DNA from: Phycisphaeraceae bacterium
GTDB lineage: Bacteria > Planctomycetota > Phycisphaerae > Phycisphaerales > Phycisphaeraceae
Assembly: GCA_020831765.1 (NCBI GenBank)
Contig: JAFIFY010000007.1
Span: forward strand, 1 to 64,000
Reading direction: 5' to 3'
DNA: 64,000 nt
The position numbers and the translations under genes are program-made. Each line of letters opens with the position of its first letter. Within the stretch, counting starts at the first letter, position 1. Below, one piece after another: positions 1-64,000 of this stretch. The notes below the pieces were generated by a model, which was given only the letters and a program-made list of their open reading frames with translations, was not told where the DNA came from and searched no databases.

Positions 1-158
1 GCAAGGCCGCTCAGACCCACCAAGCCGCCCGGATCGGCCCCGCAGCCCCCGGCGCGGGCGTCCTGGCACCCGTCGATGATGCCCGGACTCCCGGCAAACC
101 CCGTGCCGCATCGCACGCCGAGGTACATGCGTTTGCCCTGACGCTTCGCTGGAGAACC

Positions 159-187
159 TTGCCACACGGTTTGCGGCATGGCATAAT
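159..187 (+). promoter_or_regulatory. sigma70-type promoter for efp
   Basis: A TTGCCA box at 159-164 and a CATAAT box at 182-187 are separated by exactly 17 bp, close to the housekeeping consensus. Transcription from here would give a leader of about 150 nt before the EF-P start. The first 158 bases of the window show no convincing gene end in any frame. Confidence 0.6.
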
Positions 188-345
188 GCGGGGCTCGATT
201 GAATTTCCCGCCGCGCCTCCGATGAGGTCGCGAGCGGAAGTTGGGAACCTAACGAAAACATGGGGCCCTTGACGCGGCCTCGAGGATGTCCACCGCGGAA
301 AAGGCGCGGTCGGGAATCATCCTGAACATCCAGGAGTGTCAGTCA

Positions 346-912
346 GTGAAGGCAACGGAAATCAGAACGGGCATCGCGCTGGATTACGAGGGCGGCGTTT
401 GGGTGGTGGTGAAGACCGAGCACGTCAAACCCGGTAAAGGTCCGGCCTATGTTCAGGTCAAGATGAAGAATGCCAAGACCGGGGGCCACATCGAAAAGCG
501 GCTGCGCAGCGCTGAGGAAGTCGAGCAGGCGGTCATCGATCGCCGCGACATCGAGTTTCTCTACACCGAGCCATCCGGCGATGGCATCTTCATGGACATG
601 GAAACCTATGACCAACTGACCGTCTCCAAGGACCTGCTCGGTGATGATGTGCTTTATCTCAAGCCCAACGAACACATCAAGGGCCTGGTGTATGAGGGCC
701 AGATCATCAGCATCGAACTGCCATCCTCCGTTGAGATGACCATCACCGAAACCACGCCCGGAATCAAGGGCGCCACCGTGACCAACCAACTCAAGGATGC
801 CGTCTGCGAGACCGGGCTCAAGATCAAAGTGCCGGCTTTCATCAAGCAGGGTGAGCAGGTGCGGATCAGCACGGAGAACGGTGATTACCTGGGCCGGGTC
901 AAGGAAGAATAG
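346..912 (+). CDS. efp: translation elongation factor P
   Basis: EF-P enters the ribosomal E-site and rescues ribosomes stalled on polyproline stretches. The three beta-barrel domains are all present. The domain I loop reads PGKG, with Lys31 at the tip where the modified lysine sits in EF-P proteins. I take the GTG at 346 as the start because AGGAG lies 9 nt upstream and the resulting 188 residues match the usual EF-P length; an ATG at 286 would add 20 atypical residues. The 3' neighbour is a methyltransferase. No lysine-modifying enzyme (EpmA/EpmB, YmfI or EarP type) lies in the window, so the modification state cannot be read. Confidence 0.95.
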   Translation: MKATEIRTGIALDYEGGVWVVVKTEHVKPGKGPAYVQVKMKNAKTGGHIEKRLRSAEEVEQAVIDRRDIEFLYTEPSGDGIFMDMETYDQLTVSKDLLGDDVLYLKPNEHIKGLVYEGQIISIELPSSVEMTITETTPGIKGATVTNQLKDAVCETGLKIKVPAFIKQGEQVRISTENGDYLGRVKEE

Positions 913-1044
913 TCGGCACCCCGTCGGTCGCCGTGTGTCGATCGATAAGCCGACACCGATCCACGGCCGCGCTGCCTCGAATTCATGAATCGATTGGTTG
1001 CGAGGCGCCCACACAACGCCTTAAATGTCCCGACGATCACGCCC

Positions 1045-1827
1045 ATGCATCGCTTCTACGACGAACTGGCCGATCTCTGGCCCCTGCTAAGCCCGGTGGA
1101 GGATTATGCGGCGGAAGCCGGATCGATCCTCAACCTGCTCTACGAACTTCGCTACCTGGGCAATGGCGCACGCCCGCGACTGCTGGAACTCGGGGCCGGG
1201 GGTGGGCATACCCTCGCTCACCTGACCGAGTTCGTCGATGCCACGGCTGTCGATATCTCCCCGGCGATGCTCGAACAGTGCGGCAAGCTGAATCCCGAGG
1301 TCGAATGCATTGAAGCGGATATGTGTTCGGTCACGCTCGATCGCGAGTTTGATGTGGTCCTGTGCCACGATGCCGTTGATTACCTGACCGATACCGGCCA
1401 GGTGCGTCGGATGATACGCACGGCGTGGGACCATCTGCGGCCGGGCGGCCTGTTCATCTGTGCTCCGACCTATACAACCGAAGAACCGATCGACGGTCAG
1501 GTTGAGACGGACCAGAATCGTGATGGTCACCGTTGCGTGACCTTTATGAGCTATCTTTACGATCCGGATGTCAATGATGGACGTTTCCGGATGGTGCTGG
1601 TGGTCATTACCGATGAAGCGGGGCAGGTCAAAGTCTTCCACGAAGAGCACGAGCTTGGGCTGTTCAGCCCCAAGACATGGCTCACCCTGCTGTTCAAGCA
1701 GGGCTTTCAGCCGCAGCGCATCACACTGAAGGCATCTCCGCCGCGCGATCTCGAACGGTGTGAAGCGGATCAGGACGCCGTTCCGTACCCGGTGTTCGTC
1801 GGCATGAAACCCAGCGCGGCGATGTAA
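1045..1827 (+). CDS. class I SAM-dependent methyltransferase
   Basis: This is a Rossmann-fold methyltransferase of about 260 residues. The SAM-binding motif I is LLELGAGGGHT, followed by an acidic strand end (AVDIS) and a motif II/III region with HDAVDYL. These are typical of the UbiE/ubiquinone-like small-molecule methyltransferases. The substrate cannot be read from sequence. The ATG at 1045 gives a natural N-terminus (MHRFYDELADLW); an upstream ATG at 985 would add 20 residues that do not look conserved. It is co-directional with efp and convergent with the sirtuin gene, with a hairpin at its stop codon. Confidence 0.85.
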   Translation: MHRFYDELADLWPLLSPVEDYAAEAGSILNLLYELRYLGNGARPRLLELGAGGGHTLAHLTEFVDATAVDISPAMLEQCGKLNPEVECIEADMCSVTLDREFDVVLCHDAVDYLTDTGQVRRMIRTAWDHLRPGGLFICAPTYTTEEPIDGQVETDQNRDGHRCVTFMSYLYDPDVNDGRFRMVLVVITDEAGQVKVFHEEHELGLFSPKTWLTLLFKQGFQPQRITLKASPPRDLERCEADQDAVPYPVFVGMKPSAAM

Positions 1828-1849
1828 GCGATCGCACCATCCGATCGTT
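1827..1849. terminator. hairpin between convergent genes
   Basis: AGCGATCG (1827-1834) can pair with CGATCGTT (1842-1849) across a 7-nt loop, giving an 8-bp stem with one G-T pair. It overlaps the methyltransferase stop codon and lies just beyond the sirtuin stop. A bidirectional terminator is likely, but there is no clear U tract. Confidence 0.4.
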
Positions 1850-1854
1850 ACCGC

Positions 1855-2628
1855 TCAGGCTGGCGACGAATCGCCCCAGGTCTTCCGCACCAGGCTCGGC
1901 AGAATCGTTCCCGCCGCGCCCTGAAGGCACCATCGCATGCACGAGGTATAGGGCGTGGGTTCGAGGTTGATCTGACAGCAGGCGCAACCGGAATCCATGG
2001 CCAGATCCACCAACCCCGCGGCCGGATGCACCAGCCCGCTCGTGCCCACGACCAAGAGCAGATCAGCCTGTTGAACCATGGATTCAGCCGCCGCGAAAGC
2101 ATCCCGCGGCAACATTTCTCCGAACCATACGACGCCCGGGCGCACGGGCTGGCCACAGGCTCGGCAGCGCGGCGGATAAGGCGACAGCGGCTCATCGGCC
2201 AGCGTCATCGAAGCCGCGCAACCGGAGCATCGCCAATCATGCAGCGAGCCATGCAACTCGACAATCCGCCTCGACCCGGCGCGCTGGTGCAGGCCATCAA
2301 CATTCTGAGTCACCAGTAGGAATCGCCCGCCCCGCCCCTCAACATGCCCCTCGATCTCCGTCAGCGCCGCATGGCCGGCATTGGGCCGACACTGAAGACA
2401 AGCAAGCCGTCGCTGATCGTACCACTCCGTCACACGCGCCGGGTCACGACCAAACGCTTGCGGGGTGGCCAACTCATACGGATCGAAGCGGGCCCAATGC
2501 CCCGTCAGCGCATCGCGAAAGGTCGGTATACCACTCTCGGCACTGACACCCGACCCGGTCAGGACCGCGACAGCCCGCGCGGCGGCAAGCAGCTCGACCA
2601 GAGCTTCGGGAAGCGAATCAGCCTGCAT
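1855..2628 (-). CDS. cobB: NAD-dependent protein deacylase, sirtuin (CobB/SIRT5-like)
   Basis: Sirtuins remove acyl groups from lysine using NAD+, giving nicotinamide and O-acyl-ADP-ribose. The NAD motif [15 protein letters not shown] (residues 25-39), the TQNVDGLH motif and catalytic His126 in ELHGS are present, with a Cys4 zinc site at 134, 137, 155 and 158. Tyr70 and Arg73 form the YxxR pair that in SIRT5 and E. coli CobB binds malonyl or succinyl groups, so desuccinylase activity is plausible. The 257-residue length fits the family. It stands alone on the minus strand, convergent with the methyltransferase gene. Confidence 0.92.
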
Positions 2629-2717
2629 GTTTCATGATCCACGGCAATGCTGCGATGCATAGGGCTTGATGGATATTCGAGGACGTTCACGCTTCACTAT
2701 TCGCACATCGTAACCAA

Positions 2718-2731
2718 CTCCGCATGCGGAG
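2718..2731. repeat. 14-bp perfect palindrome upstream of the sirtuin gene
   Basis: CTCCGCATGCGGAG is a perfect inverted repeat in the 236-bp gap between the sirtuin start and the end of the catabolic operon. It could be an operator for the sirtuin gene or part of a 3' hairpin of the operon, whose transcripts run through it. There is no U tract and no second copy that I noticed. Confidence 0.3.
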
Positions 2732-2864
2732 AGATCCCATAACCTTGATCAGTCTGAAGTTGTATCAACCCCGAAAGGTCAAGGATCGGAATGAACAGGT
2801 GTCCGAGGTCGGACGTCGGGAGAGCAACGAAAATCCGGAACACGGACCGTTCTTGGCGGCGACA

Positions 2865-4541
2865 TCATTCCGCGGCGACGCGAAGCAATTCTTCTTCCGC
2901 CGCGCGACACCATAGGCCATTCTCCAGCTTGGCCGCGACCGTCGGGAAACGTCCGCTCAGTTCATCAAGGCGGACCAGACCCAGTGAGCGGAGCATGGGG
3001 TAGACGATGATCTTTCCGGCGAGTGTCCGGTTCTCCACCGCGGCGATGCCGTCCACGGCGCCGGCCATGCCACTGATGGCATCCACGGAAAGATTGGTGT
3101 CCAGTTGGCCAGCCTCGACCTTTCGCAGCACGATCTTCATATCCTCGATGACCGACCCGCTGGTGCCGAACATGAACACCTTCTTTTCGATCACCGCATT
3201 GAGATCGATGGGGTGCCGGGTCGGCGCGGGAATCCCGGCGAAGATATTGACCCTCGCCTTGGGAGCGGACTGGACAACCGCATCGGCCACCAGGGCGGGC
3301 ACCGGGGCCATCAGGGCGATGTAATCGTAAGGCCCGGCCGGCGCTTCCTTGGCATGCACCAGATTCAGCCGCACATTGTTGGCCTCGGCCAACGGTTTCA
3401 CTCGCGCCATCAGCGCATCGAGCCTCGTCTGGTCGAAATCGGTCCCGACAACGCTCAACCCGGCTATGCCGCTACAGACATCCCGAACAACATGCATCTG
3501 GCCCATCGGACCGCCTGCACCGACAATCAATATCCGGTCACCCTCGGCCAATTCACCATTGGATGGGAGGTGCGTATAGCCGTCGCGCGGATCCCCGGTA
3601 ACCGTGCCGGTCCAGCGCGTCATCCCATAGTGAATACGCCCGACACCGATATTGACCGGCCGATCGATCCGCCGACCATCGAGGACAATGTTGATCATGC
3701 CCCGCGCGGCCAGTTTGTCATTGAGCGTCTCGATGGTCGCCGAATCATGGCCGTAATAGATAATGTCATCCACGGATTCATCGGCGATGCCAGCCAGATC
3801 GTCGGCGGTCTCGACGCGGATTCCAGCCTCGCCGGATTCGCCCAGATCCAATGATGCCCGACCCATGTGGACCAGACTTCCTCTGAACCGGGCATCCGCC
3901 AAAGCCTTAGCCAGGCCTGTCGGTTCTCGGCCCGGGTCCATCACCACGAGCAATCGACCATCAGGCTTGAGCCCCTGCCTTTCACGGTTGACGTACGAAT
4001 CTTCAACACACGCCCAGGGCTCGACCAGCGCAATCGCTGAAGCGCTTCGTTCATCGCCAACGGGGATCAGAAAGCGCTCACCCTGGCGATCGATCACGAT
4101 ACGCTCATCCAGCAGAACATATTCCTGTAAGCCGCCTTCGAAGTTGTAGCCGAACGCGGCATTGGATCCCTTCGTGGGCAGATCGCGATAATCGGTCTGC
4201 ACCAGGCAACGCTCGCCGACCTTGTGCCGCGTCACCTGATCGCCCACCGCCACGATGCGACAAACCACCTCGTGACCGGGTACCGTGGGCCTGTTGCCCG
4301 GAACATAGCTCCGAAAGCCATCGAGCACTTTTGAATCAAGTCCGGCGACAATGTCGCTCTTGCGGGCGTGCTGATCGAATTGCTTGAGCAATTTCAGATC
4401 GGAAAAACATAGACCGACCGCCTCGATCCTGGCGAGCATCTCATGGGGCCCGGGCAGCCATACCGGCTTGCTGTCGGTGATTTCCAGTCGATCGGGGCCG
4501 GTCAGTTGAACAGCGTGCTGAGTCTTGGGAATGGCGGTCAT
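2865..4541 (-). CDS. oversized medium-chain zinc-type alcohol dehydrogenase with two Rossmann-like regions
   Basis: The N-terminal GroES-like half carries the MDR signatures: Cys45 in GLCFSD, His90-Glu91 in PGHE, and Glu174 in LVEPWAC. At 558 residues it is about 190 longer than usual MDR enzymes. A first alpha/beta segment (about 196-290) lacks a clean glycine motif. A second one (about 336-470) has the intact GAGGPMG dinucleotide motif. It probably oxidises or reduces a sugar-derived alcohol or aldehyde with NAD(P). It is the last gene of the minus-strand operon, 79 bp after the aldolase/SDR gene. The substrate is unknown; sorbitol- or threonine-dehydrogenase-like names would be guesses. 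Confidence 0.8.
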   Translation of the reverse strand: MTAIPKTQHAVQLTGPDRLEITDSKPVWLPGPHEMLARIEAVGLCFSDLKLLKQFDQHARKSDIVAGLDSKVLDGFRSYVPGNRPTVPGHEVVCRIVAVGDQVTRHKVGERCLVQTDYRDLPTKGSNAAFGYNFEGGLQEYVLLDERIVIDRQGERFLIPVGDERSASAIALVEPWACVEDSYVNRERQGLKPDGRLLVVMDPGREPTGLAKALADARFRGSLVHMGRASLDLGESGEAGIRVETADDLAGIADESVDDIIYYGHDSATIETLNDKLAARGMINIVLDGRRIDRPVNIGVGRIHYGMTRWTGTVTGDPRDGYTHLPSNGELAEGDRILIVGAGGPMGQMHVVRDVCSGIAGLSVVGTDFDQTRLDALMARVKPLAEANNVRLNLVHAKEAPAGPYDYIALMAPVPALVADAVVQSAPKARVNIFAGIPAPTRHPIDLNAVIEKKVFMFGTSGSVIEDMKIVLRKVEAGQLDTNLSVDAISGMAGAVDGIAAVENRTLAGKIIVYPMLRSLGLVRLDELSGRFPTVAAKLENGLWCRAAEEELLRVAAE

Positions 4542-4620
4542 GGTCGATCACTTTCGTTGGGCGTCAAAGGGTTGGTTACGGGTCAGGACTTCATCGGCCG
4601 GCGGCGATTCAACGCGGGGG

Positions 4621-6618
4621 TCAACTCAACATGACCTGCCCCCCGGTGACCGGAACCGCCTGGCCGGTTTCATAGGCCTGGTCCACCAGGTAATAAATCG
4701 CCTGCATCACATCCAGAGCGCGGCAGCCGCGGCCCATCGGAACCTTTGCCTCGTATGCGTGCTTCACATCCTCGATGGACTTTGCGCCGGGAACCTTGCC
4801 CGTACGGAGATACTGCACGAACAGTCCGTTCTCAGGATCGGACCAGAGCGGACCATCGAAGAAGTTGCCCGGACAGATCGCGTTGACCTTGATTCCATCC
4901 TCGATCAGCTCCAGCGCGAAGGACTGCGTCAGGCCGATCCCGCCGAACTTGCCGCCGGCATACGCCCCGTTCCGGTTCGACCCGACCAGACCTGATTTGC
5001 TGTTGATCTGGATGATGTCCGCCATGGCGGATGGGTTGGCCGTGTGCTGTGCCGCCATGATGGGGCATAGGCCCTGCACACAGCGGAAATAGCCGGTGTA
5101 ATTCACATCGGTCACGAAGGTGAAATCGCGCTCGCTCATGGTCTTGACCGAAGCGGCCCGAAGCACACCGGCGTTGCTGACCAGCAGATCGAGCCCGCCA
5201 TAGGCAGCGACCGTGCGCAGCGCGGCCTCGTGAACACTCTGAACCGACATGACGTTCATGGCCAGACCGATCGCACGGCCCGGGCCGTGCGTCTTCTCCA
5301 GCTCCACCCCCGCCTGTTCGGCGCCATCGGCGTTCACATCGCCCAGCACGACACATGCGCCCTGCGATACCAGGTGGCGGGAGATTTCCAAGCCAAACCC
5401 TTGAGCAGCGCCGGTGACCAGCGCGATCCGGCCGGCCATGCGACCGGAGCAGCGTGGAGGCGTTTGGGCGGCACGAAGCGCGGCGTGCCGACGGGCGATC
5501 GCGCTGAGATGATCCTGCGAAAGGTGGTTCGGTTCGGCGATACGGTCATTGAGCTGTATCAGCGCTCGGAAAAGGTCCAGACACCGTCGCGCCTGATCAA
5601 TGCATCGTGAGCTTGCGATGATGCCCAGACCTTCAATCAGCACCACGCGCGGAAGCTGATCGTGCTGACTCCGGTAATCGTTGATCGCTTCCTGGATCGC
5701 CGCGCGGATCGCCTTGCCCTCAAGCCCGGCATCAAGGCGGAGCATCATCGGTGCCGGACCGCAGACGATTTGCCCCTCAGGATGAAGCAGAAGGCCGGCG
5801 GGGTTGAAATCCGCGCGCATCGTCATCCGCCTGGCACCCGCCGAGAAATCGCAAGCCAGGATTGGCAGGGCTCCCTCATCGGCCAGCAGGCCGCGCAGCA
5901 TCGGAACCCATTCGATGATGGCATCGGGCAGTTCATCAGGTTCGGACTTACTGATCGCCTGCGGAGGCGGGAAACGCTGGATCAATTCGTCGATCAGGCG
6001 CTCAAAGTCTTCCACGGCATCCGCGGCGATCAGGATGCCATCATTCTCAAAGACGACAATTCGCGGTTCCAAGGATCGTTGAACCTGTTCCGCCTTGAAT
6101 CGCTGGGCCAATCGCCGCGCCACCTGATGCCGTGATTCGCCGGACGGCAGCCAGGCCGCCGACCCGCCGAACAGTTCCGCGATGCGTTGGCCACCGTTGC
6201 GATCGCAACAAAGCTCCATGGCCGCCACGGGATGGACATGCAGAATGATTCGGTGAGGCACGGCATGGTGGGGCAAGGCATCCAGCGGCGGCCGACCGGG
6301 GTCGATCGGATCCAGCTTGGCGCGCAACAGGTTCCGATACTCATCTAACGTCTGACCCGGCCCCGCCTGATCCGGCTCGGCTCGCAGCCTGTCATCGAGG
6401 GCAAGTCGATCCATCAGCACCATGCACTCTGCATGCAACGAGTGAATCGGCGTCTGATCGGAACTGATCAGCATTTCGTTGCCATCGATCTTGACCGAGA
6501 AACAGCCCAGCCGGTCGAATCCGGGCATGTTGAACCGGATCAACCGTTCAACACCGGCGACCAGGCGTTCAAAGCCGCCGATCGACCAGGGCTTGAGTTC
6601 CTCAGTGGATGGATTCAT
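4621..6618 (-). CDS. bifunctional class II aldolase / short-chain dehydrogenase
   Basis: Residues 1 to about 385 form a class II (zinc) aldolase-like domain with HVHP at 127-130. Residues about 395-665 form an SDR with the NAD motif TGAAQGFG (402-409), SNAG (481-484), Ser542 and the YxxxK pair Tyr553/Lys557. This architecture is that of rhamnulose-1-phosphate aldolase/lactaldehyde dehydrogenase fusions (RhaEW/YuxG type), which split a ketose phosphate and oxidise or reduce the aldehyde. I start at ATG 6618, preceded by AAGGAA, giving 665 residues. It lies 13 bp after the PHP gene. The sugar is not determined; no rhamnose kinase or isomerase is nearby. Confidence 0.85.
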   Translation of the reverse strand: MNPSTEELKPWSIGGFERLVAGVERLIRFNMPGFDRLGCFSVKIDGNEMLISSDQTPIHSLHAECMVLMDRLALDDRLRAEPDQAGPGQTLDEYRNLLRAKLDPIDPGRPPLDALPHHAVPHRIILHVHPVAAMELCCDRNGGQRIAELFGGSAAWLPSGESRHQVARRLAQRFKAEQVQRSLEPRIVVFENDGILIAADAVEDFERLIDELIQRFPPPQAISKSEPDELPDAIIEWVPMLRGLLADEGALPILACDFSAGARRMTMRADFNPAGLLLHPEGQIVCGPAPMMLRLDAGLEGKAIRAAIQEAINDYRSQHDQLPRVVLIEGLGIIASSRCIDQARRCLDLFRALIQLNDRIAEPNHLSQDHLSAIARRHAALRAAQTPPRCSGRMAGRIALVTGAAQGFGLEISRHLVSQGACVVLGDVNADGAEQAGVELEKTHGPGRAIGLAMNVMSVQSVHEAALRTVAAYGGLDLLVSNAGVLRAASVKTMSERDFTFVTDVNYTGYFRCVQGLCPIMAAQHTANPSAMADIIQINSKSGLVGSNRNGAYAGGKFGGIGLTQSFALELIEDGIKVNAICPGNFFDGPLWSDPENGLFVQYLRTGKVPGAKSIEDVKHAYEAKVPMGRGCRALDVMQAIYYLVDQAYETGQAVPVTGGQVMLS

Positions 6619-6631
6619 GATCCATGGTTCC

Positions 6632-7915
6632 TTACCTGTTGATTTGATGGTATCGCTCCAACGCCGCAGCGCCCATCGCCGCCAGCCGGGCGATTCGCCG
6701 GTCAGGATCATCATCGTCGGTTCGCCGGCCCTCTCCGTCCACCCACCCGGGCCGACCGTGTGCGCCCAGCAATTGGTGAGCGATCAGAACGCAAGCGCCT
6801 TCGGTGAACAGGTTCCGTGTTTCCGGTGACAGCGAATCGCCTCCGGGGCCGCGCGGCTCGATGGGCATCGATTCGGTCGTATTGTGCTCGGTACCGGCGG
6901 TCACGATGAATCCCTGGCCGCGCAGAGAGCGGGCATATTCATCCAGAACCCGGCGACTGTTGCGAAACGTGATGAACTCGACGGCATGAATATTCATCGC
7001 CCGCAAGCGTTGAGCCAGCGCGTCGGGCGTGCTCTCGAAGTCGCTGATCCGCTTGGCCGCATCGAGCAGCACGGGATAGCAGGGGATGCCCCAGAGATTC
7101 AGGATCATCGCATGCGCCGACTCGAAGTCCACGAACTGCTCATCAACATAGGCCGGCTTACCGACTTTCATCAACTGGCTTCGAATCAGGTCCTGAATGC
7201 GTGCGGGCTGATCGACATCCACGGCATGGGCGGAATCACCCAGGAGCGAAACCAGCGCGGTTCGGAGGGCATCGCCTTCGAGCAATTCGCTCAACGCCTC
7301 CTGAAGGGCTTGCGCGGCGTGGCGTTCCTGCAAATAAACGATCTCGGACGGACACCCGTGATGGCGGGCGATCCGGCACCCGATCGCATCCGGATCGAGC
7401 GTGACATTCAGGCCATGCCGCCGCGCCACCGATTCCAGGCGACCCAGCATGTCGTTGATCCGCGATGAGTCGAGCCCGCGGATGCGATCCATCGTGCGCT
7501 GAGCCTGTTCGTTCATCGGCGACATATCCGTCAGCGCCTTGCCGCACAGATACATCTTGCCGGGATTCACCGGATCATTGAGCAGCGTGCCCGATGCCTT
7601 GAGGTCATCGAGCATGCAGATCACTTCCATGCCAAACAACGGCAGCACACGCGCCAAAGCCGCCCGCGCGGCAAACTCGGTGTAAATCTCAAAGCCGTAA
7701 TAGTTGTTGACACCCACCGCCTCGATGCCCTCGCCCGCCGCCTGTTCCATGGCCTCGCGCACGGTTCCGAAGGCTGAAAAATTCGGCGGCAGATGAAGGT
7801 GGCTGTTCACCGGACCGACCTGGCCCGGATCGAACTTCGGCTCGGCATCCCCGAGCAGCGCATCGGGATCACCCAGGCTGCGAAACGAATCCATCGGCGT
7901 CATCAAGTCAGGCAT
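6632..7915 (-). CDS. PHP-domain putative metal-dependent hydrolase
   Basis: The protein has 427 residues. Near the N-terminus it reads NSHLHLPPNFSAF (His39, His41), the HxH metal motif of PHP-fold or amidohydrolase-like phosphoesterases. Further metal-ligand candidates are the conserved-looking ITFRNSRR and TAGTEHNT segments. PHP proteins hydrolyse phosphate esters (histidinol phosphate, for example); here a sugar phosphate is a reasonable guess because of the aldolase/SDR gene 13 bp downstream. There is no signal peptide, so it should be cytoplasmic. The lipoamide dehydrogenase gene ends 40 bp upstream. The exact reaction is unknown. Confidence 0.7.
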   Translation of the reverse strand: MPDLMTPMDSFRSLGDPDALLGDAEPKFDPGQVGPVNSHLHLPPNFSAFGTVREAMEQAAGEGIEAVGVNNYYGFEIYTEFAARAALARVLPLFGMEVICMLDDLKASGTLLNDPVNPGKMYLCGKALTDMSPMNEQAQRTMDRIRGLDSSRINDMLGRLESVARRHGLNVTLDPDAIGCRIARHHGCPSEIVYLQERHAAQALQEALSELLEGDALRTALVSLLGDSAHAVDVDQPARIQDLIRSQLMKVGKPAYVDEQFVDFESAHAMILNLWGIPCYPVLLDAAKRISDFESTPDALAQRLRAMNIHAVEFITFRNSRRVLDEYARSLRGQGFIVTAGTEHNTTESMPIEPRGPGGDSLSPETRNLFTEGACVLIAHQLLGAHGRPGWVDGEGRRTDDDDPDRRIARLAAMGAAALERYHQINR

Positions 7916-7955
7916 GGCAACGGGTTTCCAGGGATGCGGGTGGGTTGTCTTCCGC

Positions 7956-9377
7956 TCAACCGGTCAGGACCGGCGCGGTGATCACTTTGCGCGGCGGCAG
8001 ATGCAGCCCCATGCCCAGAGCATCTTCGGCGGCTTCTTTGATGGCCTCGCTGATCGTGGGATGAGCGAAGACGCACTCGGCCAGTTCCTCGACCGTGGCT
8101 CCGGTGTGCAGCAGGTTGGCGGCCGCCGCGATGCATTCGGTGGCGTGAGCGCCGATCATGTGAGCACCCAGAAGCGCATCGGTCTCCCGATGACGGATGA
8201 TCTTGACCATGCCATCGGTGTGGCGCGAAGCCATGGCCTTACCCAGATAGCCGACCGGAAATCGCCCAATGCTGATGGGCAGTTTCTGATCCCGCGCCTC
8301 GCGCTCGGTCAATCCCACCGAGCCGATCTCGGGAAAGGTATAGACGGCCGACGGAATCGGACGGGTGAAGGGCCGGGTATGCCCCAGGGCATTCTCCACC
8401 GCGGCCACACCGTGAGCCGAGGCGGCGTGGGCCAGCAGGCATTGGCCGTTGACATCGCCGATGGCCCAGATACCGGCGATTCCGGTACGCAGGTGATCAT
8501 CCACTGGAACAAAACCCCGCCGACTCAACTCCAGGCCGAGCTTTTCAAGTCCCAGTCCCGCGGTATTGGGTTGACGTCCCGTGGCCACAAGAATCCGATC
8601 CGTGTCCAGGTTCGTTCCATCGTTAAGGCGAACCTTCACACCATCGCCAACCTGTACATCCTCCACCTTCACATTCAAGTGCATCCCAATGCCGCGAGCT
8701 TTGAACACCTTGGCCAGTTCGGCGGCCATATCCTCATCAAGACCGGGAAGCAACGTCGGCATCATCTCCACGATCGTCACTTCCACGCCCAGCGGCCGCA
8801 TCATGCACGCGAACTCACAACCGATCACCCCACCACCGACAATCAGCAGCTTGCCGGGCAGGTTCTTCCAGTGCACGGCCTCATCGGAAGTGCAGACCCA
8901 CGCCGGATCGTCCGGCCAACCGGCAATGCGCGATGGCGACGATCCTGTGGCGATGATTACATGATCGCCGTGAATTGTTCGCACTCCGCCATCTTCACCG
9001 TGAACAGCCACTTTGCCCGGCGCTTCGATGGTGGCGCTGCCATTGAAAACCTGAACGCGTCGAAGCTTGAAGAAGTTCGCGATGCCGCCGCGCAGTTGGC
9101 GGATGACCTTGTCCTTATGTTTCTGAATGGCCGACCAGTCGGCGGTGACATCGCCCTGGACCTTCAGGCCCCATTTCGATCCGTTCTGAACCTGATGAAG
9201 CAGCTCACTGGATGACAACAGGGCCTTGGAAGGAATGCAGCCCCAGTTGAGGCACGTTCCGCCGAGGTGGGATTTCTCGATGACGGCGACCTTGGCCCCC
9301 ATCTGGGCGGCCTTAAGCGCCGCGATATAACCACCAGGCCCCGCGCCAATCACCACGATCTGAAAATGCTCGCTCAT
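7956..9377 (-). CDS. lpdA: dihydrolipoyl dehydrogenase (E3)
   Basis: This flavoenzyme reoxidises the dihydrolipoyl arm of E2 and passes electrons to NAD+. The FAD motif GAGPGGYIAA, the redox disulfide GGTCLNWGCIPSK, the NAD motif GGGVIGCE and the C-terminal His-Glu pair region (AHPTISEAIKEA) are all visible. ATG 9377 gives MSEHFQIVVIGAG and 473 residues, the normal length. The E2 gene ends 35 bp upstream, so this E3 probably serves the complex encoded here. Glycine cleavage or another 2-oxoacid complex could share it. Confidence 0.95.
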   Translation of the reverse strand: MSEHFQIVVIGAGPGGYIAALKAAQMGAKVAVIEKSHLGGTCLNWGCIPSKALLSSSELLHQVQNGSKWGLKVQGDVTADWSAIQKHKDKVIRQLRGGIANFFKLRRVQVFNGSATIEAPGKVAVHGEDGGVRTIHGDHVIIATGSSPSRIAGWPDDPAWVCTSDEAVHWKNLPGKLLIVGGGVIGCEFACMMRPLGVEVTIVEMMPTLLPGLDEDMAAELAKVFKARGIGMHLNVKVEDVQVGDGVKVRLNDGTNLDTDRILVATGRQPNTAGLGLEKLGLELSRRGFVPVDDHLRTGIAGIWAIGDVNGQCLLAHAASAHGVAAVENALGHTRPFTRPIPSAVYTFPEIGSVGLTEREARDQKLPISIGRFPVGYLGKAMASRHTDGMVKIIRHRETDALLGAHMIGAHATECIAAAANLLHTGATVEELAECVFAHPTISEAIKEAAEDALGMGLHLPPRKVITAPVLTG

Positions 9378-9412
9378 GCCGATTCTCAATTTCCGTGAAT
9401 ATCCGTGATACC

Positions 9413-11041
9413 TCAAGCCGGATCGCCCAGCTCCTCGTCCGGGTTTTCCAGTAGTTCACGCAGCCGGCCGATGAACTGGGAAGCCAGCATCCCATCCACA
9501 ATGCGATGATCCGCGCTTAGCGTCATGGTCATCACGCGATCCGGACGCATCGCGCCATCCTGAACCACGATCGATTCCCGGATCGCCGCGACCGCCAGGA
9601 TGCCGGCCTCCGGTGGATTGATGATCGCGCTGAACTCCTCGACACCGAACATGCCCATGTTGCTGATGCTGAACTGGCCTTCGCCCATGTGATCGACCTT
9701 GCCCCGTCGCGCGTTCTCGACCAATTGACGATTCTGCGCCGCCAACTGAGCCAGCGACAACCGCTCAACCTTCATCGTGACCGGCACCACCAGTCCGTCA
9801 GGAACACCCACCGCGATGCCGATATTCGCATTCGGATATTCAACCACCTCCGAGCCTTCCAGACGGCTCCGAAACGCCGGAAATTCCATCATCGCCCTGG
9901 CCACCGCCAGGATGATGCAATCGTTGACCGTACAACCGCACCCGGGCTTGTGCCGCTTCTGGTAGGCAAGCAACCGGGAGGCGGAAATGGTTTGCCGGAC
10001 ATAGAAGTGCGGGACGTTTTGCTTGGATGACACCAGGTTCGCGGCGATGGCCCGGCGCATCTTGCTCATGGTTCGCCGGACAACCTGACCGGATGCCGCT
10101 GAGTCGGCCGCGCCGGTGGACGGCCGACCCAAAGCGATGAGCCGTTCAAGATCGGCGGACAGCACTCGACCACCCGGACCGGAGCCGGAAAAACCATGGC
10201 CGCGCACCAGTGAATCCAGATCAATGCCCCTTCGCCGAGCCTCGCTTCGGGCCGCCGGCGATATCGGAAGCCGATCCCCATGCGCGGCAACACCTGCGCT
10301 CGCCGTCGCGGGCTCTTGCACAGCCGTGGGCGCAGCCGCATCGCCAGCCGAGGCAACCGCTGGCCCGGTCGGCGACTCGGCCACTGAGGACGCGGACCTG
10401 GCCCATTGGCGGGCCTGCTCGATATCCGTCCCGGGGCGAGCGAGGTATGCAATCGGCTGCTTGACCGGAACGATGTCGCCTTCCCCGGCCACGAGGCGAA
10501 CGATTGTGCCCGGCTCGGTCGCTTCAAACTCCATCGTCGCCTTGTCGGTCTCGATCTCACAGAGCACCTGGCCGGTGTCCACCTCATCACCTTCGGCAAC
10601 CTTCCAGGAAAGGATCGTCCCCTCTTCCATCGAATTGCCGGCCTGCGGCATCAGAATGGGCTGGGTGCCAGCGGGTGGCGAGCCGGAGGTATCCGTCGAC
10701 CCCTGTTCCGCCTGTGGTGCCGGACCGGTGGCCTGGCGTGGACGCTCAGGCGGCGAAGTCCTGACGGCCTCGCGCGGCGGCTCGACGGATTTACCGGAGG
10801 GTGCGCTCTTTGCGTCCACCATGGCCAGTCGATCTCCCAAGGAAACCGTAAAACCTTTTTCGGCAATGATTTGCTTCAGAATACCCCTCTGGGAAGCACG
10901 CAAATGAACGCGCTCAGATTCGCCATCGAGCTCCACAAGAACCGCATCGGCATCGAACTGCTCGCCCACGGCGACCCGCCAGCACTGAACGGTCGCACTG
11001 CCGGGCACTTCACCGCTGTCGGGATAGCGAATTTCTGTCAT
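9413..11041 (-). CDS. dihydrolipoyl acyltransferase (E2) with one dead and one intact lipoyl domain
   Basis: E2 carries the acyl group from E1 to CoA. Residues 1-76 fold like a lipoyl domain, but Ser42 takes the place of the lipoyl lysine. A second lipoyl domain (about 128-202) has the normal ETDKA with Lys167. Ala/Pro/Gly-rich linkers flank both. A peripheral-subunit binding domain follows (about 258-301), then the catalytic domain with DHRIVDG (His512, Asp516). SD AGGAA sits 8 nt before the ATG. It is the first gene of the minus-strand operon, divergent from deoR and the E1 gene. The acyl specificity (pyruvate, branched-chain or acetoin) cannot be decided by eye. Confidence 0.92.
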   Translation of the reverse strand: MTEIRYPDSGEVPGSATVQCWRVAVGEQFDADAVLVELDGESERVHLRASQRGILKQIIAEKGFTVSLGDRLAMVDAKSAPSGKSVEPPREAVRTSPPERPRQATGPAPQAEQGSTDTSGSPPAGTQPILMPQAGNSMEEGTILSWKVAEGDEVDTGQVLCEIETDKATMEFEATEPGTIVRLVAGEGDIVPVKQPIAYLARPGTDIEQARQWARSASSVAESPTGPAVASAGDAAAPTAVQEPATASAGVAAHGDRLPISPAARSEARRRGIDLDSLVRGHGFSGSGPGGRVLSADLERLIALGRPSTGAADSAASGQVVRRTMSKMRRAIAANLVSSKQNVPHFYVRQTISASRLLAYQKRHKPGCGCTVNDCIILAVARAMMEFPAFRSRLEGSEVVEYPNANIGIAVGVPDGLVVPVTMKVERLSLAQLAAQNRQLVENARRGKVDHMGEGQFSISNMGMFGVEEFSAIINPPEAGILAVAAIRESIVVQDGAMRPDRVMTMTLSADHRIVDGMLASQFIGRLRELLENPDEELGDPA

Positions 11042-11075
11042 ACGAGCGTTTCCTGAACGTTTTCCTGAAGGCCGA

Positions 11076-11104
11076 ATTTGACGGTATTACGCGAAAACTT
11101 GCAA
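11076..11104 (-). promoter_or_regulatory. candidate promoter of the E2-E3-PHP-aldolase-ADH operon
   Basis: Read on the minus strand, TTGCAA (11104-11099) and TCAAAT (11081-11076) are 17 bp apart, each matching consensus at four of six bases. The -10 box lies 34 nt before the E2 start. The -35 box lies inside the first CTTGCAnTTTA repeat. Confidence 0.35.
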
Positions 11105-11130
11105 TTTAAAGGATCAACTCTTGCACTTTA
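11098..11130. repeat. direct repeat pair, putative DeoR operator
   Basis: CTTGCAATTTA (11098-11108) and CTTGCACTTTA (11120-11130) match at 10 of 11 positions. They are 22 bp apart, about two helical turns, so both face the same side of the DNA. One covers the -35 box of the minus-strand promoter and the other that of the plus-strand promoter. A partial third copy, CTTGCAAC, is at 11273. DeoR proteins commonly bind repeated sites of this kind; that this DeoR binds here is an inference. Confidence 0.5.
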
Positions 11131-11148
11131 GCCGAAAAACGTGATAAT
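11121..11148 (+). promoter_or_regulatory. promoter of the deoR-E1 operon
   Basis: TTGCAC (11121-11126) and GATAAT (11143-11148) are separated by 16 bp. A transcript starting near 11155 would have a leader of about 255 nt before the regulator start. The leader (11150-11409) is GC-rich and contains a small GCCCG-GAAT-CGGGC hairpin, but I recognise no riboswitch class and no gene in it. Confidence 0.5.
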
Positions 11149-11409
11149 ATCCATCCCGCACAGGACCCGGAAGCTGTCGGGCGGCCTTAACGGCGCCAGG
11201 TGCCTTGGGAGCGGGGCGAATCCTCTACCCGGCGCGGGCTTGCTCGGAAAAGGCCGTCGGTCCACCCGCGGACTTGCAACCATGCTAACGACTCGGCCAC
11301 CACGACGGAATCAGAACCCTCGCCCGGAATCGGGCTCGGTCCTCGCGGATCCCGCCGGTCACCGCGATGACCTTCAGAACCCAAGCCACGGCCTTGGCAA
11401 AGGTAACGC

Positions 11410-12366
11410 ATGAGCCAGGCGACCAAGGATCGACAGGAGCGGATCATGACGGTGCTGATGCAGCGCCGCCATGTCACGGTCCGTCAACTCTCCGGTGAGT
11501 TGGAGATCAGCGAAGCCACGGTAAGACGGGACTTGAAGGCCCTGGCCGACCGCAACCAACTGACGCTTGTGCATGGTGGCGCGACACTCTCCCCCACCGT
11601 CGATTACTCGTTCCGCGCCAAACAGCAGCGGCAGGTCGAGGAAAAGCGCGTGATCGCGGCCCTGGCGGCATCCCTCGTGCAGGACGGTGACCAGATATTC
11701 CTTGATTCGGGAACGACCTGTTTCGAGATGGCCGGATTGCTTCAAAGCCGACGAAGCCTTTCCGTCCTGGTCAACAGCGCCCGGCTGGCGCTGGAATTCA
11801 GTGCGCCGGGTCACAGCGTCATCATGCTTGGAGGTCAATATCGGCCTGAGCGCATGGACACGGTGGGGCCGATCACCATGAGCACGCTCGATCAGTTGCG
11901 CGGCTACATCGCCTTCATCGGGGCTGACGGCCTGAGCCAGGATTTCGGCCCGTCAGCCAGCGACATCGAGAGCGCACACCTGTATCGCCTGGTCGTCAAG
12001 CATGCCCGGCAGACGGTGCTACTGGCCGACCACACGAAATTCAGCTCGCCATCCCTGTTCCGAATCATCGAGTGGGAATCGATCAGCAGTTTGGTCACCG
12101 ACCATCGGCCCGATGAAAACTGGCGTGCATTCTTCCGCGATCACGAAGTTGACCTGGTATACCCCGGTCCGAATCCCGTATCCGAGCCAAGCGCGCCGGT
12201 CGCGGCCAAACCGGCACCCGGTCGCCATCGGCCTGACCGAAAGCCAAAAAATGCCCAGAAAAACGCCACCGGAGACCACGCCCAGGATGGCAAACGCGAT
12301 ACCGGCGGTCCAACGCGGAATCTTCACGCCGCCGGTGGCCATGGAGGTGGAACCCGGCCGTCGTGA
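11410..12366 (+). CDS. DeoR-family transcriptional regulator
   Basis: An N-terminal winged helix-turn-helix (about 5-57, VTVRQLSGELEISEATVRRDLKAL) is followed by the DeoR sugar-phosphate sensor domain (about 75-240), including LDSGTTC and the effector-site region FIGADGL. Family members are usually repressors released by a phosphorylated sugar. A basic, low-complexity tail of about 60 residues follows the sensor and is not normal for the family. AAAGGTAA precedes the ATG. It sits at the divergent junction between the E1 gene and the E2-to-ADH operon and probably controls both through the 11098-11130 repeats. Confidence 0.88.
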   Translation: MSQATKDRQERIMTVLMQRRHVTVRQLSGELEISEATVRRDLKALADRNQLTLVHGGATLSPTVDYSFRAKQQRQVEEKRVIAALAASLVQDGDQIFLDSGTTCFEMAGLLQSRRSLSVLVNSARLALEFSAPGHSVIMLGGQYRPERMDTVGPITMSTLDQLRGYIAFIGADGLSQDFGPSASDIESAHLYRLVVKHARQTVLLADHTKFSSPSLFRIIEWESISSLVTDHRPDENWRAFFRDHEVDLVYPGPNPVSEPSAPVAAKPAPGRHRPDRKPKNAQKNATGDHAQDGKRDTGGPTRNLHAAGGHGGGTRPS

Positions 12367-12516
12367 TGCATGAAGACCACGATCACGTGGCCGACTTTCG
12401 TGATGTACGACCGGAATCGAGCCCCCCCGCCGTCGGCATCCACCGGCGACAACGTTCACCGCCCGGACCCTTGCCGATCCATCAAACGCCTGATCAGAAT
12501 TGGAGAACCCAGAACC

Positions 12517-14991
12517 ATGCCCAAAGCCATCGCCATCGTACCTGAAGAAGCCCGCGCCAAGGGCGAGCTCGAATTTCAGCCCATCCCCATCAATCGGTTC
12601 GAGGGCTCGGTCGAGGGCGAGCTTAAGGCGGGTCGGCTGAGCAAGGACGACCTGATCCGCATCCACCATGACATGATGGTGATTCGCGCGTTCGAGTCGA
12701 TGCTCGATGCCGTCAAGAAGCAGGGCCAGTACCAGGGCATCGAATACAACCATCGAGGGCCGGCCCATCTCTCGATCGGCCAGGAAGCGACCGCCGTGGG
12801 TGAGGCGTTCCTGCTGAATGCCGAAGATCACATCCTCGGATCACATCGCTCGCATGGCGAAATCCTCGCCAAGGGACTGAGCGCGATCCACCAGAGCAGC
12901 GATGCCGACCTGCACTCGATGATGAAGGGCTATTTTGATGGGCAATGCCTGAAGGTGGTGGAGCGGGATAAGCATGAAGACGCCAAGGACCTGGCCACGG
13001 ACTTTCTGATCTACGGAGCGCTGGCTGAAATCTTCGGACGGGAAACGGGCATGAACAAGGGGCTGGGCGGATCGATGCATGCCTTCTTCCCGCCCTTGGG
13101 CATCCTGCCCAACAACGCCATTGTCGGCGGCAGCGCCGATATCGCGGTGGGCGCTGCGCTATACAAAAAAGTCAATCGGAAGCCGGGCGTGGTGATCGCG
13201 AACATCGGAGATGCTTCAGCGGGATGCGGTCCTGTCTGGGAAGCGCTCTGCTTCGCCACGATGGATCAATACAAGAAACTGTGGGATGAACCTTATCGCG
13301 GCGGCCTTCCGCTGATCATGAACTTCGTCAACAACTTCTATGGCATGGGCGGTCAGCCCGTGGGCGAGACGATGGGCTTTGGCGTTCTGGCTCGATTGGG
13401 AGCGGGCCTTGCCCCCGATCAGTTGCATGCCGAGCGTGTGGATGGATACAGCCCACTGGCCATGATCGACTGCATTCGACGCAAGAAGGAGCTTCTGGCG
13501 CGCGGCGATGGACCCGTGCTGCTGGATACGGTCACCTATCGCTTCAGCGGCCATTCGCCTTCGGATGCGAGCAGCTATCGCGAGAAGGCGGAAGTTGAAG
13601 CATGGCAGGCGTTCGACCCCCTGACCACCTTCGCCGACGAATTGCGGGAGGCCGGCGTGCTCAGCGCCGCGGACCTCGAGCGGATGCAGGCAAAGGTCGA
13701 TGATCGAATCCTGCGCGCCTACAAGAAGGCCATCGATCTTGACCTGAGCCCCCGAGCCGATCTGAGGATGCCCGGCAACCTGCTTGAAAACGTGATGTTC
13801 TCCAACCAGACCGTTGAGAAGCTCGACGACCGGGAACCGGATGTGCTGATGCCGCTTGATGAGAATCCCCGCATCAAGCAGCTCGCATCGCGGCATCGCT
13901 CGGGACTGGATGAAAACGGCAAGCCCCTGCCCAAGAGCCGGTGCATCGCGATTCGCGACTCCCTGTTCGAAGCGATCATCGACCGCTTTTACCAGGATCC
14001 CACCCTGGTGGCCTACGGTGAAGAGAACCGGGACTGGGGCGGAGCGTTCGCGGTCTATCGCGGCCTGACCGAGGCTCTGCCGTATCATCGCCTCTTCAAT
14101 TCACCGATCAGCGAGGCGGCGATCGCGGGCACGGCCGTGGGATACGGTCTTGCCGGCGGAAGGGTCATCGCTGAACTGATGTACTGCGATTTCATGGGCC
14201 GGGCCGGCGATGAGATTTTCAACCAGTTGGCCAAGTGGCAGTCGATGAGCGGCGGCCTGCTCCGAATGCCCGTGGTGCTCCGCGTCAGTGTCGGCTCGAA
14301 GTACGGCGCTCAGCACAGCCAGGACTGGACCAGCATGGTCGCCCATATCCCGGGCCTCAAGGTCGTCTTTCCCGCCACGCCGTACGACGCCAAGGGGCTG
14401 ATGTATTCAGCACTGCTGGGCACCGACCCGGTCATCTTCTTCGAAAGCCAGCGGCTTTATGACATGCCCGAACTGTTCCATCCCGGTGGGGTGCCGCAAG
14501 GCCGCTATGAAATCCCGATCGGTGAGCCGGACATCAAGCGAACGGGCGGCGATCTGACCATGCTGACCATCGGCGCAACGCTGTATCGGGCGATCGATGC
14601 GGCGGCCGAGCTGCAGGATCGTTACGGTCTGAGCACCGAGATCATCGATGCCCGCTCCATCGTGCCATTCAACTACGAGAAGGTCATCGAGTCGGTGAAG
14701 AAGACCCGTAAGATCGTGTTGATCTCCGATGCGTGCGAACGAGGCAGTGCTCTGCATACCATGGCCTCGACCATCAATCGCCTGGCCTACGATGAACTCG
14801 ATGCGCCTCCGGTGGTCGTCGGCGCGCGGAACTGGATCACACCGGCCGACGAAGTCGAGGACACCTTCTTCCCCTTCCCGTCAGACATTCTTGATGCCAT
14901 CCACGAGCATGTGCTGCCGTTGAAGGGATATCGCGTTGTCCGCCCCACCGACACCGCCGAGTTGATTCGCAGGAATAAACTGGGCGTGTAA
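12517..14991 (+). CDS. fused alpha/beta 2-oxoacid (or acetoin) dehydrogenase E1
   Basis: One 824-residue chain carries an E1-alpha half (with SHRSHGE and the thiamine-diphosphate motif GDASAGCG...NN) followed by an E1-beta half ([12 protein letters not shown], the transketolase-like pyrimidine domain, and the C-terminal domain). It would decarboxylate a 2-oxoacid, or cleave acetoin, and acylate the E2 lipoyl group. I start at ATG 12517 because GGAGA lies 10 nt upstream; the open frame from 12370 has no good start signal. It lies 150 bp after deoR, so both are probably co-transcribed. Alpha and beta are usually separate genes; fusion is known but less common. Confidence 0.9.
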
Positions 14992-15011
14992 ATCGCCGCC
15001 CGGGCGAATGT

Positions 15012-15035
15012 CCATGCCACATTGCGCCGGCATGG
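15012..15035. terminator. hairpin between convergent E1 and ABC genes
   Basis: CCATGCC (15012-15018) and GGCATGG (15029-15035) form a 7-bp stem with a 10-nt loop. It abuts the stop codon of the minus-strand ABC gene and lies 20 nt after the E1 stop. It is a likely bidirectional terminator without a U tract. Confidence 0.4.
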
Positions 15036-16208
15036 TCAGTATTGCGTCGGAGCCGCCTGGTCCTGGTGAAAATGACAGGCGACGGTATGACCTCGATCGG
15101 ATTCGACGCCGCTGAGCGATGGACATTCCTCCACGCACCGTTTCATGATCCGGGTTTCCTTGCCGGCAATGGTCAATTCCACGGTCTGTTCTTCCTTGGC
15201 GTGTTCGGCCAATTGGCGCGTCAGCGGACAACGGATATGGAATGAGCAACCCGGAGGCGGATTGGCGGGGCTGGGTACCTCTCCGGGCAGGATGATTCGT
15301 TTACGGCCTCGCAGCGTTTCAGGATGAGGCGCGGCACTGAGCAAGGCGCGTGTGTAGGGGTGCCTTGGGTTCCGATACAGGTCGACTCGTTCGGCGTACT
15401 CAACAATCTTGCCCAGATACATCACCGCGATCTCATCACAGAAATGCTCGATCACCGCCAGATTGTGGGCGATGAACAGATAACTGAGCTGGCGTTCCTT
15501 TTGCAGATCGCGCAACAGGTTGAGAATCTGCGACTGAATCGATACATCCAGGGCGCTGACCGGTTCATCGCAGACGATGAAGCGCGGCTGCAACGCCAGC
15601 GCCCGGGCGATCCCGATCCGTTGTCGCTGCCCGCCGGAAAACTCATGAGGGTATCGATCGGCATGGGAGCCCTGCAGACCGACGGACTCCAGCAGTTCCT
15701 CGACCTTCGCATCCAGTTCATGGCCCTTGGCCAGCCGGTGAATCTGAAGCGGCTCGCTGATGATCCGGCCAACGGTCATGCGGGGATTCAACGAACTGAC
15801 CGGGTCCTGAAAGATGATCTGCATCTGGCGGCGAAACCGCTTCATGGTCCGTCGATTGGCATCGAACACCGACTCGCCATCGAACATGACCTGCCCGCTG
15901 ATTCTGGCCTCGGCCATGATCAGCCGAAGCAGGGTCCGGCCGACGGTCGACTTGCCGCAGCCTGATTCGCCGACAAGGCCGACGGTCTGCCGCTCCCTGA
16001 CCTGAAGCGACACCCCATCCACCGCCTTGACATAACCCGCCACATGGCGGAGCACGCCCCGCTTGATGGGAAAGTGAGTCTTGAGATTGACGACGTCCAG
16101 CATGGGACGTCCACTGGCCGGGGTTGATGGCTCGGCCGGCTTGGAAGGTCGGGTGACTGTGGTCATATCAATCATTGCCGCGCCGATGGTCTGGGGCACC
16201 CCGGCCAC
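15036..16208 (-). CDS. oligopeptide/dipeptide ABC transporter ATP-binding protein (OppF/DppF type)
   Basis: The Walker A motif GESGCGKS is at residues 80-87, the ABC signature is SGGQRQR and Walker B is FIVCDEP. The C-terminal oligo_HPY region is present ([23 protein letters not shown]). This places it with the F-type ATPases that pair with a D-type ATPase to import peptides, nickel or oligosaccharides. No permease, binding protein or partner ATPase lies in the window, so it works with genes elsewhere. It starts 11 bp after the htrA stop with AAGGTA upstream, so the two genes are likely co-transcribed. The first 35 residues are a non-conserved extension. Confidence 0.9.
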
Positions 16209-16219
16209 ATCGCTCGGCG

Positions 16220-17734
16220 TTACCTTGACTCCTCGGGGATTCGAATATAAAGCCGCGTTTCGCGCCCCGCCAGTCGGGTATACAGCGGAACACGCCCGCC
16301 GCGCTCGGCCACGGATAACTGACGCGCCAGTTCCTCGCGGGTCCGCACGGGCGTATCACCGACGCGCACGATCAACATCCCCGGCTCGATCGAGGCGTCC
16401 GCGGCGGCCGATCGAGGCGTCACCGACTGGACCAGCACTCCCGGGACGTTCTCACCAAACAATCCCAGTGCGTGGGCGGCGTCGATCTCCTGAAGCCCGA
16501 TCAATCCGAGTTGATTGAGCAACATGCGGGGGGAAGCCTGATCAGGAAGGGTTCGATTCAGTTCCGACCGGGTCGGCAGACTGTCGGGCAGTCGCTTGAG
16601 GGTGACCTCCACCGATATCCGCTCGCCATCGCGAAGCAGTGTCAGACGAATGCGCGTGCCGGGCATCAGATCGGCCACGAGGTTGCGCAGTTCCTCATCG
16701 TAGAGCAGCGGCTGACCTTCGAACTCGATCAGCAGGTCCATTGGCTTCAAACCCGCCTCCGCCGCCGCCTGCCCCTCGAATACCTCATTGACCAGCACGC
16801 CGGGGCGATTGTGACCGAACCGGCGGGCTTCGTCGGCCTCGACTGTTCGAATCGATACGCCAAGAAAGCCCCGCTCGACCACCCCGTTGCGGATCAGTTG
16901 ATCGGCCACATAAGTGATCCGTCCGACCGGTATGGCAAAGCCGACGCCCGCGAACGTGTTGTCACCGGTGCGCGGCCTGATGGCCGTATTCATCCCCACG
17001 ACCTGCCCCAGGACGTTGGTCAGCGGTCCGCCCGAATTTCCCGGATTGATCGCCGCGTCGGTCTGGATGAAGTTCTCGTAGCCGCCCATCGAACCGATGA
17101 ACCGCCGGGGGTGACGACCGGTGGCCGATACGATCCCCTGGCTCATCGAGAACTCATAACCAAAGGGTGAGCCGAAGGCGAAAACCAGGTCACCCTGTTC
17201 AGCCGGCGCGGTGGCGACCACCGCTGGAATCAGGCGCGCGCTGACTTGCAGGACCGCGATATCCGTACGGGCATCCGAACCCAGCAGGCGCGCCGGCGCC
17301 TCCTGGCGATTGCGGAACCGCACGCGAATCTCATCGCCATTGGCCACCACATGATGATTGGTGATCACCACATCCTGGCGCCGATCGCCATCAACCATTC
17401 GATAAACCCAGCCCGAACCGCTGGTCAACTCCTGGATGCCCGATGGTCGCCCTCCACGTGTCCCCAAACCGTCCATGTCCAAAGAAGTCCCGAAAACTCG
17501 AATATGGACCACGCTCTCCTCGACCGCCTGGGCCAGCGTCCGGAACGACTCGCTCAGTGCCACCATGTGAAACTGGTCAGCCGAAAGCTCTGCGCGGCTA
17601 CGCTCGGTCGCCGCCTGCCGGGAGGCGAACTCCATCCGTCTGGCCGCCCAGGGCCCGGCGACCGAAACCGCGATCGCCGTGATCAGAATCAACCAACCAG
17701 GACCAGACCAGAATCGCCGACGTTGATCCACCAT
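16220..17734 (-). CDS. HtrA/DegP-type serine protease with two PDZ domains
   Basis: HtrA proteases degrade misfolded envelope proteins. A signal anchor (about 13-30) precedes the trypsin-like domain. The catalytic triad is His128 (TNHHVV), Asp158 (RTDIAVLQV) and Ser234 (PGNSGGPL). Two PDZ domains follow (about 285-375 and 405-500), giving 504 residues, the normal DegP-like size. AGGAAT lies about 7 nt before the ATG. The peptide-type ABC ATPase gene lies 11 bp downstream. Location should be periplasmic or membrane-tethered. Confidence 0.93.
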
Positions 17735-18380
17735 GCATCATTCCTGAAAGTGGCCGCACTCCCTCGCACCCGACCGATTCTACCGCCGTGGAAGCATAGC
17801 TGAGCCCATCGTGTCGGTCTTGTTATCGCAAACCGATCCCGCGGGCATCAAGTGTGCCTCGATTTTCAGCCCTCATACCAGACGATGGAGGTTTCGCCGC
17901 CGCGCTCACATTCCGCGTGATGGAAAAGCACAGTGCATGGAAAGCGATCCCCATGATGTACCCGCTGGCAAGGAGATGAACCGGCCCCTGAGCCGTGTGC
18001 TGGCGGCCAATCCACCAATAAGACTTTTCTTTCCCTTGATCTGACTGTGGGTATTTTGCCCGTTTCGCGCCCCGCTTGCACAAAGTCAGGGCAACCTCCG
18101 AGCCGCCGCGCAGCCGGGGATCGGGCGAGAATTCTCCAATGTCCACGCTTGGATTCTTAATCATAATACCTTGCCAGTACTAAATTTGATAAGCGGATCG
18201 TGTCGGGCTAGCGCCACGGAATGCCCTATGAAGCGGAGGGCGACTCCATTTTGCCCTGTTCACGGCATCGATCTTGCTGACCCACTCACATCAGCGATCG
18301 ACGATGACTCAGAATTATCTGACGGTCGAACCCCCGATTTTCGACCTGCGTACCTTGCATTACGACCGTGGAGTTCACCG
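17735..18380. other. intergenic stretch without a recognisable gene
   Basis: About 650 bp upstream of htrA. The first part must hold the htrA promoter; a TAGAAT-like -10 can be read on the minus strand at 17784-17779, but no good -35 goes with it. The middle (18030-18200) is AT-richer than the surroundings. Short open frames here have no supporting signals. Confidence 0.4.
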
Positions 18381-18635
18381 ATGAGAAAGGCCAAGCCCAT
18401 GACGAACCGTAAGGCTTCCAAGTCGATCCGCAATGCCAAGTCGAACACGGATCATCCGGCTTGTCCGATGGCTCAAACCGCCAGAGCAAGTGAATTGCTC
18501 ACCGATTCCGGGCCGGGACGGGCGCTATGGAGTGTCGCCACGGTCATGGCGTCGATCGTCTCAGGCCGGGCATCGGCCAGTCGGCATGGCTCACTGGATG
18601 CATCCGCTGACAACTCGGCCATTTCGGCCATATAG
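18381..18635 (+). CDS. possible small protein, unrecognised
   Basis: An 84-codon frame starts MRKAKPMTNRKASKS and is very basic at the N-terminus. GGAG lies 7 nt before the ATG, a good ribosome-binding arrangement, which is why I list it. There is no recognisable domain, signal peptide or neighbour on the same strand, and its last codons end 28 bp before the stop codon of the convergent membrane protein gene. It may equally be chance or the remnant of a gene. Confidence 0.25.
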   Translation: MRKAKPMTNRKASKSIRNAKSNTDHPACPMAQTARASELLTDSGPGRALWSVATVMASIVSGRASASRHGSLDASADNSAISAI

Positions 18636-18662
18636 CCCCCAAGGTCGATGAAAGTGCCCGCG

Positions 18663-20159
18663 TTACCCCACGGCGCGAGCGGAACCGCCGGCCGTGACGG
18701 CGATCGCGATCGATCCCGATGCCACCACGCACCACAGCCCCCACGTCGTCGCGGCGTGGAAGGGATAATCCCGCCACGTCCATCGAACGCTGATTCCCGC
18801 AAGCCCCAGCAGCACCAAACCCAGCGGAACGCTCAGATACCACGGGACCGCCATGCCGGCCACCCATTGCTCGAATCCCCATTCGATCAATGCATCCTGC
18901 AACGCCAGCCAGAGTGGAATCAAGATGCTCAGAAGAATGAGGATCGTCAGGAACGGCCACCGCCCCCAACGCCAGGACCGAGGGTAAAGCCCGATCGTGG
19001 CCAACTCCGAGTAAAGCCCGAACAGGCTGGCCAGCACCACCGATGCCCCCGCCATGATCGGCAGAAGATCGCGCAGCTCCCTGGATCCGGGCATGGCCGG
19101 CAGCATCACCACGTTGACCATCAGGAAAGCCCAACCGATCAGCAGCCGCAAGCGCGACCCGCGCGACGAACTCGACCACGGCTGCACCATGGCCAGAAGC
19201 AGCCACCATGTCCACGGCAGGAGAAAAATCAGTATCCAGAGGAATTGACGACCGAGCTGCGCCAGCAGGTGCGAGACCTGGTCTCCGCCCGGGCCTCCGA
19301 AACGCTGCGCCCAACTCACCCACGGATTCCCCCCCTGATCGAAGACGTAAACCGCCCACGGCAGCGCCATCAAGACCCCGATGATCAATGCCGCCAGCAA
19401 TCCCAGAAGGTGACCGATGCGTCCCGGGCAGATCACCAGGATCACCAGGACCCCGGGAACGATATACGCCAGCGCCGCCGAGCCCCACACCAGTTGAGCC
19501 GCGCCCATCGCCAGCCCGCAGAGCGTCCACCCGATGAACTGGCGTTCGACCGACGGCGAAGGACGCAACGGACGGATCGCCCAGAGCGCCGCGGCCACCG
19601 AAAGCAGGTACAGCCCCACGAAGGCACTATCCATCGTGGCCATCCGCCCCTGCTGAATCACCAGCGGATTCGCCATGTAGATCAATCCGGCCAGCAGCGC
19701 CGTGAGCGAACCGCCGATCGAGTGACCGATCCAATACACGGCGGCCACGGCCAGCAAGGTCATCAGGACACTGACCAGGCGCGCCCCGTAAATGCGCCAT
19801 TCGTCCTCCAACGAGCCGAATACCGCTTCAAGACGATGCCACATCAAGAGATGCAGCCATGTCACTCCGGGTGCCTTATCCAGTTGCTTCTGGCCATCGA
19901 GCGTCGGTGCCAACCACTGGGGAGCATCTTCCACACTTCGCGTGTAGGACTCGGTCGAGATGGCCAGAGCCTCCCGTTCCGCTGGATGAACCACCGGAGG
20001 GCGGCCAAGCGTGGGCAGGAGGCACGGAATCGATAACAGGAGGACCAGGAGCAACCCGATCCAACTGATCCATCCGCCGGAACGAGGCGAATCGGAGCCC
20101 GCATCGCCATCAAAGCGGGCTGAATCGATCTCTGAAGATGAGGATTGCGCAAGCACCAA
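18663..20159 (-). CDS. GT-C fold integral membrane glycosyltransferase (ArnT/PMT-like)
   Basis: The protein has 498 residues and ten or more hydrophobic segments. The first predicted loop, after the helix at about 30-50, has the acidic pattern VHPAERE seen where GT39/GT83 enzymes carry the catalytic Asp/Glu. Such enzymes move a sugar from a lipid-phosphate donor to lipid A, protein or wall glycan on the outer face of the membrane. The start is TTG 20159 or GTG 20156; an in-frame stop 60-70 nt upstream excludes a longer form, and GGAG directly precedes it. There is no glycan-synthesis neighbour, so the acceptor is unknown. Confidence 0.7.
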   Translation of the reverse strand: MVLAQSSSSEIDSARFDGDAGSDSPRSGGWISWIGLLLVLLLSIPCLLPTLGRPPVVHPAEREALAISTESYTRSVEDAPQWLAPTLDGQKQLDKAPGVTWLHLLMWHRLEAVFGSLEDEWRIYGARLVSVLMTLLAVAAVYWIGHSIGGSLTALLAGLIYMANPLVIQQGRMATMDSAFVGLYLLSVAAALWAIRPLRPSPSVERQFIGWTLCGLAMGAAQLVWGSAALAYIVPGVLVILVICPGRIGHLLGLLAALIIGVLMALPWAVYVFDQGGNPWVSWAQRFGGPGGDQVSHLLAQLGRQFLWILIFLLPWTWWLLLAMVQPWSSSSRGSRLRLLIGWAFLMVNVVMLPAMPGSRELRDLLPIMAGASVVLASLFGLYSELATIGLYPRSWRWGRWPFLTILILLSILIPLWLALQDALIEWGFEQWVAGMAVPWYLSVPLGLVLLGLAGISVRWTWRDYPFHAATTWGLWCVVASGSIAIAVTAGGSARAVG

Positions 20160-20370
20160 CTCCAGTTTATCGTCCCAAGTCGAATCGGATTACCCGACAC
20201 GGGCGACAGGTACTGGTGCGCGGCTCGCCCCGGTTGGCCCGAAGAACGTTTCGGCTCGCCTTTCGATGTGCATGGCGGGAACTCGAGCGTCCGAAAGACA
20301 GGCGGATCGCGCCAGCCGAACACCCCCGATGGTCCCCGGTGTCGAGTCATCGAATCCGCCGATTCCGCCC

Positions 20371-20943
20371 CTACGCGCTGGCCGACAGTCGAGACTGGCT
20401 ATTGATCCGACCGGCGGTCATGGATGCGGCATGCGAGGGAAGGTGTCCGGCCATGCGCGACCCGGCGGCAGCGCCGGACGTGGATATTGGATCACCGGCG
20501 ATCGCCGTCTGATCGGGCTCCTTACGCGGATCGACCGAATCGCCATCGGTTGCCGAGGATTCCTCGGCGTTGCCTCCCTGTCGCATCATGATCTCCCAGG
20601 TCTCGCGCTCGAACTGAAGCAACTGGATCGGCTCCTCGGCGAGGTCCGGATTCTTCTGGAGTCCGCATTCGACCAGTTGCTTGTAGATGTAGGTGTAAAG
20701 CGAGCTGAGTCGTTCGCAGAGTTCCGGGGCGATCTTGTGGTTGAGACTCGTTGAGAGTTCCAGCACGATCTTCTTGGCCCGGCTCATCGCGTTGTAGCTG
20801 GCCTCAAAGTCCTTCCTGCGCAATGCTTCCTGGCCCTGACGGGCGAAACGGATCGCGCCGTCATACAGCATCAGCCTCAGTTCCTGTGGACCGGCGGTGA
20901 GAATCCGCGTGCGAAGATAAGGATTGACGTTCGCTCCGGCCAT
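20371..20943 (-). CDS. fliS: flagellar export chaperone FliS
   Basis: FliS binds the flagellin C-terminus and keeps it unfolded before export. The family core is clear: NPYLRTRI, then LMLYDGAIRFARQGQEALRRKDF, then NHKIAPELCERLSSLYTYIYKQLVE. I start at ATG 20943 (MAGANVNPYL), preceded closely by GAGGAA; an upstream in-frame ATG at 20967 is less likely. The protein (190 residues) has a tail of about 60 polar residues beyond the usual ~130-residue FliS core. It lies 114 bp downstream of fliD, the common fliD-fliS order. Confidence 0.93.
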   Translation of the reverse strand: MAGANVNPYLRTRILTAGPQELRLMLYDGAIRFARQGQEALRRKDFEASYNAMSRAKKIVLELSTSLNHKIAPELCERLSSLYTYIYKQLVECGLQKNPDLAEEPIQLLQFERETWEIMMRQGGNAEESSATDGDSVDPRKEPDQTAIAGDPISTSGAAAGSRMAGHLPSHAASMTAGRINSQSRLSASA

Positions 20944-21057
20944 GGCTTCCTCTCGACTTGCCCTCACCCTTCAAACCCGATCCCGCAATCGACTTACGGG
21001 AGCCTCGACCCTTCAGATATCGGCCCGGCGGAGTCGCGGATTTAGCAATGAATCCGA

Positions 21058-24000
21058 TCACCGTCCGTTGTTGTCGCGTCGCATCGGCTGGATGAACTGA
21101 ATCTGGCCCAGGGAAGTCTGTTGCTCCTGAAGCCGGGCCAGGGTCTGCTCCATCTGATTGAACTGTGCCTCGAGCCGAAGCCTTCGCGCGGCCAATCGCT
21201 GATCCATCGCCTTGATCCGGTCTTCGTTCTGGCGAAGCTGTGCCGAGAGCGTGTCGTTGCGGCGAAGAATCGGCCCGTCGGCATCCGTGAGCCTGCCCAG
21301 CAGCTCATCCATGGCCACCGCGACACCCCGACCCACCAATCGGATATCCGTCGATCCCCCCTCGCCCTGCTCGGTCTTCCGCATCGTGAAAAGACGCATG
21401 ACGGCCTGATGATCGTTGGCCAGCGCGGCGTTGAAACGTTCGGCATCGAACTCCACTTTGCCCGCCGAACCGATCCGGATGCCGACCTGCGCGGGCATGG
21501 TGAACTGGCCATCCACATCGCGATTGACGCTGTTGAAAAGCTGATTGATGCTTGCGCGGGTTCGCATCAGGGCCGAATCGCCCATCAGCAAACCGCGCTG
21601 CTCGTTCTCCTTGTCGTATTGGTCATACTTATCGAACGTCTCGAACACGGCGTTGGCCGCATCAACGAAGGCACTGACCGCCTCGGTCGTCTTGGAGTCA
21701 TCGCGGTTGATCGACACCGTGATGGGCGTATCCCCGGCCTGCTTGAGGTCGAGCGTCACACCGGGGATGGCATCACGAATGGTATTGGAGTTTCCGCTGA
21801 TCACCAAGGCCGTGGCCGGATCGGCCGAACCGTAGAACAGGGCCGCGTTGGAGGCCCGGGCCATCGTCGTGATGCCCAGGTTCGCCCCGTGGTCATCGAT
21901 GAGGAACGCGCCGCTCAAGCCGGAGCGCGTGGACTGGAGCGAAAGCCGAAACGGATTCTGGCCCGAGCCATCGTTGATGATGGACGCTCGAACCGGCGCC
22001 CCGGCATTGTTGATCCGATCCGTGATGTGCTCCAGCGTGGCTTTTCTGGCCACCTCGCTTGTCTGAATCACACCGCCCTCCACCGTTCGGTCGATCAGCC
22101 CCAGGCTTTCGGCCACGGAAGAGCCGTTGATGGCCTCGATCCTGAACGTCGAATCCCCGGAGGTCGAATCCGTGAAGCGCAGTCCGGTCGCCTGACCATC
22201 GATCTGTGCCGTGACCTTGCCTCCCGTGGTCGTCTCAATGCGATCGAACAATTCCTCAAGCGTGCGCAGTCCCCGGACATTGATCTGATAGCTACTCCCA
22301 TCGGCCGTATGGAAGCGAAGGTCATCGCCCTGCGCAAGGCCCTTGACGCCTTCACCCCCGTTGAGGTCGGCCAGTTCGGTGGATTGGAGCAGCGAGGCCA
22401 CGCCGAGGTTCACCACGGTCTGCGAACTTGCTTCAATGGACTTACCGGGCGCGGCGGCCGACCCGACGATGCCCAGATCGGCGGCCGATGAGCCGCTGAT
22501 GTCCTCGATTCGAATCGCGGTGGACTTGAGCCCGTGATCTTCGATGATCAGGCCGTCGCCCTGGTCATTGATCCGGGCAAAGACGTTGATGCCCCCGGTA
22601 TTGATCGCGTTGATGACATCGCCCAGCGTCCTGATGCCTTCATTGCGAAGATCGACGATGGTGCTCTGGCCGCTGGAATCGATGATGCGCATCTGGCCGC
22701 GATCGATCCCGCGACCGCTGAACAGTTGATTCAACCCAACCCCCTGGCCGATCTGGGCGCGCTGCAAATCGCCGCCCTGATGCGTGCTTCGAGTGCTGGA
22801 ACCGGCCAGGCCCAGGTCCAGTGCCGCCGTGCCGTCCACATCATCGACCGATATCGTTCCGCTGGTCGATCCTGTGGTGTCGGTCAGAAGCAACGATGTC
22901 TGATTGCCGGCGATCGAGGCCGTCACACCCGCACCGGCATCATTGATCAGGCGAATGACATCATCCAAGGTCCGGGCACCACTCAGGTCCACGGCCGTGC
23001 TGTTGCCCAGTCGATTGGTGATCTGAATCGTTCCACCGACCATGGGGTTGAGGTTGTCGCTGGTCGAGGTTGACTGGGTGGTTGAAAAATCCAATCCGAG
23101 ATCGGCCATCATCGATGAGCCGTTGGCATCGCTGAAGCTGAAATTACCACCGCCGGAGGTATGGTCGCGCGCCACCAGGGTATCGCCCCGCACTTCCAGC
23201 GAAACCCGACCACGCGTCGCCGCGTGAATGGCCGAGGCCAGTTCACCAACGGTCCTGGCGTGATCCAGATCGACCTGATAAGTCTGGCCGGCGCGGGTGG
23301 TGATCGACAGATCAGGACTGCCCGCTTCACCGTTACCCGAAACGCCCATGCCCGCAAGAAGGCTTGATAGCCGAGTGGCTTCGTTGAGCGGTTGATTGGG
23401 CTGACCGAAGCTCACCCCTCGGCCACCGTTGAGGTTGCCAAGCAGGCGGCTTTCCAGCGAGCCGATCAGGCGCAGGCCCTCAAGATCAGCCCCGGCCGAC
23501 GCCGCCGTGCCCCGCAGACCCAGATCGACCGCCGCCCTCGAACCGTTGATCGCCGCAACCGAGATCGGCTGCCCGCCGCCGCCGGCATCGCTGAGAACCA
23601 GCCCCGTGCCTTCGGCGTTGAGCGCCGCCGTGATCGAGTTGTTGTCGGTGTGGCCGTTAATGGCATCGATCACCTGTCCGATCGTGCTCAGGCCGGCAAG
23701 ATCGATCTCAAATCCATGCCCGCTTCCATCGGTGATTCGCAGATCGTTGGTGCCGCTTGAGGTCGTTCGGACGCCGAGCCCTTCATTGAGCTGACTCAGC
23801 CTCGATTCTTCGGTCAGAAAGCGAATCCGCTCGCCCGATACCGTGCTCTGAGCTTCGTTGATCAGCAACCCGAGGTCCGAGGCCGTTCGACCACTGCCCA
23901 CTTCCCGAACGACCAGGTTGGAAAGCGTCTGGCCGGTCAGATCGGCCAGTTGCAGGCGATCGCCATCCAGCGAGGCCCGCACATCGATACCCGTGGCGTT

Positions 24001-24555
24001 GTTGATCCGGCTCAGGACATCCTCAAGGCTCAGCGCGGTGGAAAGGTCCACGACCGCTGATCGTCCGGCCCGGTCGGTGATCGAGATTCTTCCACGCGCC
24101 ACACCTTCGCCGCCTCGCAGGTCGGCAAGGGCGATGGGCGGCTTGAGCGAGGCCTCAGCGCTTTGGAACGTCAGTTTGCCGTCGGCGACGGCGGTCGAGT
24201 TACGGTCGGCCAGGCCGCGCGATACCGAACTCTGGCTGCTGACCAGTTGCTTGACCGTGAACGAATGGGTGCCGATGGGTGCCTGGGCCGTGGCCGTGAC
24301 GCCCAGCGCTTCGGGGCGGCTGCTGCTGGCCGACCTGACATTGAATGTCTGTGCCCGTGAAAGGTTGAACGCCGCGTTCTTGAACGCCAGAAGTTTGGCA
24401 TTGATCTCCTGGAAGGCCGTCTGCTGCTCGGTCAGGCGGGCGGACCGCCTCTGAATCATCAGCTTCGGCCGCGACTCCAGGGCAATCAGTTGATCGATGA
24501 TATCGCCGGTGTTGATGCCGCTGATCAGGCCGACGCTGCTGGTGATCTGTCCCAT
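21058..24555 (-). CDS. fliD: giant flagellar filament cap protein FliD with repeated IN motifs
   Basis: FliD caps the filament and directs flagellin insertion. The N-terminal FliD_N region (MGQITSSVGLISGINTGDIIDQLIALE) and the C-terminal FliD_C region (about 905-1165, ending in a coiled coil) are both normal. Between them lie seven related units at about 157-230, 271-347, 415-488, 508-584, 620-697, 745-820 and 838-895. Most follow the pattern (I)xDxxGxxxxVDLxxxxTLxxVIxxIN, ending in a DLGL-like motif, as in flagellin hook IN motifs. The length of 1165 residues compares with about 450-700 for most FliD proteins. ATG 24555 is chosen because the protein then begins at the conserved core. Confidence 0.95.
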   Translation of the reverse strand: MGQITSSVGLISGINTGDIIDQLIALESRPKLMIQRRSARLTEQQTAFQEINAKLLAFKNAAFNLSRAQTFNVRSASSSRPEALGVTATAQAPIGTHSFTVKQLVSSQSSVSRGLADRNSTAVADGKLTFQSAEASLKPPIALADLRGGEGVARGRISITDRAGRSAVVDLSTALSLEDVLSRINNATGIDVRASLDGDRLQLADLTGQTLSNLVVREVGSGRTASDLGLLINEAQSTVSGERIRFLTEESRLSQLNEGLGVRTTSSGTNDLRITDGSGHGFEIDLAGLSTIGQVIDAINGHTDNNSITAALNAEGTGLVLSDAGGGGQPISVAAINGSRAAVDLGLRGTAASAGADLEGLRLIGSLESRLLGNLNGGRGVSFGQPNQPLNEATRLSSLLAGMGVSGNGEAGSPDLSITTRAGQTYQVDLDHARTVGELASAIHAATRGRVSLEVRGDTLVARDHTSGGGNFSFSDANGSSMMADLGLDFSTTQSTSTSDNLNPMVGGTIQITNRLGNSTAVDLSGARTLDDVIRLINDAGAGVTASIAGNQTSLLLTDTTGSTSGTISVDDVDGTAALDLGLAGSSTRSTHQGGDLQRAQIGQGVGLNQLFSGRGIDRGQMRIIDSSGQSTIVDLRNEGIRTLGDVINAINTGGINVFARINDQGDGLIIEDHGLKSTAIRIEDISGSSAADLGIVGSAAAPGKSIEASSQTVVNLGVASLLQSTELADLNGGEGVKGLAQGDDLRFHTADGSSYQINVRGLRTLEELFDRIETTTGGKVTAQIDGQATGLRFTDSTSGDSTFRIEAINGSSVAESLGLIDRTVEGGVIQTSEVARKATLEHITDRINNAGAPVRASIINDGSGQNPFRLSLQSTRSGLSGAFLIDDHGANLGITTMARASNAALFYGSADPATALVISGNSNTIRDAIPGVTLDLKQAGDTPITVSINRDDSKTTEAVSAFVDAANAVFETFDKYDQYDKENEQRGLLMGDSALMRTRASINQLFNSVNRDVDGQFTMPAQVGIRIGSAGKVEFDAERFNAALANDHQAVMRLFTMRKTEQGEGGSTDIRLVGRGVAVAMDELLGRLTDADGPILRRNDTLSAQLRQNEDRIKAMDQRLAARRLRLEAQFNQMEQTLARLQEQQTSLGQIQFIQPMRRDNNGR

Positions 24556-25144
24556 GATCCCATGTTCCCAAGGCAAAGTTGACCATCGCCGCATCGCGGC
24601 GGCTGGACCGCAAGACGACCACGCCCACGGCGCGGCCATCCTTTAGTTTCAATCGTCCAGTCCCGATGCCACCGCCCGATCGCCCGCGGCCCCTGTCCGG
24701 TTATCGGCCAGTTGATCCGGGCGCTTCATCGAGAGCCACTTCAGGCGGCGCAATACTGAGAACGGAACACCGTGTGTCCCCTGCGGACCACGGACCGATA
24801 ACATCACGCCCTTGCCGCGCAGCGCACGCGGAAGGGGCATTCGCCTGGTTCCCGAAGAGCCGACAAGCCGGCAATCACCGATCCGGAATATCTCGACGCG
24901 CCGGGCGGGATGCGGACCAGGGTGCCGAGCATCTCACATGAGGCCCGGTCACCTGCCATCGTAAAAGGTGCCCAAACCGCCGGGCCGATGTCCGTGACCG
25001 CCGTTCACCCTGAAGTTGGCCGACCATCGATTCTCCTGGCGATGTCGGCCGAATCACATCCACGCGGAGCGGCGGCGTCAATCCCCCCACTGGCCAGGCC
25101 GTCGCCCAAGCCATAGACTCTAATTCGTCCATCAGGATTTTCCG
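24556..25144. other. divergent intergenic region, no gene seen
   Basis: About 590 bp separate fliD and nuoI. I looked for sigma28 (TAAA/GCCGATAA) and sigma54 (TGGCAC/TTGC) promoters on the fliD side and saw no good match. Open frames in the stretch are short and GC-driven, without ribosome-binding sites. It must hold both promoters. Confidence 0.4.
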
Positions 25145-25756
25145 ATGCCCGCAAACCCAACCCCGACAAGCCAGAAAACGACCTCCACCGGTCTGGATAC
25201 CTACCTGCGCGACATCTGGCGGTCGATTCGAAGCATCGCGATCGGCATGCGGATCACGCTCAAGTACATGTTTTCCCGGACGGTAACGATTCAATATCCC
25301 TTCGAGCGATTGGCGTTCGCCCCGCGATATCGGGGCATTCATGAGTTCGAAGCTGAGAAGTGCATCGCCTGCAACCTATGCGCCAAGGCGTGCCCGGTGG
25401 ACTGCATGTACATCGATGCCACCGCTCCGCGAAAGATCGACCCCAAGACCCAGAAAGCCGGGGGCGGCGAGCTTGTTCGTTTCGCAATCGACTATCAGAA
25501 GTGCATGTTCTGTGCCCTCTGTACTGAGCCATGCCCGACCGAGTGCATCCACATGGGGAAGAATCATGACCTTTCGGCCTACAGCCGCGATGACATGATC
25601 GTGGAGTTCACCGACCTGGACAAACAGGGTTTACGGACGCCGATTCCTTTGTGGATGAAGCGCAATGCGGACTCCATTCCCTGGGTCGGCGCTGAGTTGG
25701 AGCGGGTGCAGCGAGGCGAACTGGCCACCAAAGAAGCCGATATCCGGCCGACCTGA
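25145..25756 (+). CDS. nuoI: NADH-quinone oxidoreductase subunit I (2x[4Fe-4S])
   Basis: NuoI carries clusters N6a and N6b, which pass electrons toward quinone in complex I. Two CxxCxxCxxxCP motifs are present: Cys73, 76, 79, 83 and Cys120, 123, 126, 130. The preceding segment (FSRTVTIQYP, FAPRYRG) is typical of NuoI. CAGGA lies 8 nt before the ATG. The 203-residue length is normal. No other nuo gene is in the window, and ftsK follows, so this gene is separated from the usual nuoA-N cluster or is an extra copy. Confidence 0.93.
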   Translation: MPANPTPTSQKTTSTGLDTYLRDIWRSIRSIAIGMRITLKYMFSRTVTIQYPFERLAFAPRYRGIHEFEAEKCIACNLCAKACPVDCMYIDATAPRKIDPKTQKAGGGELVRFAIDYQKCMFCALCTEPCPTECIHMGKNHDLSAYSRDDMIVEFTDLDKQGLRTPIPLWMKRNADSIPWVGAELERVQRGELATKEADIRPT

Positions 25757-25811
25757 CCGCCCGGGCGGGCGGGTTTCAATCCCCTTGCGGAGCCACCGCA
25801 CCGGCCAAATC

Positions 25812-25823
25812 CCGAAATTTCGG
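25812..25823. repeat. 12-bp perfect palindrome before ftsK
   Basis: CCGAAATTTCGG lies in the 216-bp nuoI-ftsK gap. It could be a regulator site. A separate GC-rich hairpin (CCGCCC/GGGCGG, about 25759-25773) followed by GTTTCAATCC just after the nuoI stop may be a weak terminator. Confidence 0.25.
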
Positions 25824-25972
25824 CGTCCGGGGGCTTGCCTTTACCACGAATTGCTGGGAAACTAACAGGAGGTTGGCACGGATGGCCAACCCATGACCGG
25901 TGTCAACCTGCGGACGTCCGCGCCGCTGGGATGACCGGTTGCTTCTTCCCGCGGCGAAACACGGACGATCGC

Positions 25973-28573
25973 ATGTCGAAAAAGCAGGATGCGACAAACC
26001 CTGAGCTGGCATCTCCCAAGCTGTTGAAGGTTGTCTGCTGGAGTCTGGCCCTTTGCCTCTGGCTGCTGGTCAGCCTGGCGCTGGTCAGCTTCCATCCCGC
26101 CGACCCGCCGGGTTATTCGATGTGGCCGGTACCGGAACGGATCCATAACTGGATCGGCCAGGCCGGGGCGGTGGTCTCCCATACCACCCTGAGCCACATC
26201 GGACCGGGTGCCTGGATGCTTCTGCTGGCCGGTGGTTCACTGCTCTGGGCATGTTGGCGCGGCGGACTGGACCAATGGTCGTATCGCGTGGTCGGGCTGC
26301 TCCTTGCCGCCTGGTCCATCAGCACGCTGGCGGCGTGGTGGAATATCGATCCTTATCAGTTCCCTGAAGGGCCCGGCGGCTATCTCGGGGTCATGACCGC
26401 CCACTTTCTGGCCCCCCGGTTCGGCGAAGTCGGCACGCCCCTGCTGCTGATGGCCGGCTTCCTCGTGGGCATGATCGTCTGGGCGGATTACCTGCTGGTC
26501 GCCCTTGGCCGCCGGATCAGCGCCCAGCGCGACAGCCTGCCACACCTGTTCGCGCTGGCTGAGGGGTTGGCCGCGCTGGTTGCGGCGCCGTTTCGCGTCG
26601 TCTGGGCGGGGCTCAGCCGCCTTGCACGCTCAACGGAACGCAAGGCCGCCCGAGCGCACGATCTGGACGACGGCCCGGAAACGCTCGATGGCAAACCTTC
26701 GAGGGCGACCGGCGCTGCGCGCTGGAGCGAATCGGTCGATGGTCCGGAACCGGAAATCGGTGAGATCGACGAAGCCGACCCGGGCGACGATGAAGCGGTC
26801 GAGCCCGAGAGTGAACCGGAAGAGGAACCGGCGCACGACCCGGCAGGAACCTTCGCCCAGTCCCGGCGCGCGGTGGACCTCGATGAGCTTCGATCCAAGA
26901 TCAAGCAACTGCCGATCAACTTCGCACCCAAGAAAGAGGCGGGCAAATCGAAACTGCCCCGGGAAGTCGATCTGACCGGTTACCAGTTCCCCAGCATCGA
27001 CATGCTCGCCGAGCCGGAGACCAACTTCAACGCGGAGATGGAGCAGATCGTGCGCGAGCAGGCGCTGCAGCTTGAATCGGCCCTGCTGCAATATCGGATC
27101 GAGGGTGAAGTGGTCGGCATCGACTCGGGCCCGGTGATCACGCTGTTCGAGGTTCGCCTGGCGCCGGGAACCAAGGTCAATCGGATCAACAACATCGCCA
27201 GCGACATCGCCCGAGCCCTGAAGGCCCAGAACATCCGCGTCGTGCCCAACAGCGCGGGCAAAGACACCATCGGCATCGAAGTGCCCAATCTCAAGAAGGA
27301 AAAGGTCCGCCTCAAGGAATTGATGACCGTCGATCCGGAGGGTGTGGGCAAGATGAAGCTGCCGATGTTCCTGGGCAAGGATGGATCGGGCAATCCATTG
27401 ATTCAGGATTTGGCCAGCATGCCCCACATGCTCATCGCCGGCACCACCGGCTCAGGCAAGAGCGTGTGCATGAATTCGATCATCATGTCGTTCCTGTTCA
27501 CCCGCCGGCCCGATGAGCTGAAGCTGGTGCTGGTCGATCCGAAGATGGTCGAGATGAGCCTGTTCAAGGATATCCCGCACCTGATGTGCCCGGTGGTGAC
27601 GGAGATGGCCAAGGCGGCATCGATCCTCGAATGGGCCGTGACGAAGATGGATGAACGTTACGAACTGCTGCTTGAAGCCGGTGTGCGGGATATTTCCGGC
27701 TACAACGGCCTGACCTGGGAGCAACTCAAGGAGCGGATCAACCCATCGGACGAGGATGAGGAAGCCCGAATCCCGCGCAAGCTGCCGTACATGGTGCTGA
27801 TCATCGATGAGCTGGCCGACCTCATGATGACCAACAAGGAGGTGGAGAGCTACATCGTCCGCATCGCGCAGAAGGCGCGGGCGGTGGGCATTCACCTGAT
27901 CCTGGCCACGCAGCGGCCGCAGGCCAACGTGGTGACCGGCCTGATCAAGGGCAACATGCCTTGCCGCGTTTCCTTCCAGGTGTCCAGCGCGCTGGATTCC
28001 CGCATTGTGCTCGACCAGAAAGGTGCGGAACTGCTGCTGGGCCAGGGCGACATGCTCTTCCTTTCGCCGCGCTCCCACAAGCTTGCCCGGGCACAGGGCA
28101 CGCTGGTCGATGACATGGAAATTCGCAAGGTGGTCAAGTTCCTGACCACGGTGGCCGAGCAGAACTTCGAGCCGCAACTGGTGCAGATTCGTTCGGCCGG
28201 AGCCGATCAATCCGAGCTGGCGGATAAGGATGAGCTTTTCGAGGATGCGGTCAGGATCGTTCTCGAGTCACAGCGCGGCAGCGTCTCCCTGCTGCAACGC
28301 AGGCTCTCGATCGGCTATTCCCGCGCCAGCCGACTGATCGAGCAGATGGGCATGGCCGGCATTCTCGGTGACTACAAGGGCTCGCAGGCCCGCGAGTGCA
28401 ATCTCACGCTTGAAGAATGGGAGGCGCTCAAGGCCCAGGCCGCGCAGGACACCGCCGTGGAAGTCACCGGAAGCGAAGGGGAGGAAGATGCCGATGAAGA
28501 GGCGCCCTTCGACACGGACGAAGACTACGAACTTGACGAGGATGAAGAGCTGACCTCGCACACAGCCCGATGA
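25973..28573 (+). CDS. ftsK: FtsK/SpoIIIE DNA translocase
   Basis: FtsK pumps chromosomal DNA at the division septum. There are four predicted N-terminal membrane helices (within residues 18-180), then an acidic linker rich in Glu/Asp/Pro (about 230-300). The motor domain has Walker A GTTGSGKS at 490-497 and Walker B MVLIIDEL near 609-616, plus ATQRPQANVVTG. A C-terminal winged-helix gamma domain follows (QRRLSIGYSRASRLIEQMGMAGI), and the protein ends in an acidic tail. ATG 25973 gives MSKKQDATN and 866 residues; upstream codons lack a ribosome-binding site. Its stop lies only 3 bp from the convergent GH5-like stop. Confidence 0.95.
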   Translation: MSKKQDATNPELASPKLLKVVCWSLALCLWLLVSLALVSFHPADPPGYSMWPVPERIHNWIGQAGAVVSHTTLSHIGPGAWMLLLAGGSLLWACWRGGLDQWSYRVVGLLLAAWSISTLAAWWNIDPYQFPEGPGGYLGVMTAHFLAPRFGEVGTPLLLMAGFLVGMIVWADYLLVALGRRISAQRDSLPHLFALAEGLAALVAAPFRVVWAGLSRLARSTERKAARAHDLDDGPETLDGKPSRATGAARWSESVDGPEPEIGEIDEADPGDDEAVEPESEPEEEPAHDPAGTFAQSRRAVDLDELRSKIKQLPINFAPKKEAGKSKLPREVDLTGYQFPSIDMLAEPETNFNAEMEQIVREQALQLESALLQYRIEGEVVGIDSGPVITLFEVRLAPGTKVNRINNIASDIARALKAQNIRVVPNSAGKDTIGIEVPNLKKEKVRLKELMTVDPEGVGKMKLPMFLGKDGSGNPLIQDLASMPHMLIAGTTGSGKSVCMNSIIMSFLFTRRPDELKLVLVDPKMVEMSLFKDIPHLMCPVVTEMAKAASILEWAVTKMDERYELLLEAGVRDISGYNGLTWEQLKERINPSDEDEEARIPRKLPYMVLIIDELADLMMTNKEVESYIVRIAQKARAVGIHLILATQRPQANVVTGLIKGNMPCRVSFQVSSALDSRIVLDQKGAELLLGQGDMLFLSPRSHKLARAQGTLVDDMEIRKVVKFLTTVAEQNFEPQLVQIRSAGADQSELADKDELFEDAVRIVLESQRGSVSLLQRRLSIGYSRASRLIEQMGMAGILGDYKGSQARECNLTLEEWEALKAQAAQDTAVEVTGSEGEEDADEEAPFDTDEDYELDEDEELTSHTAR

Positions 28574-28576
28574 TGG

Positions 28577-29641
28577 TTACGAGCCGACCCCCGTCATCGA
28601 CCGGATGAACTCGATCTCGGCGGGATCGTACGGCGTTCCATCCATGCGGAAGATGTCGTGAAACCAGCGTGCCGGCTCGGGCGGCGCTTCGCCAGGCCCA
28701 AGCCAATCGCCCCGGGCCAAGCGCTCTTCAAGCGCCTTGACCGTCTCCCAGTTGAAATGCGTCTGGCTTCCACCGGCCACGAGACCCCAATTCAGGCAGC
28801 CGACGCCGCGCTCCCGGAATATCGGCAGGCTGAATTCGAACGTCGTCCCCAGTTCCCTGGCCATGTACTCGGTGCAGAGCAGCGGCCGGCCGGGATGTTC
28901 CCTGGTCAGACGATCGATGGTCGCTCGGAGTCGGTCGCCCTGATAACCGTGAAACGTGATCACATCCGATCGCGCCGCGTTAAGGGCGATATTGGCCGCG
29001 CCCACCGAACCATCGAGGCAGGCGGTCAATGGCTGGGACGGCCCGGCGGCTCGCGCCCATGCCCACGTCCGCTCGAGCAGGAAGCGTGATCGGTCACCGT
29101 TTCCGCTCTGGCCCGCCTCGTTGTAAAGATCCCAGAGCAGCACGCGCTGATCGTCTCCAAAGGTGGTGAGCACGCCGCTGATATACGCCCGCAGACGTTC
29201 GATGATGCCCTCGCCCACATCGCCGCGCGCGATTCGCTCAACGATGGTTTGTCCCGGACTATGCACCCATCCGCAGTTGTGAACTCCGCGGACCGGCGGC
29301 GGTTGGGGCCCATAAGCCGGTTCGGGACGATGGCAATCATCAAACAGAACCAGGATGGCCCGCATGCCGTGACGATCGAGCAGCTCAAGCACGTGACGCA
29401 TCCGCCGGATCATGCCATCACGATCGTGATGCCACACCAGATCGTGAAGGTAGATGCGCATGAGATTGAAGCCGAGGCTCGATGCCCAGCCAAGCTCCAA
29501 CTCGATCCGCGCCGGATCGAAAGTCGATTCGCTCCACATCTCGATCTGGTTGACCGCCGTGGCGGGGATATAGTTGCAGCCGACCGGCCACGGAATCGTG
29601 GCCATCCAATGTTTCGCTCGCTCCGGCGTCCAACGACTCAC
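28577..29641 (-). CDS. GH5-like clan A glycoside hydrolase (TIM barrel)
   Basis: The protein has 354 residues. LLWDLYNEAGQ places Glu175 as the likely acid/base, and LLCTEYMAR places Glu258 as the nucleophile, the strand-4 and strand-7 pattern of clan GH-A. LMRIYLHDLVW fits barrel strand 2. There is no signal peptide, so it probably acts on imported oligosaccharides in the cytoplasm. Its ATG overlaps the stop of the GH28 gene by 4 nt, so the two are translationally coupled and likely act on the same plant-type polysaccharide. The substrate could be mannan, xylan or galactan fragments; it cannot be told from sequence. Confidence 0.75.
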   Translation of the reverse strand: MSRWTPERAKHWMATIPWPVGCNYIPATAVNQIEMWSESTFDPARIELELGWASSLGFNLMRIYLHDLVWHHDRDGMIRRMRHVLELLDRHGMRAILVLFDDCHRPEPAYGPQPPPVRGVHNCGWVHSPGQTIVERIARGDVGEGIIERLRAYISGVLTTFGDDQRVLLWDLYNEAGQSGNGDRSRFLLERTWAWARAAGPSQPLTACLDGSVGAANIALNAARSDVITFHGYQGDRLRATIDRLTREHPGRPLLCTEYMARELGTTFEFSLPIFRERGVGCLNWGLVAGGSQTHFNWETVKALEERLARGDWLGPGEAPPEPARWFHDIFRMDGTPYDPAEIEFIRSMTGVGS

Positions 29642-30987
29642 GCCCAGGACTCCGCACCACCGGCGATCACATTCTCCATCCGCAGATCTTCAACATCATC
29701 GCTGATGATCGGTTCACGGGCATCGGGCTCAAGGAGTCGCAGGCTGATGTTGCGCAGGCTGATTTCACGCACATGCCGGAGATAGAAGCCATACGAAGGC
29801 AATTGCTTGTCCGAATCGCGCGTGAACATGTTGATTTCCGGATAGCGATCGCTGTGTTCAGGCACCTTTTCGAGTATGTCCTCCGTCCGCACGCCGCCAA
29901 CATGTTCGATATCGATGTTCTCAAGTTGGACTCGCCGGACATGTCGGCCGGGATAGCCGGTGATCGAACAACTGTAAGGACCGGCCTGGCGGGCGTGGAC
30001 ATTGCGGATGCTGATGTCTTCGATCATCCCTTCGGGCGGGTCGGCCTCATCCAAGCGACGATCAAGCCGATTGCCCAGCTTGATGAATATCGGCGCGAAG
30101 ACACGCTCGACCAGCAGGCCATCGATATGGACATGCCGCATCACGCCACCATCGACGCACTCGAGGGCACAGCCGGTGATGACGGGCCGGCCTTCGGGGT
30201 AACCGGCCATCGGCGAAGCGCGGCGTGACGGGGAAACGATGCAGTTGCTCACCCGGATATTCTCAAACCCACCGACGGACTCGGTTCCGAACTTGATGCC
30301 GTGGCAGTTGGAGCGGAACCGGCAATTGCTGACCAGAATATTGCGACAACCCATCGGTCCGGTGCTCTTGAACACCATGGCATCGTCGTGGCTGTCGATA
30401 TCGCAATCGCTGATCAGCACCTCGCGGCAGCCGTCGATATCCAAGCCATCGTTGGTCTTATTGCCATGATTCCAAACATCAAGCCCGGTCAGCCGAACCC
30501 CTTCGCACGCCAGGTATTGCTGCATCCATGATCCGGCACTACGCAGGGTCACATCCCGAACCTGTACATCCCGGCAGTCGATGAACTGAAGATTCTGTGG
30601 ATGCGCTTCGTTGCCGCCGGATTCGCGAATCTGGCCACCACAGCCGCCATCGCCATCAATGGTGCCCGGCCCCGTCACCGCGATGTGTTCACATTGACTT
30701 GCCCCGACCATACGCCTCGGCCCCGCGCGTCGCGAACGGACCACGCCCGCCTCGACCGGCGACCATGCGGGATAGTCGGCTGGGTCATTGGTACCCAGCA
30801 GCGTTGCGCCCATCGCCAGATGCAATTCCACGCCCGAACGCAGCCAGACCGTCCCGCACCGCCATCGGCCAGGCGGAATCACCACCCGTCCCCCCGTCGA
30901 TCGAACGCTGTCAATCGCGGCCTGAATCGCCGCGGTGTTGATGGTTTGGTCGGGAGTCGCGCCGTGGTCGGTGATTAGAACCTGCAT
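29638..30987 (-). CDS. GH28 family polygalacturonase-like glycoside hydrolase
   Basis: GH28 enzymes invert and cleave galacturonan or rhamnogalacturonan. This parallel beta-helix protein has the family sites TNDG (Asn179-Gly181), the catalytic pair Asp201-Asp202 (SHDDAMVFKS) and His229-Gly230 (CHGIKFGT). I start at ATG 30987 (MQVLITDHGA), giving 449 residues; an in-frame ATG at 31029 adds a basic stretch. No signal peptide is visible, so it should act inside the cell on oligomers. Its stop overlaps the start of the GH5-like gene. The yjeF-like upstream neighbour role is absent; the next gene upstream is ylbF, 60 bp away on the same strand. Confidence 0.85.
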   Translation of the reverse strand: MQVLITDHGATPDQTINTAAIQAAIDSVRSTGGRVVIPPGRWRCGTVWLRSGVELHLAMGATLLGTNDPADYPAWSPVEAGVVRSRRAGPRRMVGASQCEHIAVTGPGTIDGDGGCGGQIRESGGNEAHPQNLQFIDCRDVQVRDVTLRSAGSWMQQYLACEGVRLTGLDVWNHGNKTNDGLDIDGCREVLISDCDIDSHDDAMVFKSTGPMGCRNILVSNCRFRSNCHGIKFGTESVGGFENIRVSNCIVSPSRRASPMAGYPEGRPVITGCALECVDGGVMRHVHIDGLLVERVFAPIFIKLGNRLDRRLDEADPPEGMIEDISIRNVHARQAGPYSCSITGYPGRHVRRVQLENIDIEHVGGVRTEDILEKVPEHSDRYPEINMFTRDSDKQLPSYGFYLRHVREISLRNISLRLLEPDAREPIISDDVEDLRMENVIAGGAESWA

Positions 30988-31047
30988 GTGGGCGAGTATA
31001 TCGGAGCGCGGCCGACTCCCGCCTCGCACCGGCCACCGACACGCGGA

Positions 31048-31473
31048 TTACATCATCACCGGACCGCCACTCCCTCCGCCCATGCCACCACTCGCTGGAC
31101 TTCCGGGGGTTCCGGGACTTCCGGGGGCGGGGGCGGATTGGCGGGTAACCAGGCCCATGGCATCGTCCACCTTCCGCATGAGGTCGAGGTAGTCCATCTG
31201 GGCGTTCTGGAAGTTGCGAATGGCGATATTGAGCGTGACCGCCTGCTGCAATTCCTGAAGCTTCCGCTTCTCGGCGACTTCGATCGGCCGGCCGGTCATC
31301 TCTTTTTCCGCCAGCTTCTCGATGTGCTGGTTCATCTCGTTGACCAGTCGTTGGGCATCGGAATTCCGGGACATTTCGCTGGTGACCTGCTGCAATCGCT
31401 TGACGGCGGGGTGCTCCTTGAGCAGTTCACCCAGTTCTTTGGCCGCTTTGGTGATGGCTTCTTCCTGACTCAT
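31048..31473 (-). CDS. YlbF/YmcA family protein
   Basis: The protein has 141 residues; about 1-108 are almost all helical (QEEAITKAAKELGELLKEH...), with the YlbF-like pattern of a mid-region MNQHIEKLAEKEMTGRPI and NIAIRNFQNAQMDYLDLMRKV. In Bacillus, YlbF-family proteins form the Y-complex that guides RNase Y. That role here is an inference, made more interesting by the divergent RNase R gene. A Gly/Pro/Ser-rich tail ends the protein. ATG 31473 is preceded by AAGGACAAGG. Confidence 0.7.
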   Translation of the reverse strand: MSQEEAITKAAKELGELLKEHPAVKRLQQVTSEMSRNSDAQRLVNEMNQHIEKLAEKEMTGRPIEVAEKRKLQELQQAVTLNIAIRNFQNAQMDYLDLMRKVDDAMGLVTRQSAPAPGSPGTPGSPASGGMGGGSGGPVMM

Positions 31474-31598
31474 GATCGATACCACCTTGTCCTTTTCTTC
31501 ATCACGGGAAATCCGGGTCATTGATCGAACCCCTGGGGGACAAGGTAGCATAGAACCGGCGCGGGTGGTATACCCAGCGGCCACAGGAGCCTTTAGTG

Positions 31599-33965
31599 AT
31601 GGAAAACCGGTTCTCGGAGCGAATCATCTCGCATGTCGCCAGCCGTCGATACGAGCCGCGCGGCATCGAGCCGCTCGCCGAGGAATTGGGCATCGCCGAG
31701 TCGGACCGCGAGGATTTTTTCCAAGCCGTCAAGTCCATGATCAAGGCCGGTCATGTGGTGATGAGCTCCAAACGCGCGGTGACGCTCCCGCCGCCGGGGC
31801 CCGAGGTGCTGGGCACCTTCCGCAAGCACCCGCGCGGCTTCGGTTTCATCACCCCGGATTCACCGCTCGAGCACGGCGATCTGTTCGTCCCGCCGGGCAA
31901 TGTCGGCAAGGCCATGAGCGGCGATCGTGTGCGGGCTCGAACGGTTCGCATGCAGGGCAGACAGGGCCGGTCGGACCGATCGCCCTATGTCGGACGGATC
32001 ATCGAGATCATCAAGCGGGGCGAGCACCGGTACACCGGAAATCTGATGCGTCGGGGCAAGGCGTGGGTGGTCGAAGTCGATGGCCGGGGCATGTCCGAGC
32101 CGATCATCATCGGCGATCCCCATGCCAAGGATGCCCGTGAAGGCGACAAGGTCGTGGTGGAGTTGATCGAGTTCGGTGGTTCGCGAGAGGCCCATGAGGG
32201 CGTGATCGTGGATGTGCTTGGCCGCGCCGGCGAGGTCGATGTCGAGACGGCGGCGGTCATCCGAAATTACCACCTGCCCGGTGAGTTTCCAGAAGAAATC
32301 TTCGCCGAGGCGCGCGAGGTGACCGCAAGGTTTGATCCGGACGACTTGCAGGATCGGGAAGACCTTCGCCAGTCCCTGATCATCACCATCGATCCACCCG
32401 ACGCCCGGGATTTCGACGATGCCATCAGCATTCGCCGACTCAACCCGGACACGGATCACGCGGCCTGGGAGCTTGGCGTCCATATCGCCGATGTGTCGTA
32501 CTTCATCAAGGCCGGGCGCGCACTGGACAACGAGGCGAAAGAGCGAGGCAACAGCGTTTACCTGCCCCGGAAGGTGATTCCGATGCTTCCGGAGATTCTT
32601 TCCAACGGGGTCTGCTCGCTTCAGGAGGGTGTAGCGCGATACACCAAGACCGCGTGGATTCGTTACGACGCCGCGGGCCAGGTGGTCGGCGAGCGTTTTT
32701 CCCGATCGGTGATCCACTCGGCCAAGCGGTTGACCTATCTGGAGGCCCAGGCGCTGATCGAAGGAGACACCAAGAAAGCCCGCGAACACGCACGCACGGA
32801 GCCGAATTATCAAGACGATGTGATCTCGGCCCTGAAGCAGATGGATGAACTGGCCCGCATCCTGCGCAAGCGAAGGCTTCGGGACGGGATGATCGTGCTC
32901 AATCTGCCCGAGGCCGATCTGGTCTTCGATGAAGATGGCCGCGTGATTGACGCTGTCCCGGAAGATGATGCCTTTACCCATACGATCATCGAGATGTTCA
33001 TGGTCGAGGCCAATGAGGCATCGGCGAGGCTGTTTGATCGGCTGGAACTGCCAATGATCCGCCGAATCCATCCCCCCCCACCGGCAACGGATACGAGCGA
33101 ATTACGGAATTTCGCCCGGGTGGCCGGATACAACATCCCCGCCCAGCCGTCGCCCGCCGAGCTTCAGGCACTCTTGGATTCGGTTCGGGGAAAGCCGACC
33201 CAGCATGCCGTCCACCTCGCGGTGTTGCAGACATTGAGCCGCGCTGAATACTCCCCGCTTCCGGTCGGGCACTTCGCACTGGCCAGCGAACACTACAGCC
33301 ACTTCACCAGCCCGATTCGACGCTATCCGGACCTGATCCTGCATCGTGCCATTGATGCGTGGTTCGATCTGTGCAAGCAGGAGGGCATCGATCAACGTGA
33401 ACGGCCGCGGAAGAAGCTCAACTGGCCGGCGCTGGGCAAGAAGCTTGGGGAAGACAAACGGCTGCTGGATGACAACGCACTGGTGACGCTCGGGCGGCAC
33501 TGCAGCGCCACGGAACGGAACGCGGAGGCGGCGGAGCGGGACCTTCGAACTTACCTGGTTCTGGAACTGCTGGCCCAGAAAACGGGCGAGGAGGCCGAGG
33601 GAACGGTGACCGGCGTCACGGGCCAGGGTGTTTTCATCCAACTGGATAAGTACCTGGTCGATGGCTTTGTCGAGGCTGACTCGATCCAGGCCATCGGCGA
33701 CGGGCGGGAGCGGTTTCGGATCAACCCCCAGACCGGCGCCCTGACCGGTCAGCGGTCGGGGGCGTCGATCCAGATCGGTGACCGCATGGCCGTACGGATC
33801 GATCGGGTCGGTCCGCGGGAGCGCCTGCTGCAACTGGCCATCATCAAGGCGCTGCGTGAGCCGGGAGGGAGTCGGACGGCCGCCAAGGGGAAAAAGCCCG
33901 ACAAGAAAGCGCGGCAACTTCAGGCCGTGCGTAAACGTAACAGGAACAAGAATCGGAAACGATGA
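31599..33965 (+). CDS. rnr: ribonuclease R
   Basis: RNase R is a processive 3'-5' exoribonuclease that degrades structured RNA. An N-terminal winged-helix-like region and cold-shock domains (LGTFRKHPRGFGFITPD) precede the RNB domain with its metal-binding aspartates (DPPDARDFDDAI). A C-terminal S1 domain (about 670-755, EGTVTGVTGQGVFIQLDKY) and a Lys/Arg-rich tail follow. The start is ATG 31599, or GTG 31596, with AGGAG upstream. The 788-residue length is normal for RNase R and too long for RNase II. Confidence 0.95.
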   Translation: MENRFSERIISHVASRRYEPRGIEPLAEELGIAESDREDFFQAVKSMIKAGHVVMSSKRAVTLPPPGPEVLGTFRKHPRGFGFITPDSPLEHGDLFVPPGNVGKAMSGDRVRARTVRMQGRQGRSDRSPYVGRIIEIIKRGEHRYTGNLMRRGKAWVVEVDGRGMSEPIIIGDPHAKDAREGDKVVVELIEFGGSREAHEGVIVDVLGRAGEVDVETAAVIRNYHLPGEFPEEIFAEAREVTARFDPDDLQDREDLRQSLIITIDPPDARDFDDAISIRRLNPDTDHAAWELGVHIADVSYFIKAGRALDNEAKERGNSVYLPRKVIPMLPEILSNGVCSLQEGVARYTKTAWIRYDAAGQVVGERFSRSVIHSAKRLTYLEAQALIEGDTKKAREHARTEPNYQDDVISALKQMDELARILRKRRLRDGMIVLNLPEADLVFDEDGRVIDAVPEDDAFTHTIIEMFMVEANEASARLFDRLELPMIRRIHPPPPATDTSELRNFARVAGYNIPAQPSPAELQALLDSVRGKPTQHAVHLAVLQTLSRAEYSPLPVGHFALASEHYSHFTSPIRRYPDLILHRAIDAWFDLCKQEGIDQRERPRKKLNWPALGKKLGEDKRLLDDNALVTLGRHCSATERNAEAAERDLRTYLVLELLAQKTGEEAEGTVTGVTGQGVFIQLDKYLVDGFVEADSIQAIGDGRERFRINPQTGALTGQRSGASIQIGDRMAVRIDRVGPRERLLQLAIIKALREPGGSRTAAKGKKPDKKARQLQAVRKRNRNKNRKR

Positions 33966-34091
33966 CCTCCGCGGCGGTTACGCACCTTTTGCGGGCCGGG
34001 CGTGGACGATCGCCTACCATAACGCTGGTACGCGAAACGGCCGCCCGATCGATGGGCAAGGTCGGATGAGTTACCTCAGCAGGAGCCGAGA

Positions 34092-35981
34092 ATGATTACG
34101 CCTGTTCAGTCCAAAACCACGAACCGGGCCACCACTGACCTCAGGTTGCTGGTCGCGGCGGCAGGTCTCTGTTTCCTGCTCGCGACGTCCATGGCCCATG
34201 CCGCACAGCAACCGGCCGCGCCAACGGTGGTGCCCGATGCCCTGGAGCGAATCCCCGCTTCCACGGAAGTGGTCATATCGGTACGCAATCTCAAGCAGGC
34301 CTCGGATCGCCTGGCGATGCTCAACACGCTGATGAACCTGAACCTGCCGCCGCTGGCCAACACCTTGGGGATGCTCAAGAACCACTTGGGCGGCGAATCG
34401 ATCCGCGAGGATGGCTCGGCCGCGATCATGCTTCAGGGCATGTTCGCCGAAGATGATGACTTGCCCTTCGGCCCGTCGTTTCTGGTTCCGACCGTCGATT
34501 CAGCGGTTTTCATCCGCAGTCTTAAAGGCGACCCGGGCCGGAACGTCTCGCAGGTCGCCCTGCCGGGTGGTGATATCGCCTATGTCCGCGCGCTTGGCCG
34601 TGAATATGTCCTCGTTGGAATTGATGAGGCCGTGGTTGAGCGGTTCGAACCAGCCACCGATGGCGGCTGGGCGGACCGGGTTCGCCAGAGCGCTTCAACC
34701 GTTCGGCGCGTGGTCAGCGATGGCGATCTTTCCATACTGGTCCGGCTCGATCTGCTGGGCGAACGTTCGCGTGAGGGCCTGCGCTCGGCGTTCGAGGCTC
34801 AGGAGGACATGCTGGCCATGCTCGCCGGTTCACCGACGCAGGCCCAGATGAGTCGGACCATGCTGCGGTTCTATCTGGGGGTGTTCGAACTGGTGCTTCG
34901 CGACGGCCGCACGGCCGTGGCGACGCTGGATGTCAGCGCCCGCGGCCTTGGGTTGAATATGGGCATCGAATTCAAAGCCGATTCGCCGTCCGCCAAGATC
35001 GCAAGGCGAACCGCTAGGTCGGGCGGGGGGCTCCACTGGATTTCGGACCAGCCGTTTCTCATTGCCGCCGGCGGTGATTTCTCCGGCCTGAACCTGTCGG
35101 AGCTAGTCGCCGAGGTACGCCAACTGATGCCCGAAGAGTTACAAGGAACATGGTTCGTCCGTTTGCTTGAGGCGCAATCCGCAATGATGGGCACAGCCGA
35201 ACAGGGCGCTGCGGCGGTGTTGCTCCCCCAAGGTGGCATTACCCAGCTTGCGATGGGCGGGGTGGACAGCTTCTCGGTAATCCGAGTCAGCGATCCCAAT
35301 CGGGCGATGATGGGCTTTCGCCGCTCCCTGGGCGTGCTGGCCGGAGCTCGGGCCGAAGGGGATATGGAAGATGAGCCCGAGCGACTGTTCCGGACCAACT
35401 ACCAACCCAACGCCCTGAGCATCGCCGGCACACCGGTTGATTTCTTTTCCATTGAAAGCCTTCTCAAAACCCCCGAGGTTGAGGATCTGCCCGGACCACT
35501 GGCCGGGATGCTCGCCGGCGCAGAACGTTCCGGACCGATCCGCGGGGCGGTGGCGATCAAGGATGGCCACCTGATTCTGGCCACGACACAGGCGCGATCC
35601 ACGCTGGAGCGAATCATCGGTCAGGCCGGCAATTCAGCAGGCGGCGTGGGGTCGCGCGCCGAGTTAGTCCGACTGCGGCAGATCGGGCTGAATCAGCCGG
35701 CATCGTTCGAGGCCATGCTCAGCGTTCGTGAGATTGGTGAGATATTCTCAACCTTGGCGCCGTTTCTGGGTCTGCCTAAAATCGAAGTCCCCCCCCAGAT
35801 GCCGCCGATTCTCTTCGCCGTCGCGTTGGATGACGGTGCATTCTCCGCCCGGATTTTCACCGCCACCGCCGTCAACCGATTCCTCGGTAGCGTCATCAAG
35901 CTCGCCGCGCCCGCCGAGCGAAGCCCAGAGCCCCAGACACCGGCCGATGATTCCAGACCGCCGCGACCACCTGCATTCTGA
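34092..35981 (+). CDS. exported DUF3352-like protein of unknown function
   Basis: A Sec signal peptide is clear: a hydrophobic core LLVAAAGLCFLLATSM with an AHA-AQ cleavage site near residue 37. The mature protein (about 590 residues) resembles the DUF3352 type common in planctomycetes: a start like PDALERIPASTEVVISVRNL, alternating predicted strands, and a Pro-rich C-terminus. There are no catalytic motifs I recognise. AGGAG lies 7 nt before the ATG. It follows rnr by 126 bp and precedes prfC by 171 bp. Confidence 0.6.
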   Translation: MITPVQSKTTNRATTDLRLLVAAAGLCFLLATSMAHAAQQPAAPTVVPDALERIPASTEVVISVRNLKQASDRLAMLNTLMNLNLPPLANTLGMLKNHLGGESIREDGSAAIMLQGMFAEDDDLPFGPSFLVPTVDSAVFIRSLKGDPGRNVSQVALPGGDIAYVRALGREYVLVGIDEAVVERFEPATDGGWADRVRQSASTVRRVVSDGDLSILVRLDLLGERSREGLRSAFEAQEDMLAMLAGSPTQAQMSRTMLRFYLGVFELVLRDGRTAVATLDVSARGLGLNMGIEFKADSPSAKIARRTARSGGGLHWISDQPFLIAAGGDFSGLNLSELVAEVRQLMPEELQGTWFVRLLEAQSAMMGTAEQGAAAVLLPQGGITQLAMGGVDSFSVIRVSDPNRAMMGFRRSLGVLAGARAEGDMEDEPERLFRTNYQPNALSIAGTPVDFFSIESLLKTPEVEDLPGPLAGMLAGAERSGPIRGAVAIKDGHLILATTQARSTLERIIGQAGNSAGGVGSRAELVRLRQIGLNQPASFEAMLSVREIGEIFSTLAPFLGLPKIEVPPQMPPILFAVALDDGAFSARIFTATAVNRFLGSVIKLAAPAERSPEPQTPADDSRPPRPPAF

Positions 35982-36152
35982 ATCGCGCCGCCTGGTCGCC
36001 ATGGATTCCCCGCCCAGAATCAATCGCCCGCCCGTCGTCCGAACAGCCAAGCGCCGCGCCACCCCCCATCCACGGGGTCGCTTGCCCGCCTCGGTGGCAC
36101 ACGCACCCAGTCGCCGGTGTACTCTTTCCCACCCGATACGGAATTCCGCTGA

Positions 36153-37775
36153 ATGAAGCCATCTGAAGAAGTCACCCGCCGCCGCACCTTCGCGATCATT
36201 TCGCATCCCGATGCCGGCAAGACCACCCTCACCGAGAAGCTGCTGCTGTACGGCGGGGCGGTGCAATTGGCTGGTTCGGTCACCGCGCGGAAGAACCAGC
36301 GGGCCACCACCAGTGACTGGATGGAACTGGAACGCAAGCGAGGCATCTCGATCAGCTCAACCGTATTGCAGTTCGAGTATGACGGCTTTCGGATCAACCT
36401 CCTGGATACGCCCGGGCATAAGGATTTTTCCGAGGACACCTATCGCGTGCTGACGGCGGTGGATGCGGCCGTGATGGTCATCGACGCGGGCAAGGGCATC
36501 GAAAGCGAAACCCGCAAGCTGTTCGAAGTCTGCCGTCAGCGCGGCGTGCCGATCTTCACCTTCATGAACAAGCTTGATCGGCCGACGCGAGATCCCCTGG
36601 AACTGCTGGACGAACTGGAGCATGTCCTGGGCATCAAGGCCTACGCCATGAACTGGCCCATCGGAACCGGGCCGGAATTTCAGGGTGTATTCGATCGGCG
36701 AACCCGGAATCTTCATCTTTTTGAGCGGATCGTTCAGGGACAATACCGCGCGCCCGAGGCGGTCGGCGATCTGGAACACCCCATCATCGCCGCACGGCTG
36801 AGCGAGGGCACCCTGGCCACGGTGCGGGATGAATTGGCCATGGTTGAGGAAGCGGGCTCGGATTTTGATGCCGATGCGATTCTGGCCGGCAAGTTGACTC
36901 CGGTATTCTTCGGCAGCGCCATGAACAATTTCGGGGTTCGACTCCTGCTGGACAGCTTTCTGGAGTATGCCCGGCCACCGTCGCCGCGCATGGCCGACGG
37001 CCGGGTGGTCGATCCGATGCATCCGAGTTTTTCCGGGTTTGTTTTCAAAATTCAGGCCAACATGGACCCTCGACATCGGGATCGAATCGCCTTTGTGCGC
37101 GTGGTCTCGGGCAAATTCACTCGCGAGATGACGGCGACCCATGCCCAGTCCGGGTGCCCGATCCGCCTTTCCAATGCTCAGGCCCTGTTCGGACGCGATC
37201 GGGAGACGATTGAAGAAGCGTTTCCGGGTGATGTGGTCGGGATCGTCGGCGGGCGCGATCTTGCGATCGGGGACACGTTGACCGACGATCCGGGCATCAT
37301 TTTCCATGAGATCCCCCGGTTTCCTCCGGAATGTTTCGCGTTCCTCCACAATCCCAGCACCGCGCAGTTCAAGCGGTTCAACCAGGCCGTCACGCAGCTT
37401 CTACAGGAAGGGGTTGTGCAGGGCTATGAGTTGCCTGACCGGGGCACGAAAGTTGTATTGCTTGGTGCGGTGGGCCCCTTGCAGTTTGAGATCGTCAAGT
37501 ATCGGATGGAGAACGAATACAATGCATTGAGCCGGATCGAGATGGCGCCTTGGACCATGGCCCGATGGTTCGCAGACGAAGTGACGGTATCGGAGATCGG
37601 GGCCATGACGCTGCCCAGCGGCGTGGAACGGGCATTGGGAGCCGGAGGCGAGCACGTCCTGCTGTTCAGCGATGACTGGGAGGAACGCTACTTCCGGGAC
37701 CGCAATCCCGATATCACGCTGCTCGATCACCCTCCGGCCACCCGGACGCAGGCCGCGGGCACAATCACCGCGTGA
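36153..37775 (+). CDS. prfC: peptide chain release factor 3
   Basis: RF3 is the GTPase that recycles RF1/RF2 after peptide release. All G motifs are present: SHPDAGKT (G1), RGISISST (G2), DTPGH (G3) and NKLD (G4). LELERKRG-like spacing (WMELERKRGIS) and the C-terminal QFEIVKYRMENEYN segment are typical of RF3 rather than EF-G. The 540-residue length is normal. No strong ribosome-binding site precedes the ATG, so the start is assigned from homologous length. It is convergent with recA, 30 bp apart. Confidence 0.95.
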   Translation: MKPSEEVTRRRTFAIISHPDAGKTTLTEKLLLYGGAVQLAGSVTARKNQRATTSDWMELERKRGISISSTVLQFEYDGFRINLLDTPGHKDFSEDTYRVLTAVDAAVMVIDAGKGIESETRKLFEVCRQRGVPIFTFMNKLDRPTRDPLELLDELEHVLGIKAYAMNWPIGTGPEFQGVFDRRTRNLHLFERIVQGQYRAPEAVGDLEHPIIAARLSEGTLATVRDELAMVEEAGSDFDADAILAGKLTPVFFGSAMNNFGVRLLLDSFLEYARPPSPRMADGRVVDPMHPSFSGFVFKIQANMDPRHRDRIAFVRVVSGKFTREMTATHAQSGCPIRLSNAQALFGRDRETIEEAFPGDVVGIVGGRDLAIGDTLTDDPGIIFHEIPRFPPECFAFLHNPSTAQFKRFNQAVTQLLQEGVVQGYELPDRGTKVVLLGAVGPLQFEIVKYRMENEYNALSRIEMAPWTMARWFADEVTVSEIGAMTLPSGVERALGAGGEHVLLFSDDWEERYFRDRNPDITLLDHPPATRTQAAGTITA

Positions 37776-37805
37776 TGAACGGCCGAATCGACCGGCGTCG
37801 TCACT

Positions 37806-38885
37806 TCAGGCCTCGGCTTCAACCGGCTCGGCTTCCTCAGCGCCAGTCATCGCCTGAATGCCGCGCTTGTCCATGACTTTCCGGCGGACTTCATCGAAGA
37901 GATCGGGGTTTTCCTTGAGGAAAGTTTTGGCATTCTCGCGGCCCTGGCCCAGGCGGACCTGACCGTAGCTGAACCATGCGCCACTCTTCTCGATGATGTT
38001 GTCGGCGGCGGCCAGGTCCAGCAGGTCTCCGGCGGCGCTGATGCCTTCGTTGAACATGATGTCGAACTCGGCTTCGCGGAACGGTGGAGCGATCTTGTTC
38101 TTGACGACCTTGACCCGAACCCGGTTGCCCACCGCCTGATCCCCCTCCTTGAGGCTGCCGGTGCGGCGGATATCCAGTCGCACCGATGAGTAGAACTTCA
38201 AGGCTCGGCCGCCCGGGGTGGTTTCCGGATTGCCGAACATGACGCCGATCTTCTCGCGAATCTGGTTGATGAAAATCACCGTGCAGCGGCTCTTATTGAT
38301 CGCTCCGGTCAGCTTGCGAAGCGCCTGGCTCATCAGCCTCGCTTGCAGGCCCACGTGCGAATCGCCCATCTCGCCCTCGATCTCAGCGCGGGGGATCAGC
38401 GCCGCCACCGAGTCGATCACGATCACATCCACGGCATTGGATCGCACGAGCATCTCGCAAATCTCCAGCGCCTGCTCGCCGGTGTCCGGCTGGCTGACCA
38501 GGAGGTCATCAAGATTCACACCCAGCCTCCGCGCCCAGGATGGGTCCAGCGCGTGCTCGGCATCAATGAACGCCGCGACGCCTCCGGCCTTCTGGGCACT
38601 GGCGATCACGTGCAGGGTCAAGGTCGTCTTGCCGCTGGACTCGGGCCCGAAGACCTCGACCACGCGGCTGCGGGGGATGCCCCTTCCGCCCAGTGCCAGG
38701 TCCAGACTGATTGCCCCGGTCGAGATGCCGGGCGGAAGATGGGTCGGGTCATCATCGAGGCGCATGATCGAACCCTTGCCGAAGGATCGCTCGATCTGGC
38801 TTACCGCCCGATCCAGCGCCTCCATCCGGTCGGCCCGAAGGGAATCGGCGGAGTGGTTGCTGTTGTTGTTCTTGCTCTTGGCCAT
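37806..38885 (-). CDS. recA: recombinase RecA
   Basis: RecA forms filaments on single-stranded DNA for recombination and SOS signalling. Walker [11 protein letters not shown], the MAW/L1-L2 region ([15 protein letters not shown]-like, here [16 protein letters not shown]) and the C-terminal domain are all intact. ATG 38885 (MAKSKNNN) has GGAG 6 nt upstream and gives 359 residues; the open frame from 38969 runs into the promoter. A short Asn/Ser-rich head precedes the core. Confidence 0.97.
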
Positions 38886-38950
38886 GATCGACTCCGTTTC
38901 TCGGTTTGGCTGCTGATGCTCCGCCCGACCCATCCCATGAGCCTTGCGGC

Positions 38951-38979
38951 AAAGTACTTGGCCCGCCACAGACCGTCAA
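38951..38979 (-). promoter_or_regulatory. recA promoter
   Basis: On the minus strand TTGACG (38979-38974) and TACTTT (38956-38951) are 17 bp apart. The -10 box lies 66 nt before the recA start. I see no GAAC-N4-GTTC or CTG-N10-CAG type SOS box over it. Confidence 0.6.
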
Positions 38980-39155
38980 TCACCGTGCGATCGACTCCGC
39001 CCGTCACCCCTGGCCGGATTGGGGCCAAACCCACCGCCCGCTATCTGATCGGGTTTTGTTAGGATACCGGTCCCAGCCGCCGCTGTCAAGTGCCGGTTGC
39101 CCGAAAATCCATCCTGACCATTGACAGGACCGCCCGGGCACCGATCGCCGACTCT

Positions 39156-40523
39156 TTAGATGCCCAGTTCCCAGCCCTTGCGATACTCGCGGCGGATGAA
39201 CTGATCGGCTTCCGGAGCGCCGGGGCAACGCAGATTCTCCGGGTCCCAGCGGATCTCCTTGCCGACGCGGTAGGCCACATTGGCCAGGTGCATGGCTTCG
39301 TTGAGCGGGCCGGCGTAGAGGAAGTTGCTCTTGGGAAAGTCCCATGATTCCCGCCCGGTACAGGCCAGGAGCCATTCGCGCATGTGTCCAGGCGAAGTTG
39401 GAATGGTCTGAACCTCGACATCGCCTGTGCGAAGGCTCGCGCTCAGAGCTTCCATGGCCGCCTCGGGAATCAGCCGGGGGCTGTTGCCGTAATCGCCGGT
39501 CACCAGCAGTTTGCCCTTGGTTCCGATGAATAGCGATCCGGAACCCGGCAGTTGCTTATTCGGGCGGGCCGGATCGTTGAGAATCTCCTCGGGCACCGGC
39601 GGCTTCAAGCCCCCCTCGTACCAGTAGGCATCAAACGCCGGCCGTTCGCCACGCGCCGCGAATTGCCACTTGTGAATGGCGCGCTGGGAGAAAGTCTCGT
39701 TGTTGCGTTCAGGCTCATGGCGGATGGTGTGGATGGTGGCCGGGGCCACAGGGTCCATGGCCCACCAGACGCAATCCCAGGTATGAGCGCCCATATCGCC
39801 GATCGCGCCGGCACCAAAATCCATCCAGCCCCGCCAGTTGAAAGGGTGAAGATTCTCATGCCGATCACGGAAGGGTGCCGGTCCGATCCAGGCATCCCAA
39901 TCAAGGTTGGAAGGGACCGGAACTCGGGCGGGCCTCCGGGCGATGCCGGCGGGCCAGTTGGGCCGATTCGTCCAGGTATGAACCTCGGTGATCGTGCCCA
40001 GCACGCCGGCACGAACCCACTCGACCACGCGCCGATTGCCCTGGTTGGCGTGGCCCTGGTTGCCCATCTGCGTCGCGACCTTGCGGCGGGCGGTCTCCTG
40101 GGCGATCACACGCGCTTCATGCACATTGAACGTCAGCGGCTTCTCGCAGTAAACATGTTTGCCCGCGCGCAGCGCTCGCATCACCGCCGGCGCATGGTGA
40201 TGATCGGGCGTGGAGATGATCACCGCATCGATCCGCCGCTCCAGTTCATCGAACATGCGGCGGTAATCCTGATAGATTTTCGCATCCGGAAAGCGATTGG
40301 GAGCATCGCCCAATCTGCCCAGGTCCGGATCGCACAACGCCACACAGTTGTGCCCGCGTGCTGCGCCGAAGTGCGCCCGGCCCTGGCCACCCACACCAAT
40401 GTAAGCAATGCCCAATTTGTTGTTGGCTGATTCAGCCCGCAGCAGCGTAGGCCCGGTCGCCGCCATCATGGCCACGGCCGAAAGTGAACCTCCGATGAAC
40501 CGCCGGCGGGTGATTGGATGCAT
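39156..40523 (-). CDS. Tat-exported Gfo/Idh/MocA oxidoreductase (copy A)
   Basis: The N-terminus ITRRRFIGGSLSAVAMMAA is a twin-arginine signal. The mature protein has the NAD(P) motif IGVGGQGRAH, then the family EKPL motif in HVYCEKPLTF, and a C-terminal substrate domain (GAIGDMGAHTWDCV). These enzymes oxidise or reduce sugars with a tightly bound dinucleotide; some give 3-keto sugars. AAAGGAG precedes ATG 40523; 455 residues. It matches copy B (41779-43146) without gaps at roughly three quarters or more of positions by eye. The DUF1080 gene starts upstream on the same strand and ends 54 bp before this start. Confidence 0.88.
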   Translation of the reverse strand: MHPITRRRFIGGSLSAVAMMAATGPTLLRAESANNKLGIAYIGVGGQGRAHFGAARGHNCVALCDPDLGRLGDAPNRFPDAKIYQDYRRMFDELERRIDAVIISTPDHHHAPAVMRALRAGKHVYCEKPLTFNVHEARVIAQETARRKVATQMGNQGHANQGNRRVVEWVRAGVLGTITEVHTWTNRPNWPAGIARRPARVPVPSNLDWDAWIGPAPFRDRHENLHPFNWRGWMDFGAGAIGDMGAHTWDCVWWAMDPVAPATIHTIRHEPERNNETFSQRAIHKWQFAARGERPAFDAYWYEGGLKPPVPEEILNDPARPNKQLPGSGSLFIGTKGKLLVTGDYGNSPRLIPEAAMEALSASLRTGDVEVQTIPTSPGHMREWLLACTGRESWDFPKSNFLYAGPLNEAMHLANVAYRVGKEIRWDPENLRCPGAPEADQFIRREYRKGWELGI

Positions 40524-40577
40524 CTTCAGAACCACTCCTTTCGAATCCAGTCGCTCCTGGAACACCGGCCGTCGAAA

Positions 40578-41684
40578 TCAACGAGCTTCCAGCGGCACCA
40601 GCCAGACGTTGCGGTAGACCACCGGCTCACCGTGATCCTGCAAGTAGATCGGCCCGGGTTCGGGCGACTCCGGCCGGCCGCCACCGGTCTGGCGCGGCAC
40701 CTCGACATCATCATGAATGAGCACACCGTTCTGATACACGGTCATACGTGCATTGGCCACCTTGCGATTCTCCTCGTATCTCGGCGGCATGAAGTAGATG
40801 TCGTAGGTCTCCCAGGTCAGCGGCGGACGGCACATGTTCACATCCGGAGCGTGGACGTTGTAGATGCCGCCGCCACCGGAACGCGTGGCATCAAGCCCGA
40901 ATGAATCGAGCACCTGCACCTCATATCGACGCTGAATATAAACGCCGCTGTTGGCCCTGCCCTGGCCCCGGGCACGAGGCATGTAGGGAAGCCGGAACTC
41001 CACATGAAGATAGATCGCGCCAAAGTTCTCCCGCGTCGTCACACCGCGGAACAGCAGATCATCAAGCACGATGCGGCCGTTGTGCCACCGATCGACGTTG
41101 GTGCCATCAAACAGAACCACCGCTCCTTCCAGCGGCTGCTGGCCAAGCGTCGGGCTCTTGCGGTCCACCCTGGCCAATCGCCCCAATGCCCGGTCTTCGG
41201 AATCGGTCACCGCCAAGCCGCCTTCCTCCCAGGTCACTTTCCAATCGCCGAAATCCGCGGTGATTCGATCATCGGTCCGCGTGGTTTCAACAACATCGCG
41301 CTTGCCGGGTCGTTGGGGCTTGTGCTCAAGCTTCTCATTGATGAACGACGGCGGCCGGCCGTCGATGGTCGGGCGGCTATTCTCCTGGCCCGCCTCAGCC
41401 GCCTGTTCGGACGGGGCCCAGCCATCACCCGGCAAACCACCTTCGTAACGAACCACCCGGAACCGGTCGTTCCCCTGGGCGACCATGTGAACCCCGAATA
41501 CTTCTATATCTTCGCCGATGCGGACTTCGCCCCGGTATTCACCTTGAACGATGAAATCCGGATCATGCTGCTTCGCGGCTTCGGCCGTGGTGTACATGTG
41601 AGGCCGGGGACGCCCGGTATCGACCGCCAGACAGGTGCCCACCAGCGCGACAGCAACCAGTACGGAGGCAACGGTCCATCGCAT
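40578..41684 (-). CDS. DUF1080 (3-keto-glycoside hydrolase-like) exported protein
   Basis: A Sec signal (VASVLVAVALVGTCLA) leads to a 368-residue protein whose C-terminal half is DUF1080: VVLFDGTNVDRWHNG, then ANSGVYIQRRYEVQVLDSFG, and PIYLQDHGEPVVYRNVWLVPL at the end. DUF1080 members are jelly-roll proteins, several of which cleave 3-keto-glycosides made by Gfo/Idh/MocA enzymes. The position between two such enzymes supports that role. ATG 41684 has AAGGAG 8 nt upstream; an in-frame TTG 6 nt earlier is not needed. The N-terminal 130 residues are unrecognised. Confidence 0.82.
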   Translation of the reverse strand: MRWTVASVLVAVALVGTCLAVDTGRPRPHMYTTAEAAKQHDPDFIVQGEYRGEVRIGEDIEVFGVHMVAQGNDRFRVVRYEGGLPGDGWAPSEQAAEAGQENSRPTIDGRPPSFINEKLEHKPQRPGKRDVVETTRTDDRITADFGDWKVTWEEGGLAVTDSEDRALGRLARVDRKSPTLGQQPLEGAVVLFDGTNVDRWHNGRIVLDDLLFRGVTTRENFGAIYLHVEFRLPYMPRARGQGRANSGVYIQRRYEVQVLDSFGLDATRSGGGGIYNVHAPDVNMCRPPLTWETYDIYFMPPRYEENRKVANARMTVYQNGVLIHDDVEVPRQTGGGRPESPEPGPIYLQDHGEPVVYRNVWLVPLEAR

Positions 41685-41778
41685 CGTCAAGACTCCTTAT
41701 GCTCTTCGTGGCGACTCTTGTTTCCGGCCACATTCGCCCCTGACCGCTTTGCGGACGGATCGCGAGTAACAACTTCCG

Positions 41779-43146
41779 CTAGATGCCAAGATCCCAGCCC
41801 TTGCGGTACTCGCGGCGGATGTACTGATCCGCCTCCGGAGCATTGGGACACCTCAAGTTCGCCGCATCCCACTGAATCTTCCTGCCCACGAGATAGGCCA
41901 CATTGGCCAGATTCATCGCTTCGTTGAGCGGGCCGGCATAGAGGAAATTGCTCTTGGGGTAGTCCCACGCCTCCTGCCCGGTACACGCCCGGAGCCACTC
42001 GGCCGTATGCCCTGGCGAGGCTGGGATCGTTTCGACCTCGACCTTGCCAGCCTGAAGGTCTTCGGACAGTGCCGTCATTGCCGATTCGGGAATCAGGCGG
42101 GGACTGTTCCCGTAATCGCCGGCCACGAGTAGTTTGCCCTTGGTTCCGATGAAAAGGGAACCGGAACCGGGCAGGTCCTTGTTCCGACGCGCCGGGTCGT
42201 TGAGAATTTCCTCCGGCACCTCCGGTTTCCAGCCGCCCTCGTACCAATACGCATCAAACGCCGGCCGATCGCCCTTGGCGGGAAACTCCCACTTATAGGC
42301 CGCGCGGCGGGGAAATGTTTCGCTGTTTCGCTCCGGCTCGAATCGAAGGCACTCGGCCGAGGAGGGAGCGTCCGGGTCCATCGCCCACCAGACGCAATCC
42401 CAGGTGTGAGCGCCCATATCGCCGATCGCGCCGCAGCCGAAATCAATCCACCCCCGCCACCCGAAGGGATGCAGATGCTGATGTCGCTCACGAAACGGCG
42501 CCGGGCCGATCCAGACATCCCAGTCCAGATTTTGCGGCACATCGATCGTTGGCGGCCGCTGGGCGATGCCCTGGGGCCAGACCGGCCGGTTCGTCCACGT
42601 ATGAACCTCCGTGATCGTGCCCAGCACGCCCGCGCGCACCCACTCGACCACTCGCCGATTGCCCTGGTTGGCGTGGCCTTGATTGCCCATCTGCGTCGCC
42701 ACCTTGCGCCGTGCCGTCTCCTGTGCGATCACCCGGGCTTCGTGGATGTTGAAGGTCAGCGGCTTTTCGCAATAGACATGCTTCCCCGCCTGAAGCGCGC
42801 GCATGACGGCCGGTGCGTGCTGATGATCGGGCGTGGAAATGATGACCGCATCGATCTGACGCTCCAGCTCATCAAACATCTTGCGCCAGTCCTGAAAGAC
42901 CTTGGCGTCGGGATATCGTCGGGTCGCGTTGCCCAGACGACCCAGATCAACCTCGCAGAGAGCAACGCAATTGTGATTGCCGCTGGCGCCCAGATGGGCT
43001 CCGCCTCGCCCCCCGACACCGATGTGCGCGATGCCCAGTTTGTTGTTGGCCGCATCCGCACGAAGGATCGATGGGCCTGTCGCGGCCATGACCGCCATGG
43101 CGGAGAGCGAACCCTGTATGAACTTGCGGCGGGTAATGTGACTCAT
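41779..43146 (-). CDS. Tat-exported Gfo/Idh/MocA oxidoreductase (copy B)
   Basis: This is the paralogue of copy A, with the same 455-residue length. The Tat signal is ITRRKFIQGSLSAMAVMAA, the dinucleotide motif is IGVGGRGGAH, and HVYCEKPLTF and the whole segment after it (ARVIAQETARRKVATQMGN) are identical to copy A. Differences cluster at scattered surface-like positions, for example around residues 290-310. It is the first gene of the minus-strand trio, divergent from the ThuA-DUF1080 gene across a 278-bp region that should hold both promoters. The substrate is unknown. Confidence 0.88.
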   Translation of the reverse strand: MSHITRRKFIQGSLSAMAVMAATGPSILRADAANNKLGIAHIGVGGRGGAHLGASGNHNCVALCEVDLGRLGNATRRYPDAKVFQDWRKMFDELERQIDAVIISTPDHQHAPAVMRALQAGKHVYCEKPLTFNIHEARVIAQETARRKVATQMGNQGHANQGNRRVVEWVRAGVLGTITEVHTWTNRPVWPQGIAQRPPTIDVPQNLDWDVWIGPAPFRERHQHLHPFGWRGWIDFGCGAIGDMGAHTWDCVWWAMDPDAPSSAECLRFEPERNSETFPRRAAYKWEFPAKGDRPAFDAYWYEGGWKPEVPEEILNDPARRNKDLPGSGSLFIGTKGKLLVAGDYGNSPRLIPESAMTALSEDLQAGKVEVETIPASPGHTAEWLRACTGQEAWDYPKSNFLYAGPLNEAMNLANVAYLVGRKIQWDAANLRCPNAPEADQYIRREYRKGWDLGI

Positions 43147-43424
43147 GATGAAGTGATCCCTGTGAGGAATTTCTTTGGCTTTCAACGTGGCTCTTCCGGC
43201 AGCGGCATTCCAGCCGGGTCCATCGACTCGGGCATAATGGTTTACCCTGTCCGGTTATTGCCGCAATACCCAGGAGCGCCGGTTTCGCGATGACGCAAAA
43301 GAGATAATAACGTCCGCCATAAAACGCCGAAATCCATCATCGCACCCAATAAGAAGCGCCGTGGAACGTTGCCCCACAAGTTAACCTTTTCGCGTGCGAC
43401 ATGACCATCCCCAGGAGACAACCG

Positions 43425-45014
43425 ATGAGACGCACCCCATACCTGCTCTTGGCCGCCACATTCTGCCTGGTCGCCGCCACCCTCCACATGAATGTCCATG
43501 CCGAGCCTCGGCCCACTTCGGTCAATGAGCGGATCGCCGAACGGGTCGAAGCGGCGATTCCCGAAAAGGCCCCCGCCGAGCCCAAAGCCAAGCGGCGGGT
43601 ACTGGTCTTTTATCGAACGGCCGGGTTCCGTCACGGCTCGATTCCGGTGGGCAATCATGCCCTGGCGAAGATGGGTGAAAAGACCGGGGCGTATGAAGCC
43701 GTGGTCAGCGACGACATTGCCATGTTCGAGCCGGAGAACCTGGCCCAGTTCGATGTCGTGATCATGAACAATACGACCGGAGAGGTCTTCCTGCCGAGCA
43801 ACCCGACCGAGGAGGACCGCAAGCGCGAAGCGCGGGTGAAGGAAGCCCTGCTTGAGTTCGTTCGTGGTGGAAATGGCCTGGTGGGCATCCACGCCGCCAC
43901 CGATACGCTCTACCAGTGGGCTGAGTATGGCAGGATGATCGGCGCTTATTTCACCAGCCATCCCTGGCATACCACGGTGCCGGTCAAGGTTGATGATTCC
44001 GAAAGTCCGCTGATGGCGATGTTCCCGAAAGATGGCTTCCAGATTCACGATGAGATTTACCAGTTCGCCGACCGCCGCGGCACCGGGCAGCCGTACTCAC
44101 GCTCCCGGCTTCGGGTGCTGATGAGCCTCGATGAGAACAAGATGGATGTCAGCCGGGGAGGCCGCCCGGACAATGACTATGCCTTGAGTTGGATTCGCCA
44201 GGAGGAGATGGGCCGGGTCTTCTACACGGCCCTTGGTCACCGCGATGAGATTTTCTGGAATCCCCAGGTGCTCGCCCACCTTCTGGCCGGCATTCAGTAC
44301 GCCGCGGGCGATCTTGAAGCCGATGCCACGCCCAGCAATCCTCCGGAAGAACCCGAGCGACCCCACAACACCCTGAGCAAGGAAGAAAAGGAGGCGGGTT
44401 GGAAGCTGCTGTTTGATGGCCAATCCACCGAGCATTGGCGGGGCTTCCATCGACAGGCACTGCCCGACGGCTGGCAGGCGGTGGACGGCACGCTGGCTCG
44501 TGTCGCGCGCGGCGGAGACATCGTCACCGTCGAGCAATTCGACCACTTTGATTTGAAGCTGGACTGGAAAGTTTCGCCGCGCGGCAACAGCGGCATCTTC
44601 TTCCGCGTGGCTGAAAACCATGACGGCCAACGCTTCGGCTCGGTCTGGCACACCGGACCGGAGTACCAGATCCTTGACGATGCCAGACACGGCGATGGGC
44701 GCAATCGATTGACCAGCGCCGGCTCGAACTATGCCATGCATGCCCCGGCCCATGATGTGGTGCGACCGGCCGGTGAATGGAACCGCGCACGACTGATCGT
44801 TCACGGCGATCGTGTCGAGCACTATCTCAACGGTCGCCTGATCGTCCGTTACGACCTGGGTTCCGAGGAATGGAAGCGGCTTTTCCAAGCCAGCAAGTTC
44901 CGCAACCATGCCGGCTACGGGCGCATGCCCATCGGTCACATCGCCCTTCAGGATCACGGCGATGCGGTGTGGTTCCGCAACATCAAGATTCGTAAGCTTG
45001 AGGCTCCGGAATGA
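43425..45014 (+). CDS. exported ThuA-like / DUF1080 fusion protein
   Basis: A Sec signal (YLLLAATFCLVAATL, cleavage near VHA-EP) precedes a ThuA-like glutamine-amidotransferase-fold domain (about 45-290: VLVFYRTAGFRHGSIP, FVRGGNGLVGIHAATDT, GHRDEIFWNP). A DUF1080 domain follows (about 320-525: KLLFDGQSTEHWRGF, SGIFFRVAENHDG, PIGHIALQDHG). ThuA proteins act in 3-keto-trehalose metabolism and DUF1080 cleaves 3-keto-glycosides, so the fusion probably handles one oxidised sugar. ATG 43425 is chosen over 43401 because CCAGGAGA lies directly upstream of it and begins a clean signal peptide; 529 residues. Confidence 0.85.
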   Translation: MRRTPYLLLAATFCLVAATLHMNVHAEPRPTSVNERIAERVEAAIPEKAPAEPKAKRRVLVFYRTAGFRHGSIPVGNHALAKMGEKTGAYEAVVSDDIAMFEPENLAQFDVVIMNNTTGEVFLPSNPTEEDRKREARVKEALLEFVRGGNGLVGIHAATDTLYQWAEYGRMIGAYFTSHPWHTTVPVKVDDSESPLMAMFPKDGFQIHDEIYQFADRRGTGQPYSRSRLRVLMSLDENKMDVSRGGRPDNDYALSWIRQEEMGRVFYTALGHRDEIFWNPQVLAHLLAGIQYAAGDLEADATPSNPPEEPERPHNTLSKEEKEAGWKLLFDGQSTEHWRGFHRQALPDGWQAVDGTLARVARGGDIVTVEQFDHFDLKLDWKVSPRGNSGIFFRVAENHDGQRFGSVWHTGPEYQILDDARHGDGRNRLTSAGSNYAMHAPAHDVVRPAGEWNRARLIVHGDRVEHYLNGRLIVRYDLGSEEWKRLFQASKFRNHAGYGRMPIGHIALQDHGDAVWFRNIKIRKLEAPE

Positions 45015-45149
45015 AGGCCCCGGAATGAGGTGCCCGCATCCGGACCGACCAGAAGCCGATCCATCCCGTCCGTGGCTGTGATGCGGCCCGATGGAACTGC
45101 TATCGTCATCGCGGAATTCGGTACCGTCGGCTGTCGCCACTGATCATCC

Positions 45150-46688
45150 ATGCCCGAGACATCACCACCCATCGCCGTTGAAGGACTGACCAAGGACTTC
45201 ATGGCCGTGCGAGCGCTCAGCGATGTCTCGCTGGCGTTCGAGGCGGGTGCTGTCCATGGTCTGATCGGCGAGAACGGCGCGGGCAAAAGCACGCTGATGA
45301 AGGTCTTGAGCGGCCTGATCCGCCCCACCGCCGGCCATGTTCTGGTCGAGGGCCGGCACGTGGAATTTCATTCGGCCCGGGATGCCCAGGATGCGGGCAT
45401 CGCGATGATTCACCAGGAGTTGAATCTCGTTCCCGAGCTGAGTGTGGCTGAGAATATCTTCCTGGGCCGCGAGTCGAAACGGTGGGGGCTGATTCATCGC
45501 CGCGCCATGGCCGAGCAAGCCCGGGTCCATCTGGAATCGGTCGGCGGTTCGGTCGATCCGCACACCCTGGTCCAGGATCTTTCCATCGCCCAGCGACAGA
45601 TGGTGGAGATCGCCAAGGCGCTTAGCCAGCGGGCGGGCGTCATCATTATGGACGAGCCGACCGCGGTGCTCACGCGGCGGGAAGTGGAGTTGCTCTTCGA
45701 TCTGATTTCGCGCCTGCGGGAGCGCGGCGCTGCGATCATCTACATCTCCCATGTGCTGTCGGAAGTGTTGCGCATCTGCGATCGGATCAGTGTTCTGCGT
45801 GATGGACGGCTGGTCACGACGCGGGATAACGATGGGAGCCTGGACGATGCGCAACTGGCCAACCTGATGGTCGGACGGAAGCTGGACCACCAGTTTCCCG
45901 ATCGACGTGGGCACGACGACCAGGTGGTGCTCAGCGTGCGTGGCTTGAGCGCGGCGGGGGGCATCAAGGATGCCTCTTTGGAGTTGCGCCGTGGCGAGAT
46001 ACTCGGTTTCGCCGGCCTGATCGGAGCCGGACGAACCGAACTGGCCGAGGCCATCGTCGGGCTCGGCCATCGCACGGCGGGCCAGATGCTCCTGAACGAC
46101 AAACCCTTCGCCCCCCGGAATCTGGCCGCCTCTATCGGACAGGGCGTGACCTACCTCTCCGAGGATCGCCACGGCAAGGGCGTGGTTCTGGGCATGCCGG
46201 TCACCCACAACACCACGCTGGCCTCACTCCGTCGTTACTGCCACCCGCTGATCAACGCCACCGAGGAACTGGCCGCGACACGAAAGCACATCCAGCAACT
46301 GGGCATCCGGCTCGGTCATGCGCGGCAGATGATCGATACGCTCAGTGGAGGCAATCAACAGAAGGTGGCCCTGGCGCGGTGGTTGGAAATGGAGCCGGCG
46401 GTGCTGATCCTCGATGAGCCGACGCGCGGCGTCGATGTGGGTGCCAAGGCCGAGATTTACCGGCTGATCGCCCAACTGGCCGACCGGGGTCTTGCCTGTA
46501 TGATGATCTCCTCCGAGCTTCACGAACTTCTGGGTCTTTGCCATCGAATCGCGGTCATGCGGGGCGGCCGGATCGTCGCCATCGTCGATGGCCCCACCGC
46601 GACCGAAGAGCGGATCATGCACCTGGCCGCGGGCGTGATGCCGAAAGTCGAGGCAACGGACCGCCCCACGGAAATCGCCGCCGGATGA
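45150..46688 (+). CDS. sugar ABC transporter ATPase, two-domain (RbsA/MglA type)
   Basis: Two nucleotide-binding domains lie in tandem (512 residues). The first has Walker A GENGAGKST, LSIAQRQMVEIAKAL and IIMDEPTAVLT. The second has the usual altered P-loop GLIGAGRTEL with LSGGNQQKVALARWL and ILDEPTRGVDVGAK. This is the carbohydrate uptake transporter-2 type that energises import of monosaccharides. Its stop overlaps the permease start by 4 nt (ATGA). Confidence 0.94.
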   Translation: MPETSPPIAVEGLTKDFMAVRALSDVSLAFEAGAVHGLIGENGAGKSTLMKVLSGLIRPTAGHVLVEGRHVEFHSARDAQDAGIAMIHQELNLVPELSVAENIFLGRESKRWGLIHRRAMAEQARVHLESVGGSVDPHTLVQDLSIAQRQMVEIAKALSQRAGVIIMDEPTAVLTRREVELLFDLISRLRERGAAIIYISHVLSEVLRICDRISVLRDGRLVTTRDNDGSLDDAQLANLMVGRKLDHQFPDRRGHDDQVVLSVRGLSAAGGIKDASLELRRGEILGFAGLIGAGRTELAEAIVGLGHRTAGQMLLNDKPFAPRNLAASIGQGVTYLSEDRHGKGVVLGMPVTHNTTLASLRRYCHPLINATEELAATRKHIQQLGIRLGHARQMIDTLSGGNQQKVALARWLEMEPAVLILDEPTRGVDVGAKAEIYRLIAQLADRGLACMMISSELHELLGLCHRIAVMRGGRIVAIVDGPTATEERIMHLAAGVMPKVEATDRPTEIAAG

Positions 46689-47764
46689 GCAACGGTCAGC
46701 CTGAAAACCCGACCTCACCCCCTCCCGCACCGTCGGTTGCCCCTCCGACGCCGGTCCATGCGCTACTCCGTCGACTGGCGTCGTTGCCGTCCTGGACAGG
46801 CGCACTAGTGGCCCTGGCCGTCCTCGTGGCCCTGACCGCCGCGACCAATCCGGCCTTTCTTACGCTGGTCAACATCATCAACATCCTCAATACCAACGCC
46901 ATGCTGGGCATCATCGCGGTGGGCATGACGCTGGTGATCATCCTCGGCGGCATTGATTTATCCGTGGGCTCGCTGATGGCGTTCGCCGCGGGGCTCGGGG
47001 CGATGGCCCTGGCCGCGATCGCCGGTGAAGGGGCGGGCAATGAATGGCTCGCGGTCGCGGCGGGGTTCGGGGTGGCGTCGGCCATCGGCCTGGCCGGCGG
47101 TTGGCTCAATGGGGCGTTGATCGCCTGGGGACGCCTGGCCCCGTTCATCGCCACCCTCGCCGGTCTGGTGGCCTACCGATCGGCCATCACCTGGATGGCC
47201 GATGGAGGCCATATTTCCGCCCGGGGCACGGCACTGCTGGAGACCATCGGCCGGGGCATCCAGATTCCATTCACCGAGGGCATCCGAACCGGGGGCGTTC
47301 ACCTGCCCGTGGCGATCATCGCCTTTTTCGCCATCGCCGGCGCGGGCATGATCCTGCTGAATCTCACCCGCCTGGGCCGCCACATCGTCGCCATCGGCTC
47401 CAACGAGCAGGCCGCCCGGTATTCGGCCATCAACGTCGAGTGGGTCAAGTTCACCACCTATGGCATCATCGGACTGCTTTCCGGCGTCGCGGCGTTCTTC
47501 TACATCGCCCGCTTCGAATCGGTCAACAGCGGCTCGGCCGGCCAGTTGCTGGAACTGGAGGTCATCGCGGCGGTGGTGATCGGCGGTACCCGGATGCAGG
47601 GCGGTTCGGGTAGCATTACCGGAACGGTCATCGGCGTCCTGCTCATCGGCGTGATCCGAAACACGCTGGTCCTGCAGAACGTCAATACCTATGCCCACGG
47701 CCTGGTGATGGGCTCGATCATCATCGTGGCCGTATTGCTCCAGCAACTGGCGACCCGCCGCTGA
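46685..47764 (+). CDS. sugar ABC transporter permease (RbsC type)
   Basis: The protein has 359 residues with about nine hydrophobic segments. The RbsC/BPD_transp_2 signatures are LGIIAVGMTLVIILGGIDLSVGSLM and IGSNEQAARYSAINV. ATG 46685 overlaps the ATPase stop and removes an out-of-family extension. The N-terminal 35 residues are Pro-rich and non-conserved. The gene cluster order ATPase-permease-binding protein is standard. Confidence 0.93.
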   Translation: MSNGQPENPTSPPPAPSVAPPTPVHALLRRLASLPSWTGALVALAVLVALTAATNPAFLTLVNIINILNTNAMLGIIAVGMTLVIILGGIDLSVGSLMAFAAGLGAMALAAIAGEGAGNEWLAVAAGFGVASAIGLAGGWLNGALIAWGRLAPFIATLAGLVAYRSAITWMADGGHISARGTALLETIGRGIQIPFTEGIRTGGVHLPVAIIAFFAIAGAGMILLNLTRLGRHIVAIGSNEQAARYSAINVEWVKFTTYGIIGLLSGVAAFFYIARFESVNSGSAGQLLELEVIAAVVIGGTRMQGGSGSITGTVIGVLLIGVIRNTLVLQNVNTYAHGLVMGSIIIVAVLLQQLATRR

Positions 47765-47856
47765 TTGATCAAAGGCCCCCCTGTGCGTGCCGGTCGGCGC
47801 GAAACAGGGAACCCAACCGAACGAATATCGCCCCACAATCGCCAAGGATCTTCACC

Positions 47857-48906
47857 ATGCTCAACACACTACTACGACTCATTCCCCTGTCGGCCATGAT
47901 TCTGGCCGTTGTCTTGCTCATCCTCCCCGCCTGCGGCCCCGCCGCGGAAGAGGGTGAACGGCGACCCGTCATCGGGGTCTCCGTCCCTGAAGCCACTCAT
48001 GGATGGACCGCCGGCATCGGCCACTGGGCCAACGAGGCGATGAAGAAGTACCCGGAAGTCGAGTGGCGCTTCCAACGCGCGGCCGGCGGAGCCCAGCAGG
48101 TGTCCCATATCGAGGCGATGCTGGCGGCGGGAATTGATGCGCTGGTCTTTCTTCCTCAGGATGCCGCTGAAGTCATGCCGGCCATTCGCCAGGCCAAGCG
48201 TCAGGGCGTCTATGTGGTGAGCGTGGATCGCGGCCTGGAGGAAGAAATCGCCGATTTGTACGTCGCGGGCGACAACGCGGCTTTCGGCCGGATCGCGGCC
48301 GAGTTCATGGCCCGGAAGCTTGAGGGGCGTGGCAGGATCGCCATTCTGCGGGGCATGGCCGTCCCGATCGACAGCGAGCGGTATAACGCCGCCGTCCAAG
48401 TGTTTAACCGCTACCCGGACATCGAGATCGTCGCCACCCAGCGAGGCAACTGGAACCGCGCCCAGGCACAGCAGGTCATGGAGGACATCCTCACCGGTAA
48501 CCCGCGCATCGATGCCGTATGGGCTTCGGATGATGACATGGCACTGGGCGCGGAGCGGGCGATCGACAGAGCAGGACGCAAGGACGAAATGTGGATTCTC
48601 GGTGGGGCGGGCATGAAGGACATCATTCGACGCGTTCGCGACAACGACAGGATGTTTCCCGCCAATGTGACCTATCCGCCCTCGATGATCGCGACCGGCA
48701 TTCATCTGGCCGTCGCCGAAGTCCTTTTCGATGGCGATGAGACCCGGATCGCGGACAACATCCCCCACGATGCGGCGATCGACCGGGAAAGACTGCTCAC
48801 CGGGCGCGATCAGCGGCCCGAGGGCCAGCGCGAATTGAAGATCGACATCCAGTTGATCACCCCGGAAAACGCCGCCGACTTCTACTATCCGGATTCGCCG
48901 TTCTGA
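47857..48906 (+). CDS. sugar-binding lipoprotein (RbsB type)
   Basis: A lipoprotein signal ends in LPAC (Cys at about 26). The mature part is a periplasmic binding protein of family I: VIGVSVPEATHGWTAGIGHWAN, then IDALVFLPQDAAEV, VVSVDRGL, and AVWASDDDMALGAERAI. AAGGA precedes the ATG by about 8 nt, 92 bp after the permease. The sugar is not readable; the flanking ThuA-DUF1080 and Gfo/Idh/MocA genes suggest a keto-sugar or the monosaccharide released from it. Confidence 0.92.
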   Translation: MLNTLLRLIPLSAMILAVVLLILPACGPAAEEGERRPVIGVSVPEATHGWTAGIGHWANEAMKKYPEVEWRFQRAAGGAQQVSHIEAMLAAGIDALVFLPQDAAEVMPAIRQAKRQGVYVVSVDRGLEEEIADLYVAGDNAAFGRIAAEFMARKLEGRGRIAILRGMAVPIDSERYNAAVQVFNRYPDIEIVATQRGNWNRAQAQQVMEDILTGNPRIDAVWASDDDMALGAERAIDRAGRKDEMWILGGAGMKDIIRRVRDNDRMFPANVTYPPSMIATGIHLAVAEVLFDGDETRIADNIPHDAAIDRERLLTGRDQRPEGQRELKIDIQLITPENAADFYYPDSPF

Positions 48907-49059
48907 TTCCGGTAGCCGCGCCTTGGTCTGAGGCAATAGGATGAATCGGTGTGCATTGACCTCTAGGCGGCCGGTGCGCGAGAGATGGCTTCGCGCCAGG
49001 ATCAACTCGCCGTGCACAGGTAACCTCTGGCATCAAAACACTTTAGGGAATTGTTCGTG

Positions 49060-50406
49060 ATGAAGGATCCGCAGAAATCACCCGCCACCGGGCCGGGCAT
49101 CGACCGCCGGCGATTCATGCAGTCCGTCCTCGCCACGGGGGCGGGGCTGGCCCTCGTGCAGCCGATCTGGGCCTCAGCCGGCAATGGCGCGGCGGGGCAA
49201 CTCAATATCGCCATGATCGGTGCCGGCAGCCAGGGCCGTGTCCTGATGCTGGATGGCCTGAAGATACCGGGTATCCGCTTTCGCGCCGTGGCCGATGTCT
49301 GGGAATACTCGCGCCGGTACGCCAACAACATCCTTCAGCGGTTCGGCCAGCCCATCAACGTCTACGCCGATTACCGCGAAATGCTGGCTGAGGAAAAAGA
49401 CCTTGATGCCGTGTTGATCGCTTCGCCGGACTGGGTACACGCCGAGCAGACCAACGCCTGTCTCGAAGCCGGCCTCCATGTCTACTGCGAGAAGGAGATG
49501 TCCAACACGATCGAGGGTGCCAGAAGCATGGTCCAGGCGGCCAAGCGCACCGGAAAGCTGCTTCAGATCGGCCATCAGCGCCGCAGCAATCCGCGCTACC
49601 TCCACGCCAGAAGGCTGATCGACCGGGAACGCCTCCTGGGGCGGGTCACGCACTTTCAGGGACAATGGAATCGCTCGCGAAGACTTGAAGTGGGTTGGCC
49701 TCGCAATACAGAGATCGATGCGGCCGAGCTCAAACGACTGGGCTTTACCGACATGTTTCAGTTCCGCAATTGGCGGTGGTTCCGCGATTTTTCCGGCGGG
49801 CCGATGTCGGACCTTGGTTCGCATCAGATGGGGGTTTTCAACTGGATTCTCGGCAAGTCGCCGACGGCGGTGATGGCGGCGGGCGGCAACGACTATTACG
49901 AGCGCAACGAATGGTTCGACCACGTGATCGCAATCTTCGAGTATCCCGGTGACAAGGATTCAACGATCCGCGGAACGTACCAGGTGCTCAATACCACCAG
50001 TCACGGCGGCTTCCGTGAACTGCTCATGGGCGACGAGGGCACCCTGGCCATCTCGGAGGACCCCTCCGTGGGGTATGTCCTTCGCGAGCAGGAAGCCCAG
50101 CGGCGCGACTGGGAAGACGATGCCAATCGCGTCGAAGGCATGGACCGACGGGCCATTGCGCTTCAGGTCGGCGCTTCACGAAAGGCCGATGAACAGCACA
50201 TCGAACAGATCGATCAGGCGTTGGCCAAACCGCCCCATCAACTCCACCTCGAGAACTTCTTCGACACCATCCGCGACCCGCGTCGCAACTCACTCACCTG
50301 TCCCTCCGAATCGGCGTTCTCCGTCGCTGTCACGGTTCTGAAAACCAATGAGGCCGTTGAGAAGGGCGGGCGACTGGCGTTCGATCCGGCATGGTTCAAG
50401 GTCTGA
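49060..50406 (+). CDS. Tat-exported Gfo/Idh/MocA oxidoreductase (copy C)
   Basis: The Tat signal is DRRRFMQSVLATGAGLALV. The dinucleotide motif is IGAGSQGRVL. The usual EKP motif is changed to EKE (HVYCEKEMSN). The C-terminal domain has GGPMSDLGSHQMGVFNW. The 448-residue protein is clearly divergent from copies A and B. I use ATG 49060 rather than TTG 49051. The stop lies only 7 nt before the start of the seven-heme cytochrome gene, so they are probably co-translated. Whether the product uses NAD bound before export, as in glucose-fructose oxidoreductase, is not shown. Confidence 0.87.
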   Translation: MKDPQKSPATGPGIDRRRFMQSVLATGAGLALVQPIWASAGNGAAGQLNIAMIGAGSQGRVLMLDGLKIPGIRFRAVADVWEYSRRYANNILQRFGQPINVYADYREMLAEEKDLDAVLIASPDWVHAEQTNACLEAGLHVYCEKEMSNTIEGARSMVQAAKRTGKLLQIGHQRRSNPRYLHARRLIDRERLLGRVTHFQGQWNRSRRLEVGWPRNTEIDAAELKRLGFTDMFQFRNWRWFRDFSGGPMSDLGSHQMGVFNWILGKSPTAVMAAGGNDYYERNEWFDHVIAIFEYPGDKDSTIRGTYQVLNTTSHGGFRELLMGDEGTLAISEDPSVGYVLREQEAQRRDWEDDANRVEGMDRRAIALQVGASRKADEQHIEQIDQALAKPPHQLHLENFFDTIRDPRRNSLTCPSESAFSVAVTVLKTNEAVEKGGRLAFDPAWFKV

Positions 50407-50413
50407 TTTCCTG

Positions 50414-52363
50414 ATGCGATCGCCACGGTTGGGTGAATATCTGGCTTCGCTTGGCGGCCTCCTCGTCGTGGGGTTGACCGCGGGATTGATGCTGCTTCAT
50501 GCATGGGCGGGCTGGGCATCGCCGGCGGCACAGGATTCGGGCAGTCGGCAGCCTTATAAGCACATCCTCACGCTGTACGATGCCGAAGGCCGGATCATCG
50601 ATCCAACCGCGCCCGATGCCCGTCCCTATTCGCCGCGCATGACCTGCGGCCAGTGCCACGATTACGACAGCATCGCCAAGGGCTGGCATTTCAATGCCGC
50701 CGCGCACACCGTCAGCGTCGGCCGCCCCGGCGAGCCGTGGTTCCTCGTGGATGAAGAGACAGGCTCTCAGATTCCCATCTCCGATCGGGACTGGCCTGGC
50801 ACCCACACGCCCGAATCGCTGGGTCTGACACCGTGGGAATTCGCCCTGAAGTTTGGTCGCCACAACCCCGCCCCCGCCCCGTATGGCGAGCCGGGCGACC
50901 AGCCCGATGACCCCAAGGCACGCTGGGAAGTTTCCGGCCGCCTGGAAATCGACTGCATGATGTGCCACTCCGCAGACACGCGGTACGACCCTGCCGAACG
51001 GGCAAGGCAATTGCAGCGGCAGAACTTTCAGTGGATTCCGACCGTCGCCATGGGCTTGGGACGCGTGCGCACCGATGTCCGCGACCTGGAAGAGGAAGAC
51101 CCGCTGGCCGCGCTCGACCCGGCTTATGAAGGCCCCCAACTCCCCCCTGTCGAATACAACCGGAACAAGTTCGATGCCCAGGGCCGGGTCTTCTTTGATG
51201 TCCGCAGCAGACCCCTGACCGAAAGCTGCTACCACTGCCATTCATCACGCCAGGTCGGGCCCGACGCCCCGGTTCGCTGGCATCTTGAGCAGGATGTTCA
51301 TCTGGCCGCAGGCATGAGTTGCACCGACTGCCATCGAAATAGCATCGACCACAAGATCGTGCGAGGTCACGAAACCGAAGCCATCGAGACCGCCGATCCT
51401 GCGCGCGGCACGCTTTCATGTGCCGGCTGCCACTTAGGTGACGACCAGGTGGACCACCCGGCCATGGCGCTTGGCGGCCGGGGCGGAGCGCCTCATCCGC
51501 TGCATCGAGGCATCCCGCCGATCCACTTCGAGATCCTCAGTTGCACGGCGTGCCATTCCGGTCCGTGGCCCGAGCAGCACACCCATCCGGTCCAGACCTC
51601 GATGGCTCACGGCCTGGGCATTTCATCAACCGATCGAACCTGGCAGACGCCGCCGGAGATCGTCGCCCCGGTCATGGCCAAAGGGCACGATGGCAAGATC
51701 GCGCCTCACCGCATGGCGTGGCCATCGTTCTGGGGATGGCTGCTTCCCGATGGCGAGGTTCGCCCGATCGCCCCGGACCAGGTGAAAGGCGCGGCGGGAC
51801 CGTTGTTGAGTGCGTTGGCGAGCCGCGCCGATGGTGACCAGGCCGATGAGCCCCCTGCCCGTGACCCATCGGCGGACGATCAGCCGATTATCGATGTGCT
51901 TGAAGCGATTTCGATGCGCTTGAGCGCCGGCGCGGCCGAGGGGGCGGTACCGGTCCTGATCCGGGATGGATATCTGCACCATGCCGAGGAAGAGCGGCTG
52001 ATTCGCAAGGAACATTCGGCTGGCGAGCCCTACCTCTGGCCGCTGGCCCACGATGTCCGCCCGGCGGCGCAATCCCTGGGCGTGCGGGGCTGTACCGACT
52101 GCCATGCGACCGACGCTCCTTTCTACTTCGGCATGGTGTCGACCAGCTTCGGACAGGGCGATCCGGCGCGGCCGATCAAACAGATGTACGAACTGCACAC
52201 CCAGCAGCCCGTCCTGGCGCGGGCATGGGCGATGGCCTTTGCCACACGGCCGGCGTTTCAGGTGTTCCTTTTCGCCTGTACGCTGGTCACGCTACTGGTG
52301 CTGGTTCGTTACGGGCTGTCGGGCCTGGGCACCGCACTTGGCGCGGTGGCCGATCGGCGATGA
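50414..52363 (+). CDS. membrane-anchored seven-heme cytochrome c
   Basis: There are seven CxxCH heme-binding motifs at residues 78-82, 181-185, 272-276, 303-307, 336-340, 377-381 and 560-564. An N-terminal hydrophobic anchor (about 13-30) and a C-terminal helix (about 615-633) place the hemes outside the cytoplasmic membrane. The spacing and large inter-heme inserts resemble the octaheme/tetrathionate-reductase-like cytochromes, but I count seven motifs, not eight. ATG 50414 gives 649 residues and the anchor directly at the N-terminus. It is followed 85 bp later by a cytochrome b, its likely quinone-side partner. Confidence 0.9.
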   Translation: MRSPRLGEYLASLGGLLVVGLTAGLMLLHAWAGWASPAAQDSGSRQPYKHILTLYDAEGRIIDPTAPDARPYSPRMTCGQCHDYDSIAKGWHFNAAAHTVSVGRPGEPWFLVDEETGSQIPISDRDWPGTHTPESLGLTPWEFALKFGRHNPAPAPYGEPGDQPDDPKARWEVSGRLEIDCMMCHSADTRYDPAERARQLQRQNFQWIPTVAMGLGRVRTDVRDLEEEDPLAALDPAYEGPQLPPVEYNRNKFDAQGRVFFDVRSRPLTESCYHCHSSRQVGPDAPVRWHLEQDVHLAAGMSCTDCHRNSIDHKIVRGHETEAIETADPARGTLSCAGCHLGDDQVDHPAMALGGRGGAPHPLHRGIPPIHFEILSCTACHSGPWPEQHTHPVQTSMAHGLGISSTDRTWQTPPEIVAPVMAKGHDGKIAPHRMAWPSFWGWLLPDGEVRPIAPDQVKGAAGPLLSALASRADGDQADEPPARDPSADDQPIIDVLEAISMRLSAGAAEGAVPVLIRDGYLHHAEEERLIRKEHSAGEPYLWPLAHDVRPAAQSLGVRGCTDCHATDAPFYFGMVSTSFGQGDPARPIKQMYELHTQQPVLARAWAMAFATRPAFQVFLFACTLVTLLVLVRYGLSGLGTALGAVADRR

Positions 52364-52448
52364 CCATGGGCCAGTGATTTCCAGAACGCGTGTATCTTTA
52401 ACTCGGGGCCGTTGACGTCCACGACCGACTGAAGGTAACCAACCGACC

Positions 52449-53150
52449 ATGTTCGAGACTGTCTTCCTCATCCTCATCGCCACAGCGCTGGTCGGCATGC
52501 TGGTGCATCTGCTGTTTTTCGGACCCAAGCGGACTCTGGCCGAGACCGATGAAGATCGTGGCCGAACAGTCAGACGCCTTTCGCGACTGGAGCGGTTAAT
52601 TCACGCCATGCTGGCAACCAGCTTCCTGGTTCTGGCCGGGACCGGCATGGGCGCGATGTGGCTGGCCGGGGAACTTGGGGGCTGGATGCTGTACGCCCAT
52701 GTTCTGGCCGGCGCGATCTTTGCCGCGGCATTGACTGGGGCCATGATCCGGTGGGCTGCCCAGAACGTATTTATCCCACTGGATTTGCTGTGGGTCAGGC
52801 ACGGCTGGGGCGGTTTTTTCCGCCGCGCCGACCGCCACGCACCGGCCGGACGGTTCGATGCCGGGCAGAAAGTGCTCTTCTGGTTGACCGCCACCCTGGG
52901 GCTGGCGACGATGCTGACCATCCTGCTGACCATGCAGCCTTGGTTCGGCTATCGAGGCCAGGCAATTCTGATCGACCTGCATCGTTATGCTGGATTGCTT
53001 CTGGTGGTGGTTGTCCTGATCCACCTTTACGCAACGCTGCTGGCCAAGCCCGGGGCGTGGAAGAGCATGTTCCGGGGCCGGGTCAGCGCCGCATGGGCAC
53101 GATCGCATCATGAGTCGTGGCACAATGAGGCCACGCAAAAAGGAGATTAG
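52449..53150 (+). CDS. cytochrome b (formate dehydrogenase gamma/b561-like)
   Basis: Five hydrophobic segments lie at about 3-25, 48-72, 80-102, 143-163 and 176-198 in 233 residues. His52, His84, His178 and His192 lie within helices at positions suited to ligate two b hemes, as in FdnI/HydC-like cytochromes. It would exchange electrons between the quinone pool and the seven-heme cytochrome. GAAGGTAA lies about 9 nt upstream. The discoidin lipoprotein gene starts 2 nt after its stop. Confidence 0.85.
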   Translation: MFETVFLILIATALVGMLVHLLFFGPKRTLAETDEDRGRTVRRLSRLERLIHAMLATSFLVLAGTGMGAMWLAGELGGWMLYAHVLAGAIFAAALTGAMIRWAAQNVFIPLDLLWVRHGWGGFFRRADRHAPAGRFDAGQKVLFWLTATLGLATMLTILLTMQPWFGYRGQAILIDLHRYAGLLLVVVVLIHLYATLLAKPGAWKSMFRGRVSAAWARSHHESWHNEATQKGD

Positions 53151-53152
53151 AC

Positions 53153-53902
53153 ATGTTCGACCGAATAATGCCGGCGAGATCGGCGATCCGCCGAGTCACT
53201 GGACTGGTTCTTGCCCTGTCCCTGATGGCCGGCTGCGGCGACACCGGAGCAACGAGCGGCGATGCCGGCGAAGGTAACGACACGGCAAAAACCGCCTCGA
53301 AGGAATACCAGCTTGCCCCGTTGCCGGTAAAACTGCCCGAGCCCGCGTTCCTGGGCACGCCGGCGCACCTGGTCGAAGCCGGATTGCGCTTTGACCCCGA
53401 TGCGCCCGAACGCCGCCCCGAATTCCTCGCGCCCAGCGATGTCCAAAACGTCGCTCTGGGCAAACCCGTGACTTCCAGCGATCCCCACCCGATCATCGGA
53501 AGCCTGGACCTTGTCACCAACGGCGACAAGAACGCCCGGGACGCCGATTATGTCGAGCTGGGCTTCGGGCCCCAATGGGTCCAGATTGATCTTGAGCGAG
53601 AATACGACATCTACGCCATCGTCTTCTGGCAGCGACATGATGCGGCGATTGTCTACAACGCCGTGATTGTCCAGGTATCCAACGACCCGGAATTCAAGGA
53701 AGGCGTCACCATCCTCTTCAACAACGATCACGACAACAGCGCGGGCCTTGGCATCGGCGAGGATTACCAGTTCGTCTCGAATCATGAAGGGAAGCTGGTC
53801 GATGCCGGCGGTGTCCGTGCGCGTTATTTCCGCGTTCAGAGTTCGGGCAACACGCTCGATGACTTCTCGCACTTCACGGAGGTCGAGGTCTGGGCGAGGT
53901 AA
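53153..53902 (+). CDS. discoidin (F5/8 type C) domain lipoprotein
   Basis: A lipoprotein signal with LMAGC (Cys at about 27) precedes an F5/8C-like beta-sandwich (about 95-245): NVALGKPVTSSDPHP, then WVQIDLEREYDIYAIVFWQ and ARYFRVQSSG. Such domains bind carbohydrate or lipid. AAGGAG sits 8 nt before the ATG, and the cytochrome b gene ends 2 nt upstream, so it belongs to the electron-transfer operon, where its role is unclear. It is probably a periplasmic or surface lipoprotein. Confidence 0.82.
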   Translation: MFDRIMPARSAIRRVTGLVLALSLMAGCGDTGATSGDAGEGNDTAKTASKEYQLAPLPVKLPEPAFLGTPAHLVEAGLRFDPDAPERRPEFLAPSDVQNVALGKPVTSSDPHPIIGSLDLVTNGDKNARDADYVELGFGPQWVQIDLEREYDIYAIVFWQRHDAAIVYNAVIVQVSNDPEFKEGVTILFNNDHDNSAGLGIGEDYQFVSNHEGKLVDAGGVRARYFRVQSSGNTLDDFSHFTEVEVWAR

Positions 53903-53931
53903 GCGGCCGTCTGGCCCTGACAGCGTTCCTG

Positions 53932-55497
53932 ATGATCCTGCTCATCGGCGTCCTGGTCCGTCAGAACGCCGACCTGGGTCATCGACCGATGCATGCGGAC
54001 GAGGCCGTCCATGCCGTTCGCATGGCCACGCTCCTCGAGCATGGTCGTTTCCAATACGACCCCACGGAATTCCACGGGCCGAGTCTTTACTATCTGTCTT
54101 ATCCAGTACTACGGATTCAGGGGCGAAGCGATCTGGCCTCGTTCCAGAGCCGCGATCCGCGGTTGATCCCCCTGCTGGCCCTGGTCACGCTGATCGCACT
54201 GTCGGCGTTGCTGATTGATGGCTTGAGCCGGATCGGTGTCGCCGCCGCGGCGCTGCTGACCGCCACATCACCGGCGATGGCGTACTACGGTGGTTACTTC
54301 ATCCATGAACTTGTGCTCGTCCTGGCGACCTTCCTCGTCATCGCCTCGGTCTGGCGATATCTCCAACGGCCCCGCCTGCGCTGGATGATCATCGCGGGCC
54401 TCTCGCTTGGATTGATGCACGCCACCAAGGCCACCTGCATCATCGCGTGGTTCGCCATGCTCGTCGGCCTGGCCGCCTGTCTGATACGGCCGTCCGGTGC
54501 TCGACCCAAGGACACGGTGGATGACCCCAGCCAGCCAACGCCCTTCAAGCGCCTTCATGTGGTCTGGGGCCTGGTCGCCGCCGTGGCGTTTTCCGTGGTT
54601 CTGTTCAGTGGCGGGTTCACCCACATGCGTGGCCCCATCGATTCCGTGCTCGCCTGGGGGCCCTACTTCGGGCGAGGCATGGGTACCGCCGGGGACGCGG
54701 CCATACACGTGCATCCGTGGGATACCTATCTTCGCCAGTTGCTCCATTGGCGGTTCGGCAATGGTCCGATATGGTCGCAGGCGGTCATTGTCGCTTTTGC
54801 CCTCGTCGGCGCGGCGGGCGTGCTCATCGGGCGGCGCGATGTCGGCGGCCCCAATCCCATGCTGCTTCGCTTCCTGGCCGTCTACACGCTGATCATGCTG
54901 ACGATTTATTCGTTGATTCCCTACAAGACACCGTGGCTTGTGCTTGGCATGCTTCACGGCATGATCCTGCTGGCCGGCGGCGGGGTCGGTGTGTTGTGGC
55001 ACCTATTGCGAAATCCCCTGCCTCGCGTCGCGGTCGTCGCCCTTCTGCTTGCCGGATCATGGCACCTGCACACGCAAACCCAGCGAGCGCTCTCGCCTCG
55101 CCTGGCCGCCGATCCCCGCAACCCGTATGCCTACGCCCATACCGGCACGGCCATCAATCGGCTGGAGCAACGAATCAACGATCTGGTCCAACACCACCCG
55201 CAAGGCAGGGACATGATCGTCCATGTCATCTGTGAGAATTACTGGCCTCTGCCGTGGTATCTGCGGTCGCTCAACCATGTCGGCTACTGGCACGATGTCG
55301 CCGTGGATTACGGCCTCGAAACGGACCCGAGCCGGGAACCGGCGATCATACTCGTTGAGCTTGACAAGTCCGAAACGGTCAATGCCATGCTTAACCGCCC
55401 GATGCACCGCGAATTTTTCGGACTCCGTCCCGGAGTTCTGCTCATGGCATACATTGATGCCGAGCTCTGGGACGCATTCATCGAGACCCGGCGCTGA
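53932..55497 (+). CDS. TIGR03663-type membrane glycosyltransferase (GT39-like)
   Basis: The protein has about 521 residues and more than ten hydrophobic segments. RPMHADEAVHA after the first helix is the family's catalytic-loop signature, with SPAMAYYGGYFIHE and TPWLVLGMLHG further on. The archaeal relative Agl23 acts in protein glycosylation. No ribosome-binding site precedes ATG 53932. A strong GAGGTAA at 53895-53901 instead fits a CTG start at 53911, which would lengthen the first helix; both are in frame. The preceding lipoprotein gene ends at 53902. Confidence 0.78.
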   Translation: MILLIGVLVRQNADLGHRPMHADEAVHAVRMATLLEHGRFQYDPTEFHGPSLYYLSYPVLRIQGRSDLASFQSRDPRLIPLLALVTLIALSALLIDGLSRIGVAAAALLTATSPAMAYYGGYFIHELVLVLATFLVIASVWRYLQRPRLRWMIIAGLSLGLMHATKATCIIAWFAMLVGLAACLIRPSGARPKDTVDDPSQPTPFKRLHVVWGLVAAVAFSVVLFSGGFTHMRGPIDSVLAWGPYFGRGMGTAGDAAIHVHPWDTYLRQLLHWRFGNGPIWSQAVIVAFALVGAAGVLIGRRDVGGPNPMLLRFLAVYTLIMLTIYSLIPYKTPWLVLGMLHGMILLAGGGVGVLWHLLRNPLPRVAVVALLLAGSWHLHTQTQRALSPRLAADPRNPYAYAHTGTAINRLEQRINDLVQHHPQGRDMIVHVICENYWPLPWYLRSLNHVGYWHDVAVDYGLETDPSREPAIILVELDKSETVNAMLNRPMHREFFGLRPGVLLMAYIDAELWDAFIETRR

Positions 55498-55527
55498 TCG
55501 ATCGCCAGCCCGGGCGACAAGTCACCC

Positions 55528-56457
55528 ATGGCCGAATCATCCAAGCCAACTTCCAAGCCCAACGTTCCGGATCGCGCCATGCCCGGCGGGACGGTCCATC
55601 GCTTCAGCCATCGCGCCATGGCCGCGGAGTTCGAAGCGCTCCTGGTCAGCGATGATGCGCTTTACGCCGGGCAGGCCGCCGAGGCTGTCTTTGATGAAAT
55701 CGACCGGCTGGAACGGCAACTCAGCCGATTCATCCCCAACTCCGATATCGCCCAGCTCAACAGCCTGGCCCCCGGAAGTGCGATTCGAATCGGCGAAGCG
55801 ACCATGGACTGCCTGCTGTTGGCCTGCGAGTTGTTCGAAATGACCGGCGGGGCACTGGACATCACCTTCGGCTCGTCCCTGCCTGCGGGCGAATCGGGCA
55901 TGAAGCATCTGGGGCTGGACCCCGCGCGGCACTGTGCCGGCGTCACGGAGCCGGGGGTGCGCTTCGATCTCGGCGGACTGGGCAAAGGATACGCGCTGGA
56001 CCGGGCCGCGCTGCTCCTCAGGGAGTGGGGCATCCTCAACGCGCGCTTGCATGCCGGCCACAGCACGGTCTTGACGCTCGGAGCGTTGCCCGGAGAATCG
56101 GACTGGTCCATCGAAGTTCGCGATCCGCGCGGCGAACCGCCCGACGCCACTCTTGGCCGGGTGCGGCTCAAAGACGAAGCGATCAGTGGCTCGGATTCAC
56201 GGATTCAGCCGGGCCACATTGTCGATCCCCGCACGGGTGAGGCGGCAGAAGGCAAGCTGGGTTCCTGGGCGCTAACTCGATCAGCCGCGCTCAGCGATGG
56301 GTTGTCCACGGCGTGTTTCATCATGGATGACCTGGAAATCAGCCAGCTATGCCAAAAACGCGGCGATCTGGGCGCGCTGATCCTCATCGAGCGAGCGGGC
56401 GAGCCTCAAGTCGCCACCTACGGGCGGTTCGAATCGGTGTGGACCGTCGCCCGGTGA
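55528..56457 (+). CDS. apbE: FAD:protein FMN transferase ApbE
   Basis: ApbE attaches FMN to Ser/Thr of exported redox proteins. RFSHRAMAAEFEAL, RLERQLSRFIPNSDIAQLN, RFDLGGLGKGYALDRA and HIVDPRTGEA are the family blocks. The HAGHST block replaces the usual GGD-like motif. There is no lipoprotein or Tat signal, unlike most ApbE proteins, so it may act inside the cell or start differently. It lies 30 bp after the TIGR03663 gene, in line with the cytochrome genes. No obvious NqrC/RnfG-type substrate is in the window. Confidence 0.87.
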   Translation: MAESSKPTSKPNVPDRAMPGGTVHRFSHRAMAAEFEALLVSDDALYAGQAAEAVFDEIDRLERQLSRFIPNSDIAQLNSLAPGSAIRIGEATMDCLLLACELFEMTGGALDITFGSSLPAGESGMKHLGLDPARHCAGVTEPGVRFDLGGLGKGYALDRAALLLREWGILNARLHAGHSTVLTLGALPGESDWSIEVRDPRGEPPDATLGRVRLKDEAISGSDSRIQPGHIVDPRTGEAAEGKLGSWALTRSAALSDGLSTACFIMDDLEISQLCQKRGDLGALILIERAGEPQVATYGRFESVWTVAR

Positions 56458-56581
56458 GTTTTCCCGGAGGGCCATCCCCGCGGGCCTGGCCCCCGCAAGC
56501 TTCTCCTCGCCTTCACGTTCTACCCCCGCGTCCATCTCGGACAGGCGTTTTAGCCACGAGGCGACCTCTGGAGCCAACATC

Positions 56582-57826
56582 ATGTCCAAAGTCGGTTCGA
56601 ATATCACCCGCCGGTCGTTTCTCAAAGGAGCCGCCGCGACCAGCGCTGCGTTCACCATCGTTCCCGCCCACGTCTTGGGCGGAAACGGACGACCCGCGCC
56701 CAGCGATACCTTCGGCGGCGCATTGATCGGTGTCGGGGGCATGGGGCCGGGCACCTATCGACGGCTCAGCCTGCCCAACCGGCAGCTTGCTCAATGCGAT
56801 GTTAAGTGGGTCGGGCAGGTGGACAATCGCAGCCGGTATACCGATTTCCGCAGGGTGTTGGAGCGCAAGGACATTGATCTGATCGCCATCGCCACGCCCC
56901 CTCACTGGCACGCGCTGATCTCGATCGCGGCCATGCAGGCAGGCAAGGATGTGCTCTGTGAGAAGCCGATGACCCGATTCATCGGCGAAGGGCGAGCCGT
57001 GGCCGAAGCGGAGAAGCGATACGGCCGCGTCTTTCAGGTCGGCACTTTCGGGCGCTTCGGCCAGTCCCGGCGTGAGGAGCATCGCAAGACTCGCCGCTTG
57101 CTGGCCAGCGGCCTGATCAAAAAATGCGATACCGTGGTGGTTCGGCGCGGGGGATTCAAAGTCAAGGAATGGTCCGGTCCGCTTGTTGCGCCCAGCACGC
57201 CGCCGGATCATCTGGACTGGGACATGTACTGCGGCCCATCGCCTCTCGTGCCGTACCAGCGGCCCCGCTTCGGCGGCATGCACCGGGGATACTGGGATTA
57301 CGACGGCGGCGGACTCGGGGACATGGGGCAGCATCACCTGGACCCGATCGCCTATACCTATGCCCTGGACACCACCGCGCCGGTCGAGGTCGAGGCGTAT
57401 GCCCCACCCGCGCATCCAATCGTCACAGGCATGTGGGGATGGGTGAAGCTCCGCTATGCCAACGGCTTCACCCTCGTGCTGGAAAGTGGTGAATGGCCTG
57501 ATCGCGATGCCAGAAGTGGTGAGCAGACGCGGAACACAAACTTCGAATACTTCTACAACCTGCTTTCCGAAGAAGACAAGCGAAAGTTCGATGCGATGCC
57601 GGACGAGGAGCCCTTGCTGGACTTCGCCAGCGCGGTCCGAGCGAGAAAGCCGGCCGGCGGCAACGCCGAGGCCGCCCATCGAACCATGACCATCATGCAC
57701 CTGGCCAATATCGCCATCCGAGTCGGGCGAACCATCCGCTTCGATCCGGTGACCGAACAGGTAATCGGCGATGACGAAGCCAACCGCCTGGCCCACCAGC
57801 CGATGCGGGCGCCTTGGCACCTCTAG
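56582..57826 (+). CDS. Tat-exported Gfo/Idh/MocA oxidoreductase (copy D)
   Basis: The Tat signal is NITRRSFLKGAAATSAAFTI. The dinucleotide-binding region is altered but recognisable (IGVGGMGPGTYRR), and DVLCEKPMTRF is the family EKP motif. The C-terminal domain has GGGLGDMGQHHLDPI. The 414-residue protein is shorter than copies A-C and only distantly similar to them. GGAG lies 8 nt before the ATG. The HEAT-repeat gene starts 33 bp downstream. The substrate is unknown. Confidence 0.85.
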   Translation: MSKVGSNITRRSFLKGAAATSAAFTIVPAHVLGGNGRPAPSDTFGGALIGVGGMGPGTYRRLSLPNRQLAQCDVKWVGQVDNRSRYTDFRRVLERKDIDLIAIATPPHWHALISIAAMQAGKDVLCEKPMTRFIGEGRAVAEAEKRYGRVFQVGTFGRFGQSRREEHRKTRRLLASGLIKKCDTVVVRRGGFKVKEWSGPLVAPSTPPDHLDWDMYCGPSPLVPYQRPRFGGMHRGYWDYDGGGLGDMGQHHLDPIAYTYALDTTAPVEVEAYAPPAHPIVTGMWGWVKLRYANGFTLVLESGEWPDRDARSGEQTRNTNFEYFYNLLSEEDKRKFDAMPDEEPLLDFASAVRARKPAGGNAEAAHRTMTIMHLANIAIRVGRTIRFDPVTEQVIGDDEANRLAHQPMRAPWHL

Positions 57827-57859
57827 AGCTGCCCCGCTTGGCGCAAGGAGCGATCCCTC

Positions 57860-58711
57860 ATGAACAAGACCACAGACCGAATCGAGGCCCTTCTTGCCGG
57901 ACTTCCCGATCTGGATCGGCATCGCAAGGTTGACGGGCTGCCTCCTGATGAGGCCGACAACCTGGCTCAACGCCTGATCGAAGCCGGTTCTGAAGCGATC
58001 ATTGAACTGATTGATCGTTCACCGGCCGAATATGACGATGGCGACTATCGGCCACGATATCTCGTGCACCTGACCGCCTCCTATGCCTGTCGGCCGGGTA
58101 TGGAAGCAGCCAGGCGGATGCTGGCCTCCGCGCTGGCCGCCGCACTGGATGGCGAGCGGTCCGAGGGGCACAAGGCTTTCATCATCGGTGAGCTGCAATA
58201 CCTGGGCCTGCCTTCGGCAGCGCCGGCGCTGGGGCGCGCATTGGTTGCCGGCAGCGATCGACTATGCGAATGCGCTGCCCGCGCGCTTCAGGCGATTGGA
58301 GTGGGCGGCCCGTTGATCGAGGCCCTGGACAAGCTCGATGGAGCGCCCCGGCGCTCGGTCATCAACGCCCTGGCCCCGATGAAGCTGGCCAAAGCAGCGC
58401 CGGCGCTCCGCACAGCCCTGGCCGATCCTGATGCCGATACCCGCATCCTGGCATCACACGCCCTCGCTCAACTCGGTGATCGCGATGCGATTCAGCCCCT
58501 GCTTACGGCATGCCAGACGTATGACGGCTGGGAGGGCATTCAACATGCCCGCTCAGCAATCATCATGGCCGAGCGACTGGCGGCGGCGGGCCACGTTCGC
58601 GATGCGCGGCGGGTGTATACCCGGCTCGGCGAGTTGCATAAGCATGAGAAAGACCAGTACCTGCGCGATGTCGTCCAACGTGGTATCGCGCAGCTCCACG
58701 GGACGTCCTGA
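57860..58711 (+). CDS. HEAT-repeat-like protein
   Basis: The 283-residue protein is mainly helical. Repeats of about 30 residues are visible between about 110 and 230, for example APALGRALVAGSDRLCECAARAL, APALRTALADPDADTRILASHALAQLGD and IQPLLTACQ. These match the PBS-lyase/HEAT type and normally form a protein-binding solenoid. There is no signal peptide. AAGGAG precedes the ATG. It is the last gene of the long plus-strand run. Confidence 0.75.
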   Translation: MNKTTDRIEALLAGLPDLDRHRKVDGLPPDEADNLAQRLIEAGSEAIIELIDRSPAEYDDGDYRPRYLVHLTASYACRPGMEAARRMLASALAAALDGERSEGHKAFIIGELQYLGLPSAAPALGRALVAGSDRLCECAARALQAIGVGGPLIEALDKLDGAPRRSVINALAPMKLAKAAPALRTALADPDADTRILASHALAQLGDRDAIQPLLTACQTYDGWEGIQHARSAIIMAERLAAAGHVRDARRVYTRLGELHKHEKDQYLRDVVQRGIAQLHGTS

Positions 58712-58743
58712 CCTGACAAGCGAAGTCCGGTCATCCGGCTACA

Positions 58744-58767
58744 GGCCGCGCGGCCGATCAATTGATC
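58744..58767. repeat. two abutting 12-bp palindromes between convergent genes
   Basis: GGCCGCGCGGCC (58744-58755) is followed directly by GATCAATTGATC (58756-58767). The second overlaps the stop codon of the oligogalacturonate lyase gene. They lie in the 46-bp convergent gap and may be the terminator hairpin. Confidence 0.3.
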
Positions 58768-59909
58768 GATTCAAGGGTCGGCAATGATTCGAATGGCGGC
58801 ACATCCACAAGGTAGACATTCCCGTAGCCATCGCGATCCGAAGTGAAGACGACCTGGGTTCCATCCGGGCTGAAGCGCGGGTGGACATGCGTCTGTTGGA
58901 TGTGCCGCGAGCTTCGATGCTCGCACAAGACACGGGGACCGTCGAAGCGCTGGCCATCAAATCGCCAAAGCAGCACATAGGGCACCGATGGACGCTCAGC
59001 GCCGTCGCCAACGATCAGACCCGGGGTGTTGGAATGAAAATGATGCGAATCAAAGGGAAACCGCGCTTCGACGATTGATGCGTTATCCCATGATGTGAAA
59101 CCATAGAAGCGTTCACCATCACGCCGTCCGTGATAGCCGATGGTCACTCCATCGGCCATCCAGTATTCATGCCCGCAGGCCTCATCCTCGCGCTGAGGAC
59201 GAATCTTCCACGCCCGGCCCGTGCTCAAGTCCAGGCCCCAGATGCGTTGCTCCACTTTCGCCCACGGCCCTTCGTGGCAGAACGACAGAAGCTCAGGCCG
59301 CGTCGGCGAAGTGTTGACATGCCCGATCCAGTTGCGCTCTTCGTGAACCACCTCCGCACCGGAGCCATCAACGGCGATTCTCAGAATGCGCGAAAGCGGA
59401 CGTGCCTTCCAATACTCGGCAAAGCCGATATAGCCGCGCAGCAGCGATTCCTCACCGGCCAGCTTCTCGTAGATCGCCGTGCAGATATATCGGCCATCGG
59501 CCGTCGCATTGGTGATGTTCACCGAGAAATTATCCGGCGCTTCATAAAGAAGCCGCTCATTGCCGGTGGTCAGATCAACCGCCAGCAGATTCAGGCCTCG
59601 CCAGAAATAGGCTTCTTCACTGACCGGGTTGAGGCAAGAGAAAATGAAGCTGGTCTCGGTCGGGCGCAATGGCATGTCGGCATCGGTGATCTGCCGAATC
59701 GAGCCGCTCGCCAGTTCCACACTGAACAGGTTGGTGCGGTTGAACCGATCAGAACCAAAGACCAGTCGTCTTCCCTGATCGTGCCAGCCGGGGTTGGTGA
59801 AATAAAGGTGGTGACTATGGCCTCGATGGGCGGTGAGCTGTGTCACCCGCGCACCGGTCTTGCGATCTTCAAACACCGACCTTTCCGACGGCCAGACTGG
59901 CAAACTCAT
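58758..59909 (-). CDS. oligogalacturonate lyase-like protein (PL22 type)
   Basis: The 383-residue WD40-like beta-propeller has the family start (VFEDRKTGARVTQLTAH, then HHLYFTNPGW) and several His residues at the positions used for metal binding (GHVNTSPT, CGHEYW, HHFHSNTPG, THVHPRFSPDG). PL22 enzymes cleave oligogalacturonides in the cytoplasm; the absence of a signal peptide agrees. TTGGAG precedes the ATG. It complements the GH28 and GH5-like genes at 28.6-31 kb, which implies use of pectin fragments. Confidence 0.85.
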   Translation of the reverse strand: MSLPVWPSERSVFEDRKTGARVTQLTAHRGHSHHLYFTNPGWHDQGRRLVFGSDRFNRTNLFSVELASGSIRQITDADMPLRPTETSFIFSCLNPVSEEAYFWRGLNLLAVDLTTGNERLLYEAPDNFSVNITNATADGRYICTAIYEKLAGEESLLRGYIGFAEYWKARPLSRILRIAVDGSGAEVVHEERNWIGHVNTSPTRPELLSFCHEGPWAKVEQRIWGLDLSTGRAWKIRPQREDEACGHEYWMADGVTIGYHGRRDGERFYGFTSWDNASIVEARFPFDSHHFHSNTPGLIVGDGAERPSVPYVLLWRFDGQRFDGPRVLCEHRSSRHIQQTHVHPRFSPDGTQVVFTSDRDGYGNVYLVDVPPFESLPTLESIN

Positions 59910-59981
59910 GCATGCGCTCCAAGGGGACAGCCGTCATGTTAGCGATGTCCGTTGGCGTGGGTTGCGCGGCGGAGAAACGGG

Positions 59982-61976
59982 CTATCTGATCTCGAGCCGA
60001 TGATCCCTGCCCACAACCACCTGGCGCTCGACCCTTTCCCGGCCATCAGAGCCGATCCACTTGACGTCCACCGGCCCGGCCCGCGGGCGCGGCACGGTCA
60101 CGGGCATGCCGGGACGAACGACGTAAACGCCGCCGGGCGTGTGCTCACGGCCCGGTTCTCGAATCGTCACCGTGATCGGCCCCTTCATGTCCTTGTGGGG
60201 CACCAGCGTGAGCGAGCGCGGCGTGCCCTCGAAATCTTCACCATGAATCACCCAGATATCCCCCGTCTGGGCCGACACGGCCAGGACATCGGTCATGCCA
60301 TCATTGTTCAGATCGGCCATCAGGCCCGTTAATTGTCCACGACCCAACGCCGCCGGGGCCTCGAGGTCTTCGGCGGGGTCAATCTCAAACTCCAGCCCCG
60401 ACAGGCTTTGACCTTTGGCTTCAATATCCAGTTCCCGTGCCCAGCCAAAGCAGCCGAAGCCGCGGTTGAAGAAGTACATCGGCTTGCGGTCCCGATAGAA
60501 AAGGGTGACGCCCTGGCGGCCATCCTGATTGACATCCGATGCGACAACGCCGATCAGATCGGGCCCATGCTGATTCCCGTGGTGATTCAACTCGTAGGTC
60601 ACATGAATCATCTCCCGCCAATCGCCTTGAGCATCCCGCGCAAGCAGCGCCAGTCCGCCATCACCGCCGAGCATGACATCGAGACGGCCATCATGGATGA
60701 AATCCCCAACCGCCGCCGAGCGAGGGTGACGCATCAACGGCAACTCGATCACCTGCTTCAGGACATACTCCCCCGTTTCCTTGGCGGTATAGAGCCGCGC
60801 GCCTCTCGAAAAGAGCTGCATCACATCGGCTCGACCATCACCGGTGAAATCGCCCACCACGCACATGCCGCCGTCGCCACCGGGAGCTGATGCGCCTTGT
60901 CGGCCTTCTTCGGCGGCCAGGGGTCGAATGGCAAAGCCGTCTCCGTCGGCGACAAGCAGCCTCGGCCCATCACTTGCTCCAATGACCAGACCGGACCGGC
61001 CGCCCGCGGTCGCGATGACATCGAGCGATTCACACTCCGACACTTCAGCGATCTTCACCGGCGCACCAAAGGTACCTTGCTCACCCCCGCCCACCATCGC
61101 GGCCATATGCAGCGCCTGCCCATCCCAACTCACCAATTCCAGCGCGCCATCACCGGTCAGGTCAGCGACCGCAACACGTCTCGAACGAGTGGTGAGCTTG
61201 AGCCTGCCGGTCATATCGGCAAGCTCTCCATCGCCATCAAATCCGATGAATCGATCACCACGCTCAGCCGGCAGCAGCACACCACGGCCGATGGGCTTTC
61301 CGAAATCGACAAGCATCGCCGATCCGGCGTGGCCTTCGATACGACCGAGCTTGCGATCCTCCGCCCAAGTCAGGGCCGACCGAACCGGAAAGCTCGCACG
61401 CGGATCGGTGAGCACATAGCGGGCCGCCTCGACCAGCAACAGGGCATTGCCGCCCCAGACCGAGAACGTCTGCTGCTCATCGGTCTCGATCAGGAAATGA
61501 CCATCCTGACGTTGAACGGCGAACCACTCGGTCCCGATCAGAAGGAGTCCGTCGGGCGAATCCATGGCCATCGCCTCCTCATCCTCCTCACCCAGCATCA
61601 GGACCGCGGCAGCCGACGCCGCGCCGCGGAACTGGCGGATCATCTCATCCATCTCGAACCGATCCGGAAGGCGAAACTCGATCGCGCGTTCAGGAGCTTT
61701 GCCGCGCACCGCTTGGCTGACCGAGGCGGTCAGCTTGCCGTCCTTTGGACGTTGAATCTCCAGCAGCCAGAGCTGATCGCTGGCGCGAACGAGGTCGCGC
61801 GGCGTGAACTGTGGATTGATGATCGCCCAACTTCCGCCGGGCATCAGGCCCAACAGGAGGATCAGGACCGCAACCAGTAGCGAAAGCGGCCCGACCCGGC
61901 GGGTTACCTCCGACTTCGGCCGATTCATACCGGCGAACAGGCCTCGTACGGCAAAGCTTTTCATCATTCGATTCAT
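59982..61976 (-). CDS. FG-GAP/VCBS repeat exported protein
   Basis: After a basic start and a long hydrophobic segment (about 28-50, signal anchor or Sec signal), the 664-residue protein has a non-repetitive first part. FG-GAP-like repeats follow, with Ca2+-loop patterns VADLTGDGALELVSWDG, VGDFTGDGRADVMQLF, VGDFIHDGRLDVMLGG, ASDVNQDGRQGVTLFY and MADLNNDGMTDVLAVS. These form an integrin-like beta-propeller. ATG 61976 is chosen because AAGGA lies 10 nt upstream. It starts 20 bp after the DUF4091-like gene ends, so the two form an operon. Confidence 0.8.
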   Translation of the reverse strand: MNRMMKSFAVRGLFAGMNRPKSEVTRRVGPLSLLVAVLILLLGLMPGGSWAIINPQFTPRDLVRASDQLWLLEIQRPKDGKLTASVSQAVRGKAPERAIEFRLPDRFEMDEMIRQFRGAASAAAVLMLGEEDEEAMAMDSPDGLLLIGTEWFAVQRQDGHFLIETDEQQTFSVWGGNALLLVEAARYVLTDPRASFPVRSALTWAEDRKLGRIEGHAGSAMLVDFGKPIGRGVLLPAERGDRFIGFDGDGELADMTGRLKLTTRSRRVAVADLTGDGALELVSWDGQALHMAAMVGGGEQGTFGAPVKIAEVSECESLDVIATAGGRSGLVIGASDGPRLLVADGDGFAIRPLAAEEGRQGASAPGGDGGMCVVGDFTGDGRADVMQLFSRGARLYTAKETGEYVLKQVIELPLMRHPRSAAVGDFIHDGRLDVMLGGDGGLALLARDAQGDWREMIHVTYELNHHGNQHGPDLIGVVASDVNQDGRQGVTLFYRDRKPMYFFNRGFGCFGWARELDIEAKGQSLSGLEFEIDPAEDLEAPAALGRGQLTGLMADLNNDGMTDVLAVSAQTGDIWVIHGEDFEGTPRSLTLVPHKDMKGPITVTIREPGREHTPGGVYVVRPGMPVTVPRPRAGPVDVKWIGSDGRERVERQVVVGRDHRLEIR

Positions 61977-61995
61977 GGGTAGTGTTCCTTCCAGG

Positions 61996-64000
61996 TCAGG
62001 GTTGCGGCGGCTCATCCCAGCGCGCTTCAGACTTCACGCCGGAAAGCTGAGCGGCCACTTCCTGCAAGCGGGCCATGTAGCCCGGAATGTCGTACGCCAG
62101 GCGGGTCTGGCTCAGCGTTCGCAGCCGGCCTCCAGACATCATCATCGGCCCGAGTTCATCGAGCAGCTCGTGGTGGGCATTTCGCTGATCCTCCGGCAGC
62201 TCCCTGCTCGCCTTGATGATCGCATGGCGGATTTCAAATTCCTGCACACCCAAGCGCAGCAAGACGAACCGCACGGTGGGTTCAGCGCCGTCCGCGCCGG
62301 GCGCGGCAATGGATTCGACATGCGAGAAAAACGTCCGGTTGGTCGGCCCCTGCTCGTGACCCATCCAGAAATCCAGGCCGATCCGGCCCAGCCGACCCCA
62401 CATCAGTGGCAATTCCCTGAACACGGCGGGAGGCGAGTTCGGATCGTGATGCCACCTGGCGGTGGGCAATTCGAGATCTTGAATTCGACTGTCGAACCGG
62501 CGCTCGAGCTCGGCGGCCGGGAGAAACGTGTTCATCCGCATCCAGGGCCAACGTCGAAGCCCCGCTTCCAACTGACCGGTGGTGATGAACCGCCCATCTT
62601 CGAGCCGGCCCGGAGTCTCGCCACTGAAGTGCGACAAAAGCTCCCACCGCGCAAAGGGCGCCCACTCACGAAGTCGTTCACCCGTTCGTTGGCCTGCCCG
62701 GACATCACTGCCCAGACCGAGCATGATGATGTTTTCGTTCCAGCCGCGCTTACGCACCATCTGGCGCACGGCCTCGAGCATCGGCTTCCAGAACGCCTCG
62801 GCATCGTCATGCAGAAGATGCGGCACCTCCGCGCGTTCGCTTCGACCGGTTCGCGGATCGTAAACCTCCACCATGACCGGCGCACTGGTCTGGCGGTCCA
62901 CACTATGTTCCCGCACCCCGCCCTCATACGCGCGGGCGAGTTCCAGGGCCGATGCCGGATCCCATATCCAAAGGGAAATCGCCTTGGGTGGACCGACATG
63001 CTTCTCAAAGAGGTCCAGATAACGCTCAAGAAGCGATAAGTCGGGCCGCAATTCCTCGCCGGAGCGGATGAAGCGAACCAGCGGCTGCCGCCAGGTCAGT
63101 TCGTTTCCGCTTCGGCCCGGGGGATGCGGCCGACCGGCCGCGGGAAAATTGCTGTGGATCACCGGAGCCGTCACCACATCCGATCCCACCTTCCCCATGA
63201 GTTTGAACGACCGCTCAAGCAGCGCCCAGTGGCGATCAGACCACGGCTCAACCCCGTAACGCAGCGCCACGCTCCTCGGGCACTGTTCAAGGCTGATACG
63301 CGTGCCCTCGAAGTCCCGCGGGTCGGGCAACTCGTGACCGGTAACCAGAATCTGAACCGGCACGGTGAATCGTTGATCATTGGCCTGTAGCTCAAGCCGG
63401 GTGGAATACCATCCCGGTTGCTGGCCCCGCGGCACCTCAACCAACAGCCATACGGGCACCTTCGGCGCTCCATCAGGCGGCGTCGGAGGCAAACTGTCGG
63501 CGTAATGCAGATCATCCGGCTGCACGGCATAGCGAATCTCCACCGCGCCGGCGGACATCGTGGCCCGACCGGGACCGGCCAGGTCGCCGGCCAGCCGCGC
63601 ACTGACTTGCCGCAAACCCGCCGGGTCGGCCAGCACCACCTGACCGGCGGCAAAGCCGTTGCGTGGCGAAGCCATGCGTATCGGCCGGACGGGATCGAAA
63701 GGCGTGCCAATCGCGCCGCGAACCTGCATGCCCTGCGTCCAGATCAGGGCCCGCCCACCGCGCCGGATCACCGATCGCTCCGAAGGCCGCACCGCAACCT
63801 GCTGCTCAGCGGGAAGTACGCTGATCCGAGTGCCCTCCAGCGCCCGGTCGTATGAAATCACGCTCGCCTCCGCCGGGCTGCTTAACGTCGCGCTTCGAAA
63901 GCCGACATGATTCCATCGATCCCGGCCCGTCGGCCCGGCGGTCGGCGCGCGATGCAGATCAATGCTGATGACGTTGCTTCCGGCCACCAGCGCATCGCGA
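61996..64000 (-). CDS. DUF4091-like glycoside-hydrolase-type protein, 5' end outside the window
   Basis: The frame stays open to the window edge, so the N-terminus is missing; a GTG at 63987 is not needed as start. The first visible part (VAGSNVISIDLHR, DRWNHVGFRSA) looks like the end of a galactose-binding domain, as in GNVIAVEVH patterns. The C-terminal 400 residues, with WWDP-like and W-rich segments (GPPKAISLWIWDP, HHDPNSPPAVFRELPLMWGRLGRIGLDFW), resemble the DUF4091/GH123-type domains. The function is uncertain. It precedes the FG-GAP gene by 20 bp. Confidence 0.55.
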   Translation of the reverse strand, partial: RDALVAGSNVISIDLHRAPTAGPTGRDRWNHVGFRSATLSSPAEASVISYDRALEGTRISVLPAEQQVAVRPSERSVIRRGGRALIWTQGMQVRGAIGTPFDPVRPIRMASPRNGFAAGQVVLADPAGLRQVSARLAGDLAGPGRATMSAGAVEIRYAVQPDDLHYADSLPPTPPDGAPKVPVWLLVEVPRGQQPGWYSTRLELQANDQRFTVPVQILVTGHELPDPRDFEGTRISLEQCPRSVALRYGVEPWSDRHWALLERSFKLMGKVGSDVVTAPVIHSNFPAAGRPHPPGRSGNELTWRQPLVRFIRSGEELRPDLSLLERYLDLFEKHVGPPKAISLWIWDPASALELARAYEGGVREHSVDRQTSAPVMVEVYDPRTGRSERAEVPHLLHDDAEAFWKPMLEAVRQMVRKRGWNENIIMLGLGSDVRAGQRTGERLREWAPFARWELLSHFSGETPGRLEDGRFITTGQLEAGLRRWPWMRMNTFLPAAELERRFDSRIQDLELPTARWHHDPNSPPAVFRELPLMWGRLGRIGLDFWMGHEQGPTNRTFFSHVESIAAPGADGAEPTVRFVLLRLGVQEFEIRHAIIKASRELPEDQRNAHHELLDELGPMMMSGGRLRTLSQTRLAYDIPGYMARLQEVAAQLSGVKSEARWDEPPQP

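Follow-up and report, generated by a model that had tools for sequence, protein, structure and literature searches.

A conserved gene block in Planctomycetota suggests an exported sugar-oxidising Gfo/Idh/MocA enzyme wired to the membrane electron chain

In a 64,000-nucleotide stretch of Phycisphaeraceae DNA (the window), the gene for an exported-type Gfo/Idh/MocA (GIM) oxidoreductase stands directly before genes for a seven-heme cytochrome c and a diheme cytochrome b. This arrangement belongs to a block that is conserved as a set in many Planctomycetota and draws its oxidoreductase from one dedicated GIM clade; the two cytochromes are fused in some loci, and flavin-type genes take their place in two genomes. 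The block and its flavin replacements suggest an exported sugar-oxidising enzyme wired to the membrane electron chain. The features of the locus are as follows.

43425..45014, + strand: two-domain ThuA / 3-keto-disaccharide hydrolase-type protein (PF06283, PF06439), upstream context
45150..48906, + strand: sugar ABC transporter genes (RbsA-, RbsC- and RbsB-like), upstream context
49060..50406, + strand: GIM1, Gfo/Idh/MocA oxidoreductase with Tat leader (PF01408, tree, clade alignment)
50414..52363, + strand: MCC, seven-heme c-type cytochrome of 649 aa (seven CxxCH)
52449..53150, + strand: CYTB, FdnI-type diheme cytochrome b (PF01292, FdnI alignment)
53153..53902, + strand: DISC, small lipoprotein with a CBM32 / F5_8 type C-like domain (lipobox, Foldseek)
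53932..55497, + strand: PMT, Agl23-type glycosyltransferase (TIGR03663 above cut-off)
55528..56457, + strand: ApbE-family protein, FAD:protein FMN transferase type (PF02424)
56582..57826, + strand: GIM2, second Tat-type Gfo/Idh/MocA protein (PF19051, PF01408, TAT_signal)
57860..58711, + strand: HEAT-repeat protein (PF13646), ending the run of + strand genes

The RbsA- and RbsC-like labels were read from the translations, while that of the binding protein comes from PF13407. GIM1 and MCC are separated by 7 nt (50407–50413), and the genes and their order agree with the preliminary description, which had placed GIM1, MCC and CYTB correctly and ended the module too early. DISC, the Agl23-type PMT and ApbE, which it omitted, are members of the same unit: they span 53153–56457 on the same strand, and the gaps after CYTB, DISC and PMT measure 2, 29 and 30 nt. 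The tie of the HEAT-repeat gene to the module is weak.

GIM1 scores above cut-off for PF01408 (E = 2e-18), PF22725 and PF02894, which places it in the Gfo/Idh/MocA family, and its leader, DRRRFMQSVLATGAGLALV, contains a twin-arginine motif (DRRRFMQS, with RRRF near residue 16) from which Tat export is predicted, in keeping with the exported oxidoreductase first proposed here. A twin-arginine leader is present in 41 of 42 members of the clade, which keeps the GxGxxG-type motif together with the EK and DxGxH motifs and carries the signature CEKEMSNT / LLQIGHQRRSNP / DLGSHQ. In the tree, the GIM proteins that adjoin MCC form this single clade with a support of 99.

Of the 39 loci of the MCC class, 28 carry GIM1 on the same strand as MCC and upstream of it, so that the conservation of gene order proposed as a check has been borne out; GIM1 is likewise upstream in 3–4 loci of other classes. 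Both genes occur together in 35 of 198 genomes versus 7.5 expected (39 genomes positive for MCC, 38 for GIM1), a calculation that ignores kinship; the co-occurrence persists where the genes are unlinked, and the pair is retained through shuffled gene orders. Four genomes hold MCC without GIM1 and three hold GIM1 without MCC, so neither strictly needs the other. We rejected chance adjacency on the basis of the 28/39 loci, the single clade, the co-occurrence and the presence of just 25 GIM-family matches in the whole 4.7 Mb genome. A search of contigs with a single sequence returned only two loci, both in Phycisphaerae, because such a query is insensitive; the result therefore does not bound the distribution beyond the phylum. 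Genes of the 3-keto-disaccharide hydrolase type occur in all 39 MCC genomes (median 10 versus 1).

The seven CxxCH motifs of MCC, at residues 78, 181, 272, 303, 336, 377 and 560, are invariant in 34 aligned homologs, matching the heme count originally given. Six further His residues are also invariant and a seventh is nearly so, a pattern that, judged from the alignment, fits bis-His, carrier-type hemes. Hydrophobic helices are located at the N terminus (4–32) and the C terminus (612–648), and the structure model has a pLDDT of 82. MCC passes none of the curated NCBIfam cytochrome equivalogs (best, TIGR04314, 34.6 bits against a cut-off of 250) and its model found no match in a fold comparison with the PDB; on these grounds we rejected its identification as a known reductase. 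The preliminary description had named two findings that would speak against it, an adjacency lost in relatives and a cytochrome grouping with a defined reductase family, and neither was encountered.

CYTB combines PF01292 with all four heme-ligand His of E. coli FdnI (1kqf_C), its H52/H84/H178/H192 aligning on H18/H57/H155/H169, which upholds its designation as a two-heme-type cytochrome b. It is homologous to the formate dehydrogenase-N subunit, with which it also shares the C-terminal tail, and carries an additional N-terminal hydrophobic segment; its partner is a multiheme cytochrome, whereas that of FdnI is an iron–sulfur subunit. CYTB scores 88.4 bits with TIGR01583 (formate dehydrogenase gamma), below the cut-off of 115.85, and we rejected a formate dehydrogenase because, although CYTB is FdnI-type, no formate dehydrogenase gene stands beside it. 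MCC and CYTB are separate genes in the window and share one ORF in nine loci. The proposed link between an exported GIM dehydrogenase and the cytochrome pair is well supported by adjacency, the dedicated clade, unlinked co-occurrence and these fusions, while the original list of partners was incomplete.

DISC has the lipobox MAGC and a galactose-binding-like beta-sandwich fold, with Foldseek matches to the CBM32 structures 4zy9 and 2j22 and others (E about 6e-8); its Pfam score falls just under the cut-off. Of the 39 loci, 30 have DISC close to MCC, and PMT, which passes the TIGR03663 cut-off, follows DISC in most loci.

FAD-dependent periplasmic sugar 3-dehydrogenases pass electrons to cytochrome c, and Planctomycetota have many exported NAD-type sugar oxidoreductases. 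GIM1 belongs to a different family from the former and differs in cofactor, having an NAD-type fold where those enzymes use flavin; if our reading is right it would work as they do, feeding sugar oxidation outside the cytoplasm into cytochrome c. We infer that GIM1, probably acting on a glycoside, is an exported sugar dehydrogenase whose bound NAD(P) is reoxidised via MCC and CYTB to menaquinone, a reading that we hold to be somewhat probable. Exported GIM enzymes that keep their cofactor bound have precedent (PMC4628093), which favors it. GIM1 would cross the membrane folded, by Tat, with its NAD(P) tightly held, and oxidise sugar outside the cytoplasm; electron transfer, rather than a second sugar, would then reoxidise the reduced cofactor. 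DISC may bind sugar or keep GIM1 in place, and electrons would move from GIM1 through the seven hemes of MCC and the two b hemes of CYTB to menaquinone, possibly with a flavin step. Many CYTB relatives lack one or two heme ligands, which we count against this reading, as we do the small number of genomes, two, in which flavin-type genes replace the cytochromes.

ApbE, the only such gene of the genome, scores 136 bits with PF02424 (cut-off 25.6, E 2e-39) and has no visible signal peptide. A genome search found no FMN_bind protein, and we accordingly rejected service to an ordinary Nqr/Rnf of this genome. The looser flavinylation motif Dxx[ST]GA[ST] is absent from the MCC, CYTB, DISC, PMT and ApbE alignment rows, with one stray occurrence in a GIM1 row, and a flavin target among the module proteins was rejected for want of a motif; a genome-wide scan, made with the narrower D[GA]x[ST]GA[ST] only, gave no convincing ORF. 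By FMN_bind and motif scans, then, the window's genome offers neither a target for ApbE nor a partner that would define an ApbE-flavinylated system, and the lack of an identified flavin carrier there weighs against the hydride-to-heme step of the favored reading, in which a two-electron NAD(P)H would have to serve one-electron hemes. Two genomes (loci L128 and L129) lack MCC and CYTB. There, an FMN-binding (NqrC/RnfG-type) domain joined to DISC comes next after GIM1, and at L128 it is embedded in an Nqr-like gene set that includes an NADH-binding NqrF-type subunit. For a flavin step in electron transfer from GIM1, ApbE is a hint only. ApbE likewise accompanies the published flavinylated extracytosolic electron-transfer systems (PMC8238504, PMC11334425), and the FMN_bind–DISC fusion beside GIM1 in L128 and L129 is a further likeness to them; the window's genome differs in having no FMN_bind protein. 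Interchangeable use of flavin and heme carriers was noted in the 2021 paper of that pair, and neither paper has "Planctomycet-" or "Gfo" in its main text. More tentatively, we consider it possible that the never-released NAD(P) of GIM1 acts as an internal electron relay, linking sugars in the periplasm to the respiratory chain by way of interchangeable carriers: the seven-heme/b pair in most genomes and flavin/Nqr-type proteins joined to DISC in others.

The same parts permit either direction, and the alternative that survives best, unlikely in our judgment, is a reverse flow in which electrons from quinol, or from NADH by way of the Nqr-like set, reach MCC or FMN and then the GIM1 cofactor, so that a keto-sugar is reduced outside the cytoplasm. 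The NqrF-type subunit of L128 is compatible with this flow, and Nqr/Rnf-like systems have been proposed to send electrons outward (PMC11334425); on the other hand, transfer from a sugar alcohol to menaquinone is downhill, and the many 3-keto-glycoside hydrolase-type genes fit an oxidising first step. We lean slightly toward oxidation.

A shade less probable is that MCC–CYTB is a CbcL-like quinol oxidase serving other periplasmic or outer acceptors, with GIM1 merely co-regulated and both serving growth on glycans. CbcL of Geobacter sulfurreducens, which joins a multiheme c part to a diheme b membrane part as does the fused MCC–CYTB ORF, delivers electrons to external metals and electrodes (PMC9129911). 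The likeness noted here is one of layout. With nine c hemes and six helices, CbcL contrasts with MCC/CYTB, whose seven hemes and FdnI-type b subunit are accompanied by a dedicated exported dehydrogenase. The layout and role of CbcL and the four MCC genomes without GIM1 favor such an oxidase, as does the strong co-occurrence of the control GIM, GIM2 (28/31, kinship ignored); against it, the cytochrome has its GIM neighbor from a single clade out of many, GIM1 and MCC stay together through shuffled orders and co-occur when unlinked, and flavin-type electron genes occupy the cytochromes' place beside GIM1 in two genomes.

It is improbable that GIM1 works like glucose–fructose and aldose–aldose oxidoreductases (GFOR, AAOR), exported Gfo/Idh/MocA enzymes that do not release their cofactor, are active without an added one and recycle it with a second sugar and no electron carrier (PMC4628093). 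In favor are the usual GIM motifs, which GIM1 retains, and a weak local match to GFOR; against it, the relationship is only distant, the match spans only about 110 residues, and neighbors unrelated in mechanism would not account for the conserved association with MCC, CYTB, DISC and ApbE.

A BT2158-type glycoside 3-dehydrogenase of Bacteroides is likewise a periplasmic Gfo/Idh/MocA enzyme that uses glycosides, and PMC11300592 mentions no cytochrome partner for it; with its model (NF058561, BT_2158, cut-off 750 bits) GIM1 scores a weak 86 bits and GIM2 156. A limited literature search found no published description of a GIM–multiheme cytochrome module. The conserved module makes turnover of exported NAD-type enzymes without free NAD directly testable and would connect respiration with the use of glycans in waters and sediments; the relay reading, if true, would constitute a new route coupling an NAD-type dehydrogenase outside the cytoplasm to the membrane chain.

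GIM2, which follows ApbE in the window and in loci L033 and L055, is probably accessory. In a family from another class (f39), a different Tat-GIM adjoins ApbE and MCC.

The three genes that the preliminary description had read as an exported Gfo/Idh/MocA (GIM) enzyme, a heptaheme cytochrome c and a cytochrome b (49060-53150) exist and lie where it placed them. From the first of them through to 58711, the genes share one strand and are separated by short intergenic gaps:

49060-50406, same strand as the block: GIM1, Gfo/Idh/MocA protein with a twin-arginine leader
50414-52363, same strand as the block: MCC, c-type cytochrome with seven CxxCH motifs
52449-53150, same strand as the block: CYTB, cytochrome b of the Ni/Fe-hydrogenase/FdnI type
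53153-53902, strand shared with GIM1-MCC-CYTB: DISC, small lipoprotein with a CBM32/F5_8 type C-like domain
53932-55497, same shared strand: Agl23/PMT glycosyltransferase (PMT)
55528-56457, same shared strand: ApbE
56582-57826, same shared strand: GIM2, second Tat-type GIM
last gene of the run, to 58711, same shared strand: HEAT-repeat protein

Seven bases separate the GIM1 stop from the MCC start. The region upstream of GIM1 encodes a ThuA/3-keto-disaccharide hydrolase-type protein and a sugar ABC transporter, two of whose genes were assigned by reading the sequence alone. At 39156-43185 (minus strand), two more Gfo/Idh/MocA genes stand either side of a 3-keto-disaccharide hydrolase-type gene, likely a second glycoside-oxidation cluster a few kb upstream of the module.

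Relatives of MCC were found in 40 of the 198 genomes from this class and are absent from the seven other genomes sampled within the window's own family. Two relatives that carry names are Phycisphaerae, which places the window in Planctomycetota. Gene surroundings were read at 39 MCC loci, counting the window: GIM1 precedes MCC in the same orientation at 28 (ApbE intervening in two of these), CYTB follows MCC or is fused with it at 36, and DISC falls inside the surroundings read at 30; in G044 the GIM1-MCC pair is seemingly split across two contigs. The order of the parts varies among genomes while the set is kept, which argues for a working unit. The GIM1-MCC adjacency also appears in other classes (L199, L200 and L202, and L201, where a contig end truncates GIM1).

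With GIM1-type presence called at E up to 1e-80 in the same 198 genomes, 38 were positive for GIM1 and 39 for MCC (leaving aside a single weak match); ignoring kinship, GIM1 and MCC occur together in 35 genomes vs 7.5 expected, and GIM1 and DISC are common to 37. In several genomes (G045, G184, G112, G176, G018, G055) GIM1 and MCC are far apart or on separate contigs. Because kinship is ignored and the control, GIM2, has 28 of its 31 occurrences in MCC genomes, descent or lifestyle contributes to this signal. Genes of the 3-keto-disaccharide hydrolase family are present in all 39 MCC genomes (median 10 vs 1 elsewhere, as raw counts whatever the genome size), which suggests a context of glycoside oxidation.

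A FastTree tree of 120 GIM proteins, in which several own-genome rows are short, places the GIM1-type proteins in a single group (43 rows, support 99) on a long stem; the four remaining GIMs that had been labelled upstream of MCC sit farther upstream and fall outside it. The tree supports the GIM1 grouping without resolving deeper order. The group carries the signature CEKEMSNT, LLQIGHQRRSNP and DLGSHQ, and Glu replaces the usual Pro of EKP.

MCC and CYTB make up a single device: in nine loci (L033, L055, L060, L063, L202, L203, L204, L207, L209) it is the C-terminal region of the MCC ORF that the CYTB profile hits, a layout resembling that of Geobacter CbcL (PMC9129911). Across 34 aligned MCC proteins, H92, H296, H313, H364, H371 and H546 do not vary, and H50 hardly does, in addition to the seven motif histidines; we take these extra residues as the predicted distal ligands of seven bis-His hemes, which would make MCC a carrier rather than a catalyst. 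No curated cytochrome family passed for MCC, and its model (pLDDT 82) gave no fold match in the PDB. CYTB H52, H84, H178 and H192 align with H18, H57, H155 and H169 of Escherichia coli FdnI, which ligate the two hemes of that protein. Counterparts of H52 or H192 are missing in many CYTB relatives, so the second b heme there may be lost or otherwise held, and heme ligation may be shifted. These relatives retain a His at position 20, within the extra N-terminal segment; some CYTB relatives have an insert bearing His.

Each part of the module is a known kind of protein, and no description of the combination was found in the limited collection of papers searched. We lean toward a scheme in which GIM1 would oxidize a sugar or glycoside using bound NAD(P) and electrons would pass through MCC and CYTB to menaquinone, a preference that covers coupling and direction jointly. 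GIM1 and DISC are present and MCC absent in G010, G141 and G186. After GIM1 in G010, on the same strand, come NqrD-, NqrE-, NqrF- and NqrB-like genes, then a single ORF fusing an NqrC/RnfG-type FMN_bind domain (with ISGAT) to a DISC-type domain, and a further DISC:

L128:7976-15838 (G010): GIM1, Nqr-like set (D, E, F, B) and FMN_bind-DISC fusion

In G141 (L129), the genes after GIM1 encode an FMN_bind domain (with LVTGAS) fused to DISC, then a second DISC, PMT and ApbE. Flavin-type electron-transfer genes thus occupy the cytochromes' place in both genomes, a positional comparison that does not prove functional exchange; the stretch read in G186 holds nothing comparable. The NADH-type subunit within the Nqr-like set of G010 would suit electron flow in reverse through the module, which we consider unlikely against the sugar-oxidizing direction. 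That MCC-CYTB acts independently of GIM1 is a little less probable still and fits the gene evidence more poorly, and a GFOR-type GIM1, also a poorer fit to that evidence, is very improbable. Separately, L138:2225-10290 (G099) encodes a GIM1-clade protein, a permease, a DUF6807-DISC fusion, PMT and ApbE, with neither MCC nor CYTB.

The ApbE at 55528-56457 is the sole one in the window's genome, where no FMN_bind protein was found. It has no visible signal peptide, as is also the case for known cytosolic ApbEs, and the published flavinylation motif is Dxx[ST]GA[ST] (PMC12052999). A loose motif, [DEN]xx[ST][GA]A[ST], gave one stray match among the module proteins and their relatives (GIM1 of L067), and the narrower D[GA]x[ST]GA[ST], scanned genome-wide, gave no convincing ORF, leaving no recognizable target in this genome; since that scan was narrower than the published motif, other ApbE targets are possible.

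The DISC model (pLDDT 84) shows a CBM32/F5_8-type fold by Foldseek, and our guess is that DISC may bind sugar or anchor GIM1. On contigs C98 (G057), C134 (G110) and C550 (G169), DISC domains recur several times, reaching some four copies, either inside a single ORF or as genes in tandem. In family f39, of another class, a seven-heme MCC of about 565 aa adjoins an FGE/sulfatase-modifying-factor-type protein, and the opposite strand carries an ApbE that is an exported lipoprotein, together with a Tat-type GIM from a different clade:

L213:4830-10258: f39 arrangement, similar in L210-L212, L214 and L215 and conserved in at least six genomes
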